From IMG/VR virus record IMGVR_UViG_3300046002_008717, positions 1 to 64,000 of that record: 64,000 nucleotides of DNA. The stretch is one strand, 5' to 3'. The notes beneath the pieces are model-generated. The model was not told the origin of the DNA, did no database searches, and saw only the letters and a list, made by a program, of their open reading frames with translations. Below, one piece after another: positions 1 through 64,000 of the stretch. Each line of letters opens with the position of its first letter. Position 1 is the first letter of the stretch. This DNA is from a virus. The position numbers and the translations under genes are program-made.

Positions 1-11
1 AAATGATCTAT

Positions 12-52
12 AAAACGTTAAAAGTATATTATGTAAATATTTACGTTTTTTT
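12..52 (+). terminator. Possible rho-independent terminator of the upstream gene
   Basis: AAAACGT (12-18) can pair with ACGTTTT (43-49). A second palindrome, GTAAATATTTAC, lies inside the hairpin, and a run of T follows. It probably ends a gene lying left of the window. The stem is AT-rich and interrupted, so the call is tentative. Confidence 0.4.
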
Positions 53-102
53 AATAGATATATATGTCTCTATAATACAAATTAAACTAAAAAAATTAAA
101 TT

Positions 103-495
103 ATGAAAAAAACATTATTATTGATTGCACTATTATTCGGTACTGCAATATTTGCACAAGGTGGCGACATTGTAGCAGTTCCGACATTATGGGATACTAT
201 AGTTACTATATTCGTTCCTGCAATACTAGCTCAAACTTTAGTACTTTTTGCTGATGCTAAAAAATATTACAGTAGTGAAATCTGGTCTTGGTCTATTTTC
301 TTTGGTACAAAGATTAAACCATTCCTTATTACTACATTTGGTGGGGTAGCACTATATGTAATATTACAATTAGTACCTACCACACAGCCATTTATTGAAA
401 TTTTCGTTGGATCCCCTATCGCTTCATATAGCGCTGCTGCTTTATTTGGTGCTGCTGCTGCAATCGTTGATGGATTTACAAAGAAAAGTAAATAA
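103..495 (+). CDS. Small membrane protein with Sec signal peptide; holin candidate
   Basis: A 130-residue protein. Residues 1-19 form a classic signal peptide: two Lys, a hydrophobic core, and Phe-Ala-Gln at the expected cleavage site, a form typical of Flavobacteriia. Hydrophobic stretches follow at about 31-50, 72-91 and 105-123, the last being Ala-rich, and the C-terminus is basic (TKKSK). I recognise no family. Several short membrane segments with a charged tail, close to a peptidoglycan-active gene (5723-6871), would suit a holin, but another inner-membrane role is equally possible. It stands alone between a possible terminator upstream (12-52) and a strong one downstream (538-565). A TAGATATATA promoter-like motif lies at about 55-64. 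Confidence 0.7.
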   Translation: MKKTLLLIALLFGTAIFAQGGDIVAVPTLWDTIVTIFVPAILAQTLVLFADAKKYYSSEIWSWSIFFGTKIKPFLITTFGGVALYVILQLVPTTQPFIEIFVGSPIASYSAAALFGAAAAIVDGFTKKSK

Positions 496-537
496 TACTA
501 AAAAGATATAAATTCTTTAAATAGATATATATTAAAT

Positions 538-565
538 AAAAAAGGAGCCTTCAGGCTCCTTTTTT
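538..565 (+). terminator. Rho-independent terminator
   Basis: AAAAAAGGAGCC (538-549), loop TTCA, GGCTCCTTTTTT (554-565): a perfect 12-bp stem ending in a T tract, 43 bases after the stop of the membrane-protein gene. It separates that gene from the fibre operon. Confidence 0.9.
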
Positions 566-606
566 ATTGTAGAAAACTTTTTTATAACCATACTTTAAAA
601 AATTAG

Positions 607-620
607 TTTTTTGATATATA
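607..620 (+). promoter_or_regulatory. TTTTTTGATATATA promoter-like motif (copy 1)
   Basis: One of four exact or near-exact copies of T-tract plus TTGATATATA found just upstream of genes or operons. Here it lies 22 bases before the ATG of the first fibre gene and after a strong terminator. It resembles the single-box T4 late promoter in layout. The promoter role is inferred. Confidence 0.5.
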
Positions 621-642
621 CATAAATAAGATTTTAGATCAG

Positions 643-2400
643 ATGGCATATAGAATAATACTAAGAAAAGATACATCGACAAAATGGGCAAAGAATAATC
701 CAGTTTTATTGGACGGCGAACCTGGCTACGAAACAGATTCTCGTATGATGAAAATGGGAGATGGTATTACTCCCTGGGCATCACTAAATTATTATATAAC
801 TGGACCAACTGGTGCTGCTGGTATAGGAATTACCGGATCATCAGGAGCAACTGGTGCTACAGGAATAGGAATAACAGGAGCAAACGGAGCAACTGGAAGT
901 GCAGGATCATCAGGAATAGGAACGCCTGGACCTACTGGCGCGGATGGTATAGGTATTACTGGTCCTACTGGAGCTACAGGTGCTGATGGTATAGGTATTA
1001 CTGGTCCAGGAATGATAGATAAAACAAAAACAGAATTAGATGCTTTAATATTAGCTAATGGATTAATACCAGGTACAACTTATCAAATATCAGGGGTTCA
1101 TCCAACTCTTTATGATGATGGAACTACATCGGGGACTACTATATTCTTAACCGCACTTACTATAAATGAGCTAAGTAAGGAAGGATATGGTGAGTTTTGG
1201 AATCCAAAATATGATACTAATTTCATTTGGAATAATAGAGGTACATGGGTTGCAACACTTATTGGAGGGATTAAACCAGATAGGGATGAGCCGATCACTG
1301 GTGATAATGGTGCAACCGGTGATTTATTTGGTAATTTCTATAGTAATAAATTTGTACCGACTAGTGGTACTTGGTCTACAGTAACTATTATTACCGGAAA
1401 CTATTCGGGTTTTAGTGCAAGCGTATCATCAATTACATTACCTGCATATAGCATCGGAAATAAAGTAATATGGGGTGGGTATACATGGACAAATTTAACA
1501 GGTAATATAGGTACGTATACCGATGGATTTCTATTGGATAATGTAAATTGGTTAAAGGATACATATGATACGATAAACTATAATAGAGTTATCGATACTA
1601 TAGAATATGACCATATAACTGATAGAATTAAAAGAAGAAGGGATGTATATAAAAACGATGTTTCTGATGATGATGGTGTTATCTCCCCTATAAAAGCATT
1701 CATGTTCGGAAATTCGCTAGTTAGTAAAAATATAGTAACTGGTGATTCATTTGTGGATAATATCAATTTCGATGGAAGCTACTTCACCGATAATATATTT
1801 ACCGTCTCTTATTTTGAAAGTAATATGATAGTTGGCGGTTTAGCCAGAGTACAAAATAATATAGTTACTAATAGTTCCATTAACACCAATATATTAACAG
1901 ATAATTCAAGAATATCGGATAACACTATATCTAGTTATTCGAATATTTCTGATTGCTTACTTAGTAATACCACTATTATAGAATTTAATATGGTTTTAGA
2001 CAGGAGTTATATACAATATAATACGCTGAGCGGAAATTCATCAATAAAAGATAATTTTTTACAGGGAAATAGTGGTATAGATAGCGACATACTTAGAAAT
2101 GCAAATATAGTCTCAAATAAGTTTTATAATAGTTATTTCTTTTATCATGATTTTACAAGCTGTAATATATACGAATGCTATTTCTATAGCAGTGAAATAG
2201 ATAGTCAAATCTGGACATCAAAAACCATGGGATATTTAACTATGGAAATAGGTGGTGGTAGCTTTAGTACAAATTTAAGTGCGGCAACCATAATATTTGG
2301 ATCTTATCCTAAAACAATATATAAAAGGCCGGATGGATCATTTAGATTAAGATATTATGATAATTCAGATACACTTACAATTACTACAATTACTACATAA
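643..2400 (+). CDS. Tail fibre / receptor-binding protein with Mtd-like N-terminus, collagen repeat and beta-helix
   Basis: A 585-residue virion fibre. Residues 1-50 match the short N-terminal domain seen in many phage fibres (Mtd_N type: [20 protein letters not shown]), which probably attaches the fibre to the tail. Residues ~53-124 are a collagen-like Gly-X-Y run rich in [10 protein letters not shown]. Residues ~125-345 hold a domain also present in the next gene ([31 protein letters not shown]). Residues ~350-520 are an Asn/Ser/Ile ladder typical of a right-handed beta-helix. The last ~40 residues (FGSYPKT, RPDG) are again shared with the neighbour. It is the first of two tandem paralogues and probably binds receptors. 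The exact target cannot be read from sequence. Confidence 0.8.
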
Positions 2401-2418
2401 AAATATAATTTATACGAA

Positions 2419-4251
2419 ATGGCATACAGAATAGTATTAAGAAGAGATACATCAGTAAATTGGGAAGAAAACAATCCAGTATTACTATCAGGTGAACCCG
2501 GATATGAAACAGATTCACATATGATGAAGATGGGTGATGGTATTACTCCCTGGGCATCATTGGATTATTATATTACTGGATCAACCGGTCCAATAGGAGC
2601 AACTGGTGCTAACGGTATGGGTATTACTGGAGCTGCAGGTGCTGATGGTATAGGAATTACCGGACCTACTGGAGCTACTGGTGCTGATGGTATAGGAATT
2701 ACCGGATCGGGAATTATAAATAAAACAAAAATAGAATTAGATGCTTTAATATTATCTAATGGATTAGTAGCAGGAGCTATTTATAAAATAACTGGTGTTC
2801 ATCCAACTCTTTATGATGATGGAACTACATCAGGGACTACTATATTTTTACAAGCTCTTACATCGAATACACTTTCCAAAGATGGACACGGTGAATTTTG
2901 GAATCCAAAATATAATAATACATTGTCTGGTTTTGGTATATGGAGCAATAGAAGTACATTAACGAGTGGATATGGTGCAACAGCGGTTGGCATTTTTATT
3001 CATAATGAAATTATTACTGCAAGCACCGGTGCAACAGCTAATATGGTTTGCGTTCCTTTTTCATCAGCACTTTCAGAAAGATATAGTTATGTTGCTATTA
3101 CTGATCCAATTGGAGATTGGTCGATAGCAACCAGTATTACTGGGAATACATCCGGTGCTACATTAACGATTTCTAGTTATACCCCAGCAAATTATAACAT
3201 AAATGATAAAGTTATTTGGGGTGGATATTCATGGACTAATGTTAATGGAAATATAGGTTCAGCTTCTAATGTTTTAAGTTTAGATGCAGAATGGACCAAA
3301 GACATATATTCTATTACTGATTATAATAGAGTCATAGATGTTATTTCATATGATTATATTAATGATTTAATTGTTAGACGACTGGAGGTTGAAGGCAATA
3401 ATGAAGTTACTACTAGCAAAGAAAATATTGATCATTTAAGTTCGCAATATGGATTATCATTTGGTAATGAACCAATAAATGTGTTTATGTGGGGAAATGT
3501 AACTCTATATAATGGGATTTTTAATAATAAATGCGATAGCAGTTACTTTGAATGTATTAACTTCCAGGGAAGTTATATAAATGGCAATACCATTAAAACG
3601 AATAGTGCTTTTTATAATAATTTAATTATAGAATCAAGTTATTTAGAGTATTTAGAAATAAAAGATGTTAGTTATATCTATGGTAATATTTTATTAGGAT
3701 CGACCATACGGGATACGCAGATAATTGATCATAGTCGTATTATATCAAATAGCATGACAAATTCCGGCATATATTCTCAATCGATGATTAATAATGGAAT
3801 TATTAATAATAATACTATATACATAGGTGAAATTGGTTCAATTATAAATAATAATGGATCCATTGAAAATAATTTGGTATGGCAAGGTTCCATTAAAAAT
3901 AATCATATTAAGCAAGGAGGAATTAGTGGATGTGATTTAAAAATAGGACATATTGAAAATTTAATATTAAATTTATCTACAATAAGTAATACCGCGTTAT
4001 ATACGGAATCGTATATAAGTAATAGTATTTTTAATAATAGTTCAATAGAATTAGGTTTACTGAATCCATTATCTACAAAAACGATTACTAATCTGATAAT
4101 GGAAACGTCTGATATTATCGTTGATATCTCATTAGCCACATTAATATTTGGGAGTTATTCTAAAACAGTTTACCAAAGACCCGATGGAACTGTAAAAATA
4201 AGATGGTATAATGATAGCGATGTTCTTGCTATAGGAGATATAACAGATTAA
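2419..4251 (+). CDS. Tail fibre / receptor-binding protein, paralogue of the preceding gene
   Basis: A 610-residue protein with the same plan as its upstream neighbour: Mtd-like N-domain ([20 protein letters not shown]), collagen-like Gly-X-Y segment (~53-107), a shared middle domain ([20 protein letters not shown]), a beta-helix ladder full of INNN and SYI steps (~400-560), and a C-terminal FGSYSKTVYQRPDG cap. The ends are highly conserved between the two copies while the central and helix regions differ, as expected after duplication and diversification of receptor-binding parts. Only 18 bases separate the two genes, so they are probably co-transcribed from the promoter-like motif at 607. 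Confidence 0.8.
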   Translation: MAYRIVLRRDTSVNWEENNPVLLSGEPGYETDSHMMKMGDGITPWASLDYYITGSTGPIGATGANGMGITGAAGADGIGITGPTGATGADGIGITGSGIINKTKIELDALILSNGLVAGAIYKITGVHPTLYDDGTTSGTTIFLQALTSNTLSKDGHGEFWNPKYNNTLSGFGIWSNRSTLTSGYGATAVGIFIHNEIITASTGATANMVCVPFSSALSERYSYVAITDPIGDWSIATSITGNTSGATLTISSYTPANYNINDKVIWGGYSWTNVNGNIGSASNVLSLDAEWTKDIYSITDYNRVIDVISYDYINDLIVRRLEVEGNNEVTTSKENIDHLSSQYGLSFGNEPINVFMWGNVTLYNGIFNNKCDSSYFECINFQGSYINGNTIKTNSAFYNNLIIESSYLEYLEIKDVSYIYGNILLGSTIRDTQIIDHSRIISNSMTNSGIYSQSMINNGIINNNTIYIGEIGSIINNNGSIENNLVWQGSIKNNHIKQGGISGCDLKIGHIENLILNLSTISNTALYTESYISNSIFNNSSIELGLLNPLSTKTITNLIMETSDIIVDISLATLIFGSYSKTVYQRPDGTVKIRWYNDSDVLAIGDITD

Positions 4252-4266
4252 AAAAATAAAAATATA

Positions 4267-5703
4267 ATGATAATATATTCACCAAAAACAGTAAATGATT
4301 TACAAGCAAATTCAGAGGGAATAATAGATGGGGTAGTTCCAAATTCTCTCAATTTAACAATAATAGGTACACCGTACAAACCTCTAGGATTAGCATTACA
4401 ACCACCAATAATATTAGCAACTTCAAGCGGGATACATACCAGTACTATTTCAAAAGTTATATATGATTTTACATTTAATGAATCGGGTCAAAATGATCAC
4501 ATAACTACGCTAGCATTTAATGATTTGGAAGGAATTGTTAGTAATTTTTTTCCTAGCAACATGACAGGTCTAACTACATTATCATTACCCTTATTAAGTA
4601 TAGTGATGGGAGATTTCAAGCCACAATATTTACCGTTACTTACAACTTTAAATATAAATTCATTAGAAAATATAGTTGGTAATTTTAATCCAAATAATAT
4701 GAATATATTAACTACGTTAAGTGCTCCTTCATTAAAAAGAATATATGATATAAATATCACTAGCATCCCATTATTGTCAACTTTAAGTTTACCAATGTTA
4801 ACTACTTTACATAATTTTAATAATACATTACCCATAACAACATTAGATTTATCGAGTTTAACAACATGTAATATATTTTCACCAACTTTAAATAATCTAA
4901 CTACATTAAGTCTAGATAATCTAACTACATGTAAAACGTTTGAACCTATTTTTGGTTTAGTAACATCACTGACCATGAATTTATTAGATGCAACGTCTTC
5001 TTTTGGCCCGAGAGGAGATTCTATAACATCACTGGTTATGACATCGCCAACATTGGTAAACTTTCATCCTATGTATATGAATGCATTAGCAACATATACA
5101 AATACAACGTTATTAAATCTTAGTGGTTATTTTTATATGTCGGGGATGAATGCAATGACGTATCTCAGTTTTACTAATCTAACTACGATAGTAAAAGAAT
5201 TCTATCTTCAATATGATTTTCCATTATTGAATTCTATCGATTTTCCTATGTTAGCAAGTGTTGGTATATTTGAATTCACAAATCTTAATAGTTTAACAAT
5301 CATAAATTTACCCAGTTTACAAACAGCAACTAGAATAGCTATTTCTAATATGCCACTATTAACTACAATTAGTCTTCTCTCGTTAGTATCAGTAGGCGGC
5401 ACAATAACAACATCGGTTACACCTAATATAGAAAGTATAAATATTGGTACTATAGGTACGCTTAAAAATATCGGAGGTAATATATCGTTTACTGATATAA
5501 AGTTAACATTAGTATCGGTTGAACACATATTAGGAGTACTTGCATCATTAGATGGTACAAATGGAACTACCACTTGGGGTACAGGAAGAACCTTAAATAT
5601 ATCAGGAGGTACTAGTGCAGGTTTAGCTTCGTTATCATCACAAGGAATAATAGATAGAAATGTTATAATTGCTAGAGGTGGTACAGTAACAATGAATGCT
5701 TAA
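4267..5703 (+). CDS. Leucine-rich-repeat-like (BspA-like) virion or adhesin protein
   Basis: A 478-residue protein made of about twenty irregular repeats of 22-24 residues with the pattern LTTLSLPxL..I...F.P, resembling BspA-type leucine-rich repeats (established family: surface-binding solenoids). There is no signal peptide and no catalytic motif. It follows the two fibre genes at short spacing and precedes the peptidoglycan enzyme, so a virion adhesin or fibre-tip role is the most natural reading. The C-terminus (GTNGTTTWGTGRTLNISGG, ~430-450) resembles the end cap of other phage LRR proteins. Function beyond binding is unknown. Confidence 0.65.
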   Translation: MIIYSPKTVNDLQANSEGIIDGVVPNSLNLTIIGTPYKPLGLALQPPIILATSSGIHTSTISKVIYDFTFNESGQNDHITTLAFNDLEGIVSNFFPSNMTGLTTLSLPLLSIVMGDFKPQYLPLLTTLNINSLENIVGNFNPNNMNILTTLSAPSLKRIYDINITSIPLLSTLSLPMLTTLHNFNNTLPITTLDLSSLTTCNIFSPTLNNLTTLSLDNLTTCKTFEPIFGLVTSLTMNLLDATSSFGPRGDSITSLVMTSPTLVNFHPMYMNALATYTNTTLLNLSGYFYMSGMNAMTYLSFTNLTTIVKEFYLQYDFPLLNSIDFPMLASVGIFEFTNLNSLTIINLPSLQTATRIAISNMPLLTTISLLSLVSVGGTITTSVTPNIESINIGTIGTLKNIGGNISFTDIKLTLVSVEHILGVLASLDGTNGTTTWGTGRTLNISGGTSAGLASLSSQGIIDRNVIIARGGTVTMNA

Positions 5704-5722
5704 ATATAAAGATATATAAGAC

Positions 5723-6871
5723 ATGGAAAATAAAATGATGAATTTCGAGGAATTCGAGAAAATTAATGAATCTATAGACATAGATTCTATACAAAAAATA
5801 ACTAATCTTGATAGAGATATTGTAAAAAATTCTATATCTAATTTATCAGTGGGTAAGGAATTATCACAATTAGACAAAAATGATATTAAGGTATTACAAG
5901 GTATAGTTGCTGTAGTACCAGATGGTATTTATGGAGCTAAAACTAGAAGTGCGGTTAAGAAATATCAGGAATCAACATTAAAAATGTCAGATTCAGATCC
6001 GATTAAATCTAAAAGACCTGATGGTATATGGGGTCCGGAAACAGCAAAAATAGCATTTCCTGACAAAGCCAATACAGAAAAATCTTCAAAAATAGAAAAT
6101 ACTAAAAAGCCTAAAGAAAAAAATCAAAAAACTTATTTATTCTTCAATGGTAATAAATTGGATTTTATAGAAAATGGTAAAATAGTAAAAACGTGGAAAG
6201 CAATATCAGGTAGAACATATTATCACTGGAACGTAAAGCCTGAGATATGGGAAAAAAGATATACTATTTCACCAGTAGAATTATCAAAAGTAAAGCAGGA
6301 AGGACCAATACCTCAGGGAAACTATACGCTAGGTTCTACTCAAACTAGACCGACCGATGATAAGTGGAGAACTGATCAGGAATACATTAAAAAAACATTA
6401 TCGGAAGTTACAGTAGCTGGTTTACCTGGTGCAAATTTTCAGCCAGATACCCACGAATTCTACGATAATACACCATTATCACTAATGGCCTGGGGTAACT
6501 GTAGATGGGCAATTATACCAAATAAAGATACTAATACCTATGGAAGAGGAAGTTTCTATTTGCATGGTGGAGGAACTCCTGGATCTATAGGATGTATAGA
6601 TCTAGTAACAGAATCACCAGAATTTCTGAAATATTACGAAGCATGGAGGAAAAAAACGGGAAATAGTACAATAGCATTAAAAGTTGATTATTCAACTTTT
6701 AATAAAAATGTACCTATTGACGTAGCATCACAACCATATAAAATGATATCGCCTAAACGACCTGATAAAATAACATGGTATAACGAAACAGATTCGGTAA
6801 TAAAAGATACACTAACTAAGAATAAAATACGTATAAGATATCCGGAAACTTTGAATGCTAGGAAAATATAA
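5723..6871 (+). CDS. Peptidoglycan-active protein: PG-binding domain plus L,D-transpeptidase/DUF2778-like domain
   Basis: 382 residues. Residues ~50-110 hold a peptidoglycan-binding repeat (PDGIYGAKTRSAVKKYQ, then PDGIWGPETAKIAF). Residues ~130-340 look like a YkuD/DUF2778 catalytic domain. The active-site signature is H281-GGGTPG-S288-I-G-C291, matching the His...Ser-x-Gly-Cys pattern of L,D-transpeptidases and Tlde1-like effectors. The N-terminus (NFEEFEKINE, I14-x-E16) resembles a T4 capsid-targeting peptide with a prohead-protease site, as in 20485, 21764 and 22410. It may therefore be packaged in the head and delivered with DNA, rather than serve only as a lysis enzyme; that is inference. 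A GATATATA motif lies 5 bases before the start. Confidence 0.75.
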   Translation: MENKMMNFEEFEKINESIDIDSIQKITNLDRDIVKNSISNLSVGKELSQLDKNDIKVLQGIVAVVPDGIYGAKTRSAVKKYQESTLKMSDSDPIKSKRPDGIWGPETAKIAFPDKANTEKSSKIENTKKPKEKNQKTYLFFNGNKLDFIENGKIVKTWKAISGRTYYHWNVKPEIWEKRYTISPVELSKVKQEGPIPQGNYTLGSTQTRPTDDKWRTDQEYIKKTLSEVTVAGLPGANFQPDTHEFYDNTPLSLMAWGNCRWAIIPNKDTNTYGRGSFYLHGGGTPGSIGCIDLVTESPEFLKYYEAWRKKTGNSTIALKVDYSTFNKNVPIDVASQPYKMISPKRPDKITWYNETDSVIKDTLTKNKIRIRYPETLNARKI

Positions 6872-6938
6872 TTTTTTTTACTCGAAATTTTATTTTATTT
6901 TTGCATAAAAATATAAATGCAACATCAAATAAATTAAA

Positions 6939-9002
6939 ATGAGCGAAGAAAAACCTAAACCCCCTTATAACAGTAGTAATTCAGATAATACTGGATCCAA
7001 TGATCCAGTATATAAAAAATCACAAAACAAAACTCCATTTCTAGATCAATACTCAACAGATCTTACGTTTATGGCTGCTAACGAAGAACTCGATATTATA
7101 ATAGGAAGAGATGAGGAAATAGAAAGGGTCTCACAGATATTATCAAGAAGGAAAAAAAATAATCCAATTTTAATAGGAGAACCGGGTGTTGGTAAAACTG
7201 CAATTGCTGAGGGCCTTGCTATAAAAATAATACAAAGAAGAGTTTCTAGAGGATTACTTAATAAGAGAGTGCTTATGCTAGATTTGGGTTCATTAGTAGC
7301 AGGAACCAAATATAGAGGACAGTTTGAAGAAAGAATTAAATCTATATTAGAAGAATTAAAAAACAATAAGGATATCATAATTTTTATAGATGAAATACAT
7401 ACCATGATAGGTGCTGGTGGATCATCTGGATCCTTAGATGCATCTAATATGTTTAAACCTGTTTTATCCAGAGGGGAAATTCAGTGTATAGGTGCTACTA
7501 CGTTAAATGAATATAGACAATATATAGAAAAAGACGGAGCTTTAGAAAGAAGATTTCAAAAAGTAATAATAAATCCACCTAGTGCAGAAGTTACTATAGA
7601 TATATTAAACAACGTAAAAAGTAAATACGAAGAGCATCATAATGTTACTTATACTCAAGAGGCTATAATAAACTGTGTAAAGCTAACCGAACGCTATATA
7701 ACGGATCGAAATTTTCCAGACAAAGCTTTAGATGCTTTAGATGAAGCGGGCAGTAGAACGCAACTACATGATGTTAAAATACCTAATAGCATAACTAAGT
7801 TAGAAAAAGATTTAACGATTCTGGAGGTAAATAAAAAAGCATCAGTTAAAAAACAGGATTATGAAAAAGCTGCTAGTTTTAGAGATGAACAGAAAAAAAT
7901 GGAAATCACTCTAGAAAGAGAATTAAAACTATGGGAAGAAAAGCTAAAGGATAAAAGAAAAATAGTAGATGGCGATAAAGTAGCAGAGGTCGTTTCCATG
8001 ATGTCAGGTGTTCCTCTTAAGAAAGTATCGGAAGGGGAAAATACGAAACTTGCAAATATGGATGCCATATTAAAAAGCAAAGTTATCGGTCAAGATCATG
8101 CAATAGAAAAAATAGCTAGATCTATATTAAGAAATAGGATGGGATTAAAAGATCCAAATAAACCAATCGGATCATTTCTTTTTTTAGGTCCTACTGGTGT
8201 GGGTAAAACACATCTAGCAAAAAAACTAGCTGAATATATGTTTGGCGATAGTGATTCTTTGATAAGAGTGGACATGAGCGAATATATGGAAAAATTCGAT
8301 GCAACTAAAATGATAGGATCTCCTCCTGGATACGTTGGTCATGAAGATGGTGGTCAATTAACAGAAAAAGTTAGAAGAAAACCATATTCAATTATACTTT
8401 TCGACGAAGTTGAAAAAGCTCATCCTGACATATTCAATATATTATTACAGGTTTTGGATGAAGGACATTTAACAGACGGAGCAGGAAGAAAAATCGATTT
8501 CAAAAATACTCTTATTATATTAACATCAAACGTAGGTCAAAGAAGATTACAAGAATTTGGATCGGGAGTAGGTTTTTCTACAGCTAGTAAAAACACACAA
8601 AAAGACATTGAAAATGAAATGCTGTTAAAAAAAGAATTGGAGAAAAAATTTCAACCTGAATTTATAAATAGATTAGATGATATCATATACTTTAAAAATT
8701 TAAACCAGGAAGATATACTAAAAGTACTAAATATAGAATTAGGAAAAACTTTACCTAGATTGGAAGATATGGGTTATAAAATTATAGTAACACAAGATCT
8801 TAAAGAAAAAATAGCAAACATTGGATTTGATCCTAAATTTGGAGCTAGACCATTAAAAAGAATAATACAAAAATATATAGAGGATACGCTAGCTGATCTT
8901 ATGGTTCAAAATAAACTACCAGCAGGATCTACAGTAACTCTATCATACGACAAAACAAAAGAAAACACATTACAATATCCAGTTAAGATTAAAATAAAAT
9001 AA
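6939..9002 (+). CDS. clpC-like: ClpC-like AAA+ unfoldase lacking the N-terminal adaptor domain
   Basis: 687 residues with two AAA+ modules: D1 Walker A G80-EPGVGKT-87 with IIFIDEIHTMIGAG, and D2 Walker A G417-PTGVGKT-424 with ILFDEVEKAHPD. The linker (~295-320) has a UVR-like helix (QDYEKAASFRDEQKKME) as in ClpC. The C-terminus (FGARPLKRIIQKYIEDTLAD) is the ClpB D2-small domain. The Clp N-domain (about 140 residues) is absent; only ~45 disordered residues precede D1. A VGF tripeptide (544-546) sits where ClpC carries its ClpP-docking loop, so docking to host ClpP is plausible. Spacing and a downstream terminator (9007-9042) suggest a single-gene unit. It could act in head assembly, host takeover or proteolysis. 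Confidence 0.9.
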   Translation: MSEEKPKPPYNSSNSDNTGSNDPVYKKSQNKTPFLDQYSTDLTFMAANEELDIIIGRDEEIERVSQILSRRKKNNPILIGEPGVGKTAIAEGLAIKIIQRRVSRGLLNKRVLMLDLGSLVAGTKYRGQFEERIKSILEELKNNKDIIIFIDEIHTMIGAGGSSGSLDASNMFKPVLSRGEIQCIGATTLNEYRQYIEKDGALERRFQKVIINPPSAEVTIDILNNVKSKYEEHHNVTYTQEAIINCVKLTERYITDRNFPDKALDALDEAGSRTQLHDVKIPNSITKLEKDLTILEVNKKASVKKQDYEKAASFRDEQKKMEITLERELKLWEEKLKDKRKIVDGDKVAEVVSMMSGVPLKKVSEGENTKLANMDAILKSKVIGQDHAIEKIARSILRNRMGLKDPNKPIGSFLFLGPTGVGKTHLAKKLAEYMFGDSDSLIRVDMSEYMEKFDATKMIGSPPGYVGHEDGGQLTEKVRRKPYSIILFDEVEKAHPDIFNILLQVLDEGHLTDGAGRKIDFKNTLIILTSNVGQRRLQEFGSGVGFSTASKNTQKDIENEMLLKKELEKKFQPEFINRLDDIIYFKNLNQEDILKVLNIELGKTLPRLEDMGYKIIVTQDLKEKIANIGFDPKFGARPLKRIIQKYIEDTLADLMVQNKLPAGSTVTLSYDKTKENTLQYPVKIKIK

Positions 9003-9006
9003 AAAT

Positions 9007-9042
9007 AAAAAAAGCTAATGATTTATATCATTAGCTTTTTTT
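9007..9042 (+). terminator. Rho-independent terminator
   Basis: AAAAAAAGCTAATGAT (9007-9022), loop TTAT, ATCATTAGCTTTTTTT (9027-9042): a perfect 16-bp stem with a T tract, just after the ClpC-like gene. Confidence 0.92.
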
Positions 9043-9094
9043 ATAAATTAAGGTATTTTTTACTTATTGTTATATATAGAAATAATAAATAAAA

Positions 9095-9313
9095 ATGATT
9101 ACCAGCAATAGCGAAAATAATACAGAGAAGCAAACTATACTTAATGAAAATATGTTTCTCAAGAATAAAATAATATATTCCATAGGCTCATTAGAAACTA
9201 TTAATTATATACTTAATGATAGTGAAAATATACACGAAATGTCAGATAAAAAACTAGAGCATCTAAAAACTACTATAAATAGAGCATTAGAAAATCTCAG
9301 GGATATAACTTAA
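9095..9313 (+). CDS. Small hypothetical protein
   Basis: 72 residues, acidic and polar at the N-terminus, then predicted helices (NKIIYSIGSLETINYIL; KKLEHLKTTINRALENL). I recognise no family. A TTGTTATATATAG variant of the promoter-like motif lies 15-27 bases upstream. Its stop overlaps the stop of the convergent GT7 gene within a shared TTAA (9310-9313), so the two transcripts run into each other with no terminator between them. Confidence 0.6.
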   Translation: MITSNSENNTEKQTILNENMFLKNKIIYSIGSLETINYILNDSENIHEMSDKKLEHLKTTINRALENLRDIT

Positions 9314-9966
9314 AGAGTTACACTTATAAATTTTGAATACTGAGAAAGTTTTTTCTCTCCTATTTTTTTATATTCTAATGTAGATAAACCATCTCCCATT
9401 ATATACTCATGCGTTGGATTTTTTTGAAATAAAGCTAGTCTTTCCAAATTCTTATAGTACGGTGCTCTATTAATTATTCTTTCGTGATCTAGAGATGAAT
9501 ATCTACAATTTTTTCTGGAAACCGGTACATCCATTATAAGACACCTATGTAATACATCATCATCTTCTGCACCCCATCCCCAATACTCGTTGGCATACCC
9601 GTTTATTTTTTTAAAGCTTGATTTATCAAATATGGTAACGCCCCCAAAATATCCCTCATATGGTAATTTATAACCGAATTGTTCAGCTTCGGAAGCTAAA
9701 TGAGTAGGGCAATCAACATAACTATAATCTGAATCTACAGGTAGCATATCAACATCATGGAAAGCAAAATAATCAAAATCTGATGCTAATTCAAATCCAA
9801 TATTTAATAATTTACCTCTATTGAAATCTTTATTATCCCCCTGATTTATTACAAATATATTAAATTGTATGCCATCTTCCTTCATAGATTTTTCCATATG
9901 TGGTATGAATTTTTTAAGATGTTCTTTTCTATCTCTGTATGGGACAATAATAGCTAATTTTTCCAT
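9310..9966 (-). CDS. Family 7 glycosyltransferase (beta-1,4-galactosyltransferase-like)
   Basis: 218 residues from the ATG at 9966; an upstream in-frame start at 10011 would add only 15 non-conserved residues. The sequence follows the catalytic domain of vertebrate beta-1,4-galactosyltransferases: IIVPYRDRKEHL (6-17), FNRGKLLNIGFE (48-59), metal-binding D71-V-D73, GYFGGV (95-100) and W119-GWGAEDDD-127. Family knowledge: GT7 enzymes transfer Gal or GalNAc from UDP to GlcNAc, giving LacNAc-type units. It is transcribed divergently from the GT11 operon. Which donor it uses cannot be settled by eye. No signal or membrane anchor is present, so it would act in the cytoplasm. Confidence 0.88.
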   Translation of the reverse strand: MEKLAIIVPYRDRKEHLKKFIPHMEKSMKEDGIQFNIFVINQGDNKDFNRGKLLNIGFELASDFDYFAFHDVDMLPVDSDYSYVDCPTHLASEAEQFGYKLPYEGYFGGVTIFDKSSFKKINGYANEYWGWGAEDDDVLHRCLIMDVPVSRKNCRYSSLDHERIINRAPYYKNLERLALFQKNPTHEYIMGDGLSTLEYKKIGEKKLSQYSKFISVTL

Positions 9967-10002
9967 AATATAGTTTATTTTTTTTAGTTTGATATTGGTA
10001 AT

Positions 10003-10025
10003 TAGTTTCATTAATAATGAAACTA
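10003..10025. promoter_or_regulatory. Inverted repeat in the divergent GT7/GT11 promoter region
   Basis: TAGTTTCATT (10003-10012), spacer AAT, AATGAAACTA (10016-10025): a perfect 10-bp inverted repeat between two divergent glycosyltransferase genes. It could be an operator or a hairpin in both leaders. Nothing else is recognisable in the 108-base gap. Confidence 0.45.
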
Positions 10026-10074
10026 TACGGTCACAAAATACTAATATGTATAGAGGATTTTAAATAAATTAATA

Positions 10075-10866
10075 ATGATAACATTTAATAGAATAGGCTA
10101 TATGGGAAGATTGGGAAACCAAATGTTCCAAATGGCATCAACCATAGGGATAGCAAGAAAACTTAACTATGATGTAAAATTCCCATCAGAAAACTTTATA
10201 AAAGGATCAGGATATGAATATAATGGGTGCGATTTAATCGAATGTTTTGATATACCGGAAATTTTAATAACATTAAGAGATTTTATACAAATTATTTCTG
10301 GGTATACAGAAAAAGAATTTACATACAATTCAGAATTATTAAATATATCAGATTATACCAATATAAATGGATATTTGCAAACAGAAAAATATTTTATTGA
10401 TATAGAGGATGAGATAAGAAAGATATTTACATTTAAAGCCAATATACGAAATATAGGAGATGCAGTAAAAATAGAAGATGGATCACACGTTTCCTTACAC
10501 ATAAGAAGGGGAGATTATTTAAATTCAATGGACTATCATCCCGTGCAAGACCACGATTACTTTAAAAATACAATGTCGGAATTTAGCGACGATCAGAAAT
10601 TTTATATTTTTTCGGATGATATCGAATGGTGTAAATCTAAATTTATTGGAGATAGATTCAGATTTATAGAAACAGGTAGTCCTTATGTCGATATGTACAT
10701 AATGTCAAAATTTAAAAATCACATAATAGCTAATAGCTCATTTAGTTGGTGGGGAGCTTGGCTATCAGGAAGAGATTCAAAGGTAATTGCGCCAAAAAAA
10801 TGGTTTGGCCCAGCAATAAACAACGATACAGCAGACATATATTGTAAAAATTGGATAATAAAATAA
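10075..10866 (+). CDS. Family 11 glycosyltransferase (alpha-1,2-fucosyltransferase)
   Basis: 263 residues, near the usual GT11 length. Hallmark motifs are present: G11-RLGNQMF-18 at the N-terminus, H142-IRRGDY-148 (GDP-fucose binding, shared with alpha-1,2 and alpha-1,6 fucosyltransferases), and S221-SFSWWGA-228. Family knowledge: these enzymes add Fuc alpha-1,2 to terminal Gal, forming H-antigen-type structures. Genes for making GDP-fucose lie in the same run (17540-20244), which supports the assignment. It is the first gene of the plus-strand island; its stop overlaps the next ATG (TAATG). It is cytoplasmic. Confidence 0.92.
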   Translation: MITFNRIGYMGRLGNQMFQMASTIGIARKLNYDVKFPSENFIKGSGYEYNGCDLIECFDIPEILITLRDFIQIISGYTEKEFTYNSELLNISDYTNINGYLQTEKYFIDIEDEIRKIFTFKANIRNIGDAVKIEDGSHVSLHIRRGDYLNSMDYHPVQDHDYFKNTMSEFSDDQKFYIFSDDIEWCKSKFIGDRFRFIETGSPYVDMYIMSKFKNHIIANSSFSWWGAWLSGRDSKVIAPKKWFGPAINNDTADIYCKNWIIK

Positions 10867-11495
10867 TGAAAATAGGTGTAGTATTTTTCCATAAGAATCT
10901 AAATAAGATATACAGGAAAGAATGGATAGAAAAATGTATAGATTCGATTAAAAATCAAACTTATAAGAATCTAGTATTATACGAGATTGATTACGGAAAT
11001 TCTGAAACTAACCTAACCGGATGTAACAATTTCTTTTCTTTAGAAAAAGAAAATTATGCAGATGCTATGAATTTCATAATAACAGAAGCATTTAACGATG
11101 GGTGTAATTATGTATTCAATACAAATATGGATGATATATTTACATTGGATAGAATAGAGAAACAATTGGAATATTTAAATAAAGGATATGATCTGGTAAC
11201 ATCTGATTTTATGTATATTGATGAAGATGATACATTTAAACAGAACATGATACATTCACCTTATAATTATCTAATAAAGGAGCATCTTAATAATAACCAT
11301 AACATAATAGCACACCCATCAGTTGGATATAGCAAAAACTTCTGGGATAATAATAAATATGATATTACTAAAACACCAGAGGAAGATCTGGATTTATGGA
11401 GGAGAGCAATTAATAATGGATATACATTCTATATAGTTCCTGAAATATTACTATTATATAGAATACACGGAACACAAGTATCAAATAAAAACTAA
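10866..11495 (+). CDS. GT-A fold glycosyltransferase (family 2-like)
   Basis: 209 residues from the ATG at 10866, which overlaps the upstream stop (TAATG); a TTG at 10851 is a less likely start. Features of GT2 enzymes: an N-terminal nucleotide-binding strand (IGVVFFHKN), CIDSIKNQTYKNLVLYEIDYGN, a metal-binding N-M-D-D region (NTNMDDIFTLDRIEKQ) and a C-terminal DLWRRAINNGY. Donor and acceptor are unknown. The tight coupling to the GT11 gene suggests it builds or extends the same glycan. Confidence 0.8.
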   Translation: MKIGVVFFHKNLNKIYRKEWIEKCIDSIKNQTYKNLVLYEIDYGNSETNLTGCNNFFSLEKENYADAMNFIITEAFNDGCNYVFNTNMDDIFTLDRIEKQLEYLNKGYDLVTSDFMYIDEDDTFKQNMIHSPYNYLIKEHLNNNHNIIAHPSVGYSKNFWDNNKYDITKTPEEDLDLWRRAINNGYTFYIVPEILLLYRIHGTQVSNKN

Positions 11496-11501
11496 ATAAG
11501 T

Positions 11502-12113
11502 ATGTTAAAATTAAATTTTCCTCTAGTTAAGGAATGGTTCGAAGTAGATGGGGATAATACAAAATTACTAGAATATGATCTAGACCAAAATTCAAAAATA
11601 TTGGATCTTGGTGGATATAGTGGTGTATGGATAGACAAGATGATAGATAAATATGACCCGTTTGTTTATGTAATAGAACCTGTTGATTATTTTTATAATC
11701 ATCTAAATATCAGATTTTCTTCTAATCCGAAATTCAAAAGCCTTAATGTCGGTGTTGCTAAAGAATCTCATGATGGTATAATATATCTAGATAACGATTC
11801 CACGTCTATGCATGTTAAAAACGGGAATGCAAAAAAGGTTAGATTCGAAACAATAGAAAATATATTGGAATCATTCGAATTGGATGAAGTAGATTTATTA
11901 CAAATAAATATAGAGGGAGAAGAATACGAATTATTAGAAACTCTAATATCAAATGGAATGTTATCTAAATTTAAAAATATACAGGTACAATTTCATATGG
12001 GTATGCAGGATTATGATCAGAGAAGAAAAAATATACAAACTGGGCTTATTAAAAATGGATTTACCTTATTATTCGAATATCCATTTATATGGGAAGGTTG
12101 GGGTAAAAAATAA
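11502..12113 (+). CDS. FkbM-family SAM-dependent methyltransferase
   Basis: 203 residues. The SAM-binding motif I reads ILDLGGYSGVW (~34-44), followed by FVYVIEPVDYFYNHL (acidic residue for SAM ribose) and the FkbM signature DLLQINIEGEEYELLETLI (~129-147). Family knowledge: FkbM enzymes O-methylate sugars or polyketides and are frequent in glycan loci. Its place between glycosyltransferases suggests capping or decorating a sugar. It is separated by 6 bases from the upstream gene and 3 from the next. Confidence 0.82.
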   Translation: MLKLNFPLVKEWFEVDGDNTKLLEYDLDQNSKILDLGGYSGVWIDKMIDKYDPFVYVIEPVDYFYNHLNIRFSSNPKFKSLNVGVAKESHDGIIYLDNDSTSMHVKNGNAKKVRFETIENILESFELDEVDLLQINIEGEEYELLETLISNGMLSKFKNIQVQFHMGMQDYDQRRKNIQTGLIKNGFTLLFEYPFIWEGWGKK

Positions 12114-12116
12114 AAT

Positions 12117-12845
12117 ATGGACTTCACTTTCGGTATAGTCACTGCAGGAAATAGATACAATATAGATCTTATAATAAAAAGTATAAGATTACTAAAGATT
12201 GAAAGATACGAAATAATTGTAATAGGTGGGGATGAAATAGTGGGTAATGATGTGATACATTTAGAATTTCCTGATAATATAAAAGGGGATTTATCAATAA
12301 AGAAAAATAGAATAACTGATGCTGCAAAATACGAAAATATAGTTTATTTACATGACTATATAATATTCGATATAAATTGGTATAATGGGTTTCTAAAATT
12401 TGGTAACGATTTTGATGTATGTATGAATAAAATAAATAATACAGACGGAACCCGATATAGAGATTGGTGCTTATGGAAAGATGATGCTGACTTTTATACT
12501 AGACCTTTAAATTATCTGATACCATATGATATGAAAAATCTATCGGGAATGATGTATATTTCAGGAGCTTACTGGGTTGCTAAAAAAGAATTCATGGCTA
12601 AAAATAGACTTAATGAAAAATTATCATGGGGTCAAGGTGAAGATGTTGAATGGTCATTAAGGGTAAGAGATAACACAGCATTTAAAATGAATATACATTC
12701 AAAAGTTAATTTATTAAAATATAAGGATAGGATTTTCAATGAAATTTCGGAAACTGAAAGAATTATTTTAGATGCTATCCCATTTTATATAAATACAAAA
12801 GCATACGAGCTTCTTATAAATAATCATTTATCGCAATGGATATAA
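12117..12845 (+). CDS. GT-A fold glycosyltransferase, copy 1 of a tandem pair
   Basis: 242 residues. N-terminus FTFGIVTAGNRYNIDLIIKSI is a GT-A nucleotide-binding start. YLHDYIIFDINWYNGFL occupies the metal-site region, and GQGEDVEWSLRVR resembles the acidic acceptor-loop motif of GT7C-like and GT27-like enzymes. The protein shares these segments with the next gene (YENIVYLHDYI; WYNGFL.FG.D.D.CMN; GEGEDIEWS), so the two arose by duplication. Its last 10 bases overlap the start of the paralogue. Specificity is unknown. Confidence 0.75.
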   Translation: MDFTFGIVTAGNRYNIDLIIKSIRLLKIERYEIIVIGGDEIVGNDVIHLEFPDNIKGDLSIKKNRITDAAKYENIVYLHDYIIFDINWYNGFLKFGNDFDVCMNKINNTDGTRYRDWCLWKDDADFYTRPLNYLIPYDMKNLSGMMYISGAYWVAKKEFMAKNRLNEKLSWGQGEDVEWSLRVRDNTAFKMNIHSKVNLLKYKDRIFNEISETERIILDAIPFYINTKAYELLINNHLSQWI

Positions 12846-13636
12846 TCAACAAAGGAATAACTTTTGGTATAATAACAACCAAAGAAACACAATCTTATCT
12901 TGATATCATAATAGATACCATAAAAAAACAGCAAATACCCAATAATCTATATGAAATAATAATAGTTGGTAATTGTGATATAATAGACATAGAAAATACA
13001 ACGGTAATCCCTTTTGATGAATCGGTAAAGCATATGTGGATAACCAAGAAAAAAAATACGATAACAAATAACGCAAAATTTGAAAATATAGTTTATCTGC
13101 ATGATTATATTGCATTATGCAATGGATGGTATAATGGATTCTTAAATTTTGGATTTGATTGGGATATATGCATGAACCCAATATCGAATTTAGACGGTGG
13201 ATCCAGAATATTAGATTGGATGGGCTTACCTGATGATAATATTTACGGAAACGTAGTTCTGCCATATCACTATAAGGGATCTAGTGGAATGTACATACCT
13301 GGTTATTATTGGATAGCTAAAAAAAATATAATGTTAGAATTCCCACTGAATGAAAATTATTTGTGGGGAGAAGGTGAAGATATAGAATGGAGTAAAAGAG
13401 TACTTGGCGGATTTCCTCCTCCGTGGTTAAAATCTCGTAATGATATACTAAATAATCACGTAGCTATAAAAAAACATAAATATGTTATAAATACAGAATC
13501 AAGAGTTTTTTCTTTTAAATATAAAGAATCGCATATAAATTTTTTTAATAAATATGATTTACACAGTGGCGACGAATCTAGACCTTTAGCATCGAATACA
13601 GAAAATTATGAATATTTAAAATATAGGAAATCATGA
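12836..13636 (+). CDS. GT-A fold glycosyltransferase, copy 2 of a tandem pair
   Basis: 266 residues, homologous to the preceding protein along its length: GITFGIITTKETQSYLDIII, FENIVYLHDYIALCNGWYNG, FGFDWDICMNPI, and the acidic GEGEDIEWSKRV. It has a slightly longer C-terminus (HKYVINTESRVFSFKYKES). It overlaps the upstream gene by 10 bases and the downstream gene by ATGA, so translation is probably coupled. Donor and acceptor are unknown. Confidence 0.75.
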   Translation: MDIINKGITFGIITTKETQSYLDIIIDTIKKQQIPNNLYEIIIVGNCDIIDIENTTVIPFDESVKHMWITKKKNTITNNAKFENIVYLHDYIALCNGWYNGFLNFGFDWDICMNPISNLDGGSRILDWMGLPDDNIYGNVVLPYHYKGSSGMYIPGYYWIAKKNIMLEFPLNENYLWGEGEDIEWSKRVLGGFPPPWLKSRNDILNNHVAIKKHKYVINTESRVFSFKYKESHINFFNKYDLHSGDESRPLASNTENYEYLKYRKS

Positions 13637-14985
13637 AGTTGATAATATTTGATTTGGACGGAGTATTAGTAGAAGCAAAAAATATACACTTTGTTGCTTT
13701 AAATAAAGCACTAGGTGAAAAATATGCTATAGAATGGAATGAGCATTTATCCATATATGACGGTTTAAAAACAAATCAGAAATTAGAAATGCTTACTATC
13801 AGAAAGGGACTTCCTGTAGAAAGCTATAAAAAAATATGGAATGATAAACAAAAATACACAGCTGATGCATTAGCAGATTTGAAAGAATCGGAGGATTTAA
13901 AAAAATGTATAAATAGTTTATTGGAAGATGGGTATAAACTTGCTGTTTGTTCCAATAGTATAAGAAAGACTGTACTAATAGTTCTTTCTAAATTAGGAAT
14001 AATCGGAAGTTTTGATCTTATACTATCAAATGAGGACGTAAAGAATAGCAAACCTCATCCAGAAATATATTGGAAAGCAATGTCAATGCTGGAATGCCTA
14101 CCTGAGGAAACACTTATAGTAGAGGATTCTCCATATGGTTTACTAGCAGCATCCCGTAGTAGAGCAGAAATAATGAGGGTAAAATCGCCAGATGATGTAA
14201 CGTATATTAATATAAATAAATATATAAAAAAAGAAAAAATGAATAATATACCTAAATGGAAAGATGAGAAACTTAATATACTTATACCAATGGCAGGTGC
14301 GGGTAGTAGATTTGAGAAAGCTGGATATACGTTTCCCAAACCATTAATAGAAGTAAAGAATAAGCCAATGATACAAGTTGTCGTTGAAAATTTAAATATG
14401 GATGCCAACTATATCTATATAGTACAAAAAAGCCACAGAGAAAAATATAATCTAGATACTCTTCTCAATTTAATTACACCAGGATGTAAAATAGTGGAAG
14501 TTGACGGAATAACCGAGGGAGCAGCATGTACAAGTTTACTGGCCAAAGAATATATTAATAACGATTCACCTTTATTTTTTGCAAATTCTGATCAATTCGT
14601 AGAATGGGATTCTAATGAATTTATGTATAAGATGAACGAAACAAATGCTGATGGCGGAATTGTAACATTCAACGCTACCCATCCTAAATGGTCATTCGCT
14701 AAAATGGATCAAAGCGGATTGGTAACGGAAGTTGCAGAAAAAAATCCAATATCAGATATAGCAACGGTTGGCTATTATTATTGGAAAAAAGGATCAGATT
14801 TTGTAAAATATGCAGAAAGAATGATAGAAAAAAATATAAGAACAAATAATGAATTTTATGTATGTCCCGTTTTTAATCAAGCAATAGAAGACAAATTAGA
14901 AATACGAATATTCAACGTTAAGAATATGTGGGGATTAGGAACGCCAGAAGATCTAAATTACTATCTAGAAAATTATACAAAATGA
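13633..14985 (+). CDS. Bifunctional HAD-family phosphatase / sugar nucleotidyltransferase
   Basis: 450 residues in two domains. Residues 1-~205 are a HAD hydrolase of the beta-phosphoglucomutase type: D7-x-D9-G-V, CSNSIRKT (motif II), SNEDVKNSKPHPEIYW (motif III Lys) and EDSPYGLLAA (motif IV). Residues ~215-450 are a nucleotidyltransferase: L217-IPMAGAGSRF-227 followed by FPKPLIEV, ANSDQFVEW, and WGLGTPEDLNYYL at the end. Such fusions could dephosphorylate or isomerise a sugar phosphate and activate it as a nucleotide sugar, or couple repair to activation. It overlaps both neighbours by ATGA. Substrate unknown. Confidence 0.85.
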   Translation: MKLIIFDLDGVLVEAKNIHFVALNKALGEKYAIEWNEHLSIYDGLKTNQKLEMLTIRKGLPVESYKKIWNDKQKYTADALADLKESEDLKKCINSLLEDGYKLAVCSNSIRKTVLIVLSKLGIIGSFDLILSNEDVKNSKPHPEIYWKAMSMLECLPEETLIVEDSPYGLLAASRSRAEIMRVKSPDDVTYININKYIKKEKMNNIPKWKDEKLNILIPMAGAGSRFEKAGYTFPKPLIEVKNKPMIQVVVENLNMDANYIYIVQKSHREKYNLDTLLNLITPGCKIVEVDGITEGAACTSLLAKEYINNDSPLFFANSDQFVEWDSNEFMYKMNETNADGGIVTFNATHPKWSFAKMDQSGLVTEVAEKNPISDIATVGYYYWKKGSDFVKYAERMIEKNIRTNNEFYVCPVFNQAIEDKLEIRIFNVKNMWGLGTPEDLNYYLENYTK

Positions 14986-15617
14986 TTTATACATTCGGAA
15001 ATAGCCATTCCCATCTATTTACTGGATCACAACCAGGAAAATCTGGATTCGGTGAAAGTAAAAATGAGAATTTTACGAGTTTTTCATTAGGTCCAGTTAT
15101 AGCATACAATTTTATGGAATCCCATTATTCCAAAATATTAGAGGTTTTGGAATTAATTAAATTTGAGAAGGAAAATGATCATATTATGTTAATAGTCGGT
15201 GAGGTTGACTGCAGATGGCATTTACCATATCAGGCATCTATACAGGGAAGATCTAATGAATCAGTTGTTGATGAATGTATAGATAGATTATTTTCGGTTT
15301 ATATGGATCTAAAAGATAGAGGATATACCATAATAGGATGGGGTGGTCATCCATCAACAACAGATGGACATAATGACGATCCGAATCAACCAGTATTTGG
15401 CGATTGCGTAAATAGAAATAATATAAGCAGATATTGGGATAACGCTCTTAGAACTAAATGCGAATCTAATAATATTGAATATATCTCAATAATGGATAAT
15501 TTAATAGATGAAAACGGATTAACTAAAATGGAATATTTTATAGATTACTGCCATCTTGATACACTGAAAACATATCCACTATACATAAATAAATTTAAAA
15601 ATTTAAAAATAATATGA
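14982..15617 (+). CDS. SGNH/GDSL-hydrolase-like protein
   Basis: 211 residues from the ATG at 14982 (ATGA overlap with the upstream gene); a start at 14928 would lie inside that gene. The N-terminus FGNSHSH places Ser8 where SGNH enzymes have the nucleophile, G73-EVDCRWH-80 resembles the block III region, and D188-YCHLD supplies the Asp-x-x-His of block V. Family knowledge: these are esterases or O-acetyl transferases and hydrolases acting on glycans. Within this island it may remove or transfer an acyl group. The family match is motif-based and moderately secure. Confidence 0.6.
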   Translation: MIYTFGNSHSHLFTGSQPGKSGFGESKNENFTSFSLGPVIAYNFMESHYSKILEVLELIKFEKENDHIMLIVGEVDCRWHLPYQASIQGRSNESVVDECIDRLFSVYMDLKDRGYTIIGWGGHPSTTDGHNDDPNQPVFGDCVNRNNISRYWDNALRTKCESNNIEYISIMDNLIDENGLTKMEYFIDYCHLDTLKTYPLYINKFKNLKII

Positions 15618-16333
15618 ACGAAAAATATACAGAATGGTCTGATTTAATTAATATAATATACGAAAGCAGCGGTATATTATTCGAAGCTGGAAGATGTCAC
15701 CCTGAACATAATGGTCTATCGATATCAGGAAATCTACCGTTTTCCATAAGCGAATATGAATTTAATTATATTAAAAATTTCATAATAAAAAATGATCTAA
15801 AAAATGGCTATGAGCTTGCCACTGGAATAGGTATATCCACAATAGCTATAGGATATGCACTAAGTAAAAATAACGGAAAGTTAATTACAGTTGATTCGTA
15901 TATGGAGGAGGAAATACAGAATCAACCTATTGATAATACAGGGCTAAGCTTTTCGAATACGGGATTTTGGAGAAACTCCATGTTATTCAAGTCGATGGGA
16001 TTAGAAAATGTTATACCATATAAAAGATCAAGCCCGGAGTGTGAAGATATACTCGATACTGAATTTAATAATGATATAGATTTTGCATTTTTAGATTGCC
16101 CTAAAGATGCTAACGATTTTGTTAGAGATGCAACCATATTAAAAAATAGAATAAATAGGGATAAGTTTGCAATATTTGTTCATGATACGCATTGCTTTGA
16201 AAGGGAATTTCTTCTTCTATCAAAGGAGATTTTTGGAATAGAAGGTATATTTATATTTGACTTCAAAGATAGCCTTGATAATCAAATTAAACAAAAATTT
16301 CAACTTGGACTAATAACAAATATAAAAATATGA
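15614..16333 (+). CDS. Class I SAM-dependent methyltransferase-like protein
   Basis: 239 residues. Motif I is degenerate but recognisable (GYELATGIGISTIAIGYAL), with GKLITVDSY giving the acidic SAM-ribose contact and DIDFAFLDCPKDANDF a motif IV-like segment. Similar proteins in sugar islands modify glycans. The start overlaps the upstream stop by ATGA, and the stop overlaps the next start in the same way. Substrate unknown. Confidence 0.65.
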   Translation: MNEKYTEWSDLINIIYESSGILFEAGRCHPEHNGLSISGNLPFSISEYEFNYIKNFIIKNDLKNGYELATGIGISTIAIGYALSKNNGKLITVDSYMEEEIQNQPIDNTGLSFSNTGFWRNSMLFKSMGLENVIPYKRSSPECEDILDTEFNNDIDFAFLDCPKDANDFVRDATILKNRINRDKFAIFVHDTHCFEREFLLLSKEIFGIEGIFIFDFKDSLDNQIKQKFQLGLITNIKI

Positions 16334-16770
16334 TACTGATATCACATAGAGGAAATACAAATGGTATAATGGGATCATGGGAAAACGAGCCAACATATAT
16401 AGATCTAGCATTAAGTAGAGGATTTGATGTTGAAATTGATGTTTGGTATAAAGATAAATTTCTTTATCTAGGACACGATAAACCAGATTACGGGGTTGGT
16501 ATTAATTGGGTAAGCGAAAGAGCAAATAATTTATGGATACATTGTAAAAATATAGAAGCATTGATTTATTTAAAATCTGTTAATAACTCAGAACTAAATT
16601 ACTTTTGGCACGAAACAGATAAAGCTACATTAACATCAAATGGTTCAATATGGGCATACCCAGGAAATCAACCAATGATAGGTAGTATTTCAGTATTACC
16701 CGAATTATATAATGATGCTACCGATCAATGTAGTGGTATATGTAGTGACTTTATAGAGCGTTATAAATAA
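16330..16770 (+). CDS. Glycerophosphodiester-phosphodiesterase-like protein (short)
   Basis: 146 residues, far shorter than typical GDPD enzymes (about 250). The start of the fold and the catalytic set are visible: H6-R7-G, E35-I-D37 and H49-D50, the positions that bind metal and act as acid/base in GDPD TIM barrels. The second half (WIHCKNIEALIYL; FWHETDKATLTSNGSIWAYPGN) follows the barrel pattern. It may process a glycerophosphoryl or phosphodiester substituent in the glycan. The family call is fair; activity is uncertain because of the small size. Confidence 0.6.
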   Translation: MILISHRGNTNGIMGSWENEPTYIDLALSRGFDVEIDVWYKDKFLYLGHDKPDYGVGINWVSERANNLWIHCKNIEALIYLKSVNNSELNYFWHETDKATLTSNGSIWAYPGNQPMIGSISVLPELYNDATDQCSGICSDFIERYK

Positions 16771-16797
16771 TGAAATTTTATAATTTATTTAACTATA

Positions 16798-17529
16798 ATG
16801 AAAATGAAAAAAACTATTACGCTAAATTTAATAGCAACTAATAAATATACGATTTTTTTAGATCAAATTATAGAATCTGCAGTAAAATTTTTTATGACCG
16901 ATTCGCTTTTAAAGTTTATAATTTATACCGATTCATTGGATATAGAAGAAAAAGAAAATCTAAAAGTTGTTCATATAGAACATGAAATATGGCCGGGACC
17001 AACACTTAAAAGATTTCATTATTTCTGTAAAGGTGAAAGCTTGATAGAAGAATCAGATTTTTCTTTTTATGTTGATGTTGATAGCACATTCACAAAAGAA
17101 ATTACATCCGATATATTTGGTGGCATAAGAACAGATTGCATCATAGGAACATTGCATCCAGGATTTTATAATAGTATAGGAACACCAGAAAGAAATCACG
17201 AATCTACCGCATGCATACCATACGGGAGCGATAATTTATATTATTGTGGAGGATTTTTTGGGGCAGATTCTGCTTCTTTTATAGAGATGTCAAAAAAAAT
17301 AAGTGGCAATATAGATTTAGATCTTGATAAAAATATAATTGCAATCTGGCATGATGAATCGCATTTAAATAAATATTTTTTTGAAACCCCGCCTGATATA
17401 ATATTGGGTATCGGTTTTACGTGCCCAGAAGAACAGATTCATGATAGGATAATATTATATGGCCAGCCAAGCATAGTATTTATTAACAAAGGATCCGATG
17501 AAAAAAGAAATGAACTTAGAAATACATAA
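16798..17529 (+). CDS. Family 6 glycosyltransferase (ABO blood-group / alpha-1,3-Gal(NAc)-transferase type)
   Basis: 243 residues, the size of a GT6 catalytic domain without a membrane anchor. The diagnostic motifs of vertebrate ABO, alpha-1,3-GalT and Forssman enzymes are all present: metal-binding D93-V-D95 (in FYVDVDSTF), G117-TLHPGFY-124, YYC-G151-GFFG-155 and W184-HDESHLNKY-193, with E187 at the position of the catalytic Glu303 of ABO. C150-G151-G152 align with ABO residues 266-268 (Leu-Gly-Gly in A, Met-Gly-Ala in B), hinting at a GalNAc-compatible pocket. Family knowledge: the acceptor is usually Fuc-alpha-1,2-Gal, which GT11 (10075) would supply. An internal ATG at 16804 is a possible alternative start. 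Confidence 0.93.
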   Translation: MKMKKTITLNLIATNKYTIFLDQIIESAVKFFMTDSLLKFIIYTDSLDIEEKENLKVVHIEHEIWPGPTLKRFHYFCKGESLIEESDFSFYVDVDSTFTKEITSDIFGGIRTDCIIGTLHPGFYNSIGTPERNHESTACIPYGSDNLYYCGGFFGADSASFIEMSKKISGNIDLDLDKNIIAIWHDESHLNKYFFETPPDIILGIGFTCPEEQIHDRIILYGQPSIVFINKGSDEKRNELRNT

Positions 17530-17539
17530 ATTATAAAAA

Positions 17540-19255
17540 ATGTTAGATTTAAAACAAACAACTATAATTATACCCATAAAGATAGAACATCAAGATAGGT
17601 ATAGAAATGCAAAGACTGTCTTAAATTTTATGAATACCCATTTCGAAACTAATGTATTCATATACGAATCCTCCGATAATGGAATAAGTAGATTAGATTT
17701 CTTAGATGAACTTACAAATCTAAAAATAAAAACATGGATAATAAAAGACGAAGATTCTTTTCATAGAACGAAGTATTTAAATATAATGCTCGATGAAATA
17801 GAAACTGATGCGGTAGCTAATTATGATATTGATATCTTATTGGAGCCAACAAATCTATATAACTGTCAAAATTTATTAATATACAATAAAGCTGATGTTA
17901 TATTTCCATACGGGTACGGAAATAACCAAATACAGATACTAGAAACATTTAACTATCCAGGATTTGCAGAATCCGGATATAATTTAGATTATATTAAAAA
18001 ATCTGACAAAAAATTAAATCATACTTCAGAATGCGGGCATTGTGTAATGTTCAGAACCTCAGTATATAGGGAAGGATTCGGTGAAAATGAAAACTTTATA
18101 TCATATGGACCTGAGGATAAGGAAAGAATGGATAGATTTAAAAAAATGAAATATAATGTTAGATGGATGCCAGGTGAAACTGTCTATCATTTAGAACACT
18201 ATAGGGGAAATGATAGCTGGCAAACAAATCCGTACTATCGATCAAATTGGGAAATATTTGAAAGATTGAAGGGATTATCATATGGGGAGCTAATGGATTA
18301 TTACATAAATCAGATATATCAAAAAAAATATAATACAATAGGAACACAAAAAAAAATTCTAATAACTGGTGGAAATGGTTTAATAGGAAGAGCTTTTTCT
18401 GGAGATGTACGTAAAATAGGATCAAAAAATTGTGATTTAAGAAATCCAAGTGAAGTAAAAGCATTTATAGAAAAAGGAGAATATACTGGGATAATACATT
18501 GTGCTGCTAAAGTTGGTGGTATACAAGGAAATCTAGATAGACCTGGTGAATTCTTTTATGATAATATAATGATGAATACTAACGTTATAGAAGAAGCAAG
18601 AAAAGCAGGAATTAAAAAATTAATATTTTTTGCTTCTACCTGCGTTTTTCCTGATTCAGTTGAATATCCGCTTAGCCCTGAAAAAATACATAATGGGAAT
18701 CCACATCCATCCAATTATGCATATGCATTTGCTAAAAGAATGGGAGATGTGCAAATACAAGCATATAAAGATCAATATGATCTTGACTATTTTACTGTAA
18801 TCCCAGGTAATGTATATGGTCCAGGAGATATGTACAATCTTAATGATGCCCACGTAATTCCGGCATTAATACATAAGATGTATTTAGCTAAATTGAATGG
18901 AACCGAATTTAAAGTATGGGGAAGTGGTACTCCATTAAGAGAATTTATATTCTCAGAAGATGTTGCAAAACTTACTATGCTACTATATGATAATTATACG
19001 GGTAGAGATCCGGTTATACTATCAACATCAGAAGAAATATCGATTAGAGAGGTAGTTCTTTTAATAGCGGAACTTATGGAATATAAAGGATCAATAATTT
19101 TCGATTCATCTAAACCCGATGGTCAATATAGAAAACCTAGCGATAATTCAGTAATAACAAATATGTTTCCGGATTTTAAATTTACACCAATTAGAGAAGG
19201 TTTAAGTAAATCTATAAATTGGTTTATCGAAAACTATCCAAATGTTAGACTATAA
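17540..19255 (+). CDS. fcl (C-terminal domain): Glycosyltransferase / GDP-L-fucose synthase fusion
   Basis: 571 residues. Residues 1-~265 form a GT-A-type domain (TTIIIPIKIEHQDRYRNA; ANYDIDILLEP with a D-x-D; ISYGPEDKERMDRFKKM). Residues ~272-571 are a full GDP-L-fucose synthase (GDP-4-keto-6-deoxymannose epimerase/reductase): nucleotide-binding G277-GNGLIG-283, AAKVGGI, catalytic S366-x-C368 (FASTCVFP), Y395-AFA-K399, and VYGPGDMYN...HVIPALI with the catalytic-type His. Family knowledge: this enzyme makes GDP-fucose after GMD, encoded immediately downstream with 5 bases between. Fusing the donor synthase to a transferase suggests channeling. The glycosyltransferase specificity is unknown. 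Confidence 0.9.
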   Translation: MLDLKQTTIIIPIKIEHQDRYRNAKTVLNFMNTHFETNVFIYESSDNGISRLDFLDELTNLKIKTWIIKDEDSFHRTKYLNIMLDEIETDAVANYDIDILLEPTNLYNCQNLLIYNKADVIFPYGYGNNQIQILETFNYPGFAESGYNLDYIKKSDKKLNHTSECGHCVMFRTSVYREGFGENENFISYGPEDKERMDRFKKMKYNVRWMPGETVYHLEHYRGNDSWQTNPYYRSNWEIFERLKGLSYGELMDYYINQIYQKKYNTIGTQKKILITGGNGLIGRAFSGDVRKIGSKNCDLRNPSEVKAFIEKGEYTGIIHCAAKVGGIQGNLDRPGEFFYDNIMMNTNVIEEARKAGIKKLIFFASTCVFPDSVEYPLSPEKIHNGNPHPSNYAYAFAKRMGDVQIQAYKDQYDLDYFTVIPGNVYGPGDMYNLNDAHVIPALIHKMYLAKLNGTEFKVWGSGTPLREFIFSEDVAKLTMLLYDNYTGRDPVILSTSEEISIREVVLLIAELMEYKGSIIFDSSKPDGQYRKPSDNSVITNMFPDFKFTPIREGLSKSINWFIENYPNVRL

Positions 19256-19260
19256 GTAAT

Positions 19261-20244
19261 ATGAAAAGAAGAGCACTAATAACAGGAATAAATGGGCAAA
19301 CTGGTAGTTACCTAGCCGAATTTTTAATTAAGAAAGGATACGAAGTATTCGGAACGATTAAAAGAAATTCAATAGCAGAAAATCAAACAATTAGATTAGA
19401 TAGCATATATGAAGAAATAAAAAATAATTTAATATATGCTGATCTATTGGATGTTCCATCGTTATTACATGCTCTTAAAATATCAGATCCCGATGAGGTT
19501 TATAATTTAGCAGCTCAATCCCACGTTAAAATATCATTCGATCAACCAGTATATACTGCGCAAGCTACAGGAATAGGCACATTAAATTTATTAGAAGCTA
19601 TTAGAATATGGAATCCAAAAATTAAAATGTATCAAGCTTCGTCATCGGAAATGTTTGGTAATTCAGTAGATACCGATGGCTATCAGAGAGAAACAACACC
19701 AATGAATCCAGTATCCCCATATGGGTGTGCTAAAGTTTTTAGCTATAACATATGTAGAAATTACAGAAACTCGTATGATATGTTTATTACTAATGGTATA
19801 CTATTCAATCACGAGAGCCCGCGTAGGGGTACAAATTTTGTCACTAACAAGATAGTAAAGTGTGCAGTGGAGATTAAGCTTGGTTTATCGAAACAACTCG
19901 TATTAGGCAATCTAAATGCAACTAGAGATTGGGGTCATGCTAAAGATTACGCTGAAGCAATGTGGTTAATGTTGCAAGAAGATAAATCAGACGATTACGT
20001 TTGCTCCACCGGTATATCGCATTCTGTATTGGAATTAGTAAAATATGTTTTTGAAAAACTTGATTTGAATTGGGAATCATACGTGATTACGAATGAAAAA
20101 TTTCTAAGGCCCGAAGAATTATGTAATCTAAAAGGTGATTCTAGCAAACTGAGAAACAAAACAGGATGGAAACCAACATATGATTTTGAAACTATGTTAG
20201 ATGAAATGATGAAACACTGGGTTACTTTTTATTACGAAAAATAA
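19261..20244 (+). CDS. gmd: GDP-mannose 4,6-dehydratase
   Basis: 327 residues, slightly shorter than typical GMD (about 345-370). Rossmann motif G9-INGQTG-15, then AAQSHVKISFDQP, catalytic S128/E130 (SSSEMFG), Y154-GCA-K158, the RRG loop (ESPRRGTNFVTNKI) and GNLNATRDWGHAKDY. It converts GDP-mannose to GDP-4-keto-6-deoxymannose, the substrate of the GDP-fucose synthase domain in the preceding gene. Together they supply GDP-fucose to the GT11 enzyme at the start of the island. Confidence 0.95.
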   Translation: MKRRALITGINGQTGSYLAEFLIKKGYEVFGTIKRNSIAENQTIRLDSIYEEIKNNLIYADLLDVPSLLHALKISDPDEVYNLAAQSHVKISFDQPVYTAQATGIGTLNLLEAIRIWNPKIKMYQASSSEMFGNSVDTDGYQRETTPMNPVSPYGCAKVFSYNICRNYRNSYDMFITNGILFNHESPRRGTNFVTNKIVKCAVEIKLGLSKQLVLGNLNATRDWGHAKDYAEAMWLMLQEDKSDDYVCSTGISHSVLELVKYVFEKLDLNWESYVITNEKFLRPEELCNLKGDSSKLRNKTGWKPTYDFETMLDEMMKHWVTFYYEK

Positions 20245-20248
20245 AAAT

Positions 20249-20407
20249 ATGAGAGATTTAAATGAAATCGAAAAAGAATTTATATGCAGACGGTGTTGTA
20301 TATTTTTAAATACTGTAGATTTAGAAGATAGTAAATGTCCAGCGTGTAAAACAGACGGAGACATTTTTCTAAACGATTTGATAGATGATAGCGACGAATA
20401 TATCTGA
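20249..20407 (+). CDS. Small zinc-ribbon-like protein
   Basis: 52 residues read directly from the DNA. Cys13-x-x-Cys16 and Cys30-x-x-Cys33 (CRRC and CPAC) form a probable zinc ribbon; both flanks are acidic. It starts 4 bases after the GMD stop and is followed by a strong terminator, so it closes the island 1 operon. No family is recognisable. It could be a transcription or translation regulator or a binding module. Confidence 0.65.
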   Translation: MRDLNEIEKEFICRRCCIFLNTVDLEDSKCPACKTDGDIFLNDLIDDSDEYI

Positions 20408-20424
20408 TACTAGCATATTAATCC

Positions 20425-20459
20425 AAAAAGTCATAACTTTTAGTTATGACTTTTTTTTT
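20425..20459 (+). terminator. Rho-independent terminator
   Basis: AAAAAGTCATAAC (20425-20437), loop TTTTA, GTTATGACTTTTT (20443-20455) plus further T: 13-bp perfect stem. It ends the glycan island 1 operon. Its T tract merges into the next promoter-like motif. Confidence 0.92.
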
Positions 20460-20467
20460 GATATATA
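20454..20467 (+). promoter_or_regulatory. TTTTTTGATATATA promoter-like motif (copy 2)
   Basis: TTTTTTGATATATA directly after the island 1 terminator and 17 bases before the ATG at 20485. It matches the copies at 607 and 57272, and at 52086 in the core. The position suits a promoter for the three capsid-internal-protein candidates. Confidence 0.55.
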
Positions 20468-20484
20468 CAATAAAAATAAACATA

Positions 20485-21762
20485 ATGGGAAAAATATTAT
20501 CATTTGGTGATTATCAAAAAATATTCGAAGCAGATGAGGATACACAATCATCAAATGCAGCTGAACAATTAACTAATGCTTTCTATCAGGTATATACCGG
20601 TCTTATATCAGGTATAGATGGCGGATATAGTGGTGTAATAGATGATCTTAATACAATAAGCAATGAGAAAGATGTTACCAAAAAAGGTGATAGAATGTCA
20701 GAGGTAATTAATAATATGTTAAATAAAATAAATTCGACATATAAATCCCAAATTAGCAGTGATGTTAATAAATTTACCGATGCATTAAAGAAATCTTATA
20801 CAGATTTAAGCAATTCTGAAGATGGTAAAAAATCTCAAGAATCTATAAATGATAAAATATCAGGACTTATAACAGCATATGTTAAAAATCTAGTAGATAT
20901 AGTTAATAAAAATAAGCAAAATACCGATATAAAGGATACTAGCGTTAAAGAATCTCTTAATACGGAAGAACAAGATCATATATACGAATCACAATTATTC
21001 GAAAAAAATCTATTCAATGAAGAAAGAGGGGAATTAGTAAAAACTATAGATCCTAAGCTTGCTCAAGTTAAACAGATACAAGATAATTCTACAAGTCCAG
21101 CATTGAAGACTGCAGCAAGTACAGCATTTAATGATCTAACCAAAATAGAGGCTGAATTAAAAAGTGATGATACATGGACTACGAAAAACAGAAGAGAAAG
21201 AAGAGAAAGACTAGCAGAAATCCCTACTGAAATTGATGCTATCAATAAAAAAATGAATGATGCTAATATAAATTACGTAATTCAAAGTAATATAGATAAA
21301 AACATATCAAAAGGTATACAAGATCTTTTGGGTACTGTAAGTATTATAAATACCAAAGTAGCAGATCTTATCAAAAAACAATCAGAAGCAGAAGCTAAGA
21401 AAAAAGACGATGATACTAAGAAGGAAGACGGTAGTACTAAAGAAGGTGATTTTAAAGAAATAATTTCGGGAAATATAGATAAGGATAATCTTCGTAAGGT
21501 AGGAAAAAATAGGGACTCTATACAAAAATTTCAAAAAACTTTTAATACGTTATTTACAAATGAGCAAATAAAGGATGATGGACTATACGGTAAAAATACA
21601 GAATCTGCAGTATTAAAAACAGCAAAAATGATTAGCGGTTTAATGGGAGAAGACATTACCAAAGGTACAGAAGATGGTAAAAAACTTACACCTGAATTAC
21701 AAAAAGCCATTAGCAAATTTATAGCTAATAAGGACAAGATAAAAGAATTAATAATAAAATAA
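20485..21762 (+). CDS. Helical protein with capsid-targeting-like N-terminus and PG-binding-like C-terminus
   Basis: 425 residues from the ATG at 20485; an earlier start at 20446 would lie in the terminator hairpin. The N-terminus FGDYQKIFE (I13-F-E15) fits the T4 capsid-targeting peptide with an I-x-E prohead-protease site. The middle is long, charged helix (ISSDVNKFTDALKKSYTDL; KKQSEAEAKKKDDDTKKE). The C-terminal ~100 residues (SIQKFQKTFNTLF...DDGLYGKNTESAVLK) resemble a peptidoglycan-binding domain. It is followed by two similar helical genes with 1-base gaps. Likely a head-internal or ejected protein (inference). Confidence 0.65.
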   Translation: MGKILSFGDYQKIFEADEDTQSSNAAEQLTNAFYQVYTGLISGIDGGYSGVIDDLNTISNEKDVTKKGDRMSEVINNMLNKINSTYKSQISSDVNKFTDALKKSYTDLSNSEDGKKSQESINDKISGLITAYVKNLVDIVNKNKQNTDIKDTSVKESLNTEEQDHIYESQLFEKNLFNEERGELVKTIDPKLAQVKQIQDNSTSPALKTAASTAFNDLTKIEAELKSDDTWTTKNRRERRERLAEIPTEIDAINKKMNDANINYVIQSNIDKNISKGIQDLLGTVSIINTKVADLIKKQSEAEAKKKDDDTKKEDGSTKEGDFKEIISGNIDKDNLRKVGKNRDSIQKFQKTFNTLFTNEQIKDDGLYGKNTESAVLKTAKMISGLMGEDITKGTEDGKKLTPELQKAISKFIANKDKIKELIIK

Positions 21763-21763
21763 A

Positions 21764-22408
21764 ATGATAAAAGATTTTCATAAATTTTCAATATCTGAGG
21801 ATGATGGCTATAAAGAAAATACAGTCATTAAAAAAAGGGATACCGGACAAAGCTCAAAAGATAGCTATTTTATTTTTTTAACAGAAACATTAAATTGTAT
21901 TGCTGAGATGGTAAATATAATATCTCAATACGATAACAACATTACCAAAAACATAAGCGAGCAAGAATATAATTTAGGTAAATCTTTAAAAAAAGATAAA
22001 AATTCTCATAAAAAATTATGGGATGAATTATTAAAAATAGGTTCAGTATTAATTTCTAAAAAACCAACAACCAATCCTGTAGATCAAATAGTAGATAAAT
22101 ATAAGGAATCTCTAAAAGAATTAGAGGATCAAGAAAAGAGCGGTAAATTAAGTCCAGAAAAAGCAATCGAAAATAAAAAAGCATTGCACGATGAAGCTAA
22201 TAAACACCTAAAAGACGGAAAAAGTGTATTTTATAAAAAAGCACCGAATGCTTTATTGCATTACAATGAAGCAATAATTACATTTGCAAAAGGTGCTTCT
22301 ATTGAAATCGATAATATGGAAAAAGAAAAAGAAGATAAAGATAATAAACATAATAGATTATCCGATGTTACTTTTGCCGTTTCTAATATACTAACTAAAA
22401 ATAAATAA
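21764..22408 (+). CDS. Helical protein with capsid-targeting-like N-terminus
   Basis: 214 residues, Lys/Glu-rich, predicted mostly alpha-helical. The N-terminus FHKFSISED contains I10-S-E12, matching the T4-type prohead protease consensus (Leu/Ile-x-Glu). No enzymatic motif or known family is visible. It lies in a tight three-gene run with its helical neighbours. Probably a capsid-internal or scaffold-associated protein; otherwise unknown. Confidence 0.6.
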   Translation: MIKDFHKFSISEDDGYKENTVIKKRDTGQSSKDSYFIFLTETLNCIAEMVNIISQYDNNITKNISEQEYNLGKSLKKDKNSHKKLWDELLKIGSVLISKKPTTNPVDQIVDKYKESLKELEDQEKSGKLSPEKAIENKKALHDEANKHLKDGKSVFYKKAPNALLHYNEAIITFAKGASIEIDNMEKEKEDKDNKHNRLSDVTFAVSNILTKNK

Positions 22409-22409
22409 T

Positions 22410-23255
22410 ATGGATATAATATCAATAAATGAAGGATTTTTATCAGATGTTAAAGCATTTTTATCAGGAGAAGGTGAGAATAGTGGTAAAAAAGCATTAA
22501 GCAACGAAGAAGTACATTCAGAAAATTATATGTATTCCGCTGAATTATTGAGAGGATCCATAATTACACTAGCTAATAAATTAGATAATATATTGGCTGG
22601 TATCAATAGGGATGATAGAGATGCAGCAAAATCATCAATATCAGAAATAATTGGATTTTTAAACGAATCATTTAAGAAACTTCAGGAGATAATAGATAAT
22701 ACCAAAACCGGCTCGAATAAAGAAAAAAGAACAGTAATCGACGAGATATCAAATAAGATTAATATCTATAATAGGCCAGGTGGTATAATAGATAAATGGA
22801 AAAGCGAATACTTAACTGCAAATCACATTACGTCCTCATTTTTAGACAAGGGCAGATCATTAATGGAAGAAGCAAGATCTCTTATGAATGATGTTGAAAA
22901 TGTCAAAAAACTAGAGAATAGTATTAAGGACATGGATATGAGAAGCGTTATAAAAAGGGGGGCTGATAAATATAACGGAAAAAAAGAAGAAAAGGTCAGA
23001 AAATATGATCCTGACCAAGATCCAGAGATAGTAAAAAAATACAGAGAAAAATTACATAAATTATTAATAACGAATAATGAAACCGGTCCATATACATCAA
23101 AAGATGATGAGAGTACAAAAGCTGCACAAAATATACTGGGAAGTGTAACAGGGGAGGTTTATGGAAATAATGGAACCAGAAATTTCGATCAATATCAGGA
23201 TGATATAAACGTATTAATAAATAATCAGGAAAAAATTAATAAGCTATTAAAATAA
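22410..23255 (+). CDS. Helical protein with capsid-targeting-like N-terminus
   Basis: 281 residues. The N-terminus has I6-N-E8 soon after the start (MDIISINEGF), again a possible prohead-protease site. The centre is helical (RDAAKSSISEIIGFLNESF), and the C-terminus (DDINVLINNQEKINKLLK) resembles the end of the protein at 20485 (NKDKIKELIIK), suggesting a shared C-terminal domain. Directly after its stop begins copy 1 of the duplicated structured element (23257-23400). Function unknown; grouped with the two upstream genes as head-internal candidates. Confidence 0.6.
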   Translation: MDIISINEGFLSDVKAFLSGEGENSGKKALSNEEVHSENYMYSAELLRGSIITLANKLDNILAGINRDDRDAAKSSISEIIGFLNESFKKLQEIIDNTKTGSNKEKRTVIDEISNKINIYNRPGGIIDKWKSEYLTANHITSSFLDKGRSLMEEARSLMNDVENVKKLENSIKDMDMRSVIKRGADKYNGKKEEKVRKYDPDQDPEIVKKYREKLHKLLITNNETGPYTSKDDESTKAAQNILGSVTGEVYGNNGTRNFDQYQDDINVLINNQEKINKLLK

Positions 23256-23256
23256 A

Positions 23257-23400
23257 AAACGTTAAAGTTTTAAAAATATGAAACCATTTCTCATTTCATA
23301 GCTAAGATAATTATCTAATGGGACCCGGCGATGAATACTATTACTATATAGTAATCTAAGAGGGTTTAATTTATATTCACTAGTTGAACCATAAACTTAT
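23257..23400 (+). ncRNA. Duplicated structured intergenic element, copy 1
   Basis: 144 bases aligned without gaps to 61778-61921; the last 100 bases (23301-23400) match at 98 positions. Structures seen: a leader hairpin AAAAC/GTTTT (23256-23271), palindrome AGATAATTATCT (23305-23316), hairpin palindrome ATTACTATATAGTAAT (23340-23355), and stem GGTTTAA/TTGAACC (23363-23390). GGGTT could instead pair with GACCC (23322-23326), and GGTTT with AAACC (23281-23285), so alternative folds compete. In this copy GTTGAAC (23383-23389) also pairs with GTTCAAC at 23401-23407. It lies between a helical-protein gene and uvsX. It is non-coding; function unknown. Confidence 0.75.
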
Positions 23401-23475
23401 GTTCAACACTAGACTAACACGAAACAAAACCACATTTTTACAGTACTATTAAAGATATAATATAATAACTTTAAT

Positions 23476-24657
23476 ATGGCTAAATCAACAGTAAAAGAAA
23501 AAGTGTCAGGTACTTTTTCATTCCTTGCACTAGATAAGGAACTTTCTAAAATACCCGGATTCGAAACAGGATCAATATTAACAACAAATACATTTAGTGA
23601 AGTTACCGGATGGATCTCAACTGGTTCGTATCTTCTTAATGCACAGATATCTGGATCTCTATTTGGTGGTATACCTAATAATAGATCATTTGGTATAATG
23701 GGTGATCCCGGTACAGGTAAATCTTTCGTATGCCTTAATGTAGTTAGAGAAGCACAAAAGGATGATTACTATGTAATATATTGCGATACCGAAGGAGCTG
23801 TTGATAAAACGGGGGCACTTAAATTTGGTATTGATCCGGATAAAATGAGATACCAACCTATACAAACGGTTTCACAGTTTTTAACTTTCGTTACTAATCT
23901 ATTAGATCTAGTTAAAAAAGCTAGAGCCAGAGGTGAGGAACCAAAAATTTTGGTTGTAGTAGATTCATTAGGGATGCTAAGTACAGATAAGGAATTGGCA
24001 GATGCGATAAAAGGTCACAATGCTGCAGATATGGGGGCAAAAGCAAAAGAACTTAGAAAATTATTCAGAGTAATAACATTAGATTTAACTGCTGCTAGAA
24101 TTCCTTTATTGTGTACTAATCATACTTACTCAGGTGGAGGATTTATGCCAACTAAGGAAAGTTCAGGAGGAGATGGTCCTATTTTTGCTATGTCCGTAGT
24201 TTCTTTTCTATCTAAAGCACAGTTAAAAGACGGTGCAGGTACTAAAACAGGGATAGTAGTAACATCGACATTAAAGAAAAGTAGATTTACTATACCGGAG
24301 CAAATAAAATTTCATATATCATTTGCAAATGGTATGAATCCATATGTAGGTTTAGAAAATTATGTATCTTGGGAAACTTGCGGGATAGAAAGAGGTAAAT
24401 ACGAAGAAGTTAAAAATGCAGAGGGCAAGAAAGAACAAGTCTTTAAATCAAGCGCAACGTCTCAAAGATGGGGTATTAGACATTTAGGAAAAACCGTTGC
24501 ATCTACCCAATTATTTACTGCAGAAGTTTTTACTAAGGAAGTACTAGAAGCTTTAAATGAAAAAGCAATAAAACCTAAATTCAAATTCCCTGATTTAACT
24601 GATCATTCTGAACTTCTTGGTGTATTTGATGATGTTGAATTTGACGATGCCGAATAA
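23476..24657 (+). CDS. uvsX: UvsX-like RecA-family recombinase
   Basis: 393 residues, as in T4 UvsX. Walker A G76-DPGTGKS-83, then YVIYCDTEGAVD (catalytic-type Glu region), Walker B ILVVVDSLG (158-166), and the DNA-binding loop region near NHTYSGGGFMPTKESSGG. It pairs strands in recombination-dependent replication. Neighbours are the gp41-like helicase and gp46/47 nuclease genes, a recombination-replication module. The acidic C-terminus (DDVEFDDAE) is typical of UvsX. Its start follows the structured element by about 75 bases. Confidence 0.93.
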   Translation: MAKSTVKEKVSGTFSFLALDKELSKIPGFETGSILTTNTFSEVTGWISTGSYLLNAQISGSLFGGIPNNRSFGIMGDPGTGKSFVCLNVVREAQKDDYYVIYCDTEGAVDKTGALKFGIDPDKMRYQPIQTVSQFLTFVTNLLDLVKKARARGEEPKILVVVDSLGMLSTDKELADAIKGHNAADMGAKAKELRKLFRVITLDLTAARIPLLCTNHTYSGGGFMPTKESSGGDGPIFAMSVVSFLSKAQLKDGAGTKTGIVVTSTLKKSRFTIPEQIKFHISFANGMNPYVGLENYVSWETCGIERGKYEEVKNAEGKKEQVFKSSATSQRWGIRHLGKTVASTQLFTAEVFTKEVLEALNEKAIKPKFKFPDLTDHSELLGVFDDVEFDDAE

Positions 24658-24925
24658 TACTAAATTTAAATATATTCTAGGTTTATGGAAAACCTTACCT
24701 GATTATCCATCAGGTGAGGATCTTCTATATGAAATTAAAACATATCTTATTAAAGAAAAAAAACCAGATGGTGATTTTTCAATTCAAACCATGAATTCCA
24801 TATTTGGATCGGGATGGAAAAATACGAAACATAATGAGATCATTGATGAGTTAATAAATAAAGGAGAAATAATAGAAACCAAAAAAAGTACAGCTGATAA
24901 GATATGGTACAAGATAAAGAAATAG
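24647..24925 (+). CDS. Small hypothetical protein, winged-helix-like
   Basis: 92 residues from the ATG at 24647, which lies inside the end of uvsX (overlap 11 bases). Predicted helices and a beta-like tail: GEDLLYEIKTYLIKEKKP and IIDELINKGEIIETKKSTADKIWYKIKK, a pattern that fits a small winged-helix fold. Operon position between recombinase and helicase suggests a replication accessory. No family is recognised. Confidence 0.6.
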   Translation: MPNNTKFKYILGLWKTLPDYPSGEDLLYEIKTYLIKEKKPDGDFSIQTMNSIFGSGWKNTKHNEIIDELINKGEIIETKKSTADKIWYKIKK

Positions 24926-25050
24926 AAAATGATCTTAGAAAAATACCAAACGATACAATATCAGAAAAACTTAGAGTATCGTTAGATGAAATGATGAGAA
25001 TTTATAAAGAGGAATTAGAAGAAGAATTAAAAACAGAAAATATAAAATAA
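24904..25050 (+). CDS. Very small acidic/basic helical protein
   Basis: 48 residues read directly from the DNA: an ATG at 24904, overlapping the upstream gene by 22 bases, and a stop whose last base starts the helicase ATG (TAATG). Charged helix (RVSLDEMMRIYKEELEEELK). The precise start-stop coupling on both sides argues that it is translated. Function unknown; possibly a helicase cofactor. Confidence 0.5.
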   Translation: MVQDKEIENDLRKIPNDTISEKLRVSLDEMMRIYKEELEEELKTENIK

Positions 25051-26348
25051 TGGATTTAACCCACTCGGAAAATGTAATACTTAGGAATATACTAGATAAT
25101 CCTACATACCTAGATACATGTAAGAAAGATTTCTTTAAAAATGAATCGTTAGGATTAATGTTCGAATCAGCTAAAGATTTCTGGGCAAAATATCACCAAA
25201 TTCCTTCAGGTGAGCAGATGGTCGAATCATTTAAGTTAAAAGGAACTAATAATGTTGATAAGAATGAGATTATGTCTGTATATGAGATAGACATAAGTAA
25301 ATATGATGATAAATGGTTAAAGGAAACAACTGAATTCTTCGTTGAATATAAAAACTTAACTAAATCTGCTGTTGATGGATTAAAATATATCCAATCTACC
25401 CCAGTATCATCAGAAAATATCAAAACTGTTATAGATACGTTTAAAAATATAATAGTAGATAGAAACAATATCGACTTCACATTCGACGAAGGCTTGGATT
25501 TCTTTAATCCAGAAAGTCATAAACAATTAAGTTATAATACATTCTCTAGCGGATATCCATTCGTAGATACTGTACTCGGTGGTGGTTTTTCTTCTAAATC
25601 TCTGTATGTATTTATGGGTATGCCAAAAGTTGGTAAAACACTTTGGCTAGGTAATATAGCTGCACAAGCAGTTAAAGGTGGGCATAATGTTGCTGTATTA
25701 TCTATGGAGATGTCAGATAGAAAATACATAAAAAGACTTGGTGCTAATATATTAGGAATTCCGGTATCAGAGTATGGAGCTATAGCAGAAGATACAGAAG
25801 CTATGAAAAAGAAAATAGCATCTATTGCTTATGATAATCTAAAAATACCTGGACATTTGGAAATTAAAGAATTTCCTACTTCTCAAGCATCCGTAAATGA
25901 TATAGAAAGATATCTTAGAAAAATGGAAGAGATTAGGGGTGTTAAATTTAAGATAGTTATAGTAGATTATATTAATATTATGAAAAACTGGAGAAATCCA
26001 AATACCGAAAATACCTACATGAAAATTAAGCAAATTGCTGAAGATTTAAGAGGTATGGGTCAAATGAATAATTGGGCAGTAATTACTGCAACGCAAACAA
26101 AACAGAGTGAATTTGATTCGTCTGATCTTAGCATAAATTCAGCTGCTGAATCCTCTGGATTGGTAGCAACTGTAGATGGTTTATTTGGTATTATACAGGA
26201 TCCTATTATGTATATGGATAAAGAATACAAGCTAAAGATATTAGCAAATAGAGATGATGGTTATAAAAATGCATATCAAAAATTTGATGTTGATTATAGA
26301 TACATGAGAATAAGTGAAGATACTAATAGTCCAATGCACGTAGAATAA
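25050..26348 (+). CDS. gp41-like: DnaB-like replicative helicase (T4 gp41 type)
   Basis: 432 residues. RecA-fold C-terminal half with Walker A G190-MPKVGKT-197, AVLSMEMSDRKYIKRL (H1a-like), VKFKIVIVDYINIM (Walker B) and WAVITATQTKQSE (H3-like). The N-terminal half is a helical domain (~1-150). It unwinds DNA at the fork as a hexamer. In T4 gp41 works with the gp59 loader and UvsX; the nearby genes fit that module. Confidence 0.9.
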   Translation: MDLTHSENVILRNILDNPTYLDTCKKDFFKNESLGLMFESAKDFWAKYHQIPSGEQMVESFKLKGTNNVDKNEIMSVYEIDISKYDDKWLKETTEFFVEYKNLTKSAVDGLKYIQSTPVSSENIKTVIDTFKNIIVDRNNIDFTFDEGLDFFNPESHKQLSYNTFSSGYPFVDTVLGGGFSSKSLYVFMGMPKVGKTLWLGNIAAQAVKGGHNVAVLSMEMSDRKYIKRLGANILGIPVSEYGAIAEDTEAMKKKIASIAYDNLKIPGHLEIKEFPTSQASVNDIERYLRKMEEIRGVKFKIVIVDYINIMKNWRNPNTENTYMKIKQIAEDLRGMGQMNNWAVITATQTKQSEFDSSDLSINSAAESSGLVATVDGLFGIIQDPIMYMDKEYKLKILANRDDGYKNAYQKFDVDYRYMRISEDTNSPMHVE

Positions 26349-26349
26349 A

Positions 26350-26856
26350 ATGAATATTATGATGATCAAAGAAAATACAGAAGAAAATACAGAAGAAAAT
26401 ATCGAGCCTATTGAAGTTCCTAAAAAACAATTGGGCGATAAGATATTTGGTGCACATAATAATCCTACGAAAGATAATGACTATAATGATAGTTTTGAAT
26501 TAGATCAAAATCATATTATGCTAGTAGAATCGTATGATGAAGAAGAATATATGCATCGGAAAAAACTCGAGGAAGTAGTGCACGAAGCTTTTCAAGGATC
26601 CAGATGGATACCACTTAATTATAAAAAGAAAATACCGAAGGATCTTATACCTCATTTATTTCAGGAAATACTAGAAAAATTGGAACTTACCGAATATTCA
26701 TTTTCTGAAAAATTCGTTTCTATATGTGATTATATACAAATACCATACGCTAAAGCTTATGAGATATCCCCCATAAAATATAAAGAAATGATTATAAATG
26801 AATTAGAAGTAAAATATAGCATACTTACTAAAAAAAAGATAAGAAGACTCTTTTAA
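26350..26856 (+). CDS. Hypothetical protein in the replication/recombination module
   Basis: 168 residues. The N-terminus has a short acidic repeat (ENTEENTEENIE) from a 12-base repeat in the DNA. The rest (DLIPHLFQEILEKLELTEY; FVSICDYIQIPYAKAYEIS) is helical and of no recognised family. It sits 1 base after the helicase and 6 before gp47, so it is probably expressed with them. It may be a loader or accessory; this is guesswork. Confidence 0.6.
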   Translation: MNIMMIKENTEENTEENIEPIEVPKKQLGDKIFGAHNNPTKDNDYNDSFELDQNHIMLVESYDEEEYMHRKKLEEVVHEAFQGSRWIPLNYKKKIPKDLIPHLFQEILEKLELTEYSFSEKFVSICDYIQIPYAKAYEISPIKYKEMIINELEVKYSILTKKKIRRLF

Positions 26857-26862
26857 TTAATT

Positions 26863-27981
26863 ATGGAAAAACATATAGTTTTAGATAATCCGACAGTTAA
26901 TAGAGTTTGGTTTATAACTGATACCCATCTTGGTTTAAAGAATAATTCGGATGACTGGATAAAAATAATGCATGAATATTTTCATGGATGGTTTATACCA
27001 TTAGTCAGAGCAAATTATAAAAAGGGTGATATATTAATGCACTTAGGAGACGTATATGATTCCAGACAAAGTATAAATCTGAAAGTATTAAACTTAGGTA
27101 TAGAAGTTTTTGAAATACTATCAAGCATTTTCTCCGATGGTATTTATATAATAATAGGAAATCACGATATTTGGGGAAAGGCTACAAATGATATAAATTC
27201 ACTAAAATCTTTAAAGTGGATACCTAATGTAAATATAATAGAAGAGCCTTTAAGCATAAAATTTAATAATAAGAATTTTATGCTTATGCCTTGGAGAAAA
27301 AATACGGAAACCGAAGGAGAAACATTAGACAATACAACACCTCATGATATATTATGCTGCCATTGCGATATAAGAGGACTTAAGTTTAATAGATATAGCG
27401 ATGTAGAAAAAGGTCAGGATAAATCGATGTTTAAAAAATTTACAAAAGTATATTCTGGACATATTCATTATGCACAGAAGATTGATAACATCAGTATGCT
27501 GGGATCGCCATATCAGATAACTAGAGCAGATATGGATAATACTAAATCCATAACACTATTAAATCTATCCGATATGAAAGAAATAGTGTTTGTTAATGAT
27601 TTCTCACCCCGATATATAAAAATAGATTTCGAGGATATTCTAGAAGCAACACCAGCTCAATTAAACAATACGTTCAATAATAATTTTATTGATGTAATGA
27701 TAGATCCAGCTATAGCATTAAAGGCTCCGTTAAATATATTAACCGATTTATTAACTACCCAAAGATCATTAAGTTTCCATCCTCAAAATAAGAATGAGAT
27801 AGTTACACTATCGCAGAGAATGATGGATCCTGATAATAAACAATTTGATGTATTAGATTTCATAATGACCTATGTTAATAATTTAGATTATTCTGAAGAT
27901 GTAAAAATGAAAATAATAAAAAGCCTATCAAATTTACATAAAATAGTAATAGAACAGGATCAGGATAAAAAATTGATATGA
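26863..27981 (+). CDS. gp47-like: SbcD/Mre11-like recombination nuclease (T4 gp47)
   Basis: 372 residues. Metallophosphoesterase motifs: D20-THLG, G62-DVYD-66, G99-NHD-102, a CCHCDI segment (~165-170) and G199-HIH-202. It works with the gp46 ATPase, whose start overlaps its end by ATGA. Together they resect DNA ends for recombination-dependent replication. Confidence 0.93.
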   Translation: MEKHIVLDNPTVNRVWFITDTHLGLKNNSDDWIKIMHEYFHGWFIPLVRANYKKGDILMHLGDVYDSRQSINLKVLNLGIEVFEILSSIFSDGIYIIIGNHDIWGKATNDINSLKSLKWIPNVNIIEEPLSIKFNNKNFMLMPWRKNTETEGETLDNTTPHDILCCHCDIRGLKFNRYSDVEKGQDKSMFKKFTKVYSGHIHYAQKIDNISMLGSPYQITRADMDNTKSITLLNLSDMKEIVFVNDFSPRYIKIDFEDILEATPAQLNNTFNNNFIDVMIDPAIALKAPLNILTDLLTTQRSLSFHPQNKNEIVTLSQRMMDPDNKQFDVLDFIMTYVNNLDYSEDVKMKIIKSLSNLHKIVIEQDQDKKLI

Positions 27982-29642
27982 AGATAAACAATATAGAATG
28001 GAGAAATATAGCATCTTACGGAAATAAAAAACAATCTTTAGTTTTTCCTGATGATGCATCATTATTTCAATTAACCGGCGAAAATGGAGCAGGTAAATCA
28101 ACTATTGCAAATGCTATTAGTTTTGGATTATATGGAAAAATAGAGGGAAAAAAACTAGGGCAAATCCCAAATCGTATAAATGGACATGCTTGGGTTAAAA
28201 TTGAATTTGAAAATAATAATAAAGTAATAACAGTCGAAAGAGGATTAGAACCATCCATATTTGAAATAACTGTAAATAAAATACCATACGATCAAGCTGG
28301 ATGCAGAAATGTTCAAGAATACCTGTCAGAGGACTTAATAGGCATCCCATACTACGTATTTAATAATACTATATCATTATCAGTGAATGATTTTAAATCG
28401 TTCCTTAAAATGACTCCTACTGATAAAAGAGCTATCATAGATAAGATATTTGGTTTCAGCATACTTAATCAAATGAGAGAAATACTCAAAGGTGAAGTTA
28501 AAAAAATAAAAGAAAGTTTAGATATATTGGGTGGAAAATTATCATCTACCCGAGGAATGATTGGTAAATCATTAACAGAGATGGAAATACTACTGAGAGA
28601 CATAGAAAACGAAAGCAGTGTAAATACCATTAAATTAACGGGGGATCTTAATAATTTTAGAAAACTTAAAGATATACATTCCGATAAAATATCGGATTTC
28701 AAAAAAATAGAAAATGAAATTAAAGAACTTGTATTTTCGGCTAATCTAGATCTTATGGAAAAAAGAGGGATATTACAAGAACTTAATAGAAAAATGAAAG
28801 TATATGAATCTGATATCTGTCCAACATGTAATTCCGAGCTTACTGGTGAATTTCATGAACATATAAAAGATCAATTGATTATAGATAACAAATTTTCATC
28901 TGATGAATTAAATGAATTAGAAAAATCATTAACGTTGCTCAAGGAAAAAGAATCATTGATAGGTATTCAAAAAATAGAGATAACAGAAAAAGGAAATAAA
29001 ATAGAATTAAAAATAAGAGAAATCTTAAGAGAATTAGAGATTCTAAATTCTAATAAAAATAAAAGTCAAGTAGATTCATTAGAAAGAATCATTAGAAAAT
29101 TAGAGGACGATAAAATAGAAATCGATAGTGACGTATATAAAACAACTGAAAAAAATAGCTGGATAAAAACATTGGATGATGTACTTGGCGAAAAAGGAGT
29201 AAAACAAATGGCTATAAGAACCATATTGCCCTCTTTAAATTCAGAGATAAATGAATTGTTATTGGAGATGAATTTACCACATCAGGTAACATTTGATGAA
29301 GAATTTAAAGCTACTCTATATCACATGGGGATGGAAATTCCTATGGAAACTCTAAGCACGGGTGAAATGAAAAAAGCAGACTTTGTTGTTTTGATAGCTA
29401 TAATGAAATTAATGAAATTGAAATTTAGCTCGATTAATTTATTATTTCTAGATGAGTTATTTAGTTCAGTCGATCCTGGCGGTGTTTCTTCCATATTAAA
29501 TATACTTAAATCAAACTCAAGAAAAATGGGACTTAATGTATTTGTAATAAATCATGCCCCAATGACACATGAGATATTTGATTATAGAATAAACATTAAA
29601 AAAATAAATGGATTTTCTACCATGGAATTTGATGATATTTAA
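27978..29642 (+). CDS. gp46-like: SbcC/Rad50-like recombination ATPase (T4 gp46)
   Basis: 554 residues. Walker A G34-ENGAGKS-41, coiled-coil arms around a zinc hook C281-PT-C284, an ABC signature STGEMKKAD and Walker B LLFLD492-E493. The partner of gp47. The arms are short, as in T4 gp46. It is the last gene of the module; the gap to the next gene holds an AGAATATATAG promoter-like variant. Confidence 0.93.
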   Translation: MKINNIEWRNIASYGNKKQSLVFPDDASLFQLTGENGAGKSTIANAISFGLYGKIEGKKLGQIPNRINGHAWVKIEFENNNKVITVERGLEPSIFEITVNKIPYDQAGCRNVQEYLSEDLIGIPYYVFNNTISLSVNDFKSFLKMTPTDKRAIIDKIFGFSILNQMREILKGEVKKIKESLDILGGKLSSTRGMIGKSLTEMEILLRDIENESSVNTIKLTGDLNNFRKLKDIHSDKISDFKKIENEIKELVFSANLDLMEKRGILQELNRKMKVYESDICPTCNSELTGEFHEHIKDQLIIDNKFSSDELNELEKSLTLLKEKESLIGIQKIEITEKGNKIELKIREILRELEILNSNKNKSQVDSLERIIRKLEDDKIEIDSDVYKTTEKNSWIKTLDDVLGEKGVKQMAIRTILPSLNSEINELLLEMNLPHQVTFDEEFKATLYHMGMEIPMETLSTGEMKKADFVVLIAIMKLMKLKFSSINLLFLDELFSSVDPGGVSSILNILKSNSRKMGLNVFVINHAPMTHEIFDYRINIKKINGFSTMEFDDI

Positions 29643-29685
29643 TTAAAAATATTTAGAATATATAGATAAAAGGTATATTCTAAAG

Positions 29686-30642
29686 GTGAAAAATAATATC
29701 GATAAAAGAACGAGAAATATAGGAGCATATGATAGTGAGGGTAATCTACTATCAATAGCTGAACAAAAAAACAAAAAAAACCTAACCCCTCGACAGGATA
29801 AGAATAGAATAATAGTATCCAAAAATAAAATACCTGAATTAACTAATATACCATATACTAGTTTTGTAACGGGTATCACTGGATCAGGTATATTTAATAT
29901 CGGATTATTAGCTCCCAGATTAGAAATACCTAGAGATTATACACCAACAACCATAGCAGGAACAAACAAGGAAATAATAGATACACCTAATACGTATCTA
30001 TATTTCTTTATTATGTATGATAATCAAAATCTTTCTGGAGGCTTGGAAAGTATATTAAAATCTTACAGCGTCATAAAAACTTTAAGCTATATTACAATTA
30101 AGGATTGTTCAGAAATGTTAAAAATGCATTATACTAATATTGTACCATTAACTAAAGAACAATACGATTTGGATTCATATGAGCATTATACATATACAAA
30201 TGCATCTAATACGCCTTTAATTATTAGATATGCTGAAATCTCCATAATTAAACAAATAACACCGGGAAGACTTGATGATATACCATTGGGATATCCAGAT
30301 TTTGATTCAACCGCAGACGGAGTATTGACAAGAAAAGGCCCATTACCTGCACCGCCTTATACCGATTTTAGCACCGCTACAGGAGCAACTTTTAACGTGA
30401 GTATTATACCAGGGGAAAGTATTTCATTTAAAGATACGACAGTTAAAACACCATGGCAATTTGCACCAACCGGATGGGGCTGGGTATTTGGTCCAACTGC
30501 ATCTCCAACTGGAAGTAATCTACAAAATCCAATTGTTACATACGGGGCTACTGGGATATATACTGTAACATTAACTGCATATAATGCAGCTGGTCAAACA
30601 ACAAAAACGAAAAATAATTTCGTAATAGTAACATCAATTTAA
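29686..30642 (+). CDS. Virion protein with C-terminal PKD-like domain
   Basis: 318 residues, start GTG at 29686 (no in-frame ATG upstream). Residues ~230-318 form a PKD/Ig-like beta-sandwich (SISFKDTTV, WGWVFGPTASPTGSNLQNP, TYGATGIYTVTLTAYNAAGQ). The N-terminal two thirds are of unknown fold. PKD-like modules on phage decoration or fibre proteins bind surfaces or stabilise capsids, but here the role is not known. It is followed 3 bases later by a gp15-like gene. Confidence 0.7.
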   Translation: MKNNIDKRTRNIGAYDSEGNLLSIAEQKNKKNLTPRQDKNRIIVSKNKIPELTNIPYTSFVTGITGSGIFNIGLLAPRLEIPRDYTPTTIAGTNKEIIDTPNTYLYFFIMYDNQNLSGGLESILKSYSVIKTLSYITIKDCSEMLKMHYTNIVPLTKEQYDLDSYEHYTYTNASNTPLIIRYAEISIIKQITPGRLDDIPLGYPDFDSTADGVLTRKGPLPAPPYTDFSTATGATFNVSIIPGESISFKDTTVKTPWQFAPTGWGWVFGPTASPTGSNLQNPIVTYGATGIYTVTLTAYNAAGQTTKTKNNFVIVTSI

Positions 30643-30645
30643 ATT

Positions 30646-31392
30646 ATGTCAGGATTTTTAGAAAAATATAATACGGACGAAGTTTTTTTAAGACTATTAA
30701 TAGTTTCTATGCTACGATCATTTAACGATAGACTTACTTATATCCAAATTAATGATCAACAGGAAGAACTAGAAATATACGTTCCTTTTTATTTTAGTTT
30801 AAGCGGGGATGAAGCATTTATCCAAGATTTTTACATAGAATATAAAAATTGTACAACCGATGAAATTAAGGCGGAGGGAAATTATGATATCTTGCCAAGA
30901 GGAATAGTATCATATCAATCCAGCGAGATTAACATAGAAGCATTAACTAACAAGTATGTTAGAATGTCATATACAAAAGAGGATAAAACAGGAGAAATGA
31001 AAACATTTTCATCACATGTTAATTCGATACCGCTAGTTGTAACTTTTAATGTTGCCATGAAAACCGACAGTTTACTAGATGCATTTAAATTATATGAGAA
31101 TGTTTTGGTTACTTTTTTCAAAACATATTCATTCAGTTTCGAATATGGTGGAATGCGTATAGTATCACAAATAGGATTCCCAGAATCGTACGAAGTTATA
31201 AAACAGTTAGAATTTACATACGAAGCTCAAGAATTTACCCAATTTAATTTCGTAGTAAGCGTAGAAACATATCTCCCTACTAAAGATTTAACAACAGAAA
31301 GATTCAGAGGCAATCTAATGCAAGGTGGGATTAAAATGGAACCTATCATTCCGCCTCACCCAATAGATAAGACTAATGGGGAAATTCTATAA
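30646..31392 (+). CDS. Tail protein, possibly gp15-like (tail sheath stabiliser/completion)
   Basis: 248 residues. The order of features resembles T4 gp15: an early RLTYIQI..., IYVPFYFSL, a central ILPRGIVSYQ, VVTFNVAMKTDSLLDAFKLYENVL, and the closing TYEAQEFTQFNFVVSVETYLP. The match is by pattern only. In T4, gp15 caps the tail tube and joins it to the head. It could also be another neck or baseplate part. It lies at the start of the fibre region. Confidence 0.45.
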   Translation: MSGFLEKYNTDEVFLRLLIVSMLRSFNDRLTYIQINDQQEELEIYVPFYFSLSGDEAFIQDFYIEYKNCTTDEIKAEGNYDILPRGIVSYQSSEINIEALTNKYVRMSYTKEDKTGEMKTFSSHVNSIPLVVTFNVAMKTDSLLDAFKLYENVLVTFFKTYSFSFEYGGMRIVSQIGFPESYEVIKQLEFTYEAQEFTQFNFVVSVETYLPTKDLTTERFRGNLMQGGIKMEPIIPPHPIDKTNGEIL

Positions 31393-31516
31393 TCTATTTA
31401 TAATTAATCATTATTAACATTTTATTTTGAATATATAGTATTAAGAAAACTATATAAATATGTGATCCGCGTTTAATGTAAATGCATATTAATACATATA
31501 AAAAAATAAATTATAA

Positions 31517-32290
31517 ATGGGATTTAGAATACAATTAAGAAGAGATACCGCTGCTAAATGGATTACTAATAATTCGATTTTAGCTGATGGGGAAATAGGT
31601 TATGAAACTGATACAACATATGCTAAAATAGGAGATGGTAATACACATTGGGTAGATCTTACGTATTGGAATGCAGGACAAAGTGGTAGCGACTTAACCG
31701 TTAAAAAAATGGGAACGACTATACTATTCCCAACAAAAACCCTTGATTTTTCTAATGAGTTTTCACTGGAACCAAATGGATTAAATAGTGTATTTGTAGA
31801 TTATACAGGAAGTACAGTTAATATATTTGATAGTTTTGGAAATGGAGCTACAGGAGCTACCGGAATGTATTTGAAAGGATCAAAAATTTCATCAGTTGAT
31901 AAATATACAACAATCACGCCAATAACTATTCCATATTTTTATACAGACGTTAGTATAGTTGCCGGATTATTAACTGCTGTTATTAATAGTAAGGGTCCAG
32001 ACGGTTTAGCATTAGATGGGATTGGTTGGAATTATAATCTAAATATAAGTGGTAATAATCTAATAATAACACATAACAGTGGATTACTTCCTATTGGATT
32101 AGCAACACATGCTACCAATGGCAGTAATATTTTTATAAAAAGCCCGGTTGGTATATCATCAACACAATTTTCACTTGCATCAAGTACAGATCATAACCAA
32201 TTTACTATATATGGTATAAATAGTATTAATACTGGTGCATCATTAAATTCAACTGTAAAAATAATATGGACATTTGGTAGCTCTATATAA
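31517..32290 (+). CDS. Fibre-related protein with Mtd-like N-terminal domain
   Basis: 257 residues. Residues 1-52 match the N-domain shared with the two fibres at 643 and 2419 (QLRRDTAAKW, GEIGYETDTTYAKIGDGN, WVDLTYWN). The rest is beta-rich with a short GNGATGATG stretch (~115-120) and no known catalytic motif. It lacks the long collagen region. The gap before it has a TTGAATATATAG promoter-like variant near 31427. Likely a tail attachment or fibre component. Confidence 0.7.
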   Translation: MGFRIQLRRDTAAKWITNNSILADGEIGYETDTTYAKIGDGNTHWVDLTYWNAGQSGSDLTVKKMGTTILFPTKTLDFSNEFSLEPNGLNSVFVDYTGSTVNIFDSFGNGATGATGMYLKGSKISSVDKYTTITPITIPYFYTDVSIVAGLLTAVINSKGPDGLALDGIGWNYNLNISGNNLIITHNSGLLPIGLATHATNGSNIFIKSPVGISSTQFSLASSTDHNQFTIYGINSINTGASLNSTVKIIWTFGSSI

Positions 32291-32313
32291 TATTAAAAAA
32301 ATTATCCATAATT

Positions 32314-35300
32314 ATGAATTTTAATAATTCACTTATATTTCCTCCAAAACTTTTTCTTGGTATAATATTACCAAATCAAACTACAGTGGTTGGAACTTAT
32401 TCAGATCCAACTAATCCGTATAACGGCTTTCCGTATAGATGGAGCATAGTTTTAAATATAGATATACAACAACATTCTAATCCAAATACACCAACCCCTT
32501 ATTTATATGATGTAAATGATATAATAGTTGGTATGTGGATAGGACAAACTAATGGTAATTCATTTAAAATAGTTGGAATAACATCAACTCTTGGATCAGA
32601 AGAAATAACATTAATAATAGAGGATACTGATTTTATGAATCTGATATCATCACCAGATCAAATAGGAACCAATGGGCCATTAGAATCGTCACCTACAGTA
32701 ATTTTTAATTTAAATGATTTAGGTGAACCTATATTTGATCCATTACAGAATCAAAGCAGTCAATTACCAATTTATAGTTATTGGGTAAATGATTTAGAAT
32801 CAAGATTTAGATTTAGAAATTATTATCAAAGTTTTTTCTATATAGATCCAGGTAGCAATACTAGTGGAATCACTGGTGGAGATCCAGTATATCTTTCTCC
32901 CGAATCTACCTTTATAAAAGTGGATTCAACATCACAAGATGATATAGATAAGCTTTTTGGTTATGCATCTAGCGGAAATCTTCCATATCCAGGACATCTT
33001 ACAGTTACCCCATCCGGTAGATATATGAGTGATCTTGTAGATCTAATAGGACCAACTGGTAGCGTATTATATTTAGATACTACTATAACAGGAACTAATA
33101 ATTTAAATTATATCAAACCTGCAACCGGACCAATTAAACCAGTTTATATAAAAATAGATAACAATAGTGCTATACTTATAAGTTCATCAAGTTCTGCATC
33201 AAGCGGGGGTGGAGTAGGAAGCGGTACATCAGGAACTAGTGGATCAAGTACAGGTATACCTGGAGATAATGGTACATCAGGGACAAGTGGAACTTCTGGT
33301 TTATCTGGAACTAGGGGAACCTCAGGTTCATCGGGTTCATCAGGAACTAGCGGAACTAAAGGAACCTCAGGTTCATCAGGAACCTCAGGTATAAATGGAA
33401 CTAATGGTTTATCCGGAACTAGTGGTATAAATGGAACAAGCGGAACTTCTGGAACTAGTGGTATAAACGGAACTAGCGGAACTGCAGGAACTAGCGGTAA
33501 TGATGGAACTAGTGGAACTTCTGGTTTATCAGGAACTAGCGGTATAAGCGGAACTTCAGGAACTAGTGGAGATTCGGGTTCATCTGGAACTTCTGGAACT
33601 AGTGGAGATTCGGGTTCATCTGGAACTTCTGGAACTAGTGGAACTTCTGGAACTAGTGGAACTTCTGGTGCTACCGGAACTAGTGGAACTTCTGGTGCTA
33701 CCGGAACTAGTGGAACTTCTGGTAATAACGGAACTAGTGGAACTTCGGGTTCATCAGGAACTAGCGGAACTTCTGGTAATAACGGAACTAGTGGAACCTC
33801 GGGTTCATCAGGAACTAGCGGAACTTCTGGTAATAACGGAACTAGTGGAACTTCTGGTAATAACGGAACTAGTGGAACTTCCGGTATAAACGGAACTTCA
33901 GGAACTAGTGGTGTTAATGGAACAAGTGGAACTTCTGGTTCATCCGGAACTAGCGGTAATAACGGAACTAATGGAACTTCTGGTTCATCAGGAACCTCCG
34001 GTGTTAACGGAACTAGTGGAACTTCAGGAACAAGTGGTAATAACGGAACAAGTGGAACTTCAGGAACTAGTGGTTCATCAGGAACTAGCGGAACTTCAGG
34101 AACTAGTGGTTCATCAGGAACTAGTGGAACTTCAGGAATTAGTGGTTCATCAGGAACTAGTGGAACTTCTGGAATTAGTGGTTCATCAGGAACTAGTGGT
34201 AATAATGGAACAAACGGTCTTTCTGGTGATAAATATGCAACTATATCAACTACAACATTAACCATAGCTACCGGAGTTCAATCATTAACAGTAGGATTAG
34301 GATTAGCATATACAACAGGACAATCATTAGTTATTGCAAATACTTCAATTAATAGAATGGAGGGTACTGTTGGAACATACAATCCTATTGATGGGGCATT
34401 AGTGGGGAACATTACTGTTATTTTTGGATCAGGAACATTTTCAGCATGGGAAGTCAATCTAGGAGGTGCACAGGGTGCAGACGGAAGTAGCGGTATTTCT
34501 GGTTCATCCGGAACTAGTGGAACTTCAGGCACTTCCGGTGCTAACGGAACTAGTGGAACTTCGGGTTCATCTGGAACTAGTGGAACTTCAGGCACTTCTG
34601 GTGCTAATGGAACTAGTGGAACTTCAGGCACTTCTGGTGCTAATGGAACTAGTGGAACTTCAGGCACTTCTGGTGCTAACGGAACTAGTGGAACTTCTGG
34701 CTCAGCAGGAACTTCTGGTTCAGCAGGTTCAGCAGGAACTTCTGGTTCAGCAGGTTCATCAGGAACTTCTGGTTCAGCAGGTTCATCTGGAACTTCTGGT
34801 TCATCTGGAACTTCTGGTTCATCTGGTTCTAGTGGTTCATCAGGTTCATCTGGAACTTCTGGTTCATCTGGAACTTCTGGTTCATCTGGTACTAGTGGTT
34901 CATCAGGTTCATCAGGTTCATCAGGTTCATCAGGTTCATCAGGAACTTCAGGAACTTCTGGTACTAGTGGAACATCAGGTTCGTCTGGTACTAGTGGAAC
35001 ATCACCTATTTTTCAACGTATTACAGTTGCCGATGCTGATTATACAATAAGTGGTAGTAATAATCAAATAATAGTATACACTTCAATTACAGCAAGAAGA
35101 GTAGTTACTTTGCCTGCTATCTCTACTATTGGCCAAGTTATACAAATTTTAGATGAGAGTGGTTCATTTAATACAACTAAAAGAGTTAGAGTAGAAAGAG
35201 CAGGTGCAGATACAATAGAAGGTGATAGCTATAATATACAGATATCACCATATTCTTCTGCTAGCTATACAAGTGATGGAGTTAGTAGATGGAGTATTTC

Positions 35301-37131
35301 GGGTAGACATCCTAGATTATCATCTGGTAATATATTGCTATCAACATTCACTGATTTAGGAACAGGATCTGTTACTTTAGGAAATAATGGATTATATAAT
35401 TTATTCACGAATATAAGTGGATTAGGTAATATAAGAACCTATGAAATTAATGGCGGTACATTTTCTCTAGTAGATGCTGCAACGAATTATATAGTCAGTG
35501 ATTATAATGGGGGTTCACCTATAATAAGATTAACTACAGATGTTACCATAATAGATGAGACTACTATATGCCCAATATACACCATATATAGATCAGGTAT
35601 AGAATTACATATAATCGATTGGGACCAATTAGGGCTTGCTCTCGTTAATAAACTACATCAATCTATAGTAAAAACACAAAGATATAGATTAGAATCTGGT
35701 TTAGGTGTAGGTGAAGTTGCCACAAGAAGAATTACTGTTGGCGGTGGAATTGTATGGATCGGAGCAAATAAATTCGCATTAGGTCCTTTTAATTCAACCA
35801 CTGACACAACTCATTTGGCATATCATGTTGGAGGCGTATGGACATATTCAGCAATCACGCAATATAATAATACACAATATGATAACGGAACAGATTTAGT
35901 TTCAGTATCACCTAATAAATATGCAGTAAATTACATATACAGAGGAGTTGAAATTGATAGTGAATGCTATGTAGTTTTAGGAGGTGGAAACTATACATTA
36001 ATAGAAGCACATGGTAGTACACCACCTATAAATTTACCAGAACTAATAACAAGCCATGCTGTGTTAGTTGGTAGAATAGTAGTAGAACAGGGTACAGATA
36101 CAGCACAACAAATAGATAGTGCATTTAGTGAAACTTTTGTAATTTCGTCAACTGCTATACATAATGATTTAAGTGGAATCCAAGGGGGTACTGGTGGAGA
36201 ATATTATCACCTACCATTAAACGTTTATAATAATGTTATTGCAAACGGTGGAATAGGAACACCAGGAACTTCAGGAACTAGTGGTTCATCAGGAACATCT
36301 GGTGCTAATGGAACTAGTGGAACATCAGGAACATCAGGAACTAGTGGTATAAATGGAACTAGTGGTTCATCAGGAACTTCAGGTATAAATGGAACTAGTG
36401 GTTCATCAGGAACTTCAGGTATAAATGGAACATCAGGAACTAGTGGTTCATCGGGTACATCTGGTGCTAATGGAACTTCGGGAACTAGTGGTTCATCAGG
36501 AACATCTGGTGCTAATGGAACTTCGGGAACTAGTGGTATAAATGGAACTAGTGGTTCATCGGGAACATCTGGTGCTAATGGAACTTCGGGAACTAGTGGT
36601 TCATCAGGAACATCTGGTGCTAATGGAACTTCGGGAACTAGTGGTTCATCGGGTACTTCGGGTGCTAATGGAACTTCTGGAACTAGCGGTTCATCAGGAA
36701 CATCTGGTGCTAATGGAACATCAGGAACTAGTGGTATAAACGGAACTAGTGGAACATCGGGAGCTAATGGAACTTCTGGAACAGCAGGAAGTAGTGGAAT
36801 ACAAGGAACTAGTGGTACAAGTGGAACTGCCCCATATAAATCATATATAATGACCACCGGAGCAACATATACATTTACCGATTTTAATACAGTGAATACA
36901 TTATCATTAAATAAAACTGTAAGTTCATCAACAACAGTTACTTTAAATCAAAGCCCTGTATTGAATGATTTCTATATAGTAAAAGATAGAAAGGGTGATT
37001 CAGTATTAAATCCAATTACAGTAGATGGAGGGATATATAATATAGATGGTAATGCAACTATTACAATATCTCAATCAAATAAGCCATCCCTAACATTTAT
37101 GTTCGAGGGTGAAGAATACATAATAATATAA
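32314..37131 (+). CDS. Giant tail fibre with Gly-Thr-Ser (TSG) repeats
   Basis: 1605 residues. N-domain 1-~290 (unknown, GPTGSVLYLDT near its end), then a TSG tripeptide array (~305-638), an 84-residue beta domain (~639-722) also found in the second giant fibre, a second array (~724-897), a central beta region (~900-1310, with SGIQGGTGGEYYHL at its end, a motif known from phage fibres), a third array (~1315-1505), and a C-terminal cap (~1506-1605). The repeats are GTSGTSGSSGTSG-type units with Ala-Asn, Ile-Asn or Val-Asn inserts. They probably form a collagen-like or low-complexity shaft. The Thr/Ser density makes them natural targets for O-glycosylation. Confidence 0.8.
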   Translation: MNFNNSLIFPPKLFLGIILPNQTTVVGTYSDPTNPYNGFPYRWSIVLNIDIQQHSNPNTPTPYLYDVNDIIVGMWIGQTNGNSFKIVGITSTLGSEEITLIIEDTDFMNLISSPDQIGTNGPLESSPTVIFNLNDLGEPIFDPLQNQSSQLPIYSYWVNDLESRFRFRNYYQSFFYIDPGSNTSGITGGDPVYLSPESTFIKVDSTSQDDIDKLFGYASSGNLPYPGHLTVTPSGRYMSDLVDLIGPTGSVLYLDTTITGTNNLNYIKPATGPIKPVYIKIDNNSAILISSSSSASSGGGVGSGTSGTSGSSTGIPGDNGTSGTSGTSGLSGTRGTSGSSGSSGTSGTKGTSGSSGTSGINGTNGLSGTSGINGTSGTSGTSGINGTSGTAGTSGNDGTSGTSGLSGTSGISGTSGTSGDSGSSGTSGTSGDSGSSGTSGTSGTSGTSGTSGATGTSGTSGATGTSGTSGNNGTSGTSGSSGTSGTSGNNGTSGTSGSSGTSGTSGNNGTSGTSGNNGTSGTSGINGTSGTSGVNGTSGTSGSSGTSGNNGTNGTSGSSGTSGVNGTSGTSGTSGNNGTSGTSGTSGSSGTSGTSGTSGSSGTSGTSGISGSSGTSGTSGISGSSGTSGNNGTNGLSGDKYATISTTTLTIATGVQSLTVGLGLAYTTGQSLVIANTSINRMEGTVGTYNPIDGALVGNITVIFGSGTFSAWEVNLGGAQGADGSSGISGSSGTSGTSGTSGANGTSGTSGSSGTSGTSGTSGANGTSGTSGTSGANGTSGTSGTSGANGTSGTSGSAGTSGSAGSAGTSGSAGSSGTSGSAGSSGTSGSSGTSGSSGSSGSSGSSGTSGSSGTSGSSGTSGSSGSSGSSGSSGSSGTSGTSGTSGTSGSSGTSGTSPIFQRITVADADYTISGSNNQIIVYTSITARRVVTLPAISTIGQVIQILDESGSFNTTKRVRVERAGADTIEGDSYNIQISPYSSASYTSDGVSRWSISGRHPRLSSGNILLSTFTDLGTGSVTLGNNGLYNLFTNISGLGNIRTYEINGGTFSLVDAATNYIVSDYNGGSPIIRLTTDVTIIDETTICPIYTIYRSGIELHIIDWDQLGLALVNKLHQSIVKTQRYRLESGLGVGEVATRRITVGGGIVWIGANKFALGPFNSTTDTTHLAYHVGGVWTYSAITQYNNTQYDNGTDLVSVSPNKYAVNYIYRGVEIDSECYVVLGGGNYTLIEAHGSTPPINLPELITSHAVLVGRIVVEQGTDTAQQIDSAFSETFVISSTAIHNDLSGIQGGTGGEYYHLPLNVYNNVIANGGIGTPGTSGTSGSSGTSGANGTSGTSGTSGTSGINGTSGSSGTSGINGTSGSSGTSGINGTSGTSGSSGTSGANGTSGTSGSSGTSGANGTSGTSGINGTSGSSGTSGANGTSGTSGSSGTSGANGTSGTSGSSGTSGANGTSGTSGSSGTSGANGTSGTSGINGTSGTSGANGTSGTAGSSGIQGTSGTSGTAPYKSYIMTTGATYTFTDFNTVNTLSLNKTVSSSTTVTLNQSPVLNDFYIVKDRKGDSVLNPITVDGGIYNIDGNATITISQSNKPSLTFMFEGEEYIII
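33226..34227 (+). repeat. TSG-coding tandem repeat array 1
   Basis: About 1 kb of degenerate 9-base units (GGAACTAGT, GGAACTTCT, GGTTCATCA) encoding GTS or GSS. ACTAGT occurs many times. Stop-free in all forward and several reverse frames because of the repeat. Confidence 0.9.
34228..34482 (+). repeat. Duplicated beta-domain segment, copy A
   Basis: Encodes DKYATISTTTLTIATG to VNLGGAQGADG. Closely similar in DNA and protein to 40411-40665 in the other giant fibre, including flanking TSG arrays on both sides. Confidence 0.85.
34483..35004 (+). repeat. TSG-coding tandem repeat array 2
   Basis: About 0.5 kb of 9-base units, rich in GCAGGT/TCAGCA variants (GSA) near the middle. Encodes the second shaft of the 1605-residue fibre. 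Confidence 0.9.
36256..36829 (+). repeat. TSG-coding tandem repeat array 3
   Basis: About 0.57 kb of units with regular Gly-Ala-Asn and Gly-Ile-Asn spacers, encoding the third shaft before the C-terminal cap. Confidence 0.9.
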
Positions 37132-37134
37132 ATC

Positions 37135-38376
37135 ATGAGTTACATTTTAAATAACGAGGTAAGATTTTCAGATTCTCCTAACATAGATGCATTCGGTAGA
37201 CTAAGAACTTCAGAACCATATAATCTATTTAATAGTACATCAGTTATAACCGATGGTAGCATTGGATACGAAACGGTATTGGGTGGTGGTGCTACTACTA
37301 CATATAATCAATCTAAATCAGAGGTTCAATTTAATGTTACTGGTGGTACAGGAAGTATATGTAGGGAACAACATGGCTACAATTATTATCAACCGGGTAA
37401 ATCACAGTTGGTATTATTGACAGGTATATTTGGAGCTACTGTTTCTGATGTTACTAAAAGAATGGGATATTATAACAATGATGATGGATTATTTTTTGAA
37501 CTTGGTGCAACAGGAGCATTTGGAGTAACTCTTAGAACTAGTACAAGTGGTACACCAGTTAATATTTTTTATGAACAATCCACATGGAATATAGATACTT
37601 TAATTATCGGCAATCCATTAAATCCAAGTGGTATACATTTAGATGTATCAAAAACAAATATTTTTATTATAAATTTCCAATGGCTCGGTGTGGGTAGGAT
37701 CGTTTTTGGATTAGATCTTAATGGTATTATAATTCCGATACATCAAATTCTAAATGCTAATAATAAGACTGAGGTTTATATGAAGACCGGTAACTTACCC
37801 GTAAGATACGAGGTTATTTCCAGTGGTGGGACAGATTCAACATTTAAACAAATATGTGCAGCGGTCATCTCTGAAGGGGGTCAAGATGATTTTGGGTTTC
37901 TACATACTGTGAGTAATGCATTATCAACAAGAACATTTTCAACCAGACAATCTGTAATATCTGTTAGATTATCAAATAGTTTTTTTAGCCAAGCTAATAG
38001 AGTAAAAGCTCGTCCTTATAATTTCGAATTAGTTACAACAACTGCAACAGTAAATGCTTATTGGGAATTAGTTTTACAGAGGGGATATAGTGGTGAAAAT
38101 AGTTTGGGTGGTGCTCCTACATGGTTGGGACTAACAGGTTCTCCTTTTGACTATACAGTAACAGGCACAACTGTTACAGGTGGGACTATTATAGATTCAG
38201 GATTTATAAAAACATCATCACAAACCGGGGAGAGCGTATCAAGTGTAATAGTAGATCCTAAAATTTTTATGAGTATGGATAAATCAGGTACGATATCAGA
38301 CTGGTTACATTTAGTTATAACTCCTAGTACAAGTTCATCTTGGGCAGGTAAATTAACATTAAGAGGTGAGTATTAA
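37135..38376 (+). CDS. Phage tail/fibre-associated structural protein (conserved DAFGRLR domain)
   Basis: 413 residues. The N-terminus SDSPNIDAFGRLRTSEPYNLF and the later FEWLGVG-type segment (INFQWLGVGRIVFGLD) with LPVRYEI match a protein type I know from many marine and other phages, always among tail genes, with no assigned function. It is beta-rich and has no repeats. Placed 3 bases after the giant fibre gene, it may form a fibre or baseplate piece. Confidence 0.65.
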   Translation: MSYILNNEVRFSDSPNIDAFGRLRTSEPYNLFNSTSVITDGSIGYETVLGGGATTTYNQSKSEVQFNVTGGTGSICREQHGYNYYQPGKSQLVLLTGIFGATVSDVTKRMGYYNNDDGLFFELGATGAFGVTLRTSTSGTPVNIFYEQSTWNIDTLIIGNPLNPSGIHLDVSKTNIFIINFQWLGVGRIVFGLDLNGIIIPIHQILNANNKTEVYMKTGNLPVRYEVISSGGTDSTFKQICAAVISEGGQDDFGFLHTVSNALSTRTFSTRQSVISVRLSNSFFSQANRVKARPYNFELVTTTATVNAYWELVLQRGYSGENSLGGAPTWLGLTGSPFDYTVTGTTVTGGTIIDSGFIKTSSQTGESVSSVIVDPKIFMSMDKSGTISDWLHLVITPSTSSSWAGKLTLRGEY

Positions 38377-38377
38377 T

Positions 38378-38620
38378 ATGAATAAATTTTCATATAACTA
38401 TAATGCCGATATACAACCCGAGGATATACATAATGATATATATAGCAAATTGAAGATATATGCAATTAATATAACATATAATATAGCTAATAATGATCTT
38501 GAAATAATATTCGATTTTAAATTAAATAGTGGACAAAGTAATATATTAGATAATATAATAAGATCACACCCCAAAAAAAAATTAAAAGAGATAATAAATT
38601 TTTACAAAATTAATAATTAA
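38378..38620 (+). CDS. Small protein similar to the N-domain of the next fibre
   Basis: 80 residues from the ATG at 38378, which is preferred over a start inside the previous gene. It parallels the first ~70 residues of the 1416-residue fibre downstream: NKFSYNYNADIQPEDIHNDI against ANFSYFYNLAVQPENLYNNI, and NDLEIIFDFKLNSGQ against FDIEIVFDFSLSAPQ. A free copy of the attachment domain or a duplicated remnant. It is 2 bases before that gene. Confidence 0.6.
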   Translation: MNKFSYNYNADIQPEDIHNDIYSKLKIYAINITYNIANNDLEIIFDFKLNSGQSNILDNIIRSHPKKKLKEIINFYKINN

Positions 38621-38622
38621 AC

Positions 38623-41600
38623 ATGGCAAATTTTTCATATTTTTATAATTTAGCAGTACAACCTGAAAATTTGTATAATAATATTTTTACAAATCTTACT
38701 GTATATCCGACTAAGTTATATTATGATTTAATGACATTTGATATTGAAATAGTATTTGACTTTTCATTATCTGCTCCACAGCAGGTAATATTAGAGGATA
38801 CTGTTAATAATAGTCCTCCAAAAGATCCAAATGATGCGATATTTTCAGGTGTTATTGCAAATACTTATAATAAAGTAACAATAACACAACCTGCTAATAA
38901 TGCTAGTTTAACTATAAGCGACGGTAAAACACTTTCAGTACCATTAGATGCTTGGGTTTCCAATACAAATACAGGGGATCAAGATTCTACTACTTTATAC
39001 CTAGCAGGATTAACAGGATCTACATATTCAAGTCTTCAAGATTTACAAAATTTATTTCATTCAACCGGCTGGATAAACGGAGGTGATATCACTGATGCAG
39101 GTTCTGGTTTAATAACAGTAACAGGTGGACAGGGTGCGATACGAGGAATAGATAGTGAATTAGCTATTATATATTTTAGTGATTTTCCTGCATCAAGTCC
39201 TTCCGATGTTATATTAACGGATCTTAGTGATAATTATATTTATGTTGAGTATAATGCGGGTTCACCTAGAATCGTTGCTACTGATATTGCCAGAAATGAT
39301 AATAATACAAATTTTTTATTAGGTATTGTTTATAGAAATGCTTCCGTATTAAATGTTAATCAGGGAATTAGATTCGGGGTAAAAGATAAAAACCACGAAA
39401 GTTTGATTGGTTTACAAGGAGGTACTGCTGGAGAACATATTCATTTAACTGCAGCAGAATATGCATTAATAGGAATAGGAGGAACTAGTGGAACATCAGG
39501 TTCATCAGGAACCTCCGGAACTAGTGGTTCATCAGGAACTTCTGGTGCTAATGGAACTAGTGGTTCATCAGGAACTTCTGGAACATCAGGTTCATCAGGA
39601 ACTTCTGGTGCTAATGGAACTAGTGGAACATCAGGTTCATCAGGAACTAGTGGTGCTAATGGAACTAGTGGAACATCAGGTTCATCAGGAACTTCTGGTG
39701 CTAATGGAACTAGTGGAACATCAGGTTCATCAGGAACTTCTGGTGCTAATGGAACTAGTGGTTCATCAGGAACTTCTGGAACATCAGGTTCATCAGGAAC
39801 TAGTGGTGCTAATGGAACTAGTGGAACATCAGGTTCATCAGGAACTAGTGGTGCTAATGGAACTAGTGGTGCTAATGGAACTAGTGGAACTTCTGGAACA
39901 TCAGGAACTAGTGGTGCTAATGGAACTAGTGGAACTTCAGGTTCATCAGGAACTTCAGGTGCTAATGGAACTAGCGGTTCATCAGGAACTTCAGGTGCTA
40001 ATGGAACTAGTGGAACTTCAGGTTCATCAGGAACTTCAGGTGCTAATGGAACTAGCGGTTCATCAGGAACTTCAGGTGCTAATGGAACTAGCGGTTCATC
40101 AGGAACTTCAGGAACTTCAGGAACTAGTGGTGCTAATGGAACTAGTGGAACATCAGGTTCATCAGGAACTTCAGGAACATCGGGTGCTAATGGAACATCA
40201 GGAACATCGGGTGCTAATGGAACATCAGGTTCATCTGGAACTAGTGGAACATCGGGTGCTAATGGAACTAGTGGAACATCAGGTTTATCTGGAACTAGTG
40301 GAACTTCAGGTATAAATGGAACTAGTGGAACATCAGGTTTATCTGGAACTAGTGGAACTTCAGGTATAAATGGAACTAGTGGTTCATCAGGAACTAGTGG
40401 TCTTCCAGGTGATAAATATGCAACTACATCAACTACATCATTAACCATAGCTACAGGAGCTCAATCTTTAACAGTAGGATTAGGATTAGCATATACAACA
40501 GGGCAATCATTAGTTATTGCAAACACATCAGTTAATAGAATGGAGGGTACTGTTGGAACATATAATCCAACGAATGGGTCATTAACTGGAACCATCACTG
40601 TTATTTTTGGATCTGGTACATTTTCATCATGGGAAGTTAATTTAGGCGGTGCTCAGGGAGCAGATGGAAGTAGCGGTATTTCTGGTTCATCTGGAACTTC
40701 TGGTTCATCTGGAACTTCTGGTGCTAATGGAACATCAGGAACTAGTGGTACATCAGGAACTAGTGGTATTAATGGAACTAGTGGTTCGTCAGGTACTAGT
40801 GGTTTATCAGGTACTAGTGGTTCATCAGGTACTAGTGGTATTAATGGAACTAGTGGTTCATCAGGTACTAGTGGTTCATCAGGAACCAGTGGTATTAGTG
40901 GAACATCAGGAACTTCGGGTGCTAATGGAACATCAGGAACTAGTGGTATTAATGGAACTAGTGGTTCATCAGGAACTTCAGGTGCTAATGGAACATCAGG
41001 AACTAGTGGTATTAATGGAACATCAGGAACTAGTGGTATTAATGGAACTAGTGGAACATCAGGAACTAGTGGTATTAATGGAACTAGTGGTTCATCAGGA
41101 ACTTCAGGTGCTAATGGAACATCAGGAACTAGTGGAACATCAGGAACTAGTGGTATTAATGGAACCAGCGGAACATCAGGAACTTCAGGTGCTAATGGAA
41201 CATCAGGAACTAGTGGTATTAATGGAACTAGCGGAACATCTGGTTTAACGGGAACATCAGGAACATCTGGTTTAACCGGAACATCAGGAACCTCTGGTTT
41301 AACAGGAACATCAGGAACCTCTGGTTTAACAGGAACATCAGGAACCTCTGGTTTAACAGGAACCTCTGGTTCTAGTGGAACTTCTGGATTAACAGGAACA
41401 TCTGGTTCTAGTGGAACTTCTGGATTAACAGGAACTAGTGGAACATCAGGAACTAGTGGTCTTAATGGAACATCAGGAACTAGTGGTCTTAATGGAACAT
41501 CTGGAACTAGTGGTCTTAATGGAACATCTGGAACTAGTGGTTTAACAGGAACTTCCGGAACTAGTGGTTTAACAGGAACTTCTGGAACTAGTGGTTTAAC

Positions 41601-42873
41601 AGGAACTTCTGGAACTAGTGGTAGTGGTGCTGCTGGAAGTAGTGGTACATCGGGTACATCATCCGGAGGGGGTTATATATTTACTAACGATGGAGGTCTT
41701 ACTTCAACAGGAACAACACAAGGTACTGCATTAGCATTAACTGCTAAGGTAAATTCAATAACAACGGTCGCACTAGATTCTGGGGTTATATTACCAAGTG
41801 CAGTAACAGATGATTTTATAACAGTTATAAATCATGGCGTTAATATATTAGATGTATATCCAGCTACTGGTGAAACCGTTGAAGGAGGAGCTGCTAATAT
41901 ACCATTTTTACTATACCCCGGGCAAGCATTCAGGGCAGGAGTAAGCACTACTGGTGCTTGGGATGGTGTAGATGTTAATCCTTATGATGATGAGAATGGT
42001 ATATTATCGATGAGATCATTATCTACTAATCCATCTACACCACCAAGTGGGACTTTATATTTATACCCAAAATCAATAGGGGGAAGAATATTACCTACAT
42101 TTGCTGCTCCATCAGGATTGGAATCTTCATTACAACCCAATTTGGGTAGAAATAGATCTATTTGGTGGCAACCTCTGGGTAATGCAACTACTGTACCTAT
42201 TACAACAGGTATTGCTGCAGCTACTGCATTAGGTACTGCAACTACTAGAACTGTTGCAGTAACCAATATAGCTACTAGAATTAAACGTCTTGGGTATGTT
42301 TCTGCGACTACTCCTGCAGGATCTATGGCGGGTCATTATTGGAGTTCAGCAGGTTCACAATTTACTACTGGTAACGGATCAGGTTTAGGTGGTTTTACTT
42401 ACTTTGAAAGAATTGTTGTATCTGATGCAAGTGCAGTGTCCGGTGCCAGGATGTTCATAGGCATGACTTCATCAACAGCTGCAGCAACAAATGTGGAACC
42501 GAGTACTATAACTAACTGTATGGGATTTGGGCAATTGTCAACAGATGCAACACAGTGGTATTTCTTCTATGGTGGTTCTTCTGCTCAAACACCCATTGCT
42601 ATGGGTACTGGATTAGGTGCACCTACACTTACAAATACCGCTTGGGATATTGCGATATTTGCTTTTCCTGGCACTGCAGGTAAAATAGGATACGAGATTA
42701 AAAATCTTAGTACTGGAACTTCGGTAGAAGCTACATTAACATTAACAATAACTACTCAAATACCAGCATCGACCACATTATTATCGCCAAGAGCATGGAG
42801 AACTATTAACGCAACAACTGGCGTAGCAGTTGGATTAGATATTTGTTCAATGTATATAGAAACAGACCAATAA
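38623..42873 (+). CDS. Giant tail fibre with TSG repeats and C-terminal receptor-binding head
   Basis: 1416 residues. N-domain ~1-70 (also encoded alone by the preceding gene), a second N-domain to ~285 ending in GLQGGTAGEHIHLTAAEY (phage fibre motif), array 4 (~287-596), the 84-residue beta domain shared with the other giant fibre (~597-681), array 5 (~682-1013), and a C-terminal head (~1015-1416), Thr/Ala-rich and beta, probably receptor-binding (LGRNRSIWWQPLGN, FTYFERIVVSDAS, GMTSSTAAATN). The two giant fibres clearly share building blocks by duplication. Its Ser/Thr-rich shaft lies about 2 kb from the minus-strand gene for a protein-O-glycosyltransferase-like fusion. Confidence 0.8.
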   Translation: MANFSYFYNLAVQPENLYNNIFTNLTVYPTKLYYDLMTFDIEIVFDFSLSAPQQVILEDTVNNSPPKDPNDAIFSGVIANTYNKVTITQPANNASLTISDGKTLSVPLDAWVSNTNTGDQDSTTLYLAGLTGSTYSSLQDLQNLFHSTGWINGGDITDAGSGLITVTGGQGAIRGIDSELAIIYFSDFPASSPSDVILTDLSDNYIYVEYNAGSPRIVATDIARNDNNTNFLLGIVYRNASVLNVNQGIRFGVKDKNHESLIGLQGGTAGEHIHLTAAEYALIGIGGTSGTSGSSGTSGTSGSSGTSGANGTSGSSGTSGTSGSSGTSGANGTSGTSGSSGTSGANGTSGTSGSSGTSGANGTSGTSGSSGTSGANGTSGSSGTSGTSGSSGTSGANGTSGTSGSSGTSGANGTSGANGTSGTSGTSGTSGANGTSGTSGSSGTSGANGTSGSSGTSGANGTSGTSGSSGTSGANGTSGSSGTSGANGTSGSSGTSGTSGTSGANGTSGTSGSSGTSGTSGANGTSGTSGANGTSGSSGTSGTSGANGTSGTSGLSGTSGTSGINGTSGTSGLSGTSGTSGINGTSGSSGTSGLPGDKYATTSTTSLTIATGAQSLTVGLGLAYTTGQSLVIANTSVNRMEGTVGTYNPTNGSLTGTITVIFGSGTFSSWEVNLGGAQGADGSSGISGSSGTSGSSGTSGANGTSGTSGTSGTSGINGTSGSSGTSGLSGTSGSSGTSGINGTSGSSGTSGSSGTSGISGTSGTSGANGTSGTSGINGTSGSSGTSGANGTSGTSGINGTSGTSGINGTSGTSGTSGINGTSGSSGTSGANGTSGTSGTSGTSGINGTSGTSGTSGANGTSGTSGINGTSGTSGLTGTSGTSGLTGTSGTSGLTGTSGTSGLTGTSGTSGLTGTSGSSGTSGLTGTSGSSGTSGLTGTSGTSGTSGLNGTSGTSGLNGTSGTSGLNGTSGTSGLTGTSGTSGLTGTSGTSGLTGTSGTSGSGAAGSSGTSGTSSGGGYIFTNDGGLTSTGTTQGTALALTAKVNSITTVALDSGVILPSAVTDDFITVINHGVNILDVYPATGETVEGGAANIPFLLYPGQAFRAGVSTTGAWDGVDVNPYDDENGILSMRSLSTNPSTPPSGTLYLYPKSIGGRILPTFAAPSGLESSLQPNLGRNRSIWWQPLGNATTVPITTGIAAATALGTATTRTVAVTNIATRIKRLGYVSATTPAGSMAGHYWSSAGSQFTTGNGSGLGGFTYFERIVVSDASAVSGARMFIGMTSSTAAATNVEPSTITNCMGFGQLSTDATQWYFFYGGSSAQTPIAMGTGLGAPTLTNTAWDIAIFAFPGTAGKIGYEIKNLSTGTSVEATLTLTITTQIPASTTLLSPRAWRTINATTGVAVGLDICSMYIETDQ
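39481..40410 (+). repeat. TSG-coding tandem repeat array 4
   Basis: About 0.93 kb of GGAACTAGT / GGAACATCA / GGTTCATCA / GGTGCTAAT units encoding GTS, GSS and GAN. One reverse frame stays open throughout, which is a by-product of the repeat. Confidence 0.9.
40411..40665 (+). repeat. Duplicated beta-domain segment, copy B
   Basis: Encodes DKYATTSTTSLTIATG to VNLGGAQGADG, closely similar to 34228-34482. Few indels, substitutions mostly synonymous or conservative. Confidence 0.85.
40666..41662 (+). repeat. TSG-coding tandem repeat array 5
   Basis: About 1 kb of TSG units with a late run of GLT (GGTTTAACAGGA...) spacers, in front of the receptor-binding head. Confidence 0.9.
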
Positions 42874-42887
42874 AAAAAAATAATAAT

Positions 42888-43211
42888 ATGAAATACTTTA
42901 TGACTCAGGGTGGCTATGTAGTAAACGAAAACGGTATAGTTATACCCATGGATGAAGATTCACCTTTATATCCAGATTACGCAACTTATGTATTAGGTGG
43001 TAATTCAGTGGATTTTACTGATTATATAACCTCAGAAGAAATAGAAGATTCTAAGATTAAAATTAGAAAAGAATATAGCTATAGAATATCTAATATAGAG
43101 GGATTTCAAGAAGCATTAGAAAGAAAAATATTAGATGGCACAGAAATACCACAAAATATACTGGATGAAAGAGAATCACTTAGAATAGAATATAGAGATA
43201 GAATTGGATAA
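42888..43211 (+). CDS. Small hypothetical protein, possible fibre chaperone
   Basis: 107 residues from the ATG at 42888 (an earlier in-frame start lies within the fibre gene). N-terminal beta-like part (YFMTQGGYVVNENGIVIPMDED) and helical C-terminus (IKIRKEYSYRIS; LERKILDGTEIPQNILDERE). Small genes just after fibres often encode fibre-assembly proteins, but no motif proves it here. Confidence 0.5.
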   Translation: MKYFMTQGGYVVNENGIVIPMDEDSPLYPDYATYVLGGNSVDFTDYITSEEIEDSKIKIRKEYSYRISNIEGFQEALERKILDGTEIPQNILDERESLRIEYRDRIG

Positions 43212-43264
43212 AATCGAAACAATTCATATTTACTTTAGTATAATACTTAAATATAAATATAAAT

Positions 43265-43540
43265 ATGTCAGAAACAGTAAAATTACCGGAAGAACTCGTA
43301 TTACAAATACAAGCATTAAAAGATGAATTAACGGAGAATATTATAAGAATAGGAAGATTAAATGTACAAAAATCTTTTTATGAAAAAGATTTAATAGCAT
43401 TAAATGAAGAATTATCATTTCTATATGATCAAGCAGATTTACTAAATACTAAAGAGTCAGATTTACAAAAATTGGTTATAGGTGAATATGGAAATGGCTC
43501 GTTAGATACAGGAAGTGGTTTATATACAAAAACCGAATAG
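43265..43540 (+). CDS. Small coiled-coil protein
   Basis: 91 residues, nearly all coiled coil (LVLQIQALKDELTENIIRIGRL; YEKDLIALNEELSFLYDQADLL). No family is recognised. It ends the plus-strand fibre run; a bidirectional terminator follows directly. Confidence 0.55.
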   Translation: MSETVKLPEELVLQIQALKDELTENIIRIGRLNVQKSFYEKDLIALNEELSFLYDQADLLNTKESDLQKLVIGEYGNGSLDTGSGLYTKTE

Positions 43541-43552
43541 AAATATACACTC

Positions 43553-43590
43553 AAAAAAAAAGATAATATGTAAATATTATCTTTTTTTTT
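43553..43590. terminator. Bidirectional rho-independent terminator
   Basis: AAAAAAAAAGATAATAT (43553-43569), loop GTAA, ATATTATCTTTTTTTTT (43574-43590): a 17-bp perfect stem flanked by A and T tracts on both sides. It ends both the fibre operon and the converging glycan island 2. Confidence 0.93.
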
Positions 43591-43591
43591 G

Positions 43592-45727
43592 TTATTTTAT
43601 TAAATGCTGAATTTGTTTTATAACACTTTCTCCCGTTATAGCTTTATGACATTCGAATTGTTTTTCCGTATTTTTATGCTCAGGACACCAATTCCAATCA
43701 CCTTTATCAAACTTAAAATCCGGATTATTCCAGCATCCGTGGCATACCGATTCATCTATAATTCTAGTACAATTACTAATAAACTCGTGATCTTTTTCAG
43801 TAAAATTTGAAATCATAACAACGTGTTTATTTAAAGCCCATGCTAACCAAGAAAGACCACTGGATAATCCTATAAAAAATTCGCTATGATGTATGCAATT
43901 CATAGTATTCGTAATTGATGTATCTTTTAATTGAGTTACGTTTTTTAAATTCCCCGGGGATTTCGAAATATTAATTATCTTATATCCTCTAGCTACTAGA
44001 TAATCAACTAATACTTGCCAACCGGTTTCATTATTCCATAATTTTAATCCTGCAGTTGATTCATTAGCAATCGTAATATATTTTTTGGCTGATGGATTTT
44101 TAAGCGGTATAAAATCAATTTTAGGTTTTATTTCTTTGAAATCTAATCCTAGTATATTTGTTGCTGTTTTCTGCAATGGTATAGTACTAGGTAAAACCGG
44201 TTCTTTTTTATCATCATAAAACCATCCGATTCTATACATAGCAAATAAATCATTTACTATTATGCTAGGATCAACGAATTCCAATTCAGGATATGATTTT
44301 TTAAATAATTTATTCCAGAAAGTTGATACTACAATATCACATTTATGCTTATTCTTAAATTCCAATACATATGGAATCCAGCATATAGTATCGCCCAAAG
44401 AACTAGATTCAAAAGATATAAATACTTTTTTATTTTCTAAATTCATAGAATATGAATATACCAATTCATTATTTTTATTTCTGATCTTAATTCTCCAATC
44501 TGTATAATATTCTCTTGAGAGTTTTGTCCACATATTTGGGGTCATTTCACAAGTATGATATAGCGTATTATCATCATAGAAATCTACAGTATATTTTTCA
44601 TCCACATTACCAATTATTTCAAAAAATGGATTATTAACGAAATGCATATTATATTTTAGAGGTGCAGATATAGAATTATAATTTAGATCTTTATTAAATA
44701 TATTTTTTTCTATTTGAGTATTTTCTATGTTAGCTATTAATAGATTTCTAGTATCTTCAGATGTATATTCTTTTTTTATTATATTAACAACAGAATACAT
44801 CTTTAACATTCTTTTACATATTATGCTCCAATCAAATTTAACTATATTTAGCTGCGTTTGATCCGCATAATATTTATAGTTATCAAGGATTTCTTTAATT
44901 GCTAATGTAACGGATTCAGTATTTCTTTCCACTATTATCATACCATTAATTTTCTGTGATCCCTCATATGTACCAACTACTGGTAATCCGCAAGCTACCG
45001 CTTCCAATAATGTTAAATTTGGATGTCCAGCTTCGAGTACAGATGGATGTAGAAAAATTGAGTGGCTTCGGTATAGTTCTAAAATATCATCCTCCACTAA
45101 ATTATTAGTAATCAATGTTAGTTTATCATATTCCAACAAATCTTTATGGTGTTCAAAAAATAATTTATTATTTTCAGGCCCAGCTATAGTTATTGGCAAA
45201 TCTAATTTTTTAGCTGCCTCTATTGCATATCTAAATCCTTTTCTATCAAATGATGAATCCCCGCCTATTCCATTATTTGCTATACATAATAACCTATGAT
45301 CATTTCTATATAATACAGAAGGATTAAAGTATCCGGTTTCTACCCCATGAGATAAATAGAAAAGTTTATCGGTTTCTTCAAAAAAATCTACAAGAAATTC
45401 TGCATGCGTGAAAGATATTACAGATCCCCGGATTGCTTCCAAATTTTGATCATATACAAATGTATTTTTACCGTAATATACAACATGATGATCATGCAGT
45501 GAAAATATATAAGGTATTCCTTTTTTTGCTGCTTCTATTGCTAAATTTGCAATATGTATATGTACTATATCAGTATTATTTATATCAACATCATTTAAAT
45601 ATTTAATGTCGCATTCGTTTCCTAATATTTTTAATTCCTTTGTATAATTCCATATAACTTTCTCTACTGCACCCCATCCATTCGGAGGAATTGATATCAT
45701 GCCTGGCGTTACCTGTGTTATTTTCAT
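43592..45727 (-). CDS. GT4 glycosyltransferase fused to a bacterial O-heptosyltransferase (TibC/Aah)-like domain
   Basis: 711 residues. Residues 1-~320 are a GT4-type transferase (VTPGMISIPPNGWGAVEK, HVVYYGK, E232-AGHPNLTLLE242-AVACGLPVV). Residues ~430-711 resemble the autotransporter O-heptosyltransferase (BAHT) family: SSSLGDTICWIPYVLEF, FIGLSSGLSWLAWAL and the signature C662-HG-C665-WNN...FDKGDWNW-C681-P...FE-C693-HKAIT, four cysteines that bind iron in TibC. Family knowledge: these enzymes O-glycosylate Ser residues of strand-loop-strand adhesins. It is the last gene of its minus-strand operon and adjoins the Ser/Thr-rich fibres. Donor unknown. Confidence 0.85.
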   Translation of the reverse strand: MKITQVTPGMISIPPNGWGAVEKVIWNYTKELKILGNECDIKYLNDVDINNTDIVHIHIANLAIEAAKKGIPYIFSLHDHHVVYYGKNTFVYDQNLEAIRGSVISFTHAEFLVDFFEETDKLFYLSHGVETGYFNPSVLYRNDHRLLCIANNGIGGDSSFDRKGFRYAIEAAKKLDLPITIAGPENNKLFFEHHKDLLEYDKLTLITNNLVEDDILELYRSHSIFLHPSVLEAGHPNLTLLEAVACGLPVVGTYEGSQKINGMIIVERNTESVTLAIKEILDNYKYYADQTQLNIVKFDWSIICKRMLKMYSVVNIIKKEYTSEDTRNLLIANIENTQIEKNIFNKDLNYNSISAPLKYNMHFVNNPFFEIIGNVDEKYTVDFYDDNTLYHTCEMTPNMWTKLSREYYTDWRIKIRNKNNELVYSYSMNLENKKVFISFESSSLGDTICWIPYVLEFKNKHKCDIVVSTFWNKLFKKSYPELEFVDPSIIVNDLFAMYRIGWFYDDKKEPVLPSTIPLQKTATNILGLDFKEIKPKIDFIPLKNPSAKKYITIANESTAGLKLWNNETGWQVLVDYLVARGYKIINISKSPGNLKNVTQLKDTSITNTMNCIHHSEFFIGLSSGLSWLAWALNKHVVMISNFTEKDHEFISNCTRIIDESVCHGCWNNPDFKFDKGDWNWCPEHKNTEKQFECHKAITGESVIKQIQHLIK

Positions 45728-45737
45728 TGTTAATTAT

Positions 45738-46730
45738 TTATGTAAATTGTATAATCCCATTTATTATGGATCTAGCATTTATGTCTTTATCTAGAGTATA
45801 TGTTTTTGTAATTTCGATTTCATTATTAGAATCATAAACACTAATATCCAATACGTCATTATTTATAGTAAAATTTCTATATGCCCAATAGTTACATATT
45901 ATTATTTGATCCTCTACTATAATATCATTTATTTTAATTACTAAGTGTTTATTTTCATTTGAATTATTATGATAATATAATACAGGAATAGATGGATCTT
46001 TTATATTATATAGCAATTCGACAATAAAGTTCTCGATCCTTAATATATTAATTTCGCTTTTTGCAAAATACTCGCTCGAATGTTCATCTATAATTAAAAA
46101 ATCGGATTCATATTTTTCTAATTTATCCAAAAATGCCAATTCTAATGTAAATTCCATTTGAGTATTATACCATTCATCTATATTAGTTGGGAGTTCAAAT
46201 ACTCTATTAAAATAAGATGGTGTTATACCAAAAAATTGGGTTTCATAAACTAATGAATTTTTACTTCTATCCCTAGTTTCTGTTGTAAAATTTTTAGGTT
46301 TAAAGAAAATACACTTTTTGTTATTTAATATCATTTCATCAAGAAGGGAATTTAATAATAATACGTCACTAGATTCAAATACATTATCATTTTCACTAAA
46401 ATATACAAAATCGTATTTTTTAATCTCTGAAAATTTAAAAGCATTATACATATTCTGACATATTGGCAACCCGTGGCTTTGATTATATACTTTTATAAAG
46501 AAAGCATCTAAGCTGCTCCAATAATACGGTGAAATATCTCGGGGTGTCAATGTTTGATTTTTATCAAAAATATAATAATCTATCATATTTTGTATTTCCG
46601 ATGACACCGGATAATGGCTAACCACCATTATATCAAATCCTATATTTTTTAAAGATAATATTTCTCTCTTTAATATATTCTCTTTCTTAGCTGTATTAGG
46701 ATATGCACCTATTACTATTAATTTTTTCAT
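45738..46730 (-). CDS. Glycosyltransferase-like protein with the shared VSHYPVS domain
   Basis: 330 residues. The N-terminal IVIGAYPNTAKKENILKREI and VVSHYPVSSEIQNMIDYYIF are shared with the C-terminal half of the protein at 50019-52004 (VSHYPVSLEIQKEVDYYIYD), and its layout resembles the N-terminal part of the gene at 46727. YFSENDNVF may be the metal site. The C-terminal ~90 residues look beta-rich and may be carbohydrate-binding. Specificity unknown. ATGA overlap with the upstream gene. Confidence 0.65.
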   Translation of the reverse strand: MKKLIVIGAYPNTAKKENILKREILSLKNIGFDIMVVSHYPVSSEIQNMIDYYIFDKNQTLTPRDISPYYWSSLDAFFIKVYNQSHGLPICQNMYNAFKFSEIKKYDFVYFSENDNVFESSDVLLLNSLLDEMILNNKKCIFFKPKNFTTETRDRSKNSLVYETQFFGITPSYFNRVFELPTNIDEWYNTQMEFTLELAFLDKLEKYESDFLIIDEHSSEYFAKSEINILRIENFIVELLYNIKDPSIPVLYYHNNSNENKHLVIKINDIIVEDQIIICNYWAYRNFTINNDVLDISVYDSNNEIEITKTYTLDKDINARSIINGIIQFT

Positions 46731-48448
46731 CCTTTATGAAAAGTTTTATATTCCTTATCTATCAATGAATATCCATCAGCCTGAGTGGTAATTCTATTTT
46801 TCAATATACCCATATTAGTTCCACCGAATATTATATTAAAAAATGTATCCATACAATCCCATTTAGCTAATCTAAGTTTTTCCAATAGAAATTCTCTAGA
46901 TTTTAAAGGAAACATTATACACTGTAATCCTATTATTTTATTAGTAATAAATAATAAATTCTGGCCTGGTATTTCTTTGATTATATCTGATTGCTCCCAC
47001 CTAAAATCAAGTGTTTTTGTATCACCAAATGAAAAATACGTAATACCTTCTCTGTTCACTATATCGCACACCTCGTTAACTTTAGCAATAAAATCCATCA
47101 TTTCCGTTTCTATTATACAATCTCCCTCACATACCATAAGAAAATCTAGATCCTTATCAAATTCTGACATTATGCCAATTTTAAATGATTCAAAACATCC
47201 ATAATGTGAAGGTGTTAATGCCTTTCCGTATTCTGGATCGCCTATGCTATATTTTTCCATCCTTACATTATGTGGTCTTAATGAAGTATGCAATGGCGGT
47301 AATGAAGTATATACTGGATTTTGGTGCAAAACGTATTCTATACCATAATCAATTACATTTTCTAATGACTTTCTTGAATGTATTTCCCTATCATCATTAT
47401 TCGTAGTCTGTAGATGTAATAATTTAATTTTATGCTTTCTTTTATTGGTATTTACTAAATAGCAAGCTTTTTTTAGCTTATCTATGTTAGAATTATCAAC
47501 TTTTAAAGTAAATTTATTTTTTTCAGTTTTTATGCTTAAATCGAAAAAACTTTTACCCAAATTATATGAATACCAATTATTACCTTTCACTTTTATATTA
47601 TCTTCCTTGCCGTTTATAGTAACTATGATATCATCACTAAATGATGCTGCTATATAAAGTTCAAATGTATTATTTTCCGGATTCCAGACAACAAAATAAT
47701 TTGTTAGATCTAATGTTGATATTAGATCTATAGTTTCCCTACTATTTTTAAATAGCGTTATTTTGCCATCATTATTTGCTATATTATCAACAACTACGAT
47801 TTTATCCGAATCTTTAGAAAAATATTCATAATAAAATGTTTCTAAACAAAGACCCTTTAAATGTGAAGTTCTATCGATCCAATCTCGCTTGGAAATAAAT
47901 TTAGGTATGGTTGATAGATAAAAATCTAAATTCATATAGAAATATAATGTTTGATAACCGTTGAATGAATTTAGACGTAAATCTTCGAAATAAGCTTTTT
48001 TATTTAATTCGACCATTGATTTATCAAACTCTATTAAAACCTCTATGTCACCATCATTTAAAATAGAATCACCTACAAAAAAATGTATATTATCGTATCC
48101 TAATTGTTTCAAATATATAAAATTCTTATCAAATTGTCTTATTATTGAATATGTTACATCAAATGTATTAATGCCCTTACCTACTAGTTTAAAATTTTTT
48201 GTTGTATATGTTTGGTTTGAAAAGATATTCATTTTTTTGCTATCCAATATTTCTTGGAATGTGATTATATCGTTTTCATTATTATACAGCGAAAATGTAC
48301 ATATTTCTTGTATGCGTTCATCTATAGGTACTAATGATGTATAAATAACATCTTTACCAGTCTTTTTTAATTGCGATATACAATCTAGTACTATATTAAC
48401 TTTTTCTTCAGTATCTGCCCAAAAATTAACTACTATACAATTTTTCAT
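46727..48448 (-). CDS. Two-domain glycosyltransferase, C-terminal GT25-like
   Basis: 573 residues. The N-terminal half (CIVVNFWADTEEKVNIVLD; SLVPIDERIQE; FFVGDSILNDGD) parallels the shared domain of the neighbouring genes. A beta linker precedes a C-terminal ~220-residue domain (IKLLHLQTTNNDDREIHSR; ALTPSHYGCFESFKIGIMSE; DFLMVCEGDC) whose order recalls GT25 (LPS or collagen galactosyltransferases, GCxxSH...ILEDD), here with a changed acidic motif. The GT25 match is tentative. ATGA overlap downstream. Confidence 0.6.
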   Translation of the reverse strand: MKNCIVVNFWADTEEKVNIVLDCISQLKKTGKDVIYTSLVPIDERIQEICTFSLYNNENDIITFQEILDSKKMNIFSNQTYTTKNFKLVGKGINTFDVTYSIIRQFDKNFIYLKQLGYDNIHFFVGDSILNDGDIEVLIEFDKSMVELNKKAYFEDLRLNSFNGYQTLYFYMNLDFYLSTIPKFISKRDWIDRTSHLKGLCLETFYYEYFSKDSDKIVVVDNIANNDGKITLFKNSRETIDLISTLDLTNYFVVWNPENNTFELYIAASFSDDIIVTINGKEDNIKVKGNNWYSYNLGKSFFDLSIKTEKNKFTLKVDNSNIDKLKKACYLVNTNKRKHKIKLLHLQTTNNDDREIHSRKSLENVIDYGIEYVLHQNPVYTSLPPLHTSLRPHNVRMEKYSIGDPEYGKALTPSHYGCFESFKIGIMSEFDKDLDFLMVCEGDCIIETEMMDFIAKVNEVCDIVNREGITYFSFGDTKTLDFRWEQSDIIKEIPGQNLLFITNKIIGLQCIMFPLKSREFLLEKLRLAKWDCMDTFFNIIFGGTNMGILKNRITTQADGYSLIDKEYKTFHKG

Positions 48449-48454
48449 TTTTTA

Positions 48455-48871
48455 TTAATGCTCTAAGTTATTTCTCATCGTTATACACTCATTTATAAAT
48501 CCATTTCTTTCATAAAAATTAACTCTATCAGGAAAACATGAAAGTATAACCTTATAGCAACCAAGATCTTTTGCTTTTTTTATTAATGCATCTAGTAATT
48601 TGCTACCTATATCGTTTCCTCTATATTTTTCTCTAATAGCGACATCCTCTATTAAACCTGCTATTCCCCCGTTACGTATTAATTTATTTTCTATGTGTAA
48701 AATGCCTGTTCCTATTATATCATTTTCATGTTCAACCACTAACATATGGTTATTATTGGATAGAAAGCTATTAAGTGTAAAATCGCTTATTTCTGAAATA
48801 GACCAAACCTCTTTATATGTTTCTAATAGCCCATTATCTATATCCTCTTTTTTAAAATCTCTAATTATCAT
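48455..48871 (-). CDS. GNA1-like glucosamine-6-phosphate N-acetyltransferase (GNAT)
   Basis: 138 residues, the length of GNA1. The GNAT motif A IEDVAIREKYRGNDIGSKLL and the following LGCYKVILSCFPDRVNFYER match eukaryote-type GNA1 ([35 protein letters not shown]), as does GTGILHIENKLI. Family knowledge: GNA1 acetylates glucosamine-6-phosphate on the way to UDP-GlcNAc. That would feed amino-sugar donors to the island. ATGA overlap with the aminotransferase gene. Activity on a different amino sugar is possible. Confidence 0.75.
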   Translation of the reverse strand: MIIRDFKKEDIDNGLLETYKEVWSISEISDFTLNSFLSNNNHMLVVEHENDIIGTGILHIENKLIRNGGIAGLIEDVAIREKYRGNDIGSKLLDALIKKAKDLGCYKVILSCFPDRVNFYERNGFINECITMRNNLEH

Positions 48872-50022
48872 ATGTATAATTTATATCCTTCTATTACTTT
48901 ATTAGCTACGTATTTTACCTCATCATCAGATAATTTCATATGCAAAGGTAATGATATTATTTCCTCGCTTATCCCATGTGAATATGGACAAGTTCCATAC
49001 CCATCGCTATACATTTTATAATGGGTATTATCTCTATAATGAACTCCTGGATATATGTTTTGTGTATTTAGATATTCCATGATTTTATTTCTATTTGGAA
49101 CTACAATCTGATATAAATGTCTAGATGAAACTATAGTTTCTTTACTAGTCTTTATAGATTTTATTGCAGTATTTTTAAAGAAATCATCATATAGTGAACA
49201 TATTTTTCGTCTTCTTATATTATCATCTTCCAGATATTTCAATCCAACTATTCCCATGGAAGCCATTATAGAATTTCCGTGATATTTATAACCAACATCA
49301 ACTAATTCATATTCCCATTTATAGCTTCCCTTATCATTGGTTCTTTGATACGTATCCTTGTCTATACCAAGCCAAGATAGTTTTCTTGCTACTGAATCAT
49401 AGTCATCATTTTTAAAACATATCATACCAGAATCAGCAGTTGGCAAATTCTTAACTGCTTGAAAGCTAAATATAGTAACGTCAGCATTATCACCTATATG
49501 AACAACATCCCCTTTATAATCTAATATTCTTGTCCCCGCCATATGTGCAGCATCCAGAATCAATTTGATCTTGTATTTTTTACATATATCTACAATTTTA
49601 GAATATTGCCCTGCATTTCCACCCATGCCTACAAATAAAACGGCTTTTGTTTTCTTTGTAATTCTTTTTTCTACTGATTCAGGATCCAAACATAAAAATT
49701 CATCCACATCAGCAAATATAGGTTTTAAATTCTCGTATAATATTGCATGATTGGTTGATATAAATGTTAATGGGGTTGTAATAATTTCATCACCATCTGA
49801 CCATTTATTAGCATCTTTCAATATCTTAACAGCCAGATGTAATCCGGAAGTATTAGAATTTAAAAAATGCGCATTTGGTAGATTTGTGTATTTTTTCCAA
49901 GCTTCCTCAAACTCTATAGTTTTATAACCTAATCCAGTCCATCCTTTATCTAAACATTCATTAATCTGTTCAGTAATTTCCTCGTTTCTAAAATAAGGAA
50001 CAAATAAATTTATATTATTCAT
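48868..50022 (-). CDS. DegT/DnrJ-family sugar aminotransferase
   Basis: 384 residues, typical of this PLP enzyme family. D157-AAH (pyridine-nitrogen contact), K191 in FSFQAV-K-NLPTADSGM (Schiff-base Lys), N55-S-N-T-S-G at the phosphate site, and GVHYRDNTHYKMY near the end. It makes an amino sugar nucleotide from a 3- or 4-keto sugar. The GMD product (island 1) is one possible source of keto sugar. ATGA overlaps on both sides. Confidence 0.9.
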   Translation of the reverse strand: MNNINLFVPYFRNEEITEQINECLDKGWTGLGYKTIEFEEAWKKYTNLPNAHFLNSNTSGLHLAVKILKDANKWSDGDEIITTPLTFISTNHAILYENLKPIFADVDEFLCLDPESVEKRITKKTKAVLFVGMGGNAGQYSKIVDICKKYKIKLILDAAHMAGTRILDYKGDVVHIGDNADVTIFSFQAVKNLPTADSGMICFKNDDYDSVARKLSWLGIDKDTYQRTNDKGSYKWEYELVDVGYKYHGNSIMASMGIVGLKYLEDDNIRRRKICSLYDDFFKNTAIKSIKTSKETIVSSRHLYQIVVPNRNKIMEYLNTQNIYPGVHYRDNTHYKMYSDGYGTCPYSHGISEEIISLPLHMKLSDDEVKYVANKVIEGYKLYI

Positions 50023-52004
50023 ATATTCTCTTTTAACATCCCATTATTATAATGATGAGATACTGTTTCATTATTTAGTTTATAATTTTCTTTTTTGTAT
50101 ACATTTTCTCCATCATAGAATAATACATTGATATCAATTGGTATATTTCTATATTCAATTTTTTTAACATATTCCCTAGTTTCTGATATTTTTATTCTTT
50201 CGTTAAATATTTTAATCTCATTCTCTAATATGGTAATTTCTAATTCCTTTTCATCTAAATTGTAAGTAAAAAAATAAAAAGCCCATATATTAGTCGAATC
50301 ATTTACCGGTATAAGCGAAAAATATTCAGAATTGGACGAAACTCCTAATCCAGAATTTGGAAGAATAGTTCTTTCGTCGTTATTGACGATCCAAAGTAAT
50401 TCTTCATCCTTTAAAATCCTCATGAAATAATCTTCTAAAAAATTCTGACATCCCAATTCAATACATAGGTTATTAAATATATCGCCATCTCTAATATCAC
50501 TAAATATTTCTAGAAAATAGTTGGTCCTAAATACCATCGATGTCGTTTCTATGCCTTCACCTAAATCCGTATTCATTTTGGATAAACAACATTTCCAATT
50601 ATTATCTAATTTATCAAAATACCCATTAATTAATTCAATATCAAGATCATTTAAAATCACATCATAGGTTACTGTCATAACTTTAGATATTCCTAATTGT
50701 TTAGCTAGCAGCATACCATTATAAAGATTTATAAAAGCAGCTAATGATTGATTCGGTTTCTTTGAGTTGTTTATATTAATTTCTGCTCTATACTTTTCAG
50801 TATTGCTATAGAATTTATTATAATATGAATTTGGAATCATCATATTATTTTTATCGTATATGTAATAATCTACCTCTTTTTGTATTTCCAACGAAACCGG
50901 GTAATGAGAAACCAATATAATTTTTCTATTTAGTTTTTTAAAACTATTGATGCAATCGAGAGTTAAATTTTTTCTTTTTATCGTATCAGGATACGTAGTT
51001 ATTATAATCCCCTCTGATTCTTCTATATTTTCGTATGAATCATTTATTTTTTCTGGTTTTATGATTCTTAATAAAATTTCAATATCTTTTTCAATATCAC
51101 CAGTTATGAAACTAATATTTTCATAATTATCATATTTACTACAATACACATCCAAATTATACATTAACATAGGTATTTTATACTCAAGAGCTTCCTTTAA
51201 TGCAATTGGATTCAATTCCTTATTATTTCGATCCCCTTTAGATGCAAAGAAAAATAAATCGCTTGCCTCTATGAACGAAGGTACATCCTTTCTTTCACCC
51301 CATAATATACAATTATCTGGTTTATCATCTAATAATGGCTTCCAGTAACTTTTGAAATTATCTGCTTGGTTTCCTAAAAAATGAAATTTTATTTTATATT
51401 CTTCCAATCTTCTTGCAATTTCAAACACATAGGATTGATTTTTTCTTTCCGTAAATAAACCTACATTCAATACGTGTTTATATGTGGGATCAAATTCTAA
51501 AATTCTTTGATTTTTTTGTTTATCCGGATTTTTATAATCTACTGGATATTCTACTATTTCATAAGGGATATCATATATCGAATATCTGAATCCATTAAAT
51601 GCACTTACGAATATAAATTTATCGGGAAAAAATCTTTTTGATGTTACAGGAAAACTCGAATCGTGAGTAGTTTCTAATATAGTATAGGATCTATCACTTT
51701 TATAAATTAATTTTGTTATATTATCATCCATGAAAAATTCTGGAAATTCCTCCATACTAATCACATCAGGCTTAAATTCATCAATTATATCTAGTAAGCG
51801 ATTCTTATTATCACCAAGTGAATGAAAATTGGATCCCAGTAATTTTTCTACTTGATTACGTTGTATAACAAAAGCAAAACCAAAAAAATCATATTCTACA
51901 CATTTTATAATATAGTTATCATTTAATAACTTTATTTTATTTAGAGTTACTTGAGGGGCACCTCCTGTACTAAGATGAGGAGTTATTACTAATATTTTTT
52001 TCAT
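50019..52004 (-). CDS. GT4 glycosyltransferase fused to the shared VSHYPVS domain
   Basis: 661 residues. Residues 1-~320 are GT-B/GT4 (VITPHLSTGGAPQVTLNKI, HVLNVGLFTERKNQ, FHFLGNQADNF, ELNPIALKEALEYKIPML). Residues ~335-661 carry the same domain as the genes at 45738 and 46727 (IIITTYPDTIKRKNLTLDCI; VSHYPVSLEIQKEVDYYIYD; MTVTYDVILNDLD). First gene of the minus-strand operon, transcribed away from the 52-kb divergent region. Specificity unknown. Confidence 0.75.
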   Translation of the reverse strand: MKKILVITPHLSTGGAPQVTLNKIKLLNDNYIIKCVEYDFFGFAFVIQRNQVEKLLGSNFHSLGDNKNRLLDIIDEFKPDVISMEEFPEFFMDDNITKLIYKSDRSYTILETTHDSSFPVTSKRFFPDKFIFVSAFNGFRYSIYDIPYEIVEYPVDYKNPDKQKNQRILEFDPTYKHVLNVGLFTERKNQSYVFEIARRLEEYKIKFHFLGNQADNFKSYWKPLLDDKPDNCILWGERKDVPSFIEASDLFFFASKGDRNNKELNPIALKEALEYKIPMLMYNLDVYCSKYDNYENISFITGDIEKDIEILLRIIKPEKINDSYENIEESEGIIITTYPDTIKRKNLTLDCINSFKKLNRKIILVSHYPVSLEIQKEVDYYIYDKNNMMIPNSYYNKFYSNTEKYRAEININNSKKPNQSLAAFINLYNGMLLAKQLGISKVMTVTYDVILNDLDIELINGYFDKLDNNWKCCLSKMNTDLGEGIETTSMVFRTNYFLEIFSDIRDGDIFNNLCIELGCQNFLEDYFMRILKDEELLWIVNNDERTILPNSGLGVSSNSEYFSLIPVNDSTNIWAFYFFTYNLDEKELEITILENEIKIFNERIKISETREYVKKIEYRNIPIDINVLFYDGENVYKKENYKLNNETVSHHYNNGMLKENI

Positions 52005-52082
52005 GTATCTATTATAATAAAGTTATTATACATTTTAATGGCATATTGTTTCTTATATTGGCAGGTAAAACTAGTTATATTA

Positions 52083-52095
52083 TATTTGATATATA
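52083..52095 (+). promoter_or_regulatory. TATTTGATATATA promoter-like motif (copy 3)
   Basis: TTGATATATA (52086-52095) ends 18 bases before the ATG of the structural gene at 52114, in the divergent gap to island 2. The gap (52005-52113) shows nothing else obvious. Confidence 0.5.
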
Positions 52096-52113
52096 AAAGA
52101 AAGTAGTAATTAA

Positions 52114-54627
52114 ATGGCTTTCTATCCTGAAAATAAAATACCAAAAACTGGAGCTCCTGTTTATAACGGTAACGGCGAACAATATATTATTTCTGATCCT
52201 AGATATTCCTATCATGACGGATTACAAAATACTGACAAAATAAAGAAATCATCTAGCGATAATATATATGATACCACTGGTGGAGCTAATGCTAGAGCTA
52301 AACAAATAGGATGTTCAGGTTACCACGAAACCCTGATAGACGGTATTAAGTACTATATGCCTTGCGAAAATGTAGATTCTTATGATTTACGTATAGAGCA
52401 ACTAGATAGTGCCTTAAACTTCACTTATATAGGTAACTATAGGGTATTATCATGGGATAAACCTTTTGAAAACGTATCATTGTATAAGGGATGGATTATT
52501 GATGCATCACATAGCAATAGTGCTGAACCTGTATTGGACGCAGATGATATTTCAATAGAATTTAGATATAGCATAGATGGAAAAACCTGGTCGTTATGGG
52601 TTAATGTAGGAACTGCGCTAATGGGTCTTACTAATGAATTTTCATTAATAGATGAAATAGTACTAGATCCAAGTAATAAATTTTATCCTGAATTTAGATT
52701 CACATCAGTTATAAAGGATGCTAATGGATCAAATATTTATGATCAAGGTGATGTAATAGATCCTTCCATAGTTATAGTTGCTTTTAATTTAGATTTAACC
52801 TATGCTGCTGCTCAAGAAATTCCTATCAATAGACCATCTATCATATGCTCAAATGAGGTTTCAAACAGACCTGTAATTTTCTCCGATTGTAATTTTACAT
52901 TTAATCCATATGCTGTAAACAAAGCACTAAACCTATATCAGGATTTAAGTTCTATGGTTAATAAAATATTTGGACTAGATGCAAATTATTATTCTATTCA
53001 GCCACAAGGTAGAGGGAAAGATGTAATATTAAAGGAATATACACTTTTTGATGTTGTCGAGGAAAAATGCGTCAAGGTAATGCTAAACCAAAACCAATTC
53101 CCTGATAATAAAATAAACTTTGATCCATTCGGAACAAATTATCAGGAGCCATTTGAAATACAGATGGATAAATTATATTTTGAATCTATTTTTGGAAAGG
53201 GATCACAACCAAGAAAGAGAGATATCATATATTTCCCAATGACTAATAGAATATATGAAATAAATGCTACGTATTTATTCAGAGATTTTATGAATGCACC
53301 AGTATATTTTAAAATGGAAATCAAAAAATATACGCCAAAAAGTAATACATATTTTAAAGATCCTACACTTAAGGAGGAGCTCGATGGAATAATGATCACC
53401 ACCAGAGACCTTTTTGGAGCTGATGTTACGGATGAAGAATTGAAGATAACAAACCCTCAGCAATATGCTACTACTATAAATCAAATGTCTCAAGATCCAA
53501 TTAGATCCTATGTATATAAAAATCTTGCTAATATAGGATATGATTTAAATAATAATTGGACTATAGTTTTTAATAATTATTATGACATGTCAACATCATT
53601 TAATGATGATATCGATTTTATAGCAGAACCACATAAATATAGAACTGCAATAGGATATAAGGTATTGCCGAAATTAGCAGCATCTGAGGAATTAGCATAT
53701 ACTGCTTGGTTTAGTATTAAGGATCTCTATGACAATAACCAGATGTTGAAGCGTCCATTCCCAATTATAAATATGGTACTAGAATCATATGACAGTGATT
53801 TTCTATATTTCGATACAACACCCAAAAAACACAGACTGGAAAAATGGCTGAATTACGATAGTAATCCTGAGGGATATGTATCAATAAGTGGGGATCTAAC
53901 ACATACGGGAGGATATCACGTAATCGATATTATAGATGATTATAAATTTAAAGTCGAAAATCTTAATATCGATTTTGATAATGACCTACCAATACCATGG
54001 AAAATGCAAAAAGCACAGTCCAGAAACTTAATAAGCGGTATCATGGGAGGTACAGGCGGTACAGGAGGAACAGAAGCTAATATTGGTACCGGATTTAGAA
54101 TTGACATAGTACACTCCGGTATAATAGATGAAAACAATAATCCATTTTTGGGTGAGGGTAGTCTTATTATAAAATTGAATGATAAAATAATAAATTCACC
54201 ATTACAATTTAAGCCTGTATTGGGTGATTGGTATGGTTTGGTTGTAAATTTTTCCAATGTATATAAACAAATAGCCATGAATATATGGGGTATGTCATAT
54301 GATCCAACATCAACTGGCGAACAATCAAGTAAATTAATAAAAATACATGATGATGCCAGATTAATAAAAGATCCAATTATATTTAATCACACTTCTAGTA
54401 TAAATAGAGATAATGATAGTCCATTCTATGGTGACGATACAAATGGATATAAAATATATACTAGTCCAATTTATTTAACTAATATAAGATTATTTAAGAA
54501 TATGATAGATATAGATAACCAATCAGCTGTATTAAATCAGAATATAGTTAGAGATTCGCATCTTTCTCATATAATAGATAATGCTAAACCTCTTCTCTCT
54601 ATTCCTAAATTTGCAAGAAATAAATAA
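52114..54627 (+). CDS. Large virion structural protein, unassigned
   Basis: 837 residues. Beta-rich N-terminal half (DLRIEQLDSALNFTYIG, SIEFRYSIDGKTWSLWVNVG), a central KDVILKEYTLFDVVEEKCV followed by RDIIYFPMTNRIYEINATYL, and a C-terminal LamG-like sandwich (~640-830: GTGFRIDIVHSGII, DWYGLVVNFSNVYKQ). A GGTGGTGGTE hinge (~645) separates the parts. It lies just before the terminase genes, the place of neck and baseplate genes in T4-likes. I do not recognise the family. Confidence 0.6.
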   Translation: MAFYPENKIPKTGAPVYNGNGEQYIISDPRYSYHDGLQNTDKIKKSSSDNIYDTTGGANARAKQIGCSGYHETLIDGIKYYMPCENVDSYDLRIEQLDSALNFTYIGNYRVLSWDKPFENVSLYKGWIIDASHSNSAEPVLDADDISIEFRYSIDGKTWSLWVNVGTALMGLTNEFSLIDEIVLDPSNKFYPEFRFTSVIKDANGSNIYDQGDVIDPSIVIVAFNLDLTYAAAQEIPINRPSIICSNEVSNRPVIFSDCNFTFNPYAVNKALNLYQDLSSMVNKIFGLDANYYSIQPQGRGKDVILKEYTLFDVVEEKCVKVMLNQNQFPDNKINFDPFGTNYQEPFEIQMDKLYFESIFGKGSQPRKRDIIYFPMTNRIYEINATYLFRDFMNAPVYFKMEIKKYTPKSNTYFKDPTLKEELDGIMITTRDLFGADVTDEELKITNPQQYATTINQMSQDPIRSYVYKNLANIGYDLNNNWTIVFNNYYDMSTSFNDDIDFIAEPHKYRTAIGYKVLPKLAASEELAYTAWFSIKDLYDNNQMLKRPFPIINMVLESYDSDFLYFDTTPKKHRLEKWLNYDSNPEGYVSISGDLTHTGGYHVIDIIDDYKFKVENLNIDFDNDLPIPWKMQKAQSRNLISGIMGGTGGTGGTEANIGTGFRIDIVHSGIIDENNNPFLGEGSLIIKLNDKIINSPLQFKPVLGDWYGLVVNFSNVYKQIAMNIWGMSYDPTSTGEQSSKLIKIHDDARLIKDPIIFNHTSSINRDNDSPFYGDDTNGYKIYTSPIYLTNIRLFKNMIDIDNQSAVLNQNIVRDSHLSHIIDNAKPLLSIPKFARNK

Positions 54628-54629
54628 AT

Positions 54630-55406
54630 ATGCCAAGAAGAAAGCCAAAACCAGAAAAAGTAATACAAGAAAGGATAAAAGAGAATCTGGATTCTATTCT
54701 AATAGACGAATCGAGGGATAGTATGATAGATATGAATTTCCAAGATTTGCCTAGGGTAAAAATATCAGACATGATGAATATTACCGATGAGCAAGCTACT
54801 GCTGCATCAGTTGCTAAGCAATTATTGGATTCTATTGCTAATTTTTATACCGATCTTGCTGATGATGAAAGCTCACATGTAGCATGGAAGAAAAAAGTCG
54901 ATGCAGTAAATATATCTGCCATGATGTTTCAATTGAAATCTGCACAACATGCGATTACAAAAATATTAGAAGAAATAGACTATGGTAATACAGATGTAAA
55001 ATTATTTGCAGTTCTTGCACAATTACAAGCTCAGATAATGCAGATGCCAAAAGATTATCAATCATATATGGAAAAAATGGAGATTAATTATAAGAAATCC
55101 AGAACAGAAATTGACGATAAGAAAGCAGCAAATGCAAGCATAATTACAGATGGAACACAGGAATACACATCTTCGCATATTACAAGCGATGGTGGAATTA
55201 GATCTAGAGGAACCAGAGGTATAATGGAAGGTCTTAGAGAAATAATGGGAACAGAGGTTATCGATATCAGAGCTGAAGTAGTTGATGCTAATGCATTAGT
55301 AAATGCTAAACAAAAAAAAGTGATGGATTTATCTAATCCATCTAATAAGAACGCGGATTTTGATGAGAATTCCAGTGATTATATAGTAGATTCTGATCTA
55401 TTTTAA
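54630..55406 (+). CDS. Small terminase candidate (T4 gp16 position)
   Basis: 258 residues, charged and mostly helical (PRRKPKPEKVIQERIKENL; HVAWKKKVDAVNISAMMFQL; ITKILEEIDYGNTDVKLFAVL), longer than T4 gp16 (about 164). The position, 9 bases before the large terminase, and the basic N-terminus suit a DNA-recognition subunit. Sequence alone does not prove it. Confidence 0.5.
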   Translation: MPRRKPKPEKVIQERIKENLDSILIDESRDSMIDMNFQDLPRVKISDMMNITDEQATAASVAKQLLDSIANFYTDLADDESSHVAWKKKVDAVNISAMMFQLKSAQHAITKILEEIDYGNTDVKLFAVLAQLQAQIMQMPKDYQSYMEKMEINYKKSRTEIDDKKAANASIITDGTQEYTSSHITSDGGIRSRGTRGIMEGLREIMGTEVIDIRAEVVDANALVNAKQKKVMDLSNPSNKNADFDENSSDYIVDSDLF

Positions 55407-55415
55407 GATATAAAT

Positions 55416-57236
55416 ATGGCTAACGTTGCACTAAATAATACAATAGAAACAACATCCTGGACAACAGCAAAAATAAACGAACTGCTAAGGAAGGTTGATG
55501 AAGACGGTATAGATTTTAAGGATATTGATAATCCATTTCATGATAACGATCCTGAATTAAAAAGAGCCAAGGTTCTATGGGAATATACAAATGAGGAAAT
55601 AATCGAAATAGAGAAATGTGCTAAGGATGTTACATACTTTGCAAAATATTGTAAGGTAATGATGGATGAGGGTTTAGATTATATACACCTTAGAGATTAT
55701 CAAGAATCAGTACTTAGAGAATATCAATCCAATAGATTTAATATATTTTTAGCACCCAGACAGGTTGGTAAATCAATAACATCATCAATAATTTTAGTTT
55801 GGTATCTTTTATTTAATCACGATAAAAATGCAATGATTCTAGCGAATGTTGGGGATACTGCAGAAGAATTAATGGATAAGATAAAATCCATCATAAAAGG
55901 ACTTCCTTTCTTTTTAAAACCTGGAATGTTGGTTAATAATGTAATGTCCATGAGATTTGATAATGGATGTAGGGTAATTGCCAAAACTACAACAAAAACA
56001 TCAGGTATTGGATTTACTATACACTTTCTTTATATGGATGAGTTTGCTCACATTAACGAGAATTTTATAGAAGCTTTCTTTAGATCCACATATCCAACTG
56101 TATCATCATCCAAGGTATCCCGTATCATCATAACATCAACTCCCAATGGGATGAATAAATTTTATGATATTTATAAAGCTGCTTTAGATGGGGAAAACTC
56201 ATTTAATCCTATTAGAGTAGATTGGTGGCAGGTTCCTGGCAGGGACGAAGCATGGAAACAGGTAGAAATTGGGAATCTTGGTAGTGAAGAATTATTCAAT
56301 CAGGAATATGGTAATCAATTTCTTAGTTCCTCGAATCTTTTATTAGGTTCGGAAGAACTTAAAAAAATAAAAGCGAATGAAACCGAATATACATGGCGAG
56401 AGATAAGCGATTTACATTATGCTGATGTTAATTATGAAAAATTAATATGGCATCCCAAATTTGATATTGACACGTGCAATTCTCCTGGAAATAAGTTTGT
56501 ATTAACCATAGATCTAAGTGAGGGTGCTAAAGGTGATTATACTGTTATAAATATATTCAAAGTTACTCCACTACCAAAATACATAATAGATAAAATAATA
56601 GAATTTGAAGATGAATCGGATTTTTTCGGTTTACTACAGGTTGGTATATTTAGGGATAATACAATTAAACTCGAAGACATAGCAAAAATCATTTATATAT
56701 TAGCAGAAAGTGTAATTAGCGTGGATAGAGTAAAGATAGCTATAGAAATGAATTATAAGGGTGAATTATTATACGATAGACTTAATAATAGGGAAGAATT
56801 TTTTGATGAAATGTTTTTGTATACAAAACATACAGAAGCAGCAAGAATAATGAAGATCGGAATAAAATACAACGAAAAAAACAAATTGAAGTATTGCGAG
56901 TTACTAAGAAGTCTAATAAAAGAAAATCGGTTATTCATAAACGAAAAAAAATGGACAATACCCGAGTTATTTACATTTGGGATGAATAAGTCAGGTACAT
57001 ATTCAAGTCAAAGTGGACACGATGATGTTGCCATGACGCTAGTAAATCTACCGGCATTAATGGACGGAAGCGATTTCAACCAAATGGTCAGTGACATTTT
57101 TGACGAAATGGAGGATAGTGTATATAAGGATATGATTATTGCAAAATTGGAAGGGGAATTACCATCAGATGAAGACATGAGAGATTTTTCTACCAAACAA
57201 GGACAGAGCTATAAGGATTTCAGTAAACTATTATAA
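55416..57236 (+). CDS. terL: Terminase large subunit (T4 gp17)
   Basis: 606 residues, the size of gp17. ATPase: Walker A A113-PRQVGKS-120, Walker B FLYMD208-E209, coupling motif ITSTP. RNase H-like nuclease: D366 (LTIDLSEGAKGDYT) and D536-D537 (SGHDDVAM). The motor drives DNA into the prohead and cuts concatemers. Downstream the sheath gene follows after an ~80-base gap with its own promoter-like motif. Confidence 0.95.
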   Translation: MANVALNNTIETTSWTTAKINELLRKVDEDGIDFKDIDNPFHDNDPELKRAKVLWEYTNEEIIEIEKCAKDVTYFAKYCKVMMDEGLDYIHLRDYQESVLREYQSNRFNIFLAPRQVGKSITSSIILVWYLLFNHDKNAMILANVGDTAEELMDKIKSIIKGLPFFLKPGMLVNNVMSMRFDNGCRVIAKTTTKTSGIGFTIHFLYMDEFAHINENFIEAFFRSTYPTVSSSKVSRIIITSTPNGMNKFYDIYKAALDGENSFNPIRVDWWQVPGRDEAWKQVEIGNLGSEELFNQEYGNQFLSSSNLLLGSEELKKIKANETEYTWREISDLHYADVNYEKLIWHPKFDIDTCNSPGNKFVLTIDLSEGAKGDYTVINIFKVTPLPKYIIDKIIEFEDESDFFGLLQVGIFRDNTIKLEDIAKIIYILAESVISVDRVKIAIEMNYKGELLYDRLNNREEFFDEMFLYTKHTEAARIMKIGIKYNEKNKLKYCELLRSLIKENRLFINEKKWTIPELFTFGMNKSGTYSSQSGHDDVAMTLVNLPALMDGSDFNQMVSDIFDEMEDSVYKDMIIAKLEGELPSDEDMRDFSTKQGQSYKDFSKLL

Positions 57237-57271
57237 CCATATAAATACGATAGCTACGATATTTCTATTAC

Positions 57272-57285
57272 TTTTTTGATATATA
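57272..57285 (+). promoter_or_regulatory. TTTTTTGATATATA promoter-like motif (copy 4)
   Basis: TTTTTTGATATATA (57272-57285), 29 bases before the tail sheath ATG at 57315. Sheath and tube genes are strongly expressed late in T4-like infections, which fits a late promoter. Confidence 0.6.
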
Positions 57286-57314
57286 GTACAGAAGTAAAAA
57301 TATATTGAAAAATA

Positions 57315-60300
57315 ATGGCAAATAAGGTAAAAATAGACTATTCACAATTTAGAGCATCTGGTGTATATACGCTTGAATTCGACGCGTCTCAAAACGTCAT
57401 ACTTACATCCCAAACTATTAGATTAGTAGTGGGATTCTCTAATAAGGGTCCTTTTAATACTCCAGTTTATATCCCGGACGTAACAACACTAATATCTATT
57501 TTTGGAGATGTGGATAGATCTCTTGAAAATAATGGATCATTCTTCCAAAGATCGATACTAACCTGTTTAAACGCGGGACCGGTTTTTGCTTTGAATCTTT
57601 TAAAAGTAAACGATGATATAACATCAGCAGATCCTGATACGGTAACGTATAAATCATACTCGCTTGATACTGAAGAAATTAATGGTGTACCAACAAGCAA
57701 ATTATATTCATCGTATTATAATAAAGAAAGATTTTGGTTCCCAGATACTAATTACTTTTTAGCAACACTAGGAACAGTAGATCAAGGTAAGTTATTAAAT
57801 TTAACAAATCTTGGTAAATCTCCTATGAGTATAATAATTAGAAAATCTTCTGATTCATCTAAACCAATTAAAGGGTATGATATTTTTGCAGTAGATTGGT
57901 ACGGATCTGATAAAGTTCCTACTTTTATGAATCCTTATGATTATATGTCTGATTACTTTATAGATGTAATAGGAGTTTATGGAGACTGGACAAACTATCA
58001 GGCATTAGCATTAGATCCTAAATGGAGCAACTATTTTACCAATAACGGATTTAAAAAATCCATGATGGATTCATTTCTTGCTAGCCCTGACGTTTCTATA
58101 GTAACATCAGTTACCGGATGTATAATCCCTGATTTTGTAGACCTTAATGGAATAAATCAATATATACAAACCTTAATAAATAACAATACGCCTTCTAGTG
58201 GATTATTTTGTGCAATTGACGAAAGAGCATTTGATGATATATGTGAGAGCACATCGAGAATAGATTTAGTTGGTCACCATTTAATAGACGGAAGAGATGT
58301 TAATAACGAATTTGCTATAACAAGAGTAAATTTCTTAAGTTACGATCAGGCTTTATCTGCAGATTATTTATATGCACAAAATTCTATTGGTATTACAGGG
58401 GCTACTGGATTTACCGGACCTGTTGGAGGTACTGCTTATACTGCAGGAATAAATACAGGAACACTATTTACATTAACAGGAGCAACAAGTGGTGTTATAT
58501 CCGGATCATTTTTACCATACAGCAGTTCTGCATATGATATGGGATTACATTATCTAGAAACATCTGGTGTAACTGGATCAGCAGGAGGATTTGAAACAGC
58601 AGCACAAAAAACACAATTGAAAACATTCCTATCCGTATCTTCATCTAGCGATCAGAAATTTATATTGGGTGTTGTTACTGGAGTATCAGGAACAACTGCT
58701 ACGGGTTTTGCTGAAGCAGATTTAATTAAATTGAAAGTTACAGGAACAAAAGAAATTGGTGGAGAACTTAGAATATATTTTACACATCCACTAGATACAA
58801 GTTTTTACAGAGGACAAGGAATAGTAGTAAAGCCTACTGATAATTTAGCTTCACTAAGCTCTAGTTTATATGCAGCTTCATACCAATTTGGTAATTCTGA
58901 TTACATAGACATAGCAAGTATTGCTACTCCTAGTGGTATAACTGGACCAGGTGCACCATTTGGTGTTGCTAATACGTTAATTGGATACAATGCTTCGAAA
59001 TTATATCAAGATAATAAATACGCAGAAGTTGTAAATAGTGATGTAATATGGTTGGATACCGTCGGTACACAACAGCAACATCTAGGTTTCGAATCTACTG
59101 TAGATAGAGATTTATTTAGCTTAGTATATGCTAGATCATTCAGTAACGAATCGCTTGATAATACAACAATAACAGATATAGCTGCTTTCGGAACAGATTA
59201 TACTACATATGGTACACAAGCGGGAGCGGGTACAACCAATATAGTTTCACAGGTTGGATCTATAAATTCATTAGTACCTTGTACATCAGTTGATGAATAT
59301 ACAATATTAATAACTAATGACTCTAATGGAAATGCTCCTCTATCGGTTGGAGATCTATTAGTTTCTAAGGAAGTTGATATATGTACATCCACTACAGGTG
59401 CAACACAAAAAAGATTAACAAAAGTAAAATCGGTAGCTAAAACTACAACATCAGGAACATATAAGGTTATTGCAGCAAGACCTATAGAAATAACTAGTAA
59501 TAGTGAAGTTAGAAAATTTCAATCTATAGCTCAATTTACTAAATCCTTTAATTTTACATATCTTAACGGATTTAAAACTAAAGCAGCGCATAGACCGAAT
59601 GGAACAGATGCAAGAGTAACTGAACTTCTTGAAGTTTTATATACTACCAATATAGCTAAAACCTTGGCATCTAAGGATATTATATCATTCAGATACATCG
59701 TTGATACATTCAGTGGTCAAATTTTACCTAGTTCTAAAAATGAATTAAGTAGACTTGCTAAACTGAGACAACAATCATTGGCTATAATAAATGCACCATC
59801 TATAGCACAATTTAGAAATAGCACAGATCCTAGATTTACAGATGAGCCTACGAGCACAAACCCGTATCCAAAATTAAATACCTCTTATATCGTATCGGGT
59901 GGTAATTTGGCATTGAATCCAACATATACATTCAGTTTACCTACTGATGATGAAGGTGCTAGATTTAGTGCATTTTATTCTCCTTATATAGTAGTAAGAG
60001 ACGGAAATAGAAACGTAAACATTCCGCCTGCAGCACACGTTTCTAATAATTTTATTAGAAAATTTGCTAACGGTGAACCGTATGCTATTATAGCTGGTCA
60101 AAAAAGAGGAATATTAAGTGGTGGCAATGTAGTTGGAGTTGAATACGAATATGATGATGATGATAGAGGAAACTTGGAAGTATTTGGTATAAATCCTATA
60201 GTAAAAAGAAAAGGTGTTGGTGTTATCATATTTGGTAACCAAACAGCATATCAAGAGGTAAATTCAGCATTTAATCTAGTTCACGTTAGAGATCTATTAA

Positions 60301-60608
60301 TAAGTATAGAAAGTGACGTTCAAGAAATATTGGCTAATTATCTATTTGATTTCAATGAAGATTCTATAAGATTAGAAATAAAAACTTTAGTTGATAATTA
60401 TTTAGATGGTGTTAGATCAGGTGGAGGTATATACTCATACCAAACAATAATGGATGCATCTAATAATACACCAGCTATTATAGATAAGAATATGGGTATA
60501 ATAGACGTTATAGTAGAACCAACTAGAGGTATACAAAAATTCATTAATAGAATAACAGTTACTAGAACAGGTGGTATTGCTGCTGGTGGATTTATACAAT
60601 TTGTATAA
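57315..60608 (+). CDS. gp18: Tail sheath protein (T4 gp18), enlarged
   Basis: 1097 residues against 659 in T4. N-terminal RLVVGFSNKGPFNTPVYIPD and FGDVDRSLENNGSFFQRSI, and the C-terminal sheath core (GVGVIIFGNQTAYQ, HVRDLLISIESDVQEIL, DNYLDGVRSGGGIYSYQTIM, IDVIVEPTRGIQKFINRITV), are clear. The central region ~200-800 contains extra, probably surface, domains with a collagen-like GITGATGFTGPVGG near 359-372. Contracts during infection around the gp19 tube. Confidence 0.93.
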   Translation: MANKVKIDYSQFRASGVYTLEFDASQNVILTSQTIRLVVGFSNKGPFNTPVYIPDVTTLISIFGDVDRSLENNGSFFQRSILTCLNAGPVFALNLLKVNDDITSADPDTVTYKSYSLDTEEINGVPTSKLYSSYYNKERFWFPDTNYFLATLGTVDQGKLLNLTNLGKSPMSIIIRKSSDSSKPIKGYDIFAVDWYGSDKVPTFMNPYDYMSDYFIDVIGVYGDWTNYQALALDPKWSNYFTNNGFKKSMMDSFLASPDVSIVTSVTGCIIPDFVDLNGINQYIQTLINNNTPSSGLFCAIDERAFDDICESTSRIDLVGHHLIDGRDVNNEFAITRVNFLSYDQALSADYLYAQNSIGITGATGFTGPVGGTAYTAGINTGTLFTLTGATSGVISGSFLPYSSSAYDMGLHYLETSGVTGSAGGFETAAQKTQLKTFLSVSSSSDQKFILGVVTGVSGTTATGFAEADLIKLKVTGTKEIGGELRIYFTHPLDTSFYRGQGIVVKPTDNLASLSSSLYAASYQFGNSDYIDIASIATPSGITGPGAPFGVANTLIGYNASKLYQDNKYAEVVNSDVIWLDTVGTQQQHLGFESTVDRDLFSLVYARSFSNESLDNTTITDIAAFGTDYTTYGTQAGAGTTNIVSQVGSINSLVPCTSVDEYTILITNDSNGNAPLSVGDLLVSKEVDICTSTTGATQKRLTKVKSVAKTTTSGTYKVIAARPIEITSNSEVRKFQSIAQFTKSFNFTYLNGFKTKAAHRPNGTDARVTELLEVLYTTNIAKTLASKDIISFRYIVDTFSGQILPSSKNELSRLAKLRQQSLAIINAPSIAQFRNSTDPRFTDEPTSTNPYPKLNTSYIVSGGNLALNPTYTFSLPTDDEGARFSAFYSPYIVVRDGNRNVNIPPAAHVSNNFIRKFANGEPYAIIAGQKRGILSGGNVVGVEYEYDDDDRGNLEVFGINPIVKRKGVGVIIFGNQTAYQEVNSAFNLVHVRDLLISIESDVQEILANYLFDFNEDSIRLEIKTLVDNYLDGVRSGGGIYSYQTIMDASNNTPAIIDKNMGIIDVIVEPTRGIQKFINRITVTRTGGIAAGGFIQFV

Positions 60609-60633
60609 TAAAATATAAAGATAATAATTAATT

Positions 60634-61188
60634 ATGGCAGGATTATCACACTATAACAATGGAATATCGGCAATCAATAAACAGGAGCCTGTTTATTTGA
60701 ATCAATTCGAAGTAAGTATAATACCTCCTGGAGTTATAGCGGGAGGTAAAATATTACTGGAGCATGTCACAAAAGTTAGTGGACTTTCTCTAGATAAAAA
60801 TCCAGGAATAATACAACAGAAATTTAAATTCGCTAAAAGGAATTATGCTGGTGGTAAACCTGAGAATACCTTTATGGATTTGAGTTTAAGTTTTAATGTC
60901 AATTTGGACGAATCTAATTCAATGTATGTTTTCAAAACATTAAGACAATGGTCGGATTTAATATACAATCCGCTAACTGGAGCAATGGGATTAAAAAATG
61001 ATTACGTCGGAACTATAGTCATATCGATATTTAATAAGCAGGGTGATGTATATAGAAGAATTACATGTAAAGATGCATTTCCAATTAAACCTATAACTCC
61101 GATGAATCTAAATTATACATCTACAGATCTATATAAAATAGATGATATGGTTTGGGCAGTTGATGTTTGGGAGGATCTATTCATATAA
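60634..61188 (+). CDS. gp19: Tail tube protein (T4 gp19), paralogue 1
   Basis: 184 residues; T4 gp19 has 163. LNQFEVSIIPPGV, then KVSGLSL, LRQWSDLIYNPLTGAMGLK and YVGTIVISIFNKQGDVYRRI are tube-protein features. The next gene repeats these at similar spacing, so the tube may be made of two protein types, or one may act at the tip or end. Placed 25 bases after the sheath gene. Confidence 0.92.
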   Translation: MAGLSHYNNGISAINKQEPVYLNQFEVSIIPPGVIAGGKILLEHVTKVSGLSLDKNPGIIQQKFKFAKRNYAGGKPENTFMDLSLSFNVNLDESNSMYVFKTLRQWSDLIYNPLTGAMGLKNDYVGTIVISIFNKQGDVYRRITCKDAFPIKPITPMNLNYTSTDLYKIDDMVWAVDVWEDLFI

Positions 61189-61203
61189 AATAATAATAAA
61201 TAA

Positions 61204-61779
61204 ATGTCAGGATTATCACATTTTAACAATTCAAAAGCGGGAATACTTAATAGAGAACCAGTTTTTCTTAACCAATTCTCTCTTATTATAAATCCTCCAG
61301 CAGGAATACTGGATGCAGGAAAACAATTTAATGGAGAAAGTATACTTGCACAGCAAGTAAAATCCATAACAGGATTGGCTGTAGATATCACACCAGCACA
61401 AACAGTGGAGCAACATTATAAATTTGCTACCAGAAGATATGCAGGCGGTGAGCCATCTACTAGTGATATGGCGTTATCTATGGAATTTGAAGTCAATTTG
61501 AATGATAAGAATTCTATGGAAGTATATAAAATATTAAGACAGTGGTCAGATTTAATCTACAACCCTCTAACTGGAGCTATGGGATTGAAAACAGATTACG
61601 TTGGATCTATGCTTATTACTGTATTTAACAAAAGAGGTGATATATTTAGAAAAATTAGAATACCATCATGTTTCTTAAGTGAAGCTATAAACCCAATGGA
61701 TCTTGATTATGAAACTCCAGCTATTTATACAATAACTGCTTCATGGATATGCGATACGTGGGAAGATTTATTCATATAA
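61204..61779 (+). CDS. gp19-like: Tail tube protein (T4 gp19), paralogue 2
   Basis: 191 residues, homologous to the previous protein (LRQWSDLIYNPLTGAMGLK identical; YVGSMLITVFNKRGDIFRKI). A few insertions in the first half (FNGESILAQQVK). Its TAA stop is immediately followed by copy 2 of the structured element and then a terminator, so it probably ends the sheath/tube operon. Confidence 0.92.
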   Translation: MSGLSHFNNSKAGILNREPVFLNQFSLIINPPAGILDAGKQFNGESILAQQVKSITGLAVDITPAQTVEQHYKFATRRYAGGEPSTSDMALSMEFEVNLNDKNSMEVYKILRQWSDLIYNPLTGAMGLKTDYVGSMLITVFNKRGDIFRKIRIPSCFLSEAINPMDLDYETPAIYTITASWICDTWEDLFI

Positions 61780-61921
61780 ACGTTAAAGTTTTCAAAATCC
61801 GAAACCTTATGTCAATTACAAGCTAAGATAATTATCTAATGGGACCCGGCGATAAATACTATTACTATATAGTAATCTAAGAGGGTTTAATTTATATTCA
61901 CTAGTTGAACCCTAAACTTAT
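61778..61921 (+). ncRNA. Duplicated structured intergenic element, copy 2
   Basis: Starts within the stop codon of the tube gene. The core (61822-61921) matches copy 1 at 98 of 100 bases, with palindromes AGATAATTATCT and ATTACTATATAGTAAT kept and GGGTTTAA/TTGAACCC forming an 8-bp stem (one G.U) here. The core is far better conserved than the leader, where conserved islands (AACGTTAAAGTTTT, GAAACC) alternate with variable ones. A terminator follows (61960-61984). Likely a 3'-UTR-derived or independent RNA; function unknown. Confidence 0.75.
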
Positions 61922-61959
61922 TATCTAACCCCAGTTTTTGAATAAAAGTAATAATTAAT

Positions 61960-61984
61960 AAAGACCTAATTTGGTCTTTTTTTT
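61960..61984 (+). terminator. Rho-independent terminator
   Basis: AAAGACC (61960-61966), loop TAATTT, GGTCTTT (61973-61979) and T tract. It ends the sheath/tube transcript or the structured RNA. Confidence 0.85.
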
Positions 61985-62030
61985 ATGTATGGTTATATAT
62001 GTAATATAATAATAAAAATTAATATAAATT

Positions 62031-63059
62031 ATGCAATTAGACATATCACCAGAAGAAATATTGAAAAATAAAGAAATGCAAGGTGGTCTTATTTATGATG
62101 AAGAAATTATAAGTGAAACACCAAAGTCTGATCTAATAGAAACTACACAAGATATAAAGGAAAGTATAGTTTTGGATCCAGAAATAATTTCTGTACCAAA
62201 AGTTGAATCTTCTCTTCCTCCTTCATTTGAATTGGGATGGAAAAATATACCGTTACATATATTACCATCTCGCGGTATTTTTTATCCAGAAGGAACTAGA
62301 ATGGCAATATATCCAGCAGAAGTTAATGAGATACGACATTATTCTACAATAGATGAAGAAGATAGACTAGGTGTCGAAGAAAAACTTGGCTATATATTAG
62401 AGAGGTGTCTTAAAATAGATTTTCCTAATGCTGGTATAGTTTCATATAAACATCTAAAACAAGAGGATAGATTTTTTGTAATAATGGCAATACGTGATTT
62501 ATCGTTCGTTGTAGGTGAAAATGTAATATTACTTACACCCAATAAAAAATGTAAAGATACAGACGAGTGTCCATTTTCTAATGGTATAGAACTTAGAACC
62601 GGTGCTCTAGATTTTTATGAGCTTGATAAGAAAGTATTAAAATATTATAATCCAAAAACTAGAAGTTTTGTATTTAATGTTAAAAAAATTAATAAAAGTA
62701 TAGAAATGTTTATACCTAGTGTAGGAATAAATCAAGCGATTACTAATTTTATGGTATATGCAAATAATAATTCTATAGAAGTGGATGAGGGTTTTATAAA
62801 AATTGCTCCTTTCCTATTTGACGATTGGCAGAAAGTAACCAATACTAGTATACTTTTAGCATTCAGAGAATCTGATAATTGGACTAAAGAAGAATATAGT
62901 TTATATTTCGAATTATCAGAAATTATAAAAATCGGTACAAAACTAGGCATTAAACAAAGATGCCCAGTTTGTGATGAGGAGGTCACTGCCGATATTGCCT
63001 TTCCCTTTGGGCTCAGATCTCTTTTCGTTATTTCAGATATCTTTGGACAATTACTTTGA
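62031..63059 (+). CDS. Baseplate hub / tail assembly protein (T4 gp26-like in position and type)
   Basis: 342 residues. LPSRGIFYPEGTRMAIYP (~77-94) is the hallmark of the gp26-like hub protein of marine T4-like phages. CKDTDEC (~178) and CPVC (~311) suggest a metal site. It sits just upstream of a short overlapping frame and of the tape-measure-like gene, the position of tail chaperones. Its stop lies in the sequence CTT-TGA-T, a strong +1 frameshift candidate (63054-63060) that would extend it by 57 residues. Confidence 0.75.
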   Translation: MQLDISPEEILKNKEMQGGLIYDEEIISETPKSDLIETTQDIKESIVLDPEIISVPKVESSLPPSFELGWKNIPLHILPSRGIFYPEGTRMAIYPAEVNEIRHYSTIDEEDRLGVEEKLGYILERCLKIDFPNAGIVSYKHLKQEDRFFVIMAIRDLSFVVGENVILLTPNKKCKDTDECPFSNGIELRTGALDFYELDKKVLKYYNPKTRSFVFNVKKINKSIEMFIPSVGINQAITNFMVYANNNSIEVDEGFIKIAPFLFDDWQKVTNTSILLAFRESDNWTKEEYSLYFELSEIIKIGTKLGIKQRCPVCDEEVTADIAFPFGLRSLFVISDIFGQLL

Positions 63060-63231
63060 TATTAAATTCAGATTACGGGCGGAACATAAAGTTGATATGA
63101 TATGGATAGAAAATATACCATATTACGAATATCAAATATTTCTTGACGGCTTAAATAAAAAAATAGAAAAAGATAATATGGAAGCCCAATCCAGTGATGG
63201 TGTAAAAGAGCTGTTTAACTTTAAAAAATAA
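63043..63231 (+). CDS. gp51-like small protein, possibly a +1 frameshift extension of the preceding gene
   Basis: Open in the +1 frame relative to 62031-63059. The conserved-looking part begins at FDIKFRLRAEHK and continues WIENIPYYEYQIFLDGLNKKIEKDN, similar in style to small phage tail-assembly proteins. The only ATGs are inside the upstream gene (62974) or late (63097); TTG at 63043 is shown as a possible start. The alternative is no separate start: a +1 slip at CTT-TGA fuses residues from 63058 onward. Either way it lies directly before the tape-measure gene. Confidence 0.55.
   Translation: MDNYFDIKFRLRAEHKVDMIWIENIPYYEYQIFLDGLNKKIEKDNMEAQSSDGVKELFNFKK
63054..63060 (+). promoter_or_regulatory. 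Candidate +1 programmed frameshift site
   Basis: CTT-TGA-T at the end of the gp26-like gene: the P-site CTT could slip to TTT over the in-frame TGA, as in prfB (CTT TGA C). No strong Shine-Dalgarno-like stimulator is seen just upstream. The downstream frame stays open for 57 codons. Confidence 0.45.
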
Positions 63232-63246
63232 GATATATATTGTTAT

Positions 63247-64000
63247 ATGGCAGCAAGTGATCCCAAATTAATAGCACAATTACTAGATCTTAGTAGAAGT
63301 GTTAGCAGTCTTACATTGGAAGTTAAAAAAAATACCAATGTAAATTCCTCATTGACAGAAATAAATGAGGACATAAAAGAATCCAATGATATAGGAAAGG
63401 TTGCGGACGCTTTAAAAAATATAAATATAAAAGACCTAAAATCTGAATTTGGTTCTTTATCCAAAAGTTTAAAGGATCTTGATTTTAATAATATAGCCAA
63501 AGAATTAAAAAATATAAATACTAAATCTGATGTTCTTAAAGATCTTGATATAAAAAAAATATCAGAGGGATTAAATGGATTAAAAAAATTAGATTTTAAA
63601 AACATAGCTAAAGATATAGGTAAAGACTTCGGTAAGGACCTTATTAAAAATGTTGATCTATCTAAAGGAATAGGCGGAATTAAGGATGTAGTTTCTGGAT
63701 CTATCGGAGGTATAGGTAAAAAATTATTAGGTGCATTTGAGAACGGTGGGGATGTAAAGAAAAGTGGCAATTATTTGGTCGGAGAAAAAGGTCCGGAAAT
63801 AGTTGATCTAAAAAAAGGTGCTAATGTTATATCAAATAGTAATTTATCAGGGCTTAGCAAAAAAATTAAAGATACCCCAACAGCATCAGAAATAGAGGAA
63901 AAAAAGAAAAACCTAATTAAAGAGGATCCTGAATATTTAAGAGATCCTAAATATTTAGCTGATGAAATTGAATATTACATAGATAGCTACGATAGGAAGA
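63247..64000 (+). CDS. Tape-measure-like tail protein (partial, runs off the window)
   Basis: At least 251 residues, cut by the window end. N-terminal repeating helices (NIKDLKSEFGSLSKSLKDLD-like, with LKNINIK and LKDLDIKK). At ~163-195 ENGGDVKKSGNYLVGEKGPE followed by IVDLKKGANVIS is the VGEKGPE motif of tape-measure proteins. It starts 15 bases after the gp51-like frame, with AAGATATATATTG just before the start. Sets tail length in family terms. Confidence 0.7.
   Translation, partial: MAASDPKLIAQLLDLSRSVSSLTLEVKKNTNVNSSLTEINEDIKESNDIGKVADALKNINIKDLKSEFGSLSKSLKDLDFNNIAKELKNINTKSDVLKDLDIKKISEGLNGLKKLDFKNIAKDIGKDFGKDLIKNVDLSKGIGGIKDVVSGSIGGIGKKLLGAFENGGDVKKSGNYLVGEKGPEIVDLKKGANVISNSNLSGLSKKIKDTPTASEIEEKKKNLIKEDPEYLRDPKYLADEIEYYIDSYDRK

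What the first reader, a model, noticed from the sequence alone, without database searches (positions are those of the whole stretch)
16798..17529. ABO-type GT6 enzyme with metal-binding DVD and a Gly at the A/B specificity site
Seen: D93-V-D95, GTLHPGFY, YYCGGFFG, WHDESHLNKY with E187. From memory of the family, most characterised bacterial GT6 enzymes lack the DXD (NXN) and are metal-independent, while vertebrate enzymes and a cyanophage member keep DXD. Residues C150-G151-G152 align with ABO 266-268, where Gly268 favours GalNAc (A-type) and Ala268 favours Gal (B-type). Cys at the 266 position is unlike either human form.
Basis: partly seen in the sequence, partly recalled or inferred. Interest (0 to 1): 0.75.

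Follow-up and report, generated by a model that had tools for sequence, protein, structure and literature searches.

The report
Phage blood-group-A-like sugar-adding enzyme
A large bacterial virus carries a relative of the human ABO blood-group enzyme, set in a gene cassette that could build a blood-group-A-like sugar (galactose, then fucose, then probably N-acetylgalactosamine), most likely to redecorate its host's or its own surface; phage versions of the enzyme were known, the fuller cassette seems new.

Summary
Window 16798-17529 encodes a 243-residue GT6 enzyme with D93-V-D95, GTLHPGFY, YYCGGFFG and E187. Its AlphaFold model (pLDDT 94) superposes on human GTA and Bacteroides BoGT6a (Z about 30). 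The DXD motif is not an oddity: 91 of 93 viral GT6 sequences examined have it, and DXD and NXN enzymes separate by one change on the tree. Cys at the 266 site recurs in relatives. The A-type reading is plausible, not proven.

The neighbourhood tells more. The record is a fragment of a large T4-superfamily phage. GT6 lies in a cassette with a GT11 fucosyltransferase, GDP-mannose dehydratase, GDP-fucose synthase and a beta-1,4-galactosyltransferase-like GT7 (37% identical to animal B4GALT1). Four phage contigs share this set. GT11 lies near GT6 in 77 of 91 viral DXD loci; among phage GMD loci, 10/10 with GT6 and 5/21 without have GT11. Best explanation: a metal-dependent, retaining alpha-1,3-GalNAc (or Gal) transferase capping Fuc-alpha-1,2-Gal, the last step of an A/H-antigen-like glycan. 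Phage GT6 is known (cyanophages); the GT7-GT11-GT6-GDP-fucose set appears undescribed in the papers searched. Donor, metal, acceptor and target remain untested.

The parts
16798..17529 (+). GT6 (ABO-type) glycosyltransferase, 243 aa; D93-V-D95 metal site, H120, C150-G151-G152, E187, K231
10075..10866 (+). GT11, alpha-1,2-fucosyltransferase-like (HIRRGDY motif at residue 142)
   Evidence: PF01531 118 bits; phrog_2644; motif
9310..10011 (-). GT7, beta-1,4-galactosyltransferase-like, divergent from GT11; Y118/Y121 align with B4GALT1 Y286/Y289 (that numbering from general knowledge)
   Evidence: PF13733 87 bits, PF02709 84 bits; B4GALT1 2ae7 156 bits; 37% identity over 219 columns
17540..19255 (+). 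fusion: N-terminal GT7C-like domain (phrog_15655) + C-terminal GDP-L-fucose synthase (Fcl)
   Evidence: phrog_15655 195 bits; NF047922 241 bits, below its cut-off of 500; two separate genes in L096, L097, L099
19261..20244 (+). GDP-mannose 4,6-dehydratase (Gmd)
   Evidence: PF16363 386 bits; TIGR01472 383 bits, cut-off 415
10851..11495 (+). GT2-family glycosyltransferase of the cassette
   Evidence: PF00535 40 bits
11502..12113 (+). FkbM-type methyltransferase
   Evidence: PF05050 34 bits
12117..12845 (+). paralogue pair member, unknown glycan-cluster protein (resembles the next ORF)
   Evidence: no Pfam match above cut-off; shared HMM hits
12836..13636 (+). paralogue pair member, unknown glycan-cluster protein
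13633..14985 (+). HAD phosphatase + nucleotidyltransferase fusion, sugar activation likely
   Evidence: PF13419 109 bits, PF00483 47 bits
16330..16770 (+). small protein with a glycerophosphodiesterase-like start (judged by eye), directly before GT6; also before GT6 in L097 and L098
   Evidence: phrog_34507 109 bits

Best explanation
The ORF is a phage GT6 enzyme that, with Mn2+ or Mg2+ held by D93/D95, transfers GalNAc (less likely Gal) with retention from the UDP-sugar onto O3 of a galactose that carries an alpha-1,2-fucose, i.e. the same chemistry as the human A transferase. It is the capping step of a phage-encoded cassette: Gmd and Fcl make GDP-fucose, the GT7 enzyme adds beta-1,4-galactose, GT11 adds alpha-1,2-fucose, GT6 adds the alpha-1,3 sugar. 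The glycan most likely remodels the infected cell's surface (lipopolysaccharide or capsule) and so blocks adsorption of rival phages. Shown: family, predicted fold, catalytic residues, gene order, co-occurrence. Inferred: metal dependence, donor, acceptor, GT7 linkage, biological target.
For: Family and fold. Model pLDDT 94.1 from the window sequence plus 37 relatives. Catalytic set conserved: W65, T69, R72, H120, E187, N191 and K231; K231 is invariant in 38 sequences and ends the alignment at GTA residue 346 in 3ioj. A C-terminal K-x5-R spacing, as in human ABO K346-R352 (ABO letters from general knowledge), occurs in 76/91 viral DXD and 12/48 cellular NXN enzymes. DXD tracks metal dependence: BoGT6a (NXN) is metal-independent, the Parachlamydia DXD enzyme is metal-dependent (PMC3961637). 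Acceptor: GT11 in the fetched neighbourhood (about 8 kb each side) of 77/91 viral DXD GT6 genes, 52/58 when both flanks are long; also 37/48 cellular NXN genes, the group that holds BoGT6a, which acts on 2'-fucosyllactose. Control: of 31 phage GMD loci, 10/10 with GT6 and 5/21 without GT6 have GT11 (Fisher p 7e-5; related contigs, so not a strict probability). GT7-GT11...GT6-phrog_15655-Fcl-Gmd set kept in window, L096, L097 and L099. Donor: LGG/AGG tripeptides give A activity (PMC6351642). Surface role: cyanophage LPS clusters proposed to block superinfection (PMC2984593; PMC7824862).
Against: No enzyme of this clade has been assayed as far as I know. CGG was not among the tripeptides tested in PMC6351642. 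The cluster has other glycosyltransferases, so the glycan is larger than an A trisaccharide and the order of steps is a guess. In the window GT11 is 5.9 kb from GT6, not adjacent. Contig G003 (L098) has GT6 but no GT11, and G010 has GT7 and GT11 but no GT6; both may be fragments. The target (host surface or virion) rests on analogy.
Confidence: 0.55

Rival explanations
1. B-type or dual donor: the enzyme transfers galactose (or both sugars) to the same fucosylated acceptor.
For: Donor choice in GT6 depends on the whole scaffold: several tripeptides give mixed activities, e.g. human ABO with GGA makes A and B (PMC6351642). Cys at 266 is untested in this scaffold.
Against: Gly268 with AGG or LGG is A-type in ABO, and AGG BoGT6a uses UDP-GalNAc (PMC3961637).
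Confidence: 0.2
2. GT6 catalysis on a different acceptor: a phage- or host-specific polysaccharide branch without H-type structure, the GT11 and GDP-fucose genes serving another branch of the same glycan.
For: Large cluster with several other transferases; GT11 not adjacent in the window; six viral loci with long flanks lack GT11; animal alpha-3GT, a family member, uses unfucosylated galactosides (general knowledge).
Against: The GT11-GT6 association holds over distant viral and bacterial branches.
Confidence: 0.2
3. The glycan is put on the phage's own particle, for instance its Thr/Ser-rich collagen-like tail fibres, to mask or stabilise them.
For: Two tail-fibre-like proteins of the window hold 131 and 132 Gly-Thr-Ser repeats and 33 and 35 Asn-Gly-Thr triplets.
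Against: That repeat pattern is found in none of nine other GT6 phage records; the records may be fragments, and the pattern is strict.
Confidence: 0.15
4. A decayed or inactive copy picked up from a bacterium.
For: Altered C-terminus after K231.
Against: Intact frame, conserved catalytic residues, dN well below dS, kept with synteny in other phages.
Confidence: 0.03

Closest known systems
Phage GT6 family (PHROG 3317; P-SSM2 PSSM2_268 and other cyanophage 'glycosyltransferase family 6' genes)
   Same: DXD, about 230-240 aa enzyme, in surface-glycan clusters with GT11 and GDP-mannose dehydratase or epimerases
   Different: Only about 28-37% identical; cyanophages have AGG or QGC rather than CGG; no match to the window's GT7 in 50,697 phage records
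BoGT6a of Bacteroides ovatus (PDB 4ayj, 4cj8)
   Same: Closest solved structure: Z 30.8, 235 residues aligned, 1.9 A, 34% identity; Gly at the 268 site; minimal-length enzyme
   Different: NXN, metal-independent; AGG; different C-terminal tail
Human ABO transferases GTA/GTB (PDB 3zgf, 5bxc)
   Same: DVD motif, GTLHPGFY, YYxGGFFG, WHDESHLNKY; Z about 29, 28% identity
   Different: Phage enzyme has no N-terminal stem or membrane anchor; Cys instead of Leu/Met at 266; far diverged; ABO's place in the tree unresolved (20/0 support)
Parachlamydia acanthamoebae GT6
   Same: Prokaryotic DXD enzyme shown to need Mg2+ or Mn2+ (PMC3961637); Chlamydiota sequences examined here also fall on the DXD side
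   Different: Chlamydiota sequences form a different clade from the window; that very protein was not in the tree
Cyanophage and jumbo-phage LPS / capsule clusters (PMC7824862, PMC2984593)
   Same: Phage cluster of transferases and nucleotide-sugar enzymes thought to alter the host surface
   Different: Here a beta-1,4-galactosyltransferase-like GT7 completes a type-2 A/H-like route; phage group related to huge Lak-like and Flavobacterium phages

Membership tests
CAZy GT6 / Pfam PF03414 | Family profile over cut-off | tested here: met
   108 bits, cut-off 25; NCBIfam NF041524 175 bits but below its 250 cut-off
CAZy GT6 / Pfam PF03414 | GT-A fold as in GTA and BoGT6a | tested here: met
   Predicted model, Z 29-31
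CAZy GT6 / Pfam PF03414 | Catalytic Glu in (W)HDES | tested here: met
   E187, aligned with BoGT6a E192 and the ABO HDES Glu
CAZy GT6 / Pfam PF03414 | Retaining alpha-1,3-Gal(NAc) transfer | not testable with these tools
   needs an enzyme assay
Metal-dependent (DXD) GT6 branch | DXD at the NXN/DXD site | tested here: met
   D93-V-D95
Metal-dependent (DXD) GT6 branch | Groups with DXD, not NXN, members | tested here: met
   NXN set split off at 89/92; window in a viral DXD clade at 100/98
Metal-dependent (DXD) GT6 branch | Metal requirement | not testable with these tools
   assay with Mn2+ and EDTA
A-type (GalNAc) GT6 | Gly at position 268 within an LGG or AGG tripeptide | tested here: inconclusive
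   Gly268 equivalent present (G152) but the tripeptide is CGG
A/H-antigen-like pathway | GDP-fucose synthesis, alpha-1,2-FucT and GT6 encoded together | tested here: met
   Gmd, Fcl, GT11, GT6 in one cluster; Fcl and Gmd scores are below the NCBIfam equivalog cut-offs
A/H-antigen-like pathway | beta-1,4-galactosyltransferase for a type-2 chain | tested here: inconclusive
   GT7 37% identical to B4GALT1 with the donor-site Tyr conserved; linkage untested

The most novel reading that the evidence does not exclude
Large phages encode an almost self-contained route to a blood-group-A/H type-2-like determinant, including a beta-1,4-galactosyltransferase of the animal B4GALT type, and use it to coat the infected cell or the virion. 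GT6 chemistry on fucosylated galactose would then be at home in phages as well as in vertebrates and bacteria, with DXD as the older state and NXN as one later change.
Probability: 0.3. Interest if true: 0.7.

Novelty: new variant of a known kind. Interest (0 to 1): 0.5.

Why it matters
If right, ABO-like antigen synthesis is a recurrent phage tool and not only an animal and gut-bacterial trait: phages could print A/H-like sugars on bacterial surfaces, which bears on phage competition and on environmental sources of ABO-like antigens. The phage enzyme is small, lacks a membrane anchor and is DXD-type, so it offers a clean pair with NXN BoGT6a for testing how GT6 enzymes lost their need for metal, and a possible reagent for making A-type glycans.

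Tried and rejected
Control with the FkbM neighbour as viral query gave no loci; the GMD control was used instead. Tail-fibre collagen repeats as the glycan carrier: the repeat pattern is absent from nine other GT6 phage records, so kept only as a rival. Exclusively animal-like origin of GT7: not claimed, because Azospirillum replicons encode a 34-36% identical protein, although 0 of 1,085 sampled Bacteroidota, Bacillota and Cyanobacteriota genomes pass the Pfam PF13733 cut-off (samples only; the same search does ring in five viral records over the cut-off). NXN phages: the two viral NXN sequences (L008, L013) are unverified faecal scaffolds and may be bacterial. Close kinship to vertebrate ABO: the tree cannot place ABO (support 20/0, long branch). 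GT11 has no sequence match to a solved structure at E 0.001. Several key GT6 papers (Sci Rep 2:940, JBC 284:25126) and the P-SSM2 genome paper were not held.

Full report
Where it is. The window is bases 1-64,000 of a 111,728-base virus record. It encodes T4-type functions: UvsX-like recombinase, DnaB-like helicase, SbcC, large terminase, tail sheath and tail fibres, and outside the window two T4-like portal proteins, a gp21-like prohead protease and a Gp23 capsid protein. Tail sheath and portal are nearest to huge uncultured phages, Prevotella Lak phages and, for the sheath, a Flavobacterium phage, so this is a large T4-superfamily phage or a fragment of one, perhaps of Bacteroidota (host is inference). 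No tRNA genes were found in it.

The observation. Family membership is beyond doubt: Pfam 108 bits, PHROG 3317, BoGT6a 139 bits and human ABO about 88 bits by sequence. AlphaFold with 38 sequences gave pLDDT 94.1 and pTM 0.91; the model superposes on BoGT6a with Z 30.8 over 235 residues and on human GTA with Z about 29 over 233 residues.

DXD versus NXN. I collected GT6 sequences from named phages, 80 viral contigs and 80 bacterial genomes. After alignment, 91 of 93 viral sequences have DXD; cellular ones are 27 DXD, 48 NXN and 4 other. The viral set is biased towards relatives of the window (best 80 of 537 confirmed loci). On a maximum-likelihood tree of 123 sequences, DXD and NXN need one change, with the NXN side (plus its few odd variants) split off at 89/92; the window lies in a viral DXD clade at 100/98. 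Human ABO is the only vertebrate row and cannot be placed. Published work ties NXN to metal independence and DXD to metal dependence and already reports GT6 genes in two cyanophages (PMC3961637). So the enzyme is very probably metal-dependent, and having DXD is ordinary for a phage GT6.

Position 266-268. C150-G151-G152 aligns with LGG of ABO and AGG of BoGT6a. Human ABO with LGG or AGG makes A antigen, with MGA makes B, with GGA makes both (PMC6351642). CGG therefore suggests GalNAc, at moderate confidence. CGG occurs in 10 of 91 viral DXD sequences, including the close relatives of the window, and in some bacteria.

C-terminus. K231 is invariant among 38 aligned relatives and matches the Lys of BoGT6a (231) and alpha-3GT (359) that stabilises the leaving UDP (PMC3961637; structural end points). 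A K-x5-R spacing, as in human ABO, occurs in 76/91 viral DXD and 24/27 cellular DXD sequences but in 12/48 NXN ones. In the window R237 fits that spacing and R241 fits the structural end point; which of the two acts is open.

The cassette. Upstream are a GT11 fucosyltransferase-like gene and, divergent from it, a GT7 gene 37% identical to animal B4GALT1 over 219 columns, with the two donor-site tyrosines conserved. Directly downstream come a fused phrog_15655-GDP-fucose synthase and GDP-mannose dehydratase. L096 (G001), L097 (G002, a 430-kb record) and L099 (G004) carry the same set in the same order, with phrog_15655 and the synthase as separate genes. This is the gene set for GDP-fucose and for Gal, Fuc and GalNAc/Gal transfer in the order known from A-antigen synthesis.

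Is GT11 near GT6 more than cluster richness? GT11 lies in the fetched neighbourhood of 77 of 91 viral DXD loci, 52 of 58 when both flanks are long, and of 37 of 48 cellular NXN loci. Among 31 phage loci fetched by GMD alone, all 10 that hold GT6 hold GT11, against 5 of 21 that do not. Contigs are related, so the p value (7e-5) is only a guide.

How it most likely works. Gmd and Fcl supply GDP-fucose; GT7 places beta-1,4-galactose; GT11 fucosylates it at O2; GT6 with a bound divalent metal caps O3 with GalNAc or Gal with retention. The cluster's other transferases and the FkbM methyltransferase would build or trim the rest. Cyanophage clusters of this sort are thought to change the host surface and exclude rival phages (PMC2984593; PMC7824862); the same role is the likeliest here. 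Everything after sequence, predicted fold and gene order is inference.

What is new. GT6 in phages, its DXD and its pairing with GT11 are visible in public records. I found no paper in the held library that describes a phage GT7-GT11-GT6-GDP-fucose set (the library lacks most subscription papers), and no GT7 match in 50,697 phage records. Hence 'new variant of a known kind', interest 0.5.

Noticed in passing
window 9310-10011 (-): Animal-B4GALT-type GT7 in a phage; seen otherwise in a handful of viral contigs (G001, G002, G004, G010, fragments in G011 and G012) and in Azospirillum replicons, not in 50,697 named phage records.
   Followed up: partly
window 17540-19255: phrog_15655 protein fused in frame to GDP-fucose synthase; relatives keep two genes.
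   Followed up: partly
window 32314-37131 and 38623-42873: Tail-fibre-like proteins built largely of collagen-like Gly-Thr-Ser and Gly-X-Asn-Gly-Thr repeats (131 and 132 GTS); the pattern is absent from nine other GT6 phage records.
   Followed up: partly
L219 10043-13313 (record 74043-77313): Two consecutive genes, each a full-length T4-like portal protein (183 and 228 bits), suggesting a duplicated portal.
   Followed up: no
window 12117-13636: Two adjacent paralogous ORFs without Pfam match whose relatives are frequent in viral and bacterial GT6 neighbourhoods; perhaps an uncharacterised glycosyltransferase family.
   Followed up: no
L220 14189-15592 (record 98189-99592): Asparagine-synthase-like gene with a glutaminase domain in the phage; role unknown.
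   Followed up: no
L009 9998-10711, L010 9995-10714, L011 10004-10732, L012 8001-8741, L015 7995-8708: A separate marine-phage DXD GT6 clade with Q-G-C at 266-268 that branches apart from the main viral group, with GT11 beside or near it; a different donor is possible.
   Followed up: no

What the first reader, a model, noticed from the sequence alone, without database searches (positions are those of the whole stretch)
23257..23400. A ~144-base structured non-coding element present twice, 38.5 kb apart
Copies at 23257-23400 and 61778-61921 align without gaps; 98 of 100 core bases match although the element is non-coding in an AT-rich genome. Both begin at the stop codon of the upstream gene and contain the same palindromes and a GGGTTTAA/TTGAACC stem with competing partners (GACCC, AAACC). 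GC-rich GGGACCCGGCGAT stands out from its surroundings. I do not recognise it as a known riboswitch, ribozyme, intron or tRNA. Possible roles: 3'-UTR processing or stability element, small RNA, recombination or replication signal, or a mobile element.
Basis: seen in the sequence. Interest (0 to 1): 0.85.

Follow-up and report, generated by a model that had tools for sequence, protein, structure and literature searches.

The report
Putative replication origin of large phages
A short non-coding DNA element, present twice in this uncultivated T4-like phage and once or twice in dozens of its relatives, sits where the two DNA strands switch their base bias, so it is probably the place where these large phages start copying their genomes.

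Summary
The repeat is real: 92% identity over 144 bases, 98% over the last 100, and no third copy in the 111,728-base record. It is not a known RNA (no Rfam match) and does not fold better than shuffled sequence.

About 30 distinct relatives lie in IMG/VR phage contigs, none in named phages. They share ordered boxes: GAAAC, 17-18 variable bases, CTAARA, a covarying dyad, CCCNGG, usually GAGCCC, then C-rich units resembling CCCAAACTTTA. Most precede uvsX. Others lie elsewhere, antisense to neighbours or between divergent genes, so it is not a 3'-UTR element.

The decisive observation is strand asymmetry. In three 117-435 kb records the unconstrained best T-A switch at fourfold sites falls within 0.7 kb of the element. 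In G005, nearby genes to the left are all negative and to the right all positive. Minus-strand genes follow the DNA-strand sign, so this is not codon preference. uvsX loci with the element show the step (10 of 11); those without do not (9 of 23 positive; p=0.0002).

Best reading: a cis-acting origin of bidirectional replication, a sequence-defined family unlike T4, whose origins share no motif. The priming mechanism is inferred. Four of ten genomes show no clear step.

The parts
23257..23400 (+). Copy 1 of the element, between the stop of ORF 22410-23255 and uvsX
61778..61921 (+). Copy 2 of the element, between a tail-tube gene (61204-61779) and ORF 62031-63059
23260..23270 (+). Upstream box CGTTAAAGTTT (copy 1), shared with a subset of relatives; inverted relative to the tail units AAACTTTA
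61781..61791 (+). Upstream box CGTTAAAGTTT (copy 2)
23280..23284 (+). GAAAC box (copy 1), near-invariant; followed by a variable 17-base spacer (-35/-30-like position)
61801..61805 (+). GAAAC box (copy 2)
23302..23307 (+). CTAARA box (copy 1; -10-like TAAGAT with the next base)
61823..61828 (+). CTAARA box (copy 2)
23310..23319 (+). Dyad H1 (ATTA-TC-TAAT), the only inverted repeat that clearly covaries across relatives
61831..61840 (+). Dyad H1 (copy 2)
23324..23328 (+). CCCGG box (copy 1), CCCNGG in relatives
61845..61849 (+). CCCGG box (copy 2)
23354..23364 (+). ATCTAAGAGGG box (copy 1); most relatives read ATCTWAGAGCCC
61910..61939 (+). C-rich tail of copy 2: CCCTAAACTTA and CCCCAGTTTTT units; tandem or dispersed arrays of such units in relatives
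61960..61979 (+). Intrinsic-terminator-like hairpin after copy 2
23437..23466 (+). sigma-70-like promoter TTTACA-18-TATAAT before uvsX, downstream of copy 1
23476..24657 (+). uvsX (RecA-like recombinase), usual downstream neighbour of the element in relatives

Best explanation
The element is a cis-acting origin of bidirectional DNA replication in a clade of large, uncultivated T4-like phages, normally placed just upstream of uvsX; the window's genome carries two copies. SHOWN by computation: a conserved ordered set of DNA boxes, 1-2 copies per genome; a covarying dyad; in several genomes a sharp switch of DNA-strand base bias at the element, with T excess on the strand that would be leading on both sides. 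INFERRED: forks start here; a trans-acting factor (phage initiator or activator) recognises the boxes; initiation probably resembles T4 oriF/oriG, where a promoter (here GAAAC - 17/18 nt - CTAARAT, or the nearby uvsX promoter) primes synthesis in adjacent A+T-rich DNA, with the repeated CCCAAACTTTA-like units acting as iteron-like binding or opening sites.
For: (1) Unconstrained change-point fits of fourfold-site T-A: G005 252.0 kb (range 251.5-252.5) vs element 251,672; G030 241.5 kb vs 240,846; G036 68.0 kb vs 68,445; G031 358.0 kb (357-362.5) vs 361,600. The other switch in G005 and G030 is diffuse and roughly opposite. (2) Gene by gene within 14 kb in G005, all 15 genes left are negative and all 12 right positive; the sign changes across the element's gap; G030 and G036 nearly as clean. 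(3) Minus-strand genes carry the same top-strand sign as plus-strand genes in each arm of G030 and G031, and shift the same way in G005, so the bias belongs to the DNA strand. (4) uvsX loci with the element: mean step +0.147, 10/11 positive; without it: -0.007, 9/23 positive, p=0.0002. uvsX itself T-A +0.196 vs +0.008. (5) Away from uvsX the step is also mostly positive: window copy 2 +0.130+-0.043, L206 +0.152+-0.061, G012b +0.132+-0.058, G020 +0.133+-0.065. (6) Orientation relative to genes is free. (7) H1 covariation 0/5000. (8) Minus-strand genes are rarer on the right arm in G031 (p=8e-6), as expected for forks leaving the element.
Against: G018, G037, G004 and G034 show no clear step by the genome-wide scan, and G003 only a weak one. 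At the window's own copies the steps are modest (about 2-3 standard errors) and the genome-wide optimum lies at 70 kb, 8 kb from copy 2. GC skew does not switch, and DNA outside ORFs does not differ between arms. G005, G030 and G036 are one clade, so not fully independent. Resolution is a few hundred bases and includes the start of uvsX. The duplex near the element is not unusually weak compared with other intergenic gaps. No initiator protein was identified.
Confidence: 0.72

Rival explanations
1. Promoter plus regulatory RNA: GAAAC-17-CTAARAT is a specialised promoter and the conserved downstream 80 bases are a small RNA or a 5' leader (about 150 nt ending at the 61960-61979 terminator for copy 2; leader of a glycosyltransferase-like gene in the G018 family).
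For: Rigid 17-18 nt spacing with a variable spacer between two conserved boxes, then near-perfect conservation (spacer 71% vs 100% in L008/L083; 59% vs 98% in w1/w2). In the G018 family the element ends at the start codon ATGAGCCC. Terminator after copy 2.
Against: No stable or conserved fold; P2 pairing only weakly supported and chosen by hand; the two-box motif does not recur at other intergenic sites in the genome; does not explain the strand-bias switch. Not exclusive of an origin, since T4 origins contain promoters.
Confidence: 0.13
2. Replication terminus, packaging (pac/cos) or segregation/resolution site: the strand-bias switch marks an end rather than a start.
For: A switch of sign is expected at both ends and starts of replication, and which is which rests on the usual leading-strand T>A convention (one search gives only position and sign).
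Against: Gene co-orientation (minus-strand genes rarer where forks would run rightward) and the sharp/diffuse contrast fit an origin at the element; two copies 38.5 kb apart and placement beside uvsX are unusual for a terminus; copy 2 is 4.5 kb from terminase, other copies are not near it.
Confidence: 0.09
3. 3'-UTR processing, stability or Rho-type termination element.
For: In most genomes it begins 5-45 bases after a co-oriented stop codon and its tail is C-rich and G-poor.
Against: G012a is antisense to both neighbours, the G018 family lies between divergent genes, L192 beside tRNA genes; only 1-2 copies per genome; no explanation of the strand bias.
Confidence: 0.03
4. Mobile element or recent duplication without function.
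For: Two near-identical copies in G000 and in G006 (92-95%), more alike than between genomes; occurs at several genomic places.
Against: No genome had more than two clear copies; position upstream of uvsX is kept across distant lineages; boxes conserved while spacers drift.
Confidence: 0.03

Closest known systems
Bacteriophage T4 origins oriF (uvsY) and oriG (34)
   Same: Origins of about 100 bp in a T4-like phage, one near a recombination gene, several per genome; promoter with a -30 box and a sigma-70-like -10 followed by A+T-rich DNA; several T4 origins also lie near shifts in nucleotide bias (PMC3016281).
   Different: T4 origins share no motif, while this is one conserved sequence family. 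No MotA homologue was detected in ten of these records. A C-rich repeat tail and dyad are not described for oriF/oriG in that review. R-loop formation untested.
T4 oriE
   Same: Evenly spaced direct repeats (iterons), also found in close relatives (PMC3016281).
   Different: Different repeat (CCCAAACTTTA-like, 25-35 base spacing where tandem), plus upstream boxes and dyad; the role of the T4 iterons is itself unproven.
Huge phages with skew indicating bidirectional replication (Al-Shayeb et al. 2020, PMC7162821)
   Same: About 30% of huge phage genomes show GC skew read as bidirectional replication; the closest annotated uvsX genes are from such phages.
   Different: I found no conserved origin sequence described there; the element was not found near uvsX in three huge-phage records checked, and here the signal is T-A rather than GC skew.
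RNA-based origins of mycobacteriophage prophages (PMC7157519)
   Same: A non-coding region, possibly transcribed, acting as origin without a linked initiator gene.
   Different: Those serve prophage maintenance next to parABS; no sequence relation was tested.

Membership tests
T4 oriF/oriG-type R-loop origin | Marks a start of replication | tested here: inconclusive
   Indirect: strand-bias switch at the element in G005, G030, G036, nearly G031; not clear in four others. Replication itself not measured.
T4 oriF/oriG-type R-loop origin | Promoter with a -30 activator box and -10 sequence within the minimal origin | tested here: inconclusive
   GAAAC-17/18-CTAARAT has the geometry, but no expression data; uvsX promoter 23437-23466 nearby
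T4 oriF/oriG-type R-loop origin | MotA-dependent middle-mode transcription | tested here: not met
   No PF09114 (MotA) match in 10 records; another activator is possible, and records may be incomplete
[quoted passage not shown]
   Weak duplex near the element (top 0.01-3.6% of the genome) but not exceptional among intergenic gaps
T4 oriF/oriG-type R-loop origin | Persistent R-loop | not testable with these tools
   needs experiment
Iteron-type origin | Direct repeats bound by an initiator | tested here: inconclusive
   C-rich units repeated 2-5 times in many members, tandem in L147 and L150; absent as an array in the G018 family; no initiator identified
Known structured RNA (Rfam 15) | Covariance-model match | tested here: not met
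Conserved structured RNA of a new kind | Conserved fold with compensatory changes | tested here: not met
   No consensus fold, no excess stability; only one short A+T-rich dyad covaries, which a DNA dyad would also do
Intrinsic terminator / 3'-UTR element | Always 3' of a co-oriented gene | tested here: not met
   G012a, G018 family, L192
MITE or insertion element | Many copies per genome | tested here: not met
   At most two clear copies per genome
MITE or insertion element | Terminal inverted repeats and target-site duplications | not tested
   not examined in detail

The most novel reading that the evidence does not exclude
A new, sequence-defined family of replication origins shared across T4-like large phages (records up to 435 kb), recognised by an unknown phage-encoded initiator or activator that coevolves with its boxes, able to occupy different intergenic sites and to be present once or twice per genome, in contrast to T4, whose origins share no motif.
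Probability: 0.55. Interest if true: 0.82.

Novelty: new variant of a known kind. Interest (0 to 1): 0.7.

Why it matters
How very large phages start genome replication is poorly known: skew plots suggest bidirectional replication, but a conserved origin sequence has not, to my knowledge, been defined for them. A short portable element with clear boxes makes the question directly testable: read-depth profiles, plasmid replication in infected cells, and a search for the protein that binds it. It also gives a way to find origins in uncultivated phages from sequence alone.

Tried and rejected
Rfam with gathering and relaxed thresholds: nothing relevant. RNA folding on both strands and consensus folding: no support. 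Named phages by blastn: no relative; the uvsX neighbourhoods of three annotated huge phages (including a Lak phage) lack it. Genome-collection pattern scan: no convincing member, hits look like chance matches in genes. A general promoter: the GAAAC-N16-18-TAARA motif is not enriched elsewhere in the genome (7 vs 6.9 expected, only the two elements intergenic). Rho-type or 3'-UTR element: contradicted by placements. CRISPR-repeat mimic (GAAAC ending): considered, but sequence before GAAAC is not conserved. Self-cleaving ribozyme: considered because of conserved unpaired-looking boxes, dropped for lack of conserved helices. P2 pairing (GG.. with GAGCC): 31 of 5000 permutations reach it, with hand-chosen segments, so only weak. 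A+T-rich unwinding region: not exceptional among intergenic gaps.

Full report
Observation. The two copies are real and specific. They match over 144 bases (92%), with the last 100 bases 98% identical, and no third full copy exists in the 111,728-base virus record. The window is a T4-like phage: uvsX follows copy 1, a DnaB-type helicase lies further on, and terminase, tail sheath and two tail-tube genes precede copy 2.

Relatives. uvsX homologues from IMG/VR gave the first homologues, nearly all just upstream of uvsX. A sequence model, then degenerate patterns, extended the set to about 30 distinct members in uncultivated phage contigs of 6 to 435 kb. Most genomes have one clear copy; G000, G006 and G012 have two. 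No named phage carries it, and the nearest annotated uvsX proteins, from huge uncultured phages, are at most about 40% identical.

Anatomy. The conserved order is: GAAAC (sometimes GGAAC); a spacer of 17-18 bases of free sequence; CTAARA; a dyad H1; CCCNGG; usually ATCTWAGAGCCC; and a C-rich, G-poor tail with units like CCCAAACTTTA, expanded to tandem repeats in L147 and L150. A subset has CGTTAAAGTTT upstream. The spacer drifts while the boxes stay. H1 changes on both sides together: TCAAT/ATTGA, TGATT/AATCA, TTTAC/GTAAA, AATTA/TAATT; halves match within a sequence far better than when swapped among sequences (0 of 5000). Energies are near zero, so a DNA dyad is at least as likely as an RNA hairpin. 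The tail and box motifs are essentially absent elsewhere in the genome.

Placement. Besides uvsX, the element occurs after a tail-tube gene (window copy 2), before a sugar-nucleotide-type gene (L009b), antisense to both neighbours (G012a), between divergent genes with its end overlapping a start codon (G018 family), after another gene in L206, and beside tRNA genes (L192). This excludes a dedicated 3'-UTR role.

Strand asymmetry. I fetched ten records whole or nearly so and fitted T-A at fourfold-degenerate sites, allowing for gene strand. Without using the element's position, the best low-to-high switch fell at 252.0 kb in G005 (element 251.67), 241.5 kb in G030 (240.85), 68.0 kb in G036 (68.45) and 358.0 kb in G031 (361.6). 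Around the element in G005 every gene to the left is A-rich and every gene to the right T-rich at these sites; G030 and G036 are nearly as clean. In those three the maximum-likelihood change point lies about 350-830 bases after GAAAC, which is the gap plus the first part of uvsX; in G031 it lies 3-4 kb before GAAAC. Minus-strand genes show the same DNA-strand sign in G030 and G031 and shift the same way in G005, so this is not a codon preference of the uvsX gene cluster. As a control, 23 uvsX loci without the element directly upstream (one of them, L015, has it 2.9 kb away) show no step, while 10 of 11 with it do. Away from uvsX the step is smaller but mostly positive.

Limits. Four records (G018, G037, G004, G034) show no clear genome-wide step, G003 is weak, and for the window's genome the optimum is 8 kb from copy 2, with local steps of 2-3 standard errors. 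GC skew does not switch and DNA outside ORFs does not differ between arms. A conservative combined test over lineages at the element gives p about 3e-4, from ranks entered by hand. The three clearest genomes are related.

Interpretation. A switch that is sharp at the element and diffuse on the opposite side, with genes tending to run away from the element on the right arm, is the signature of a fixed origin. T4 offers a model: oriF and oriG are about 100 bp with a promoter and an A+T-rich region; several T4 origins lie near shifts in base bias; oriE has iterons; yet T4 origins share no motif (PMC3016281). Here one motif family recurs. How initiation is primed is inferred, not shown; MotA was not found.

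Verdict. Probable replication origin of a new sequence family in large T4-like phages: a known kind of function, a new element.

Noticed in passing
L150 (2600-4600) and L228, IMGVR_UViG_3300017917_004998: uvsX is split into several ORFs by intein-like sequences, one apparently a split intein whose C-terminal half has its own start codon.
   Followed up: no
window 60634-61188 and 61204-61779: Two adjacent tail-tube-like genes of the same family in tandem.
   Followed up: no
window 21764-22408 and 22410-23255: The two genes before uvsX fall in one rapidly changing family with no useful database match (weak SMODS-like hit for the second); in relatives it appears as one or two genes of very different length.
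   Followed up: no
L187, L190, L191, L207, L210, L219, L230 (G018 family): The 3' box of the element coincides with the first codons of a glycosyltransferase-like ORF (ATGAGCCCCCARTTTTTA, MSPQFLVIAYYT), so one sequence may serve two purposes.
   Followed up: partly
L147, about 2740-2900: Several tandem copies of a 35-base unit CCCTAAACTTTAATTATAATATACACGTAACACTA after the element.
   Followed up: partly
G003 about 4000-8000: A stretch with extreme fourfold-site G and T bias in plus-strand ORFs, unlike the rest of the genome.
   Followed up: no
G030:268163-268209 and G033:21520-21552: Partial, weak second matches to the element model, possibly degenerate extra copies.
   Followed up: no
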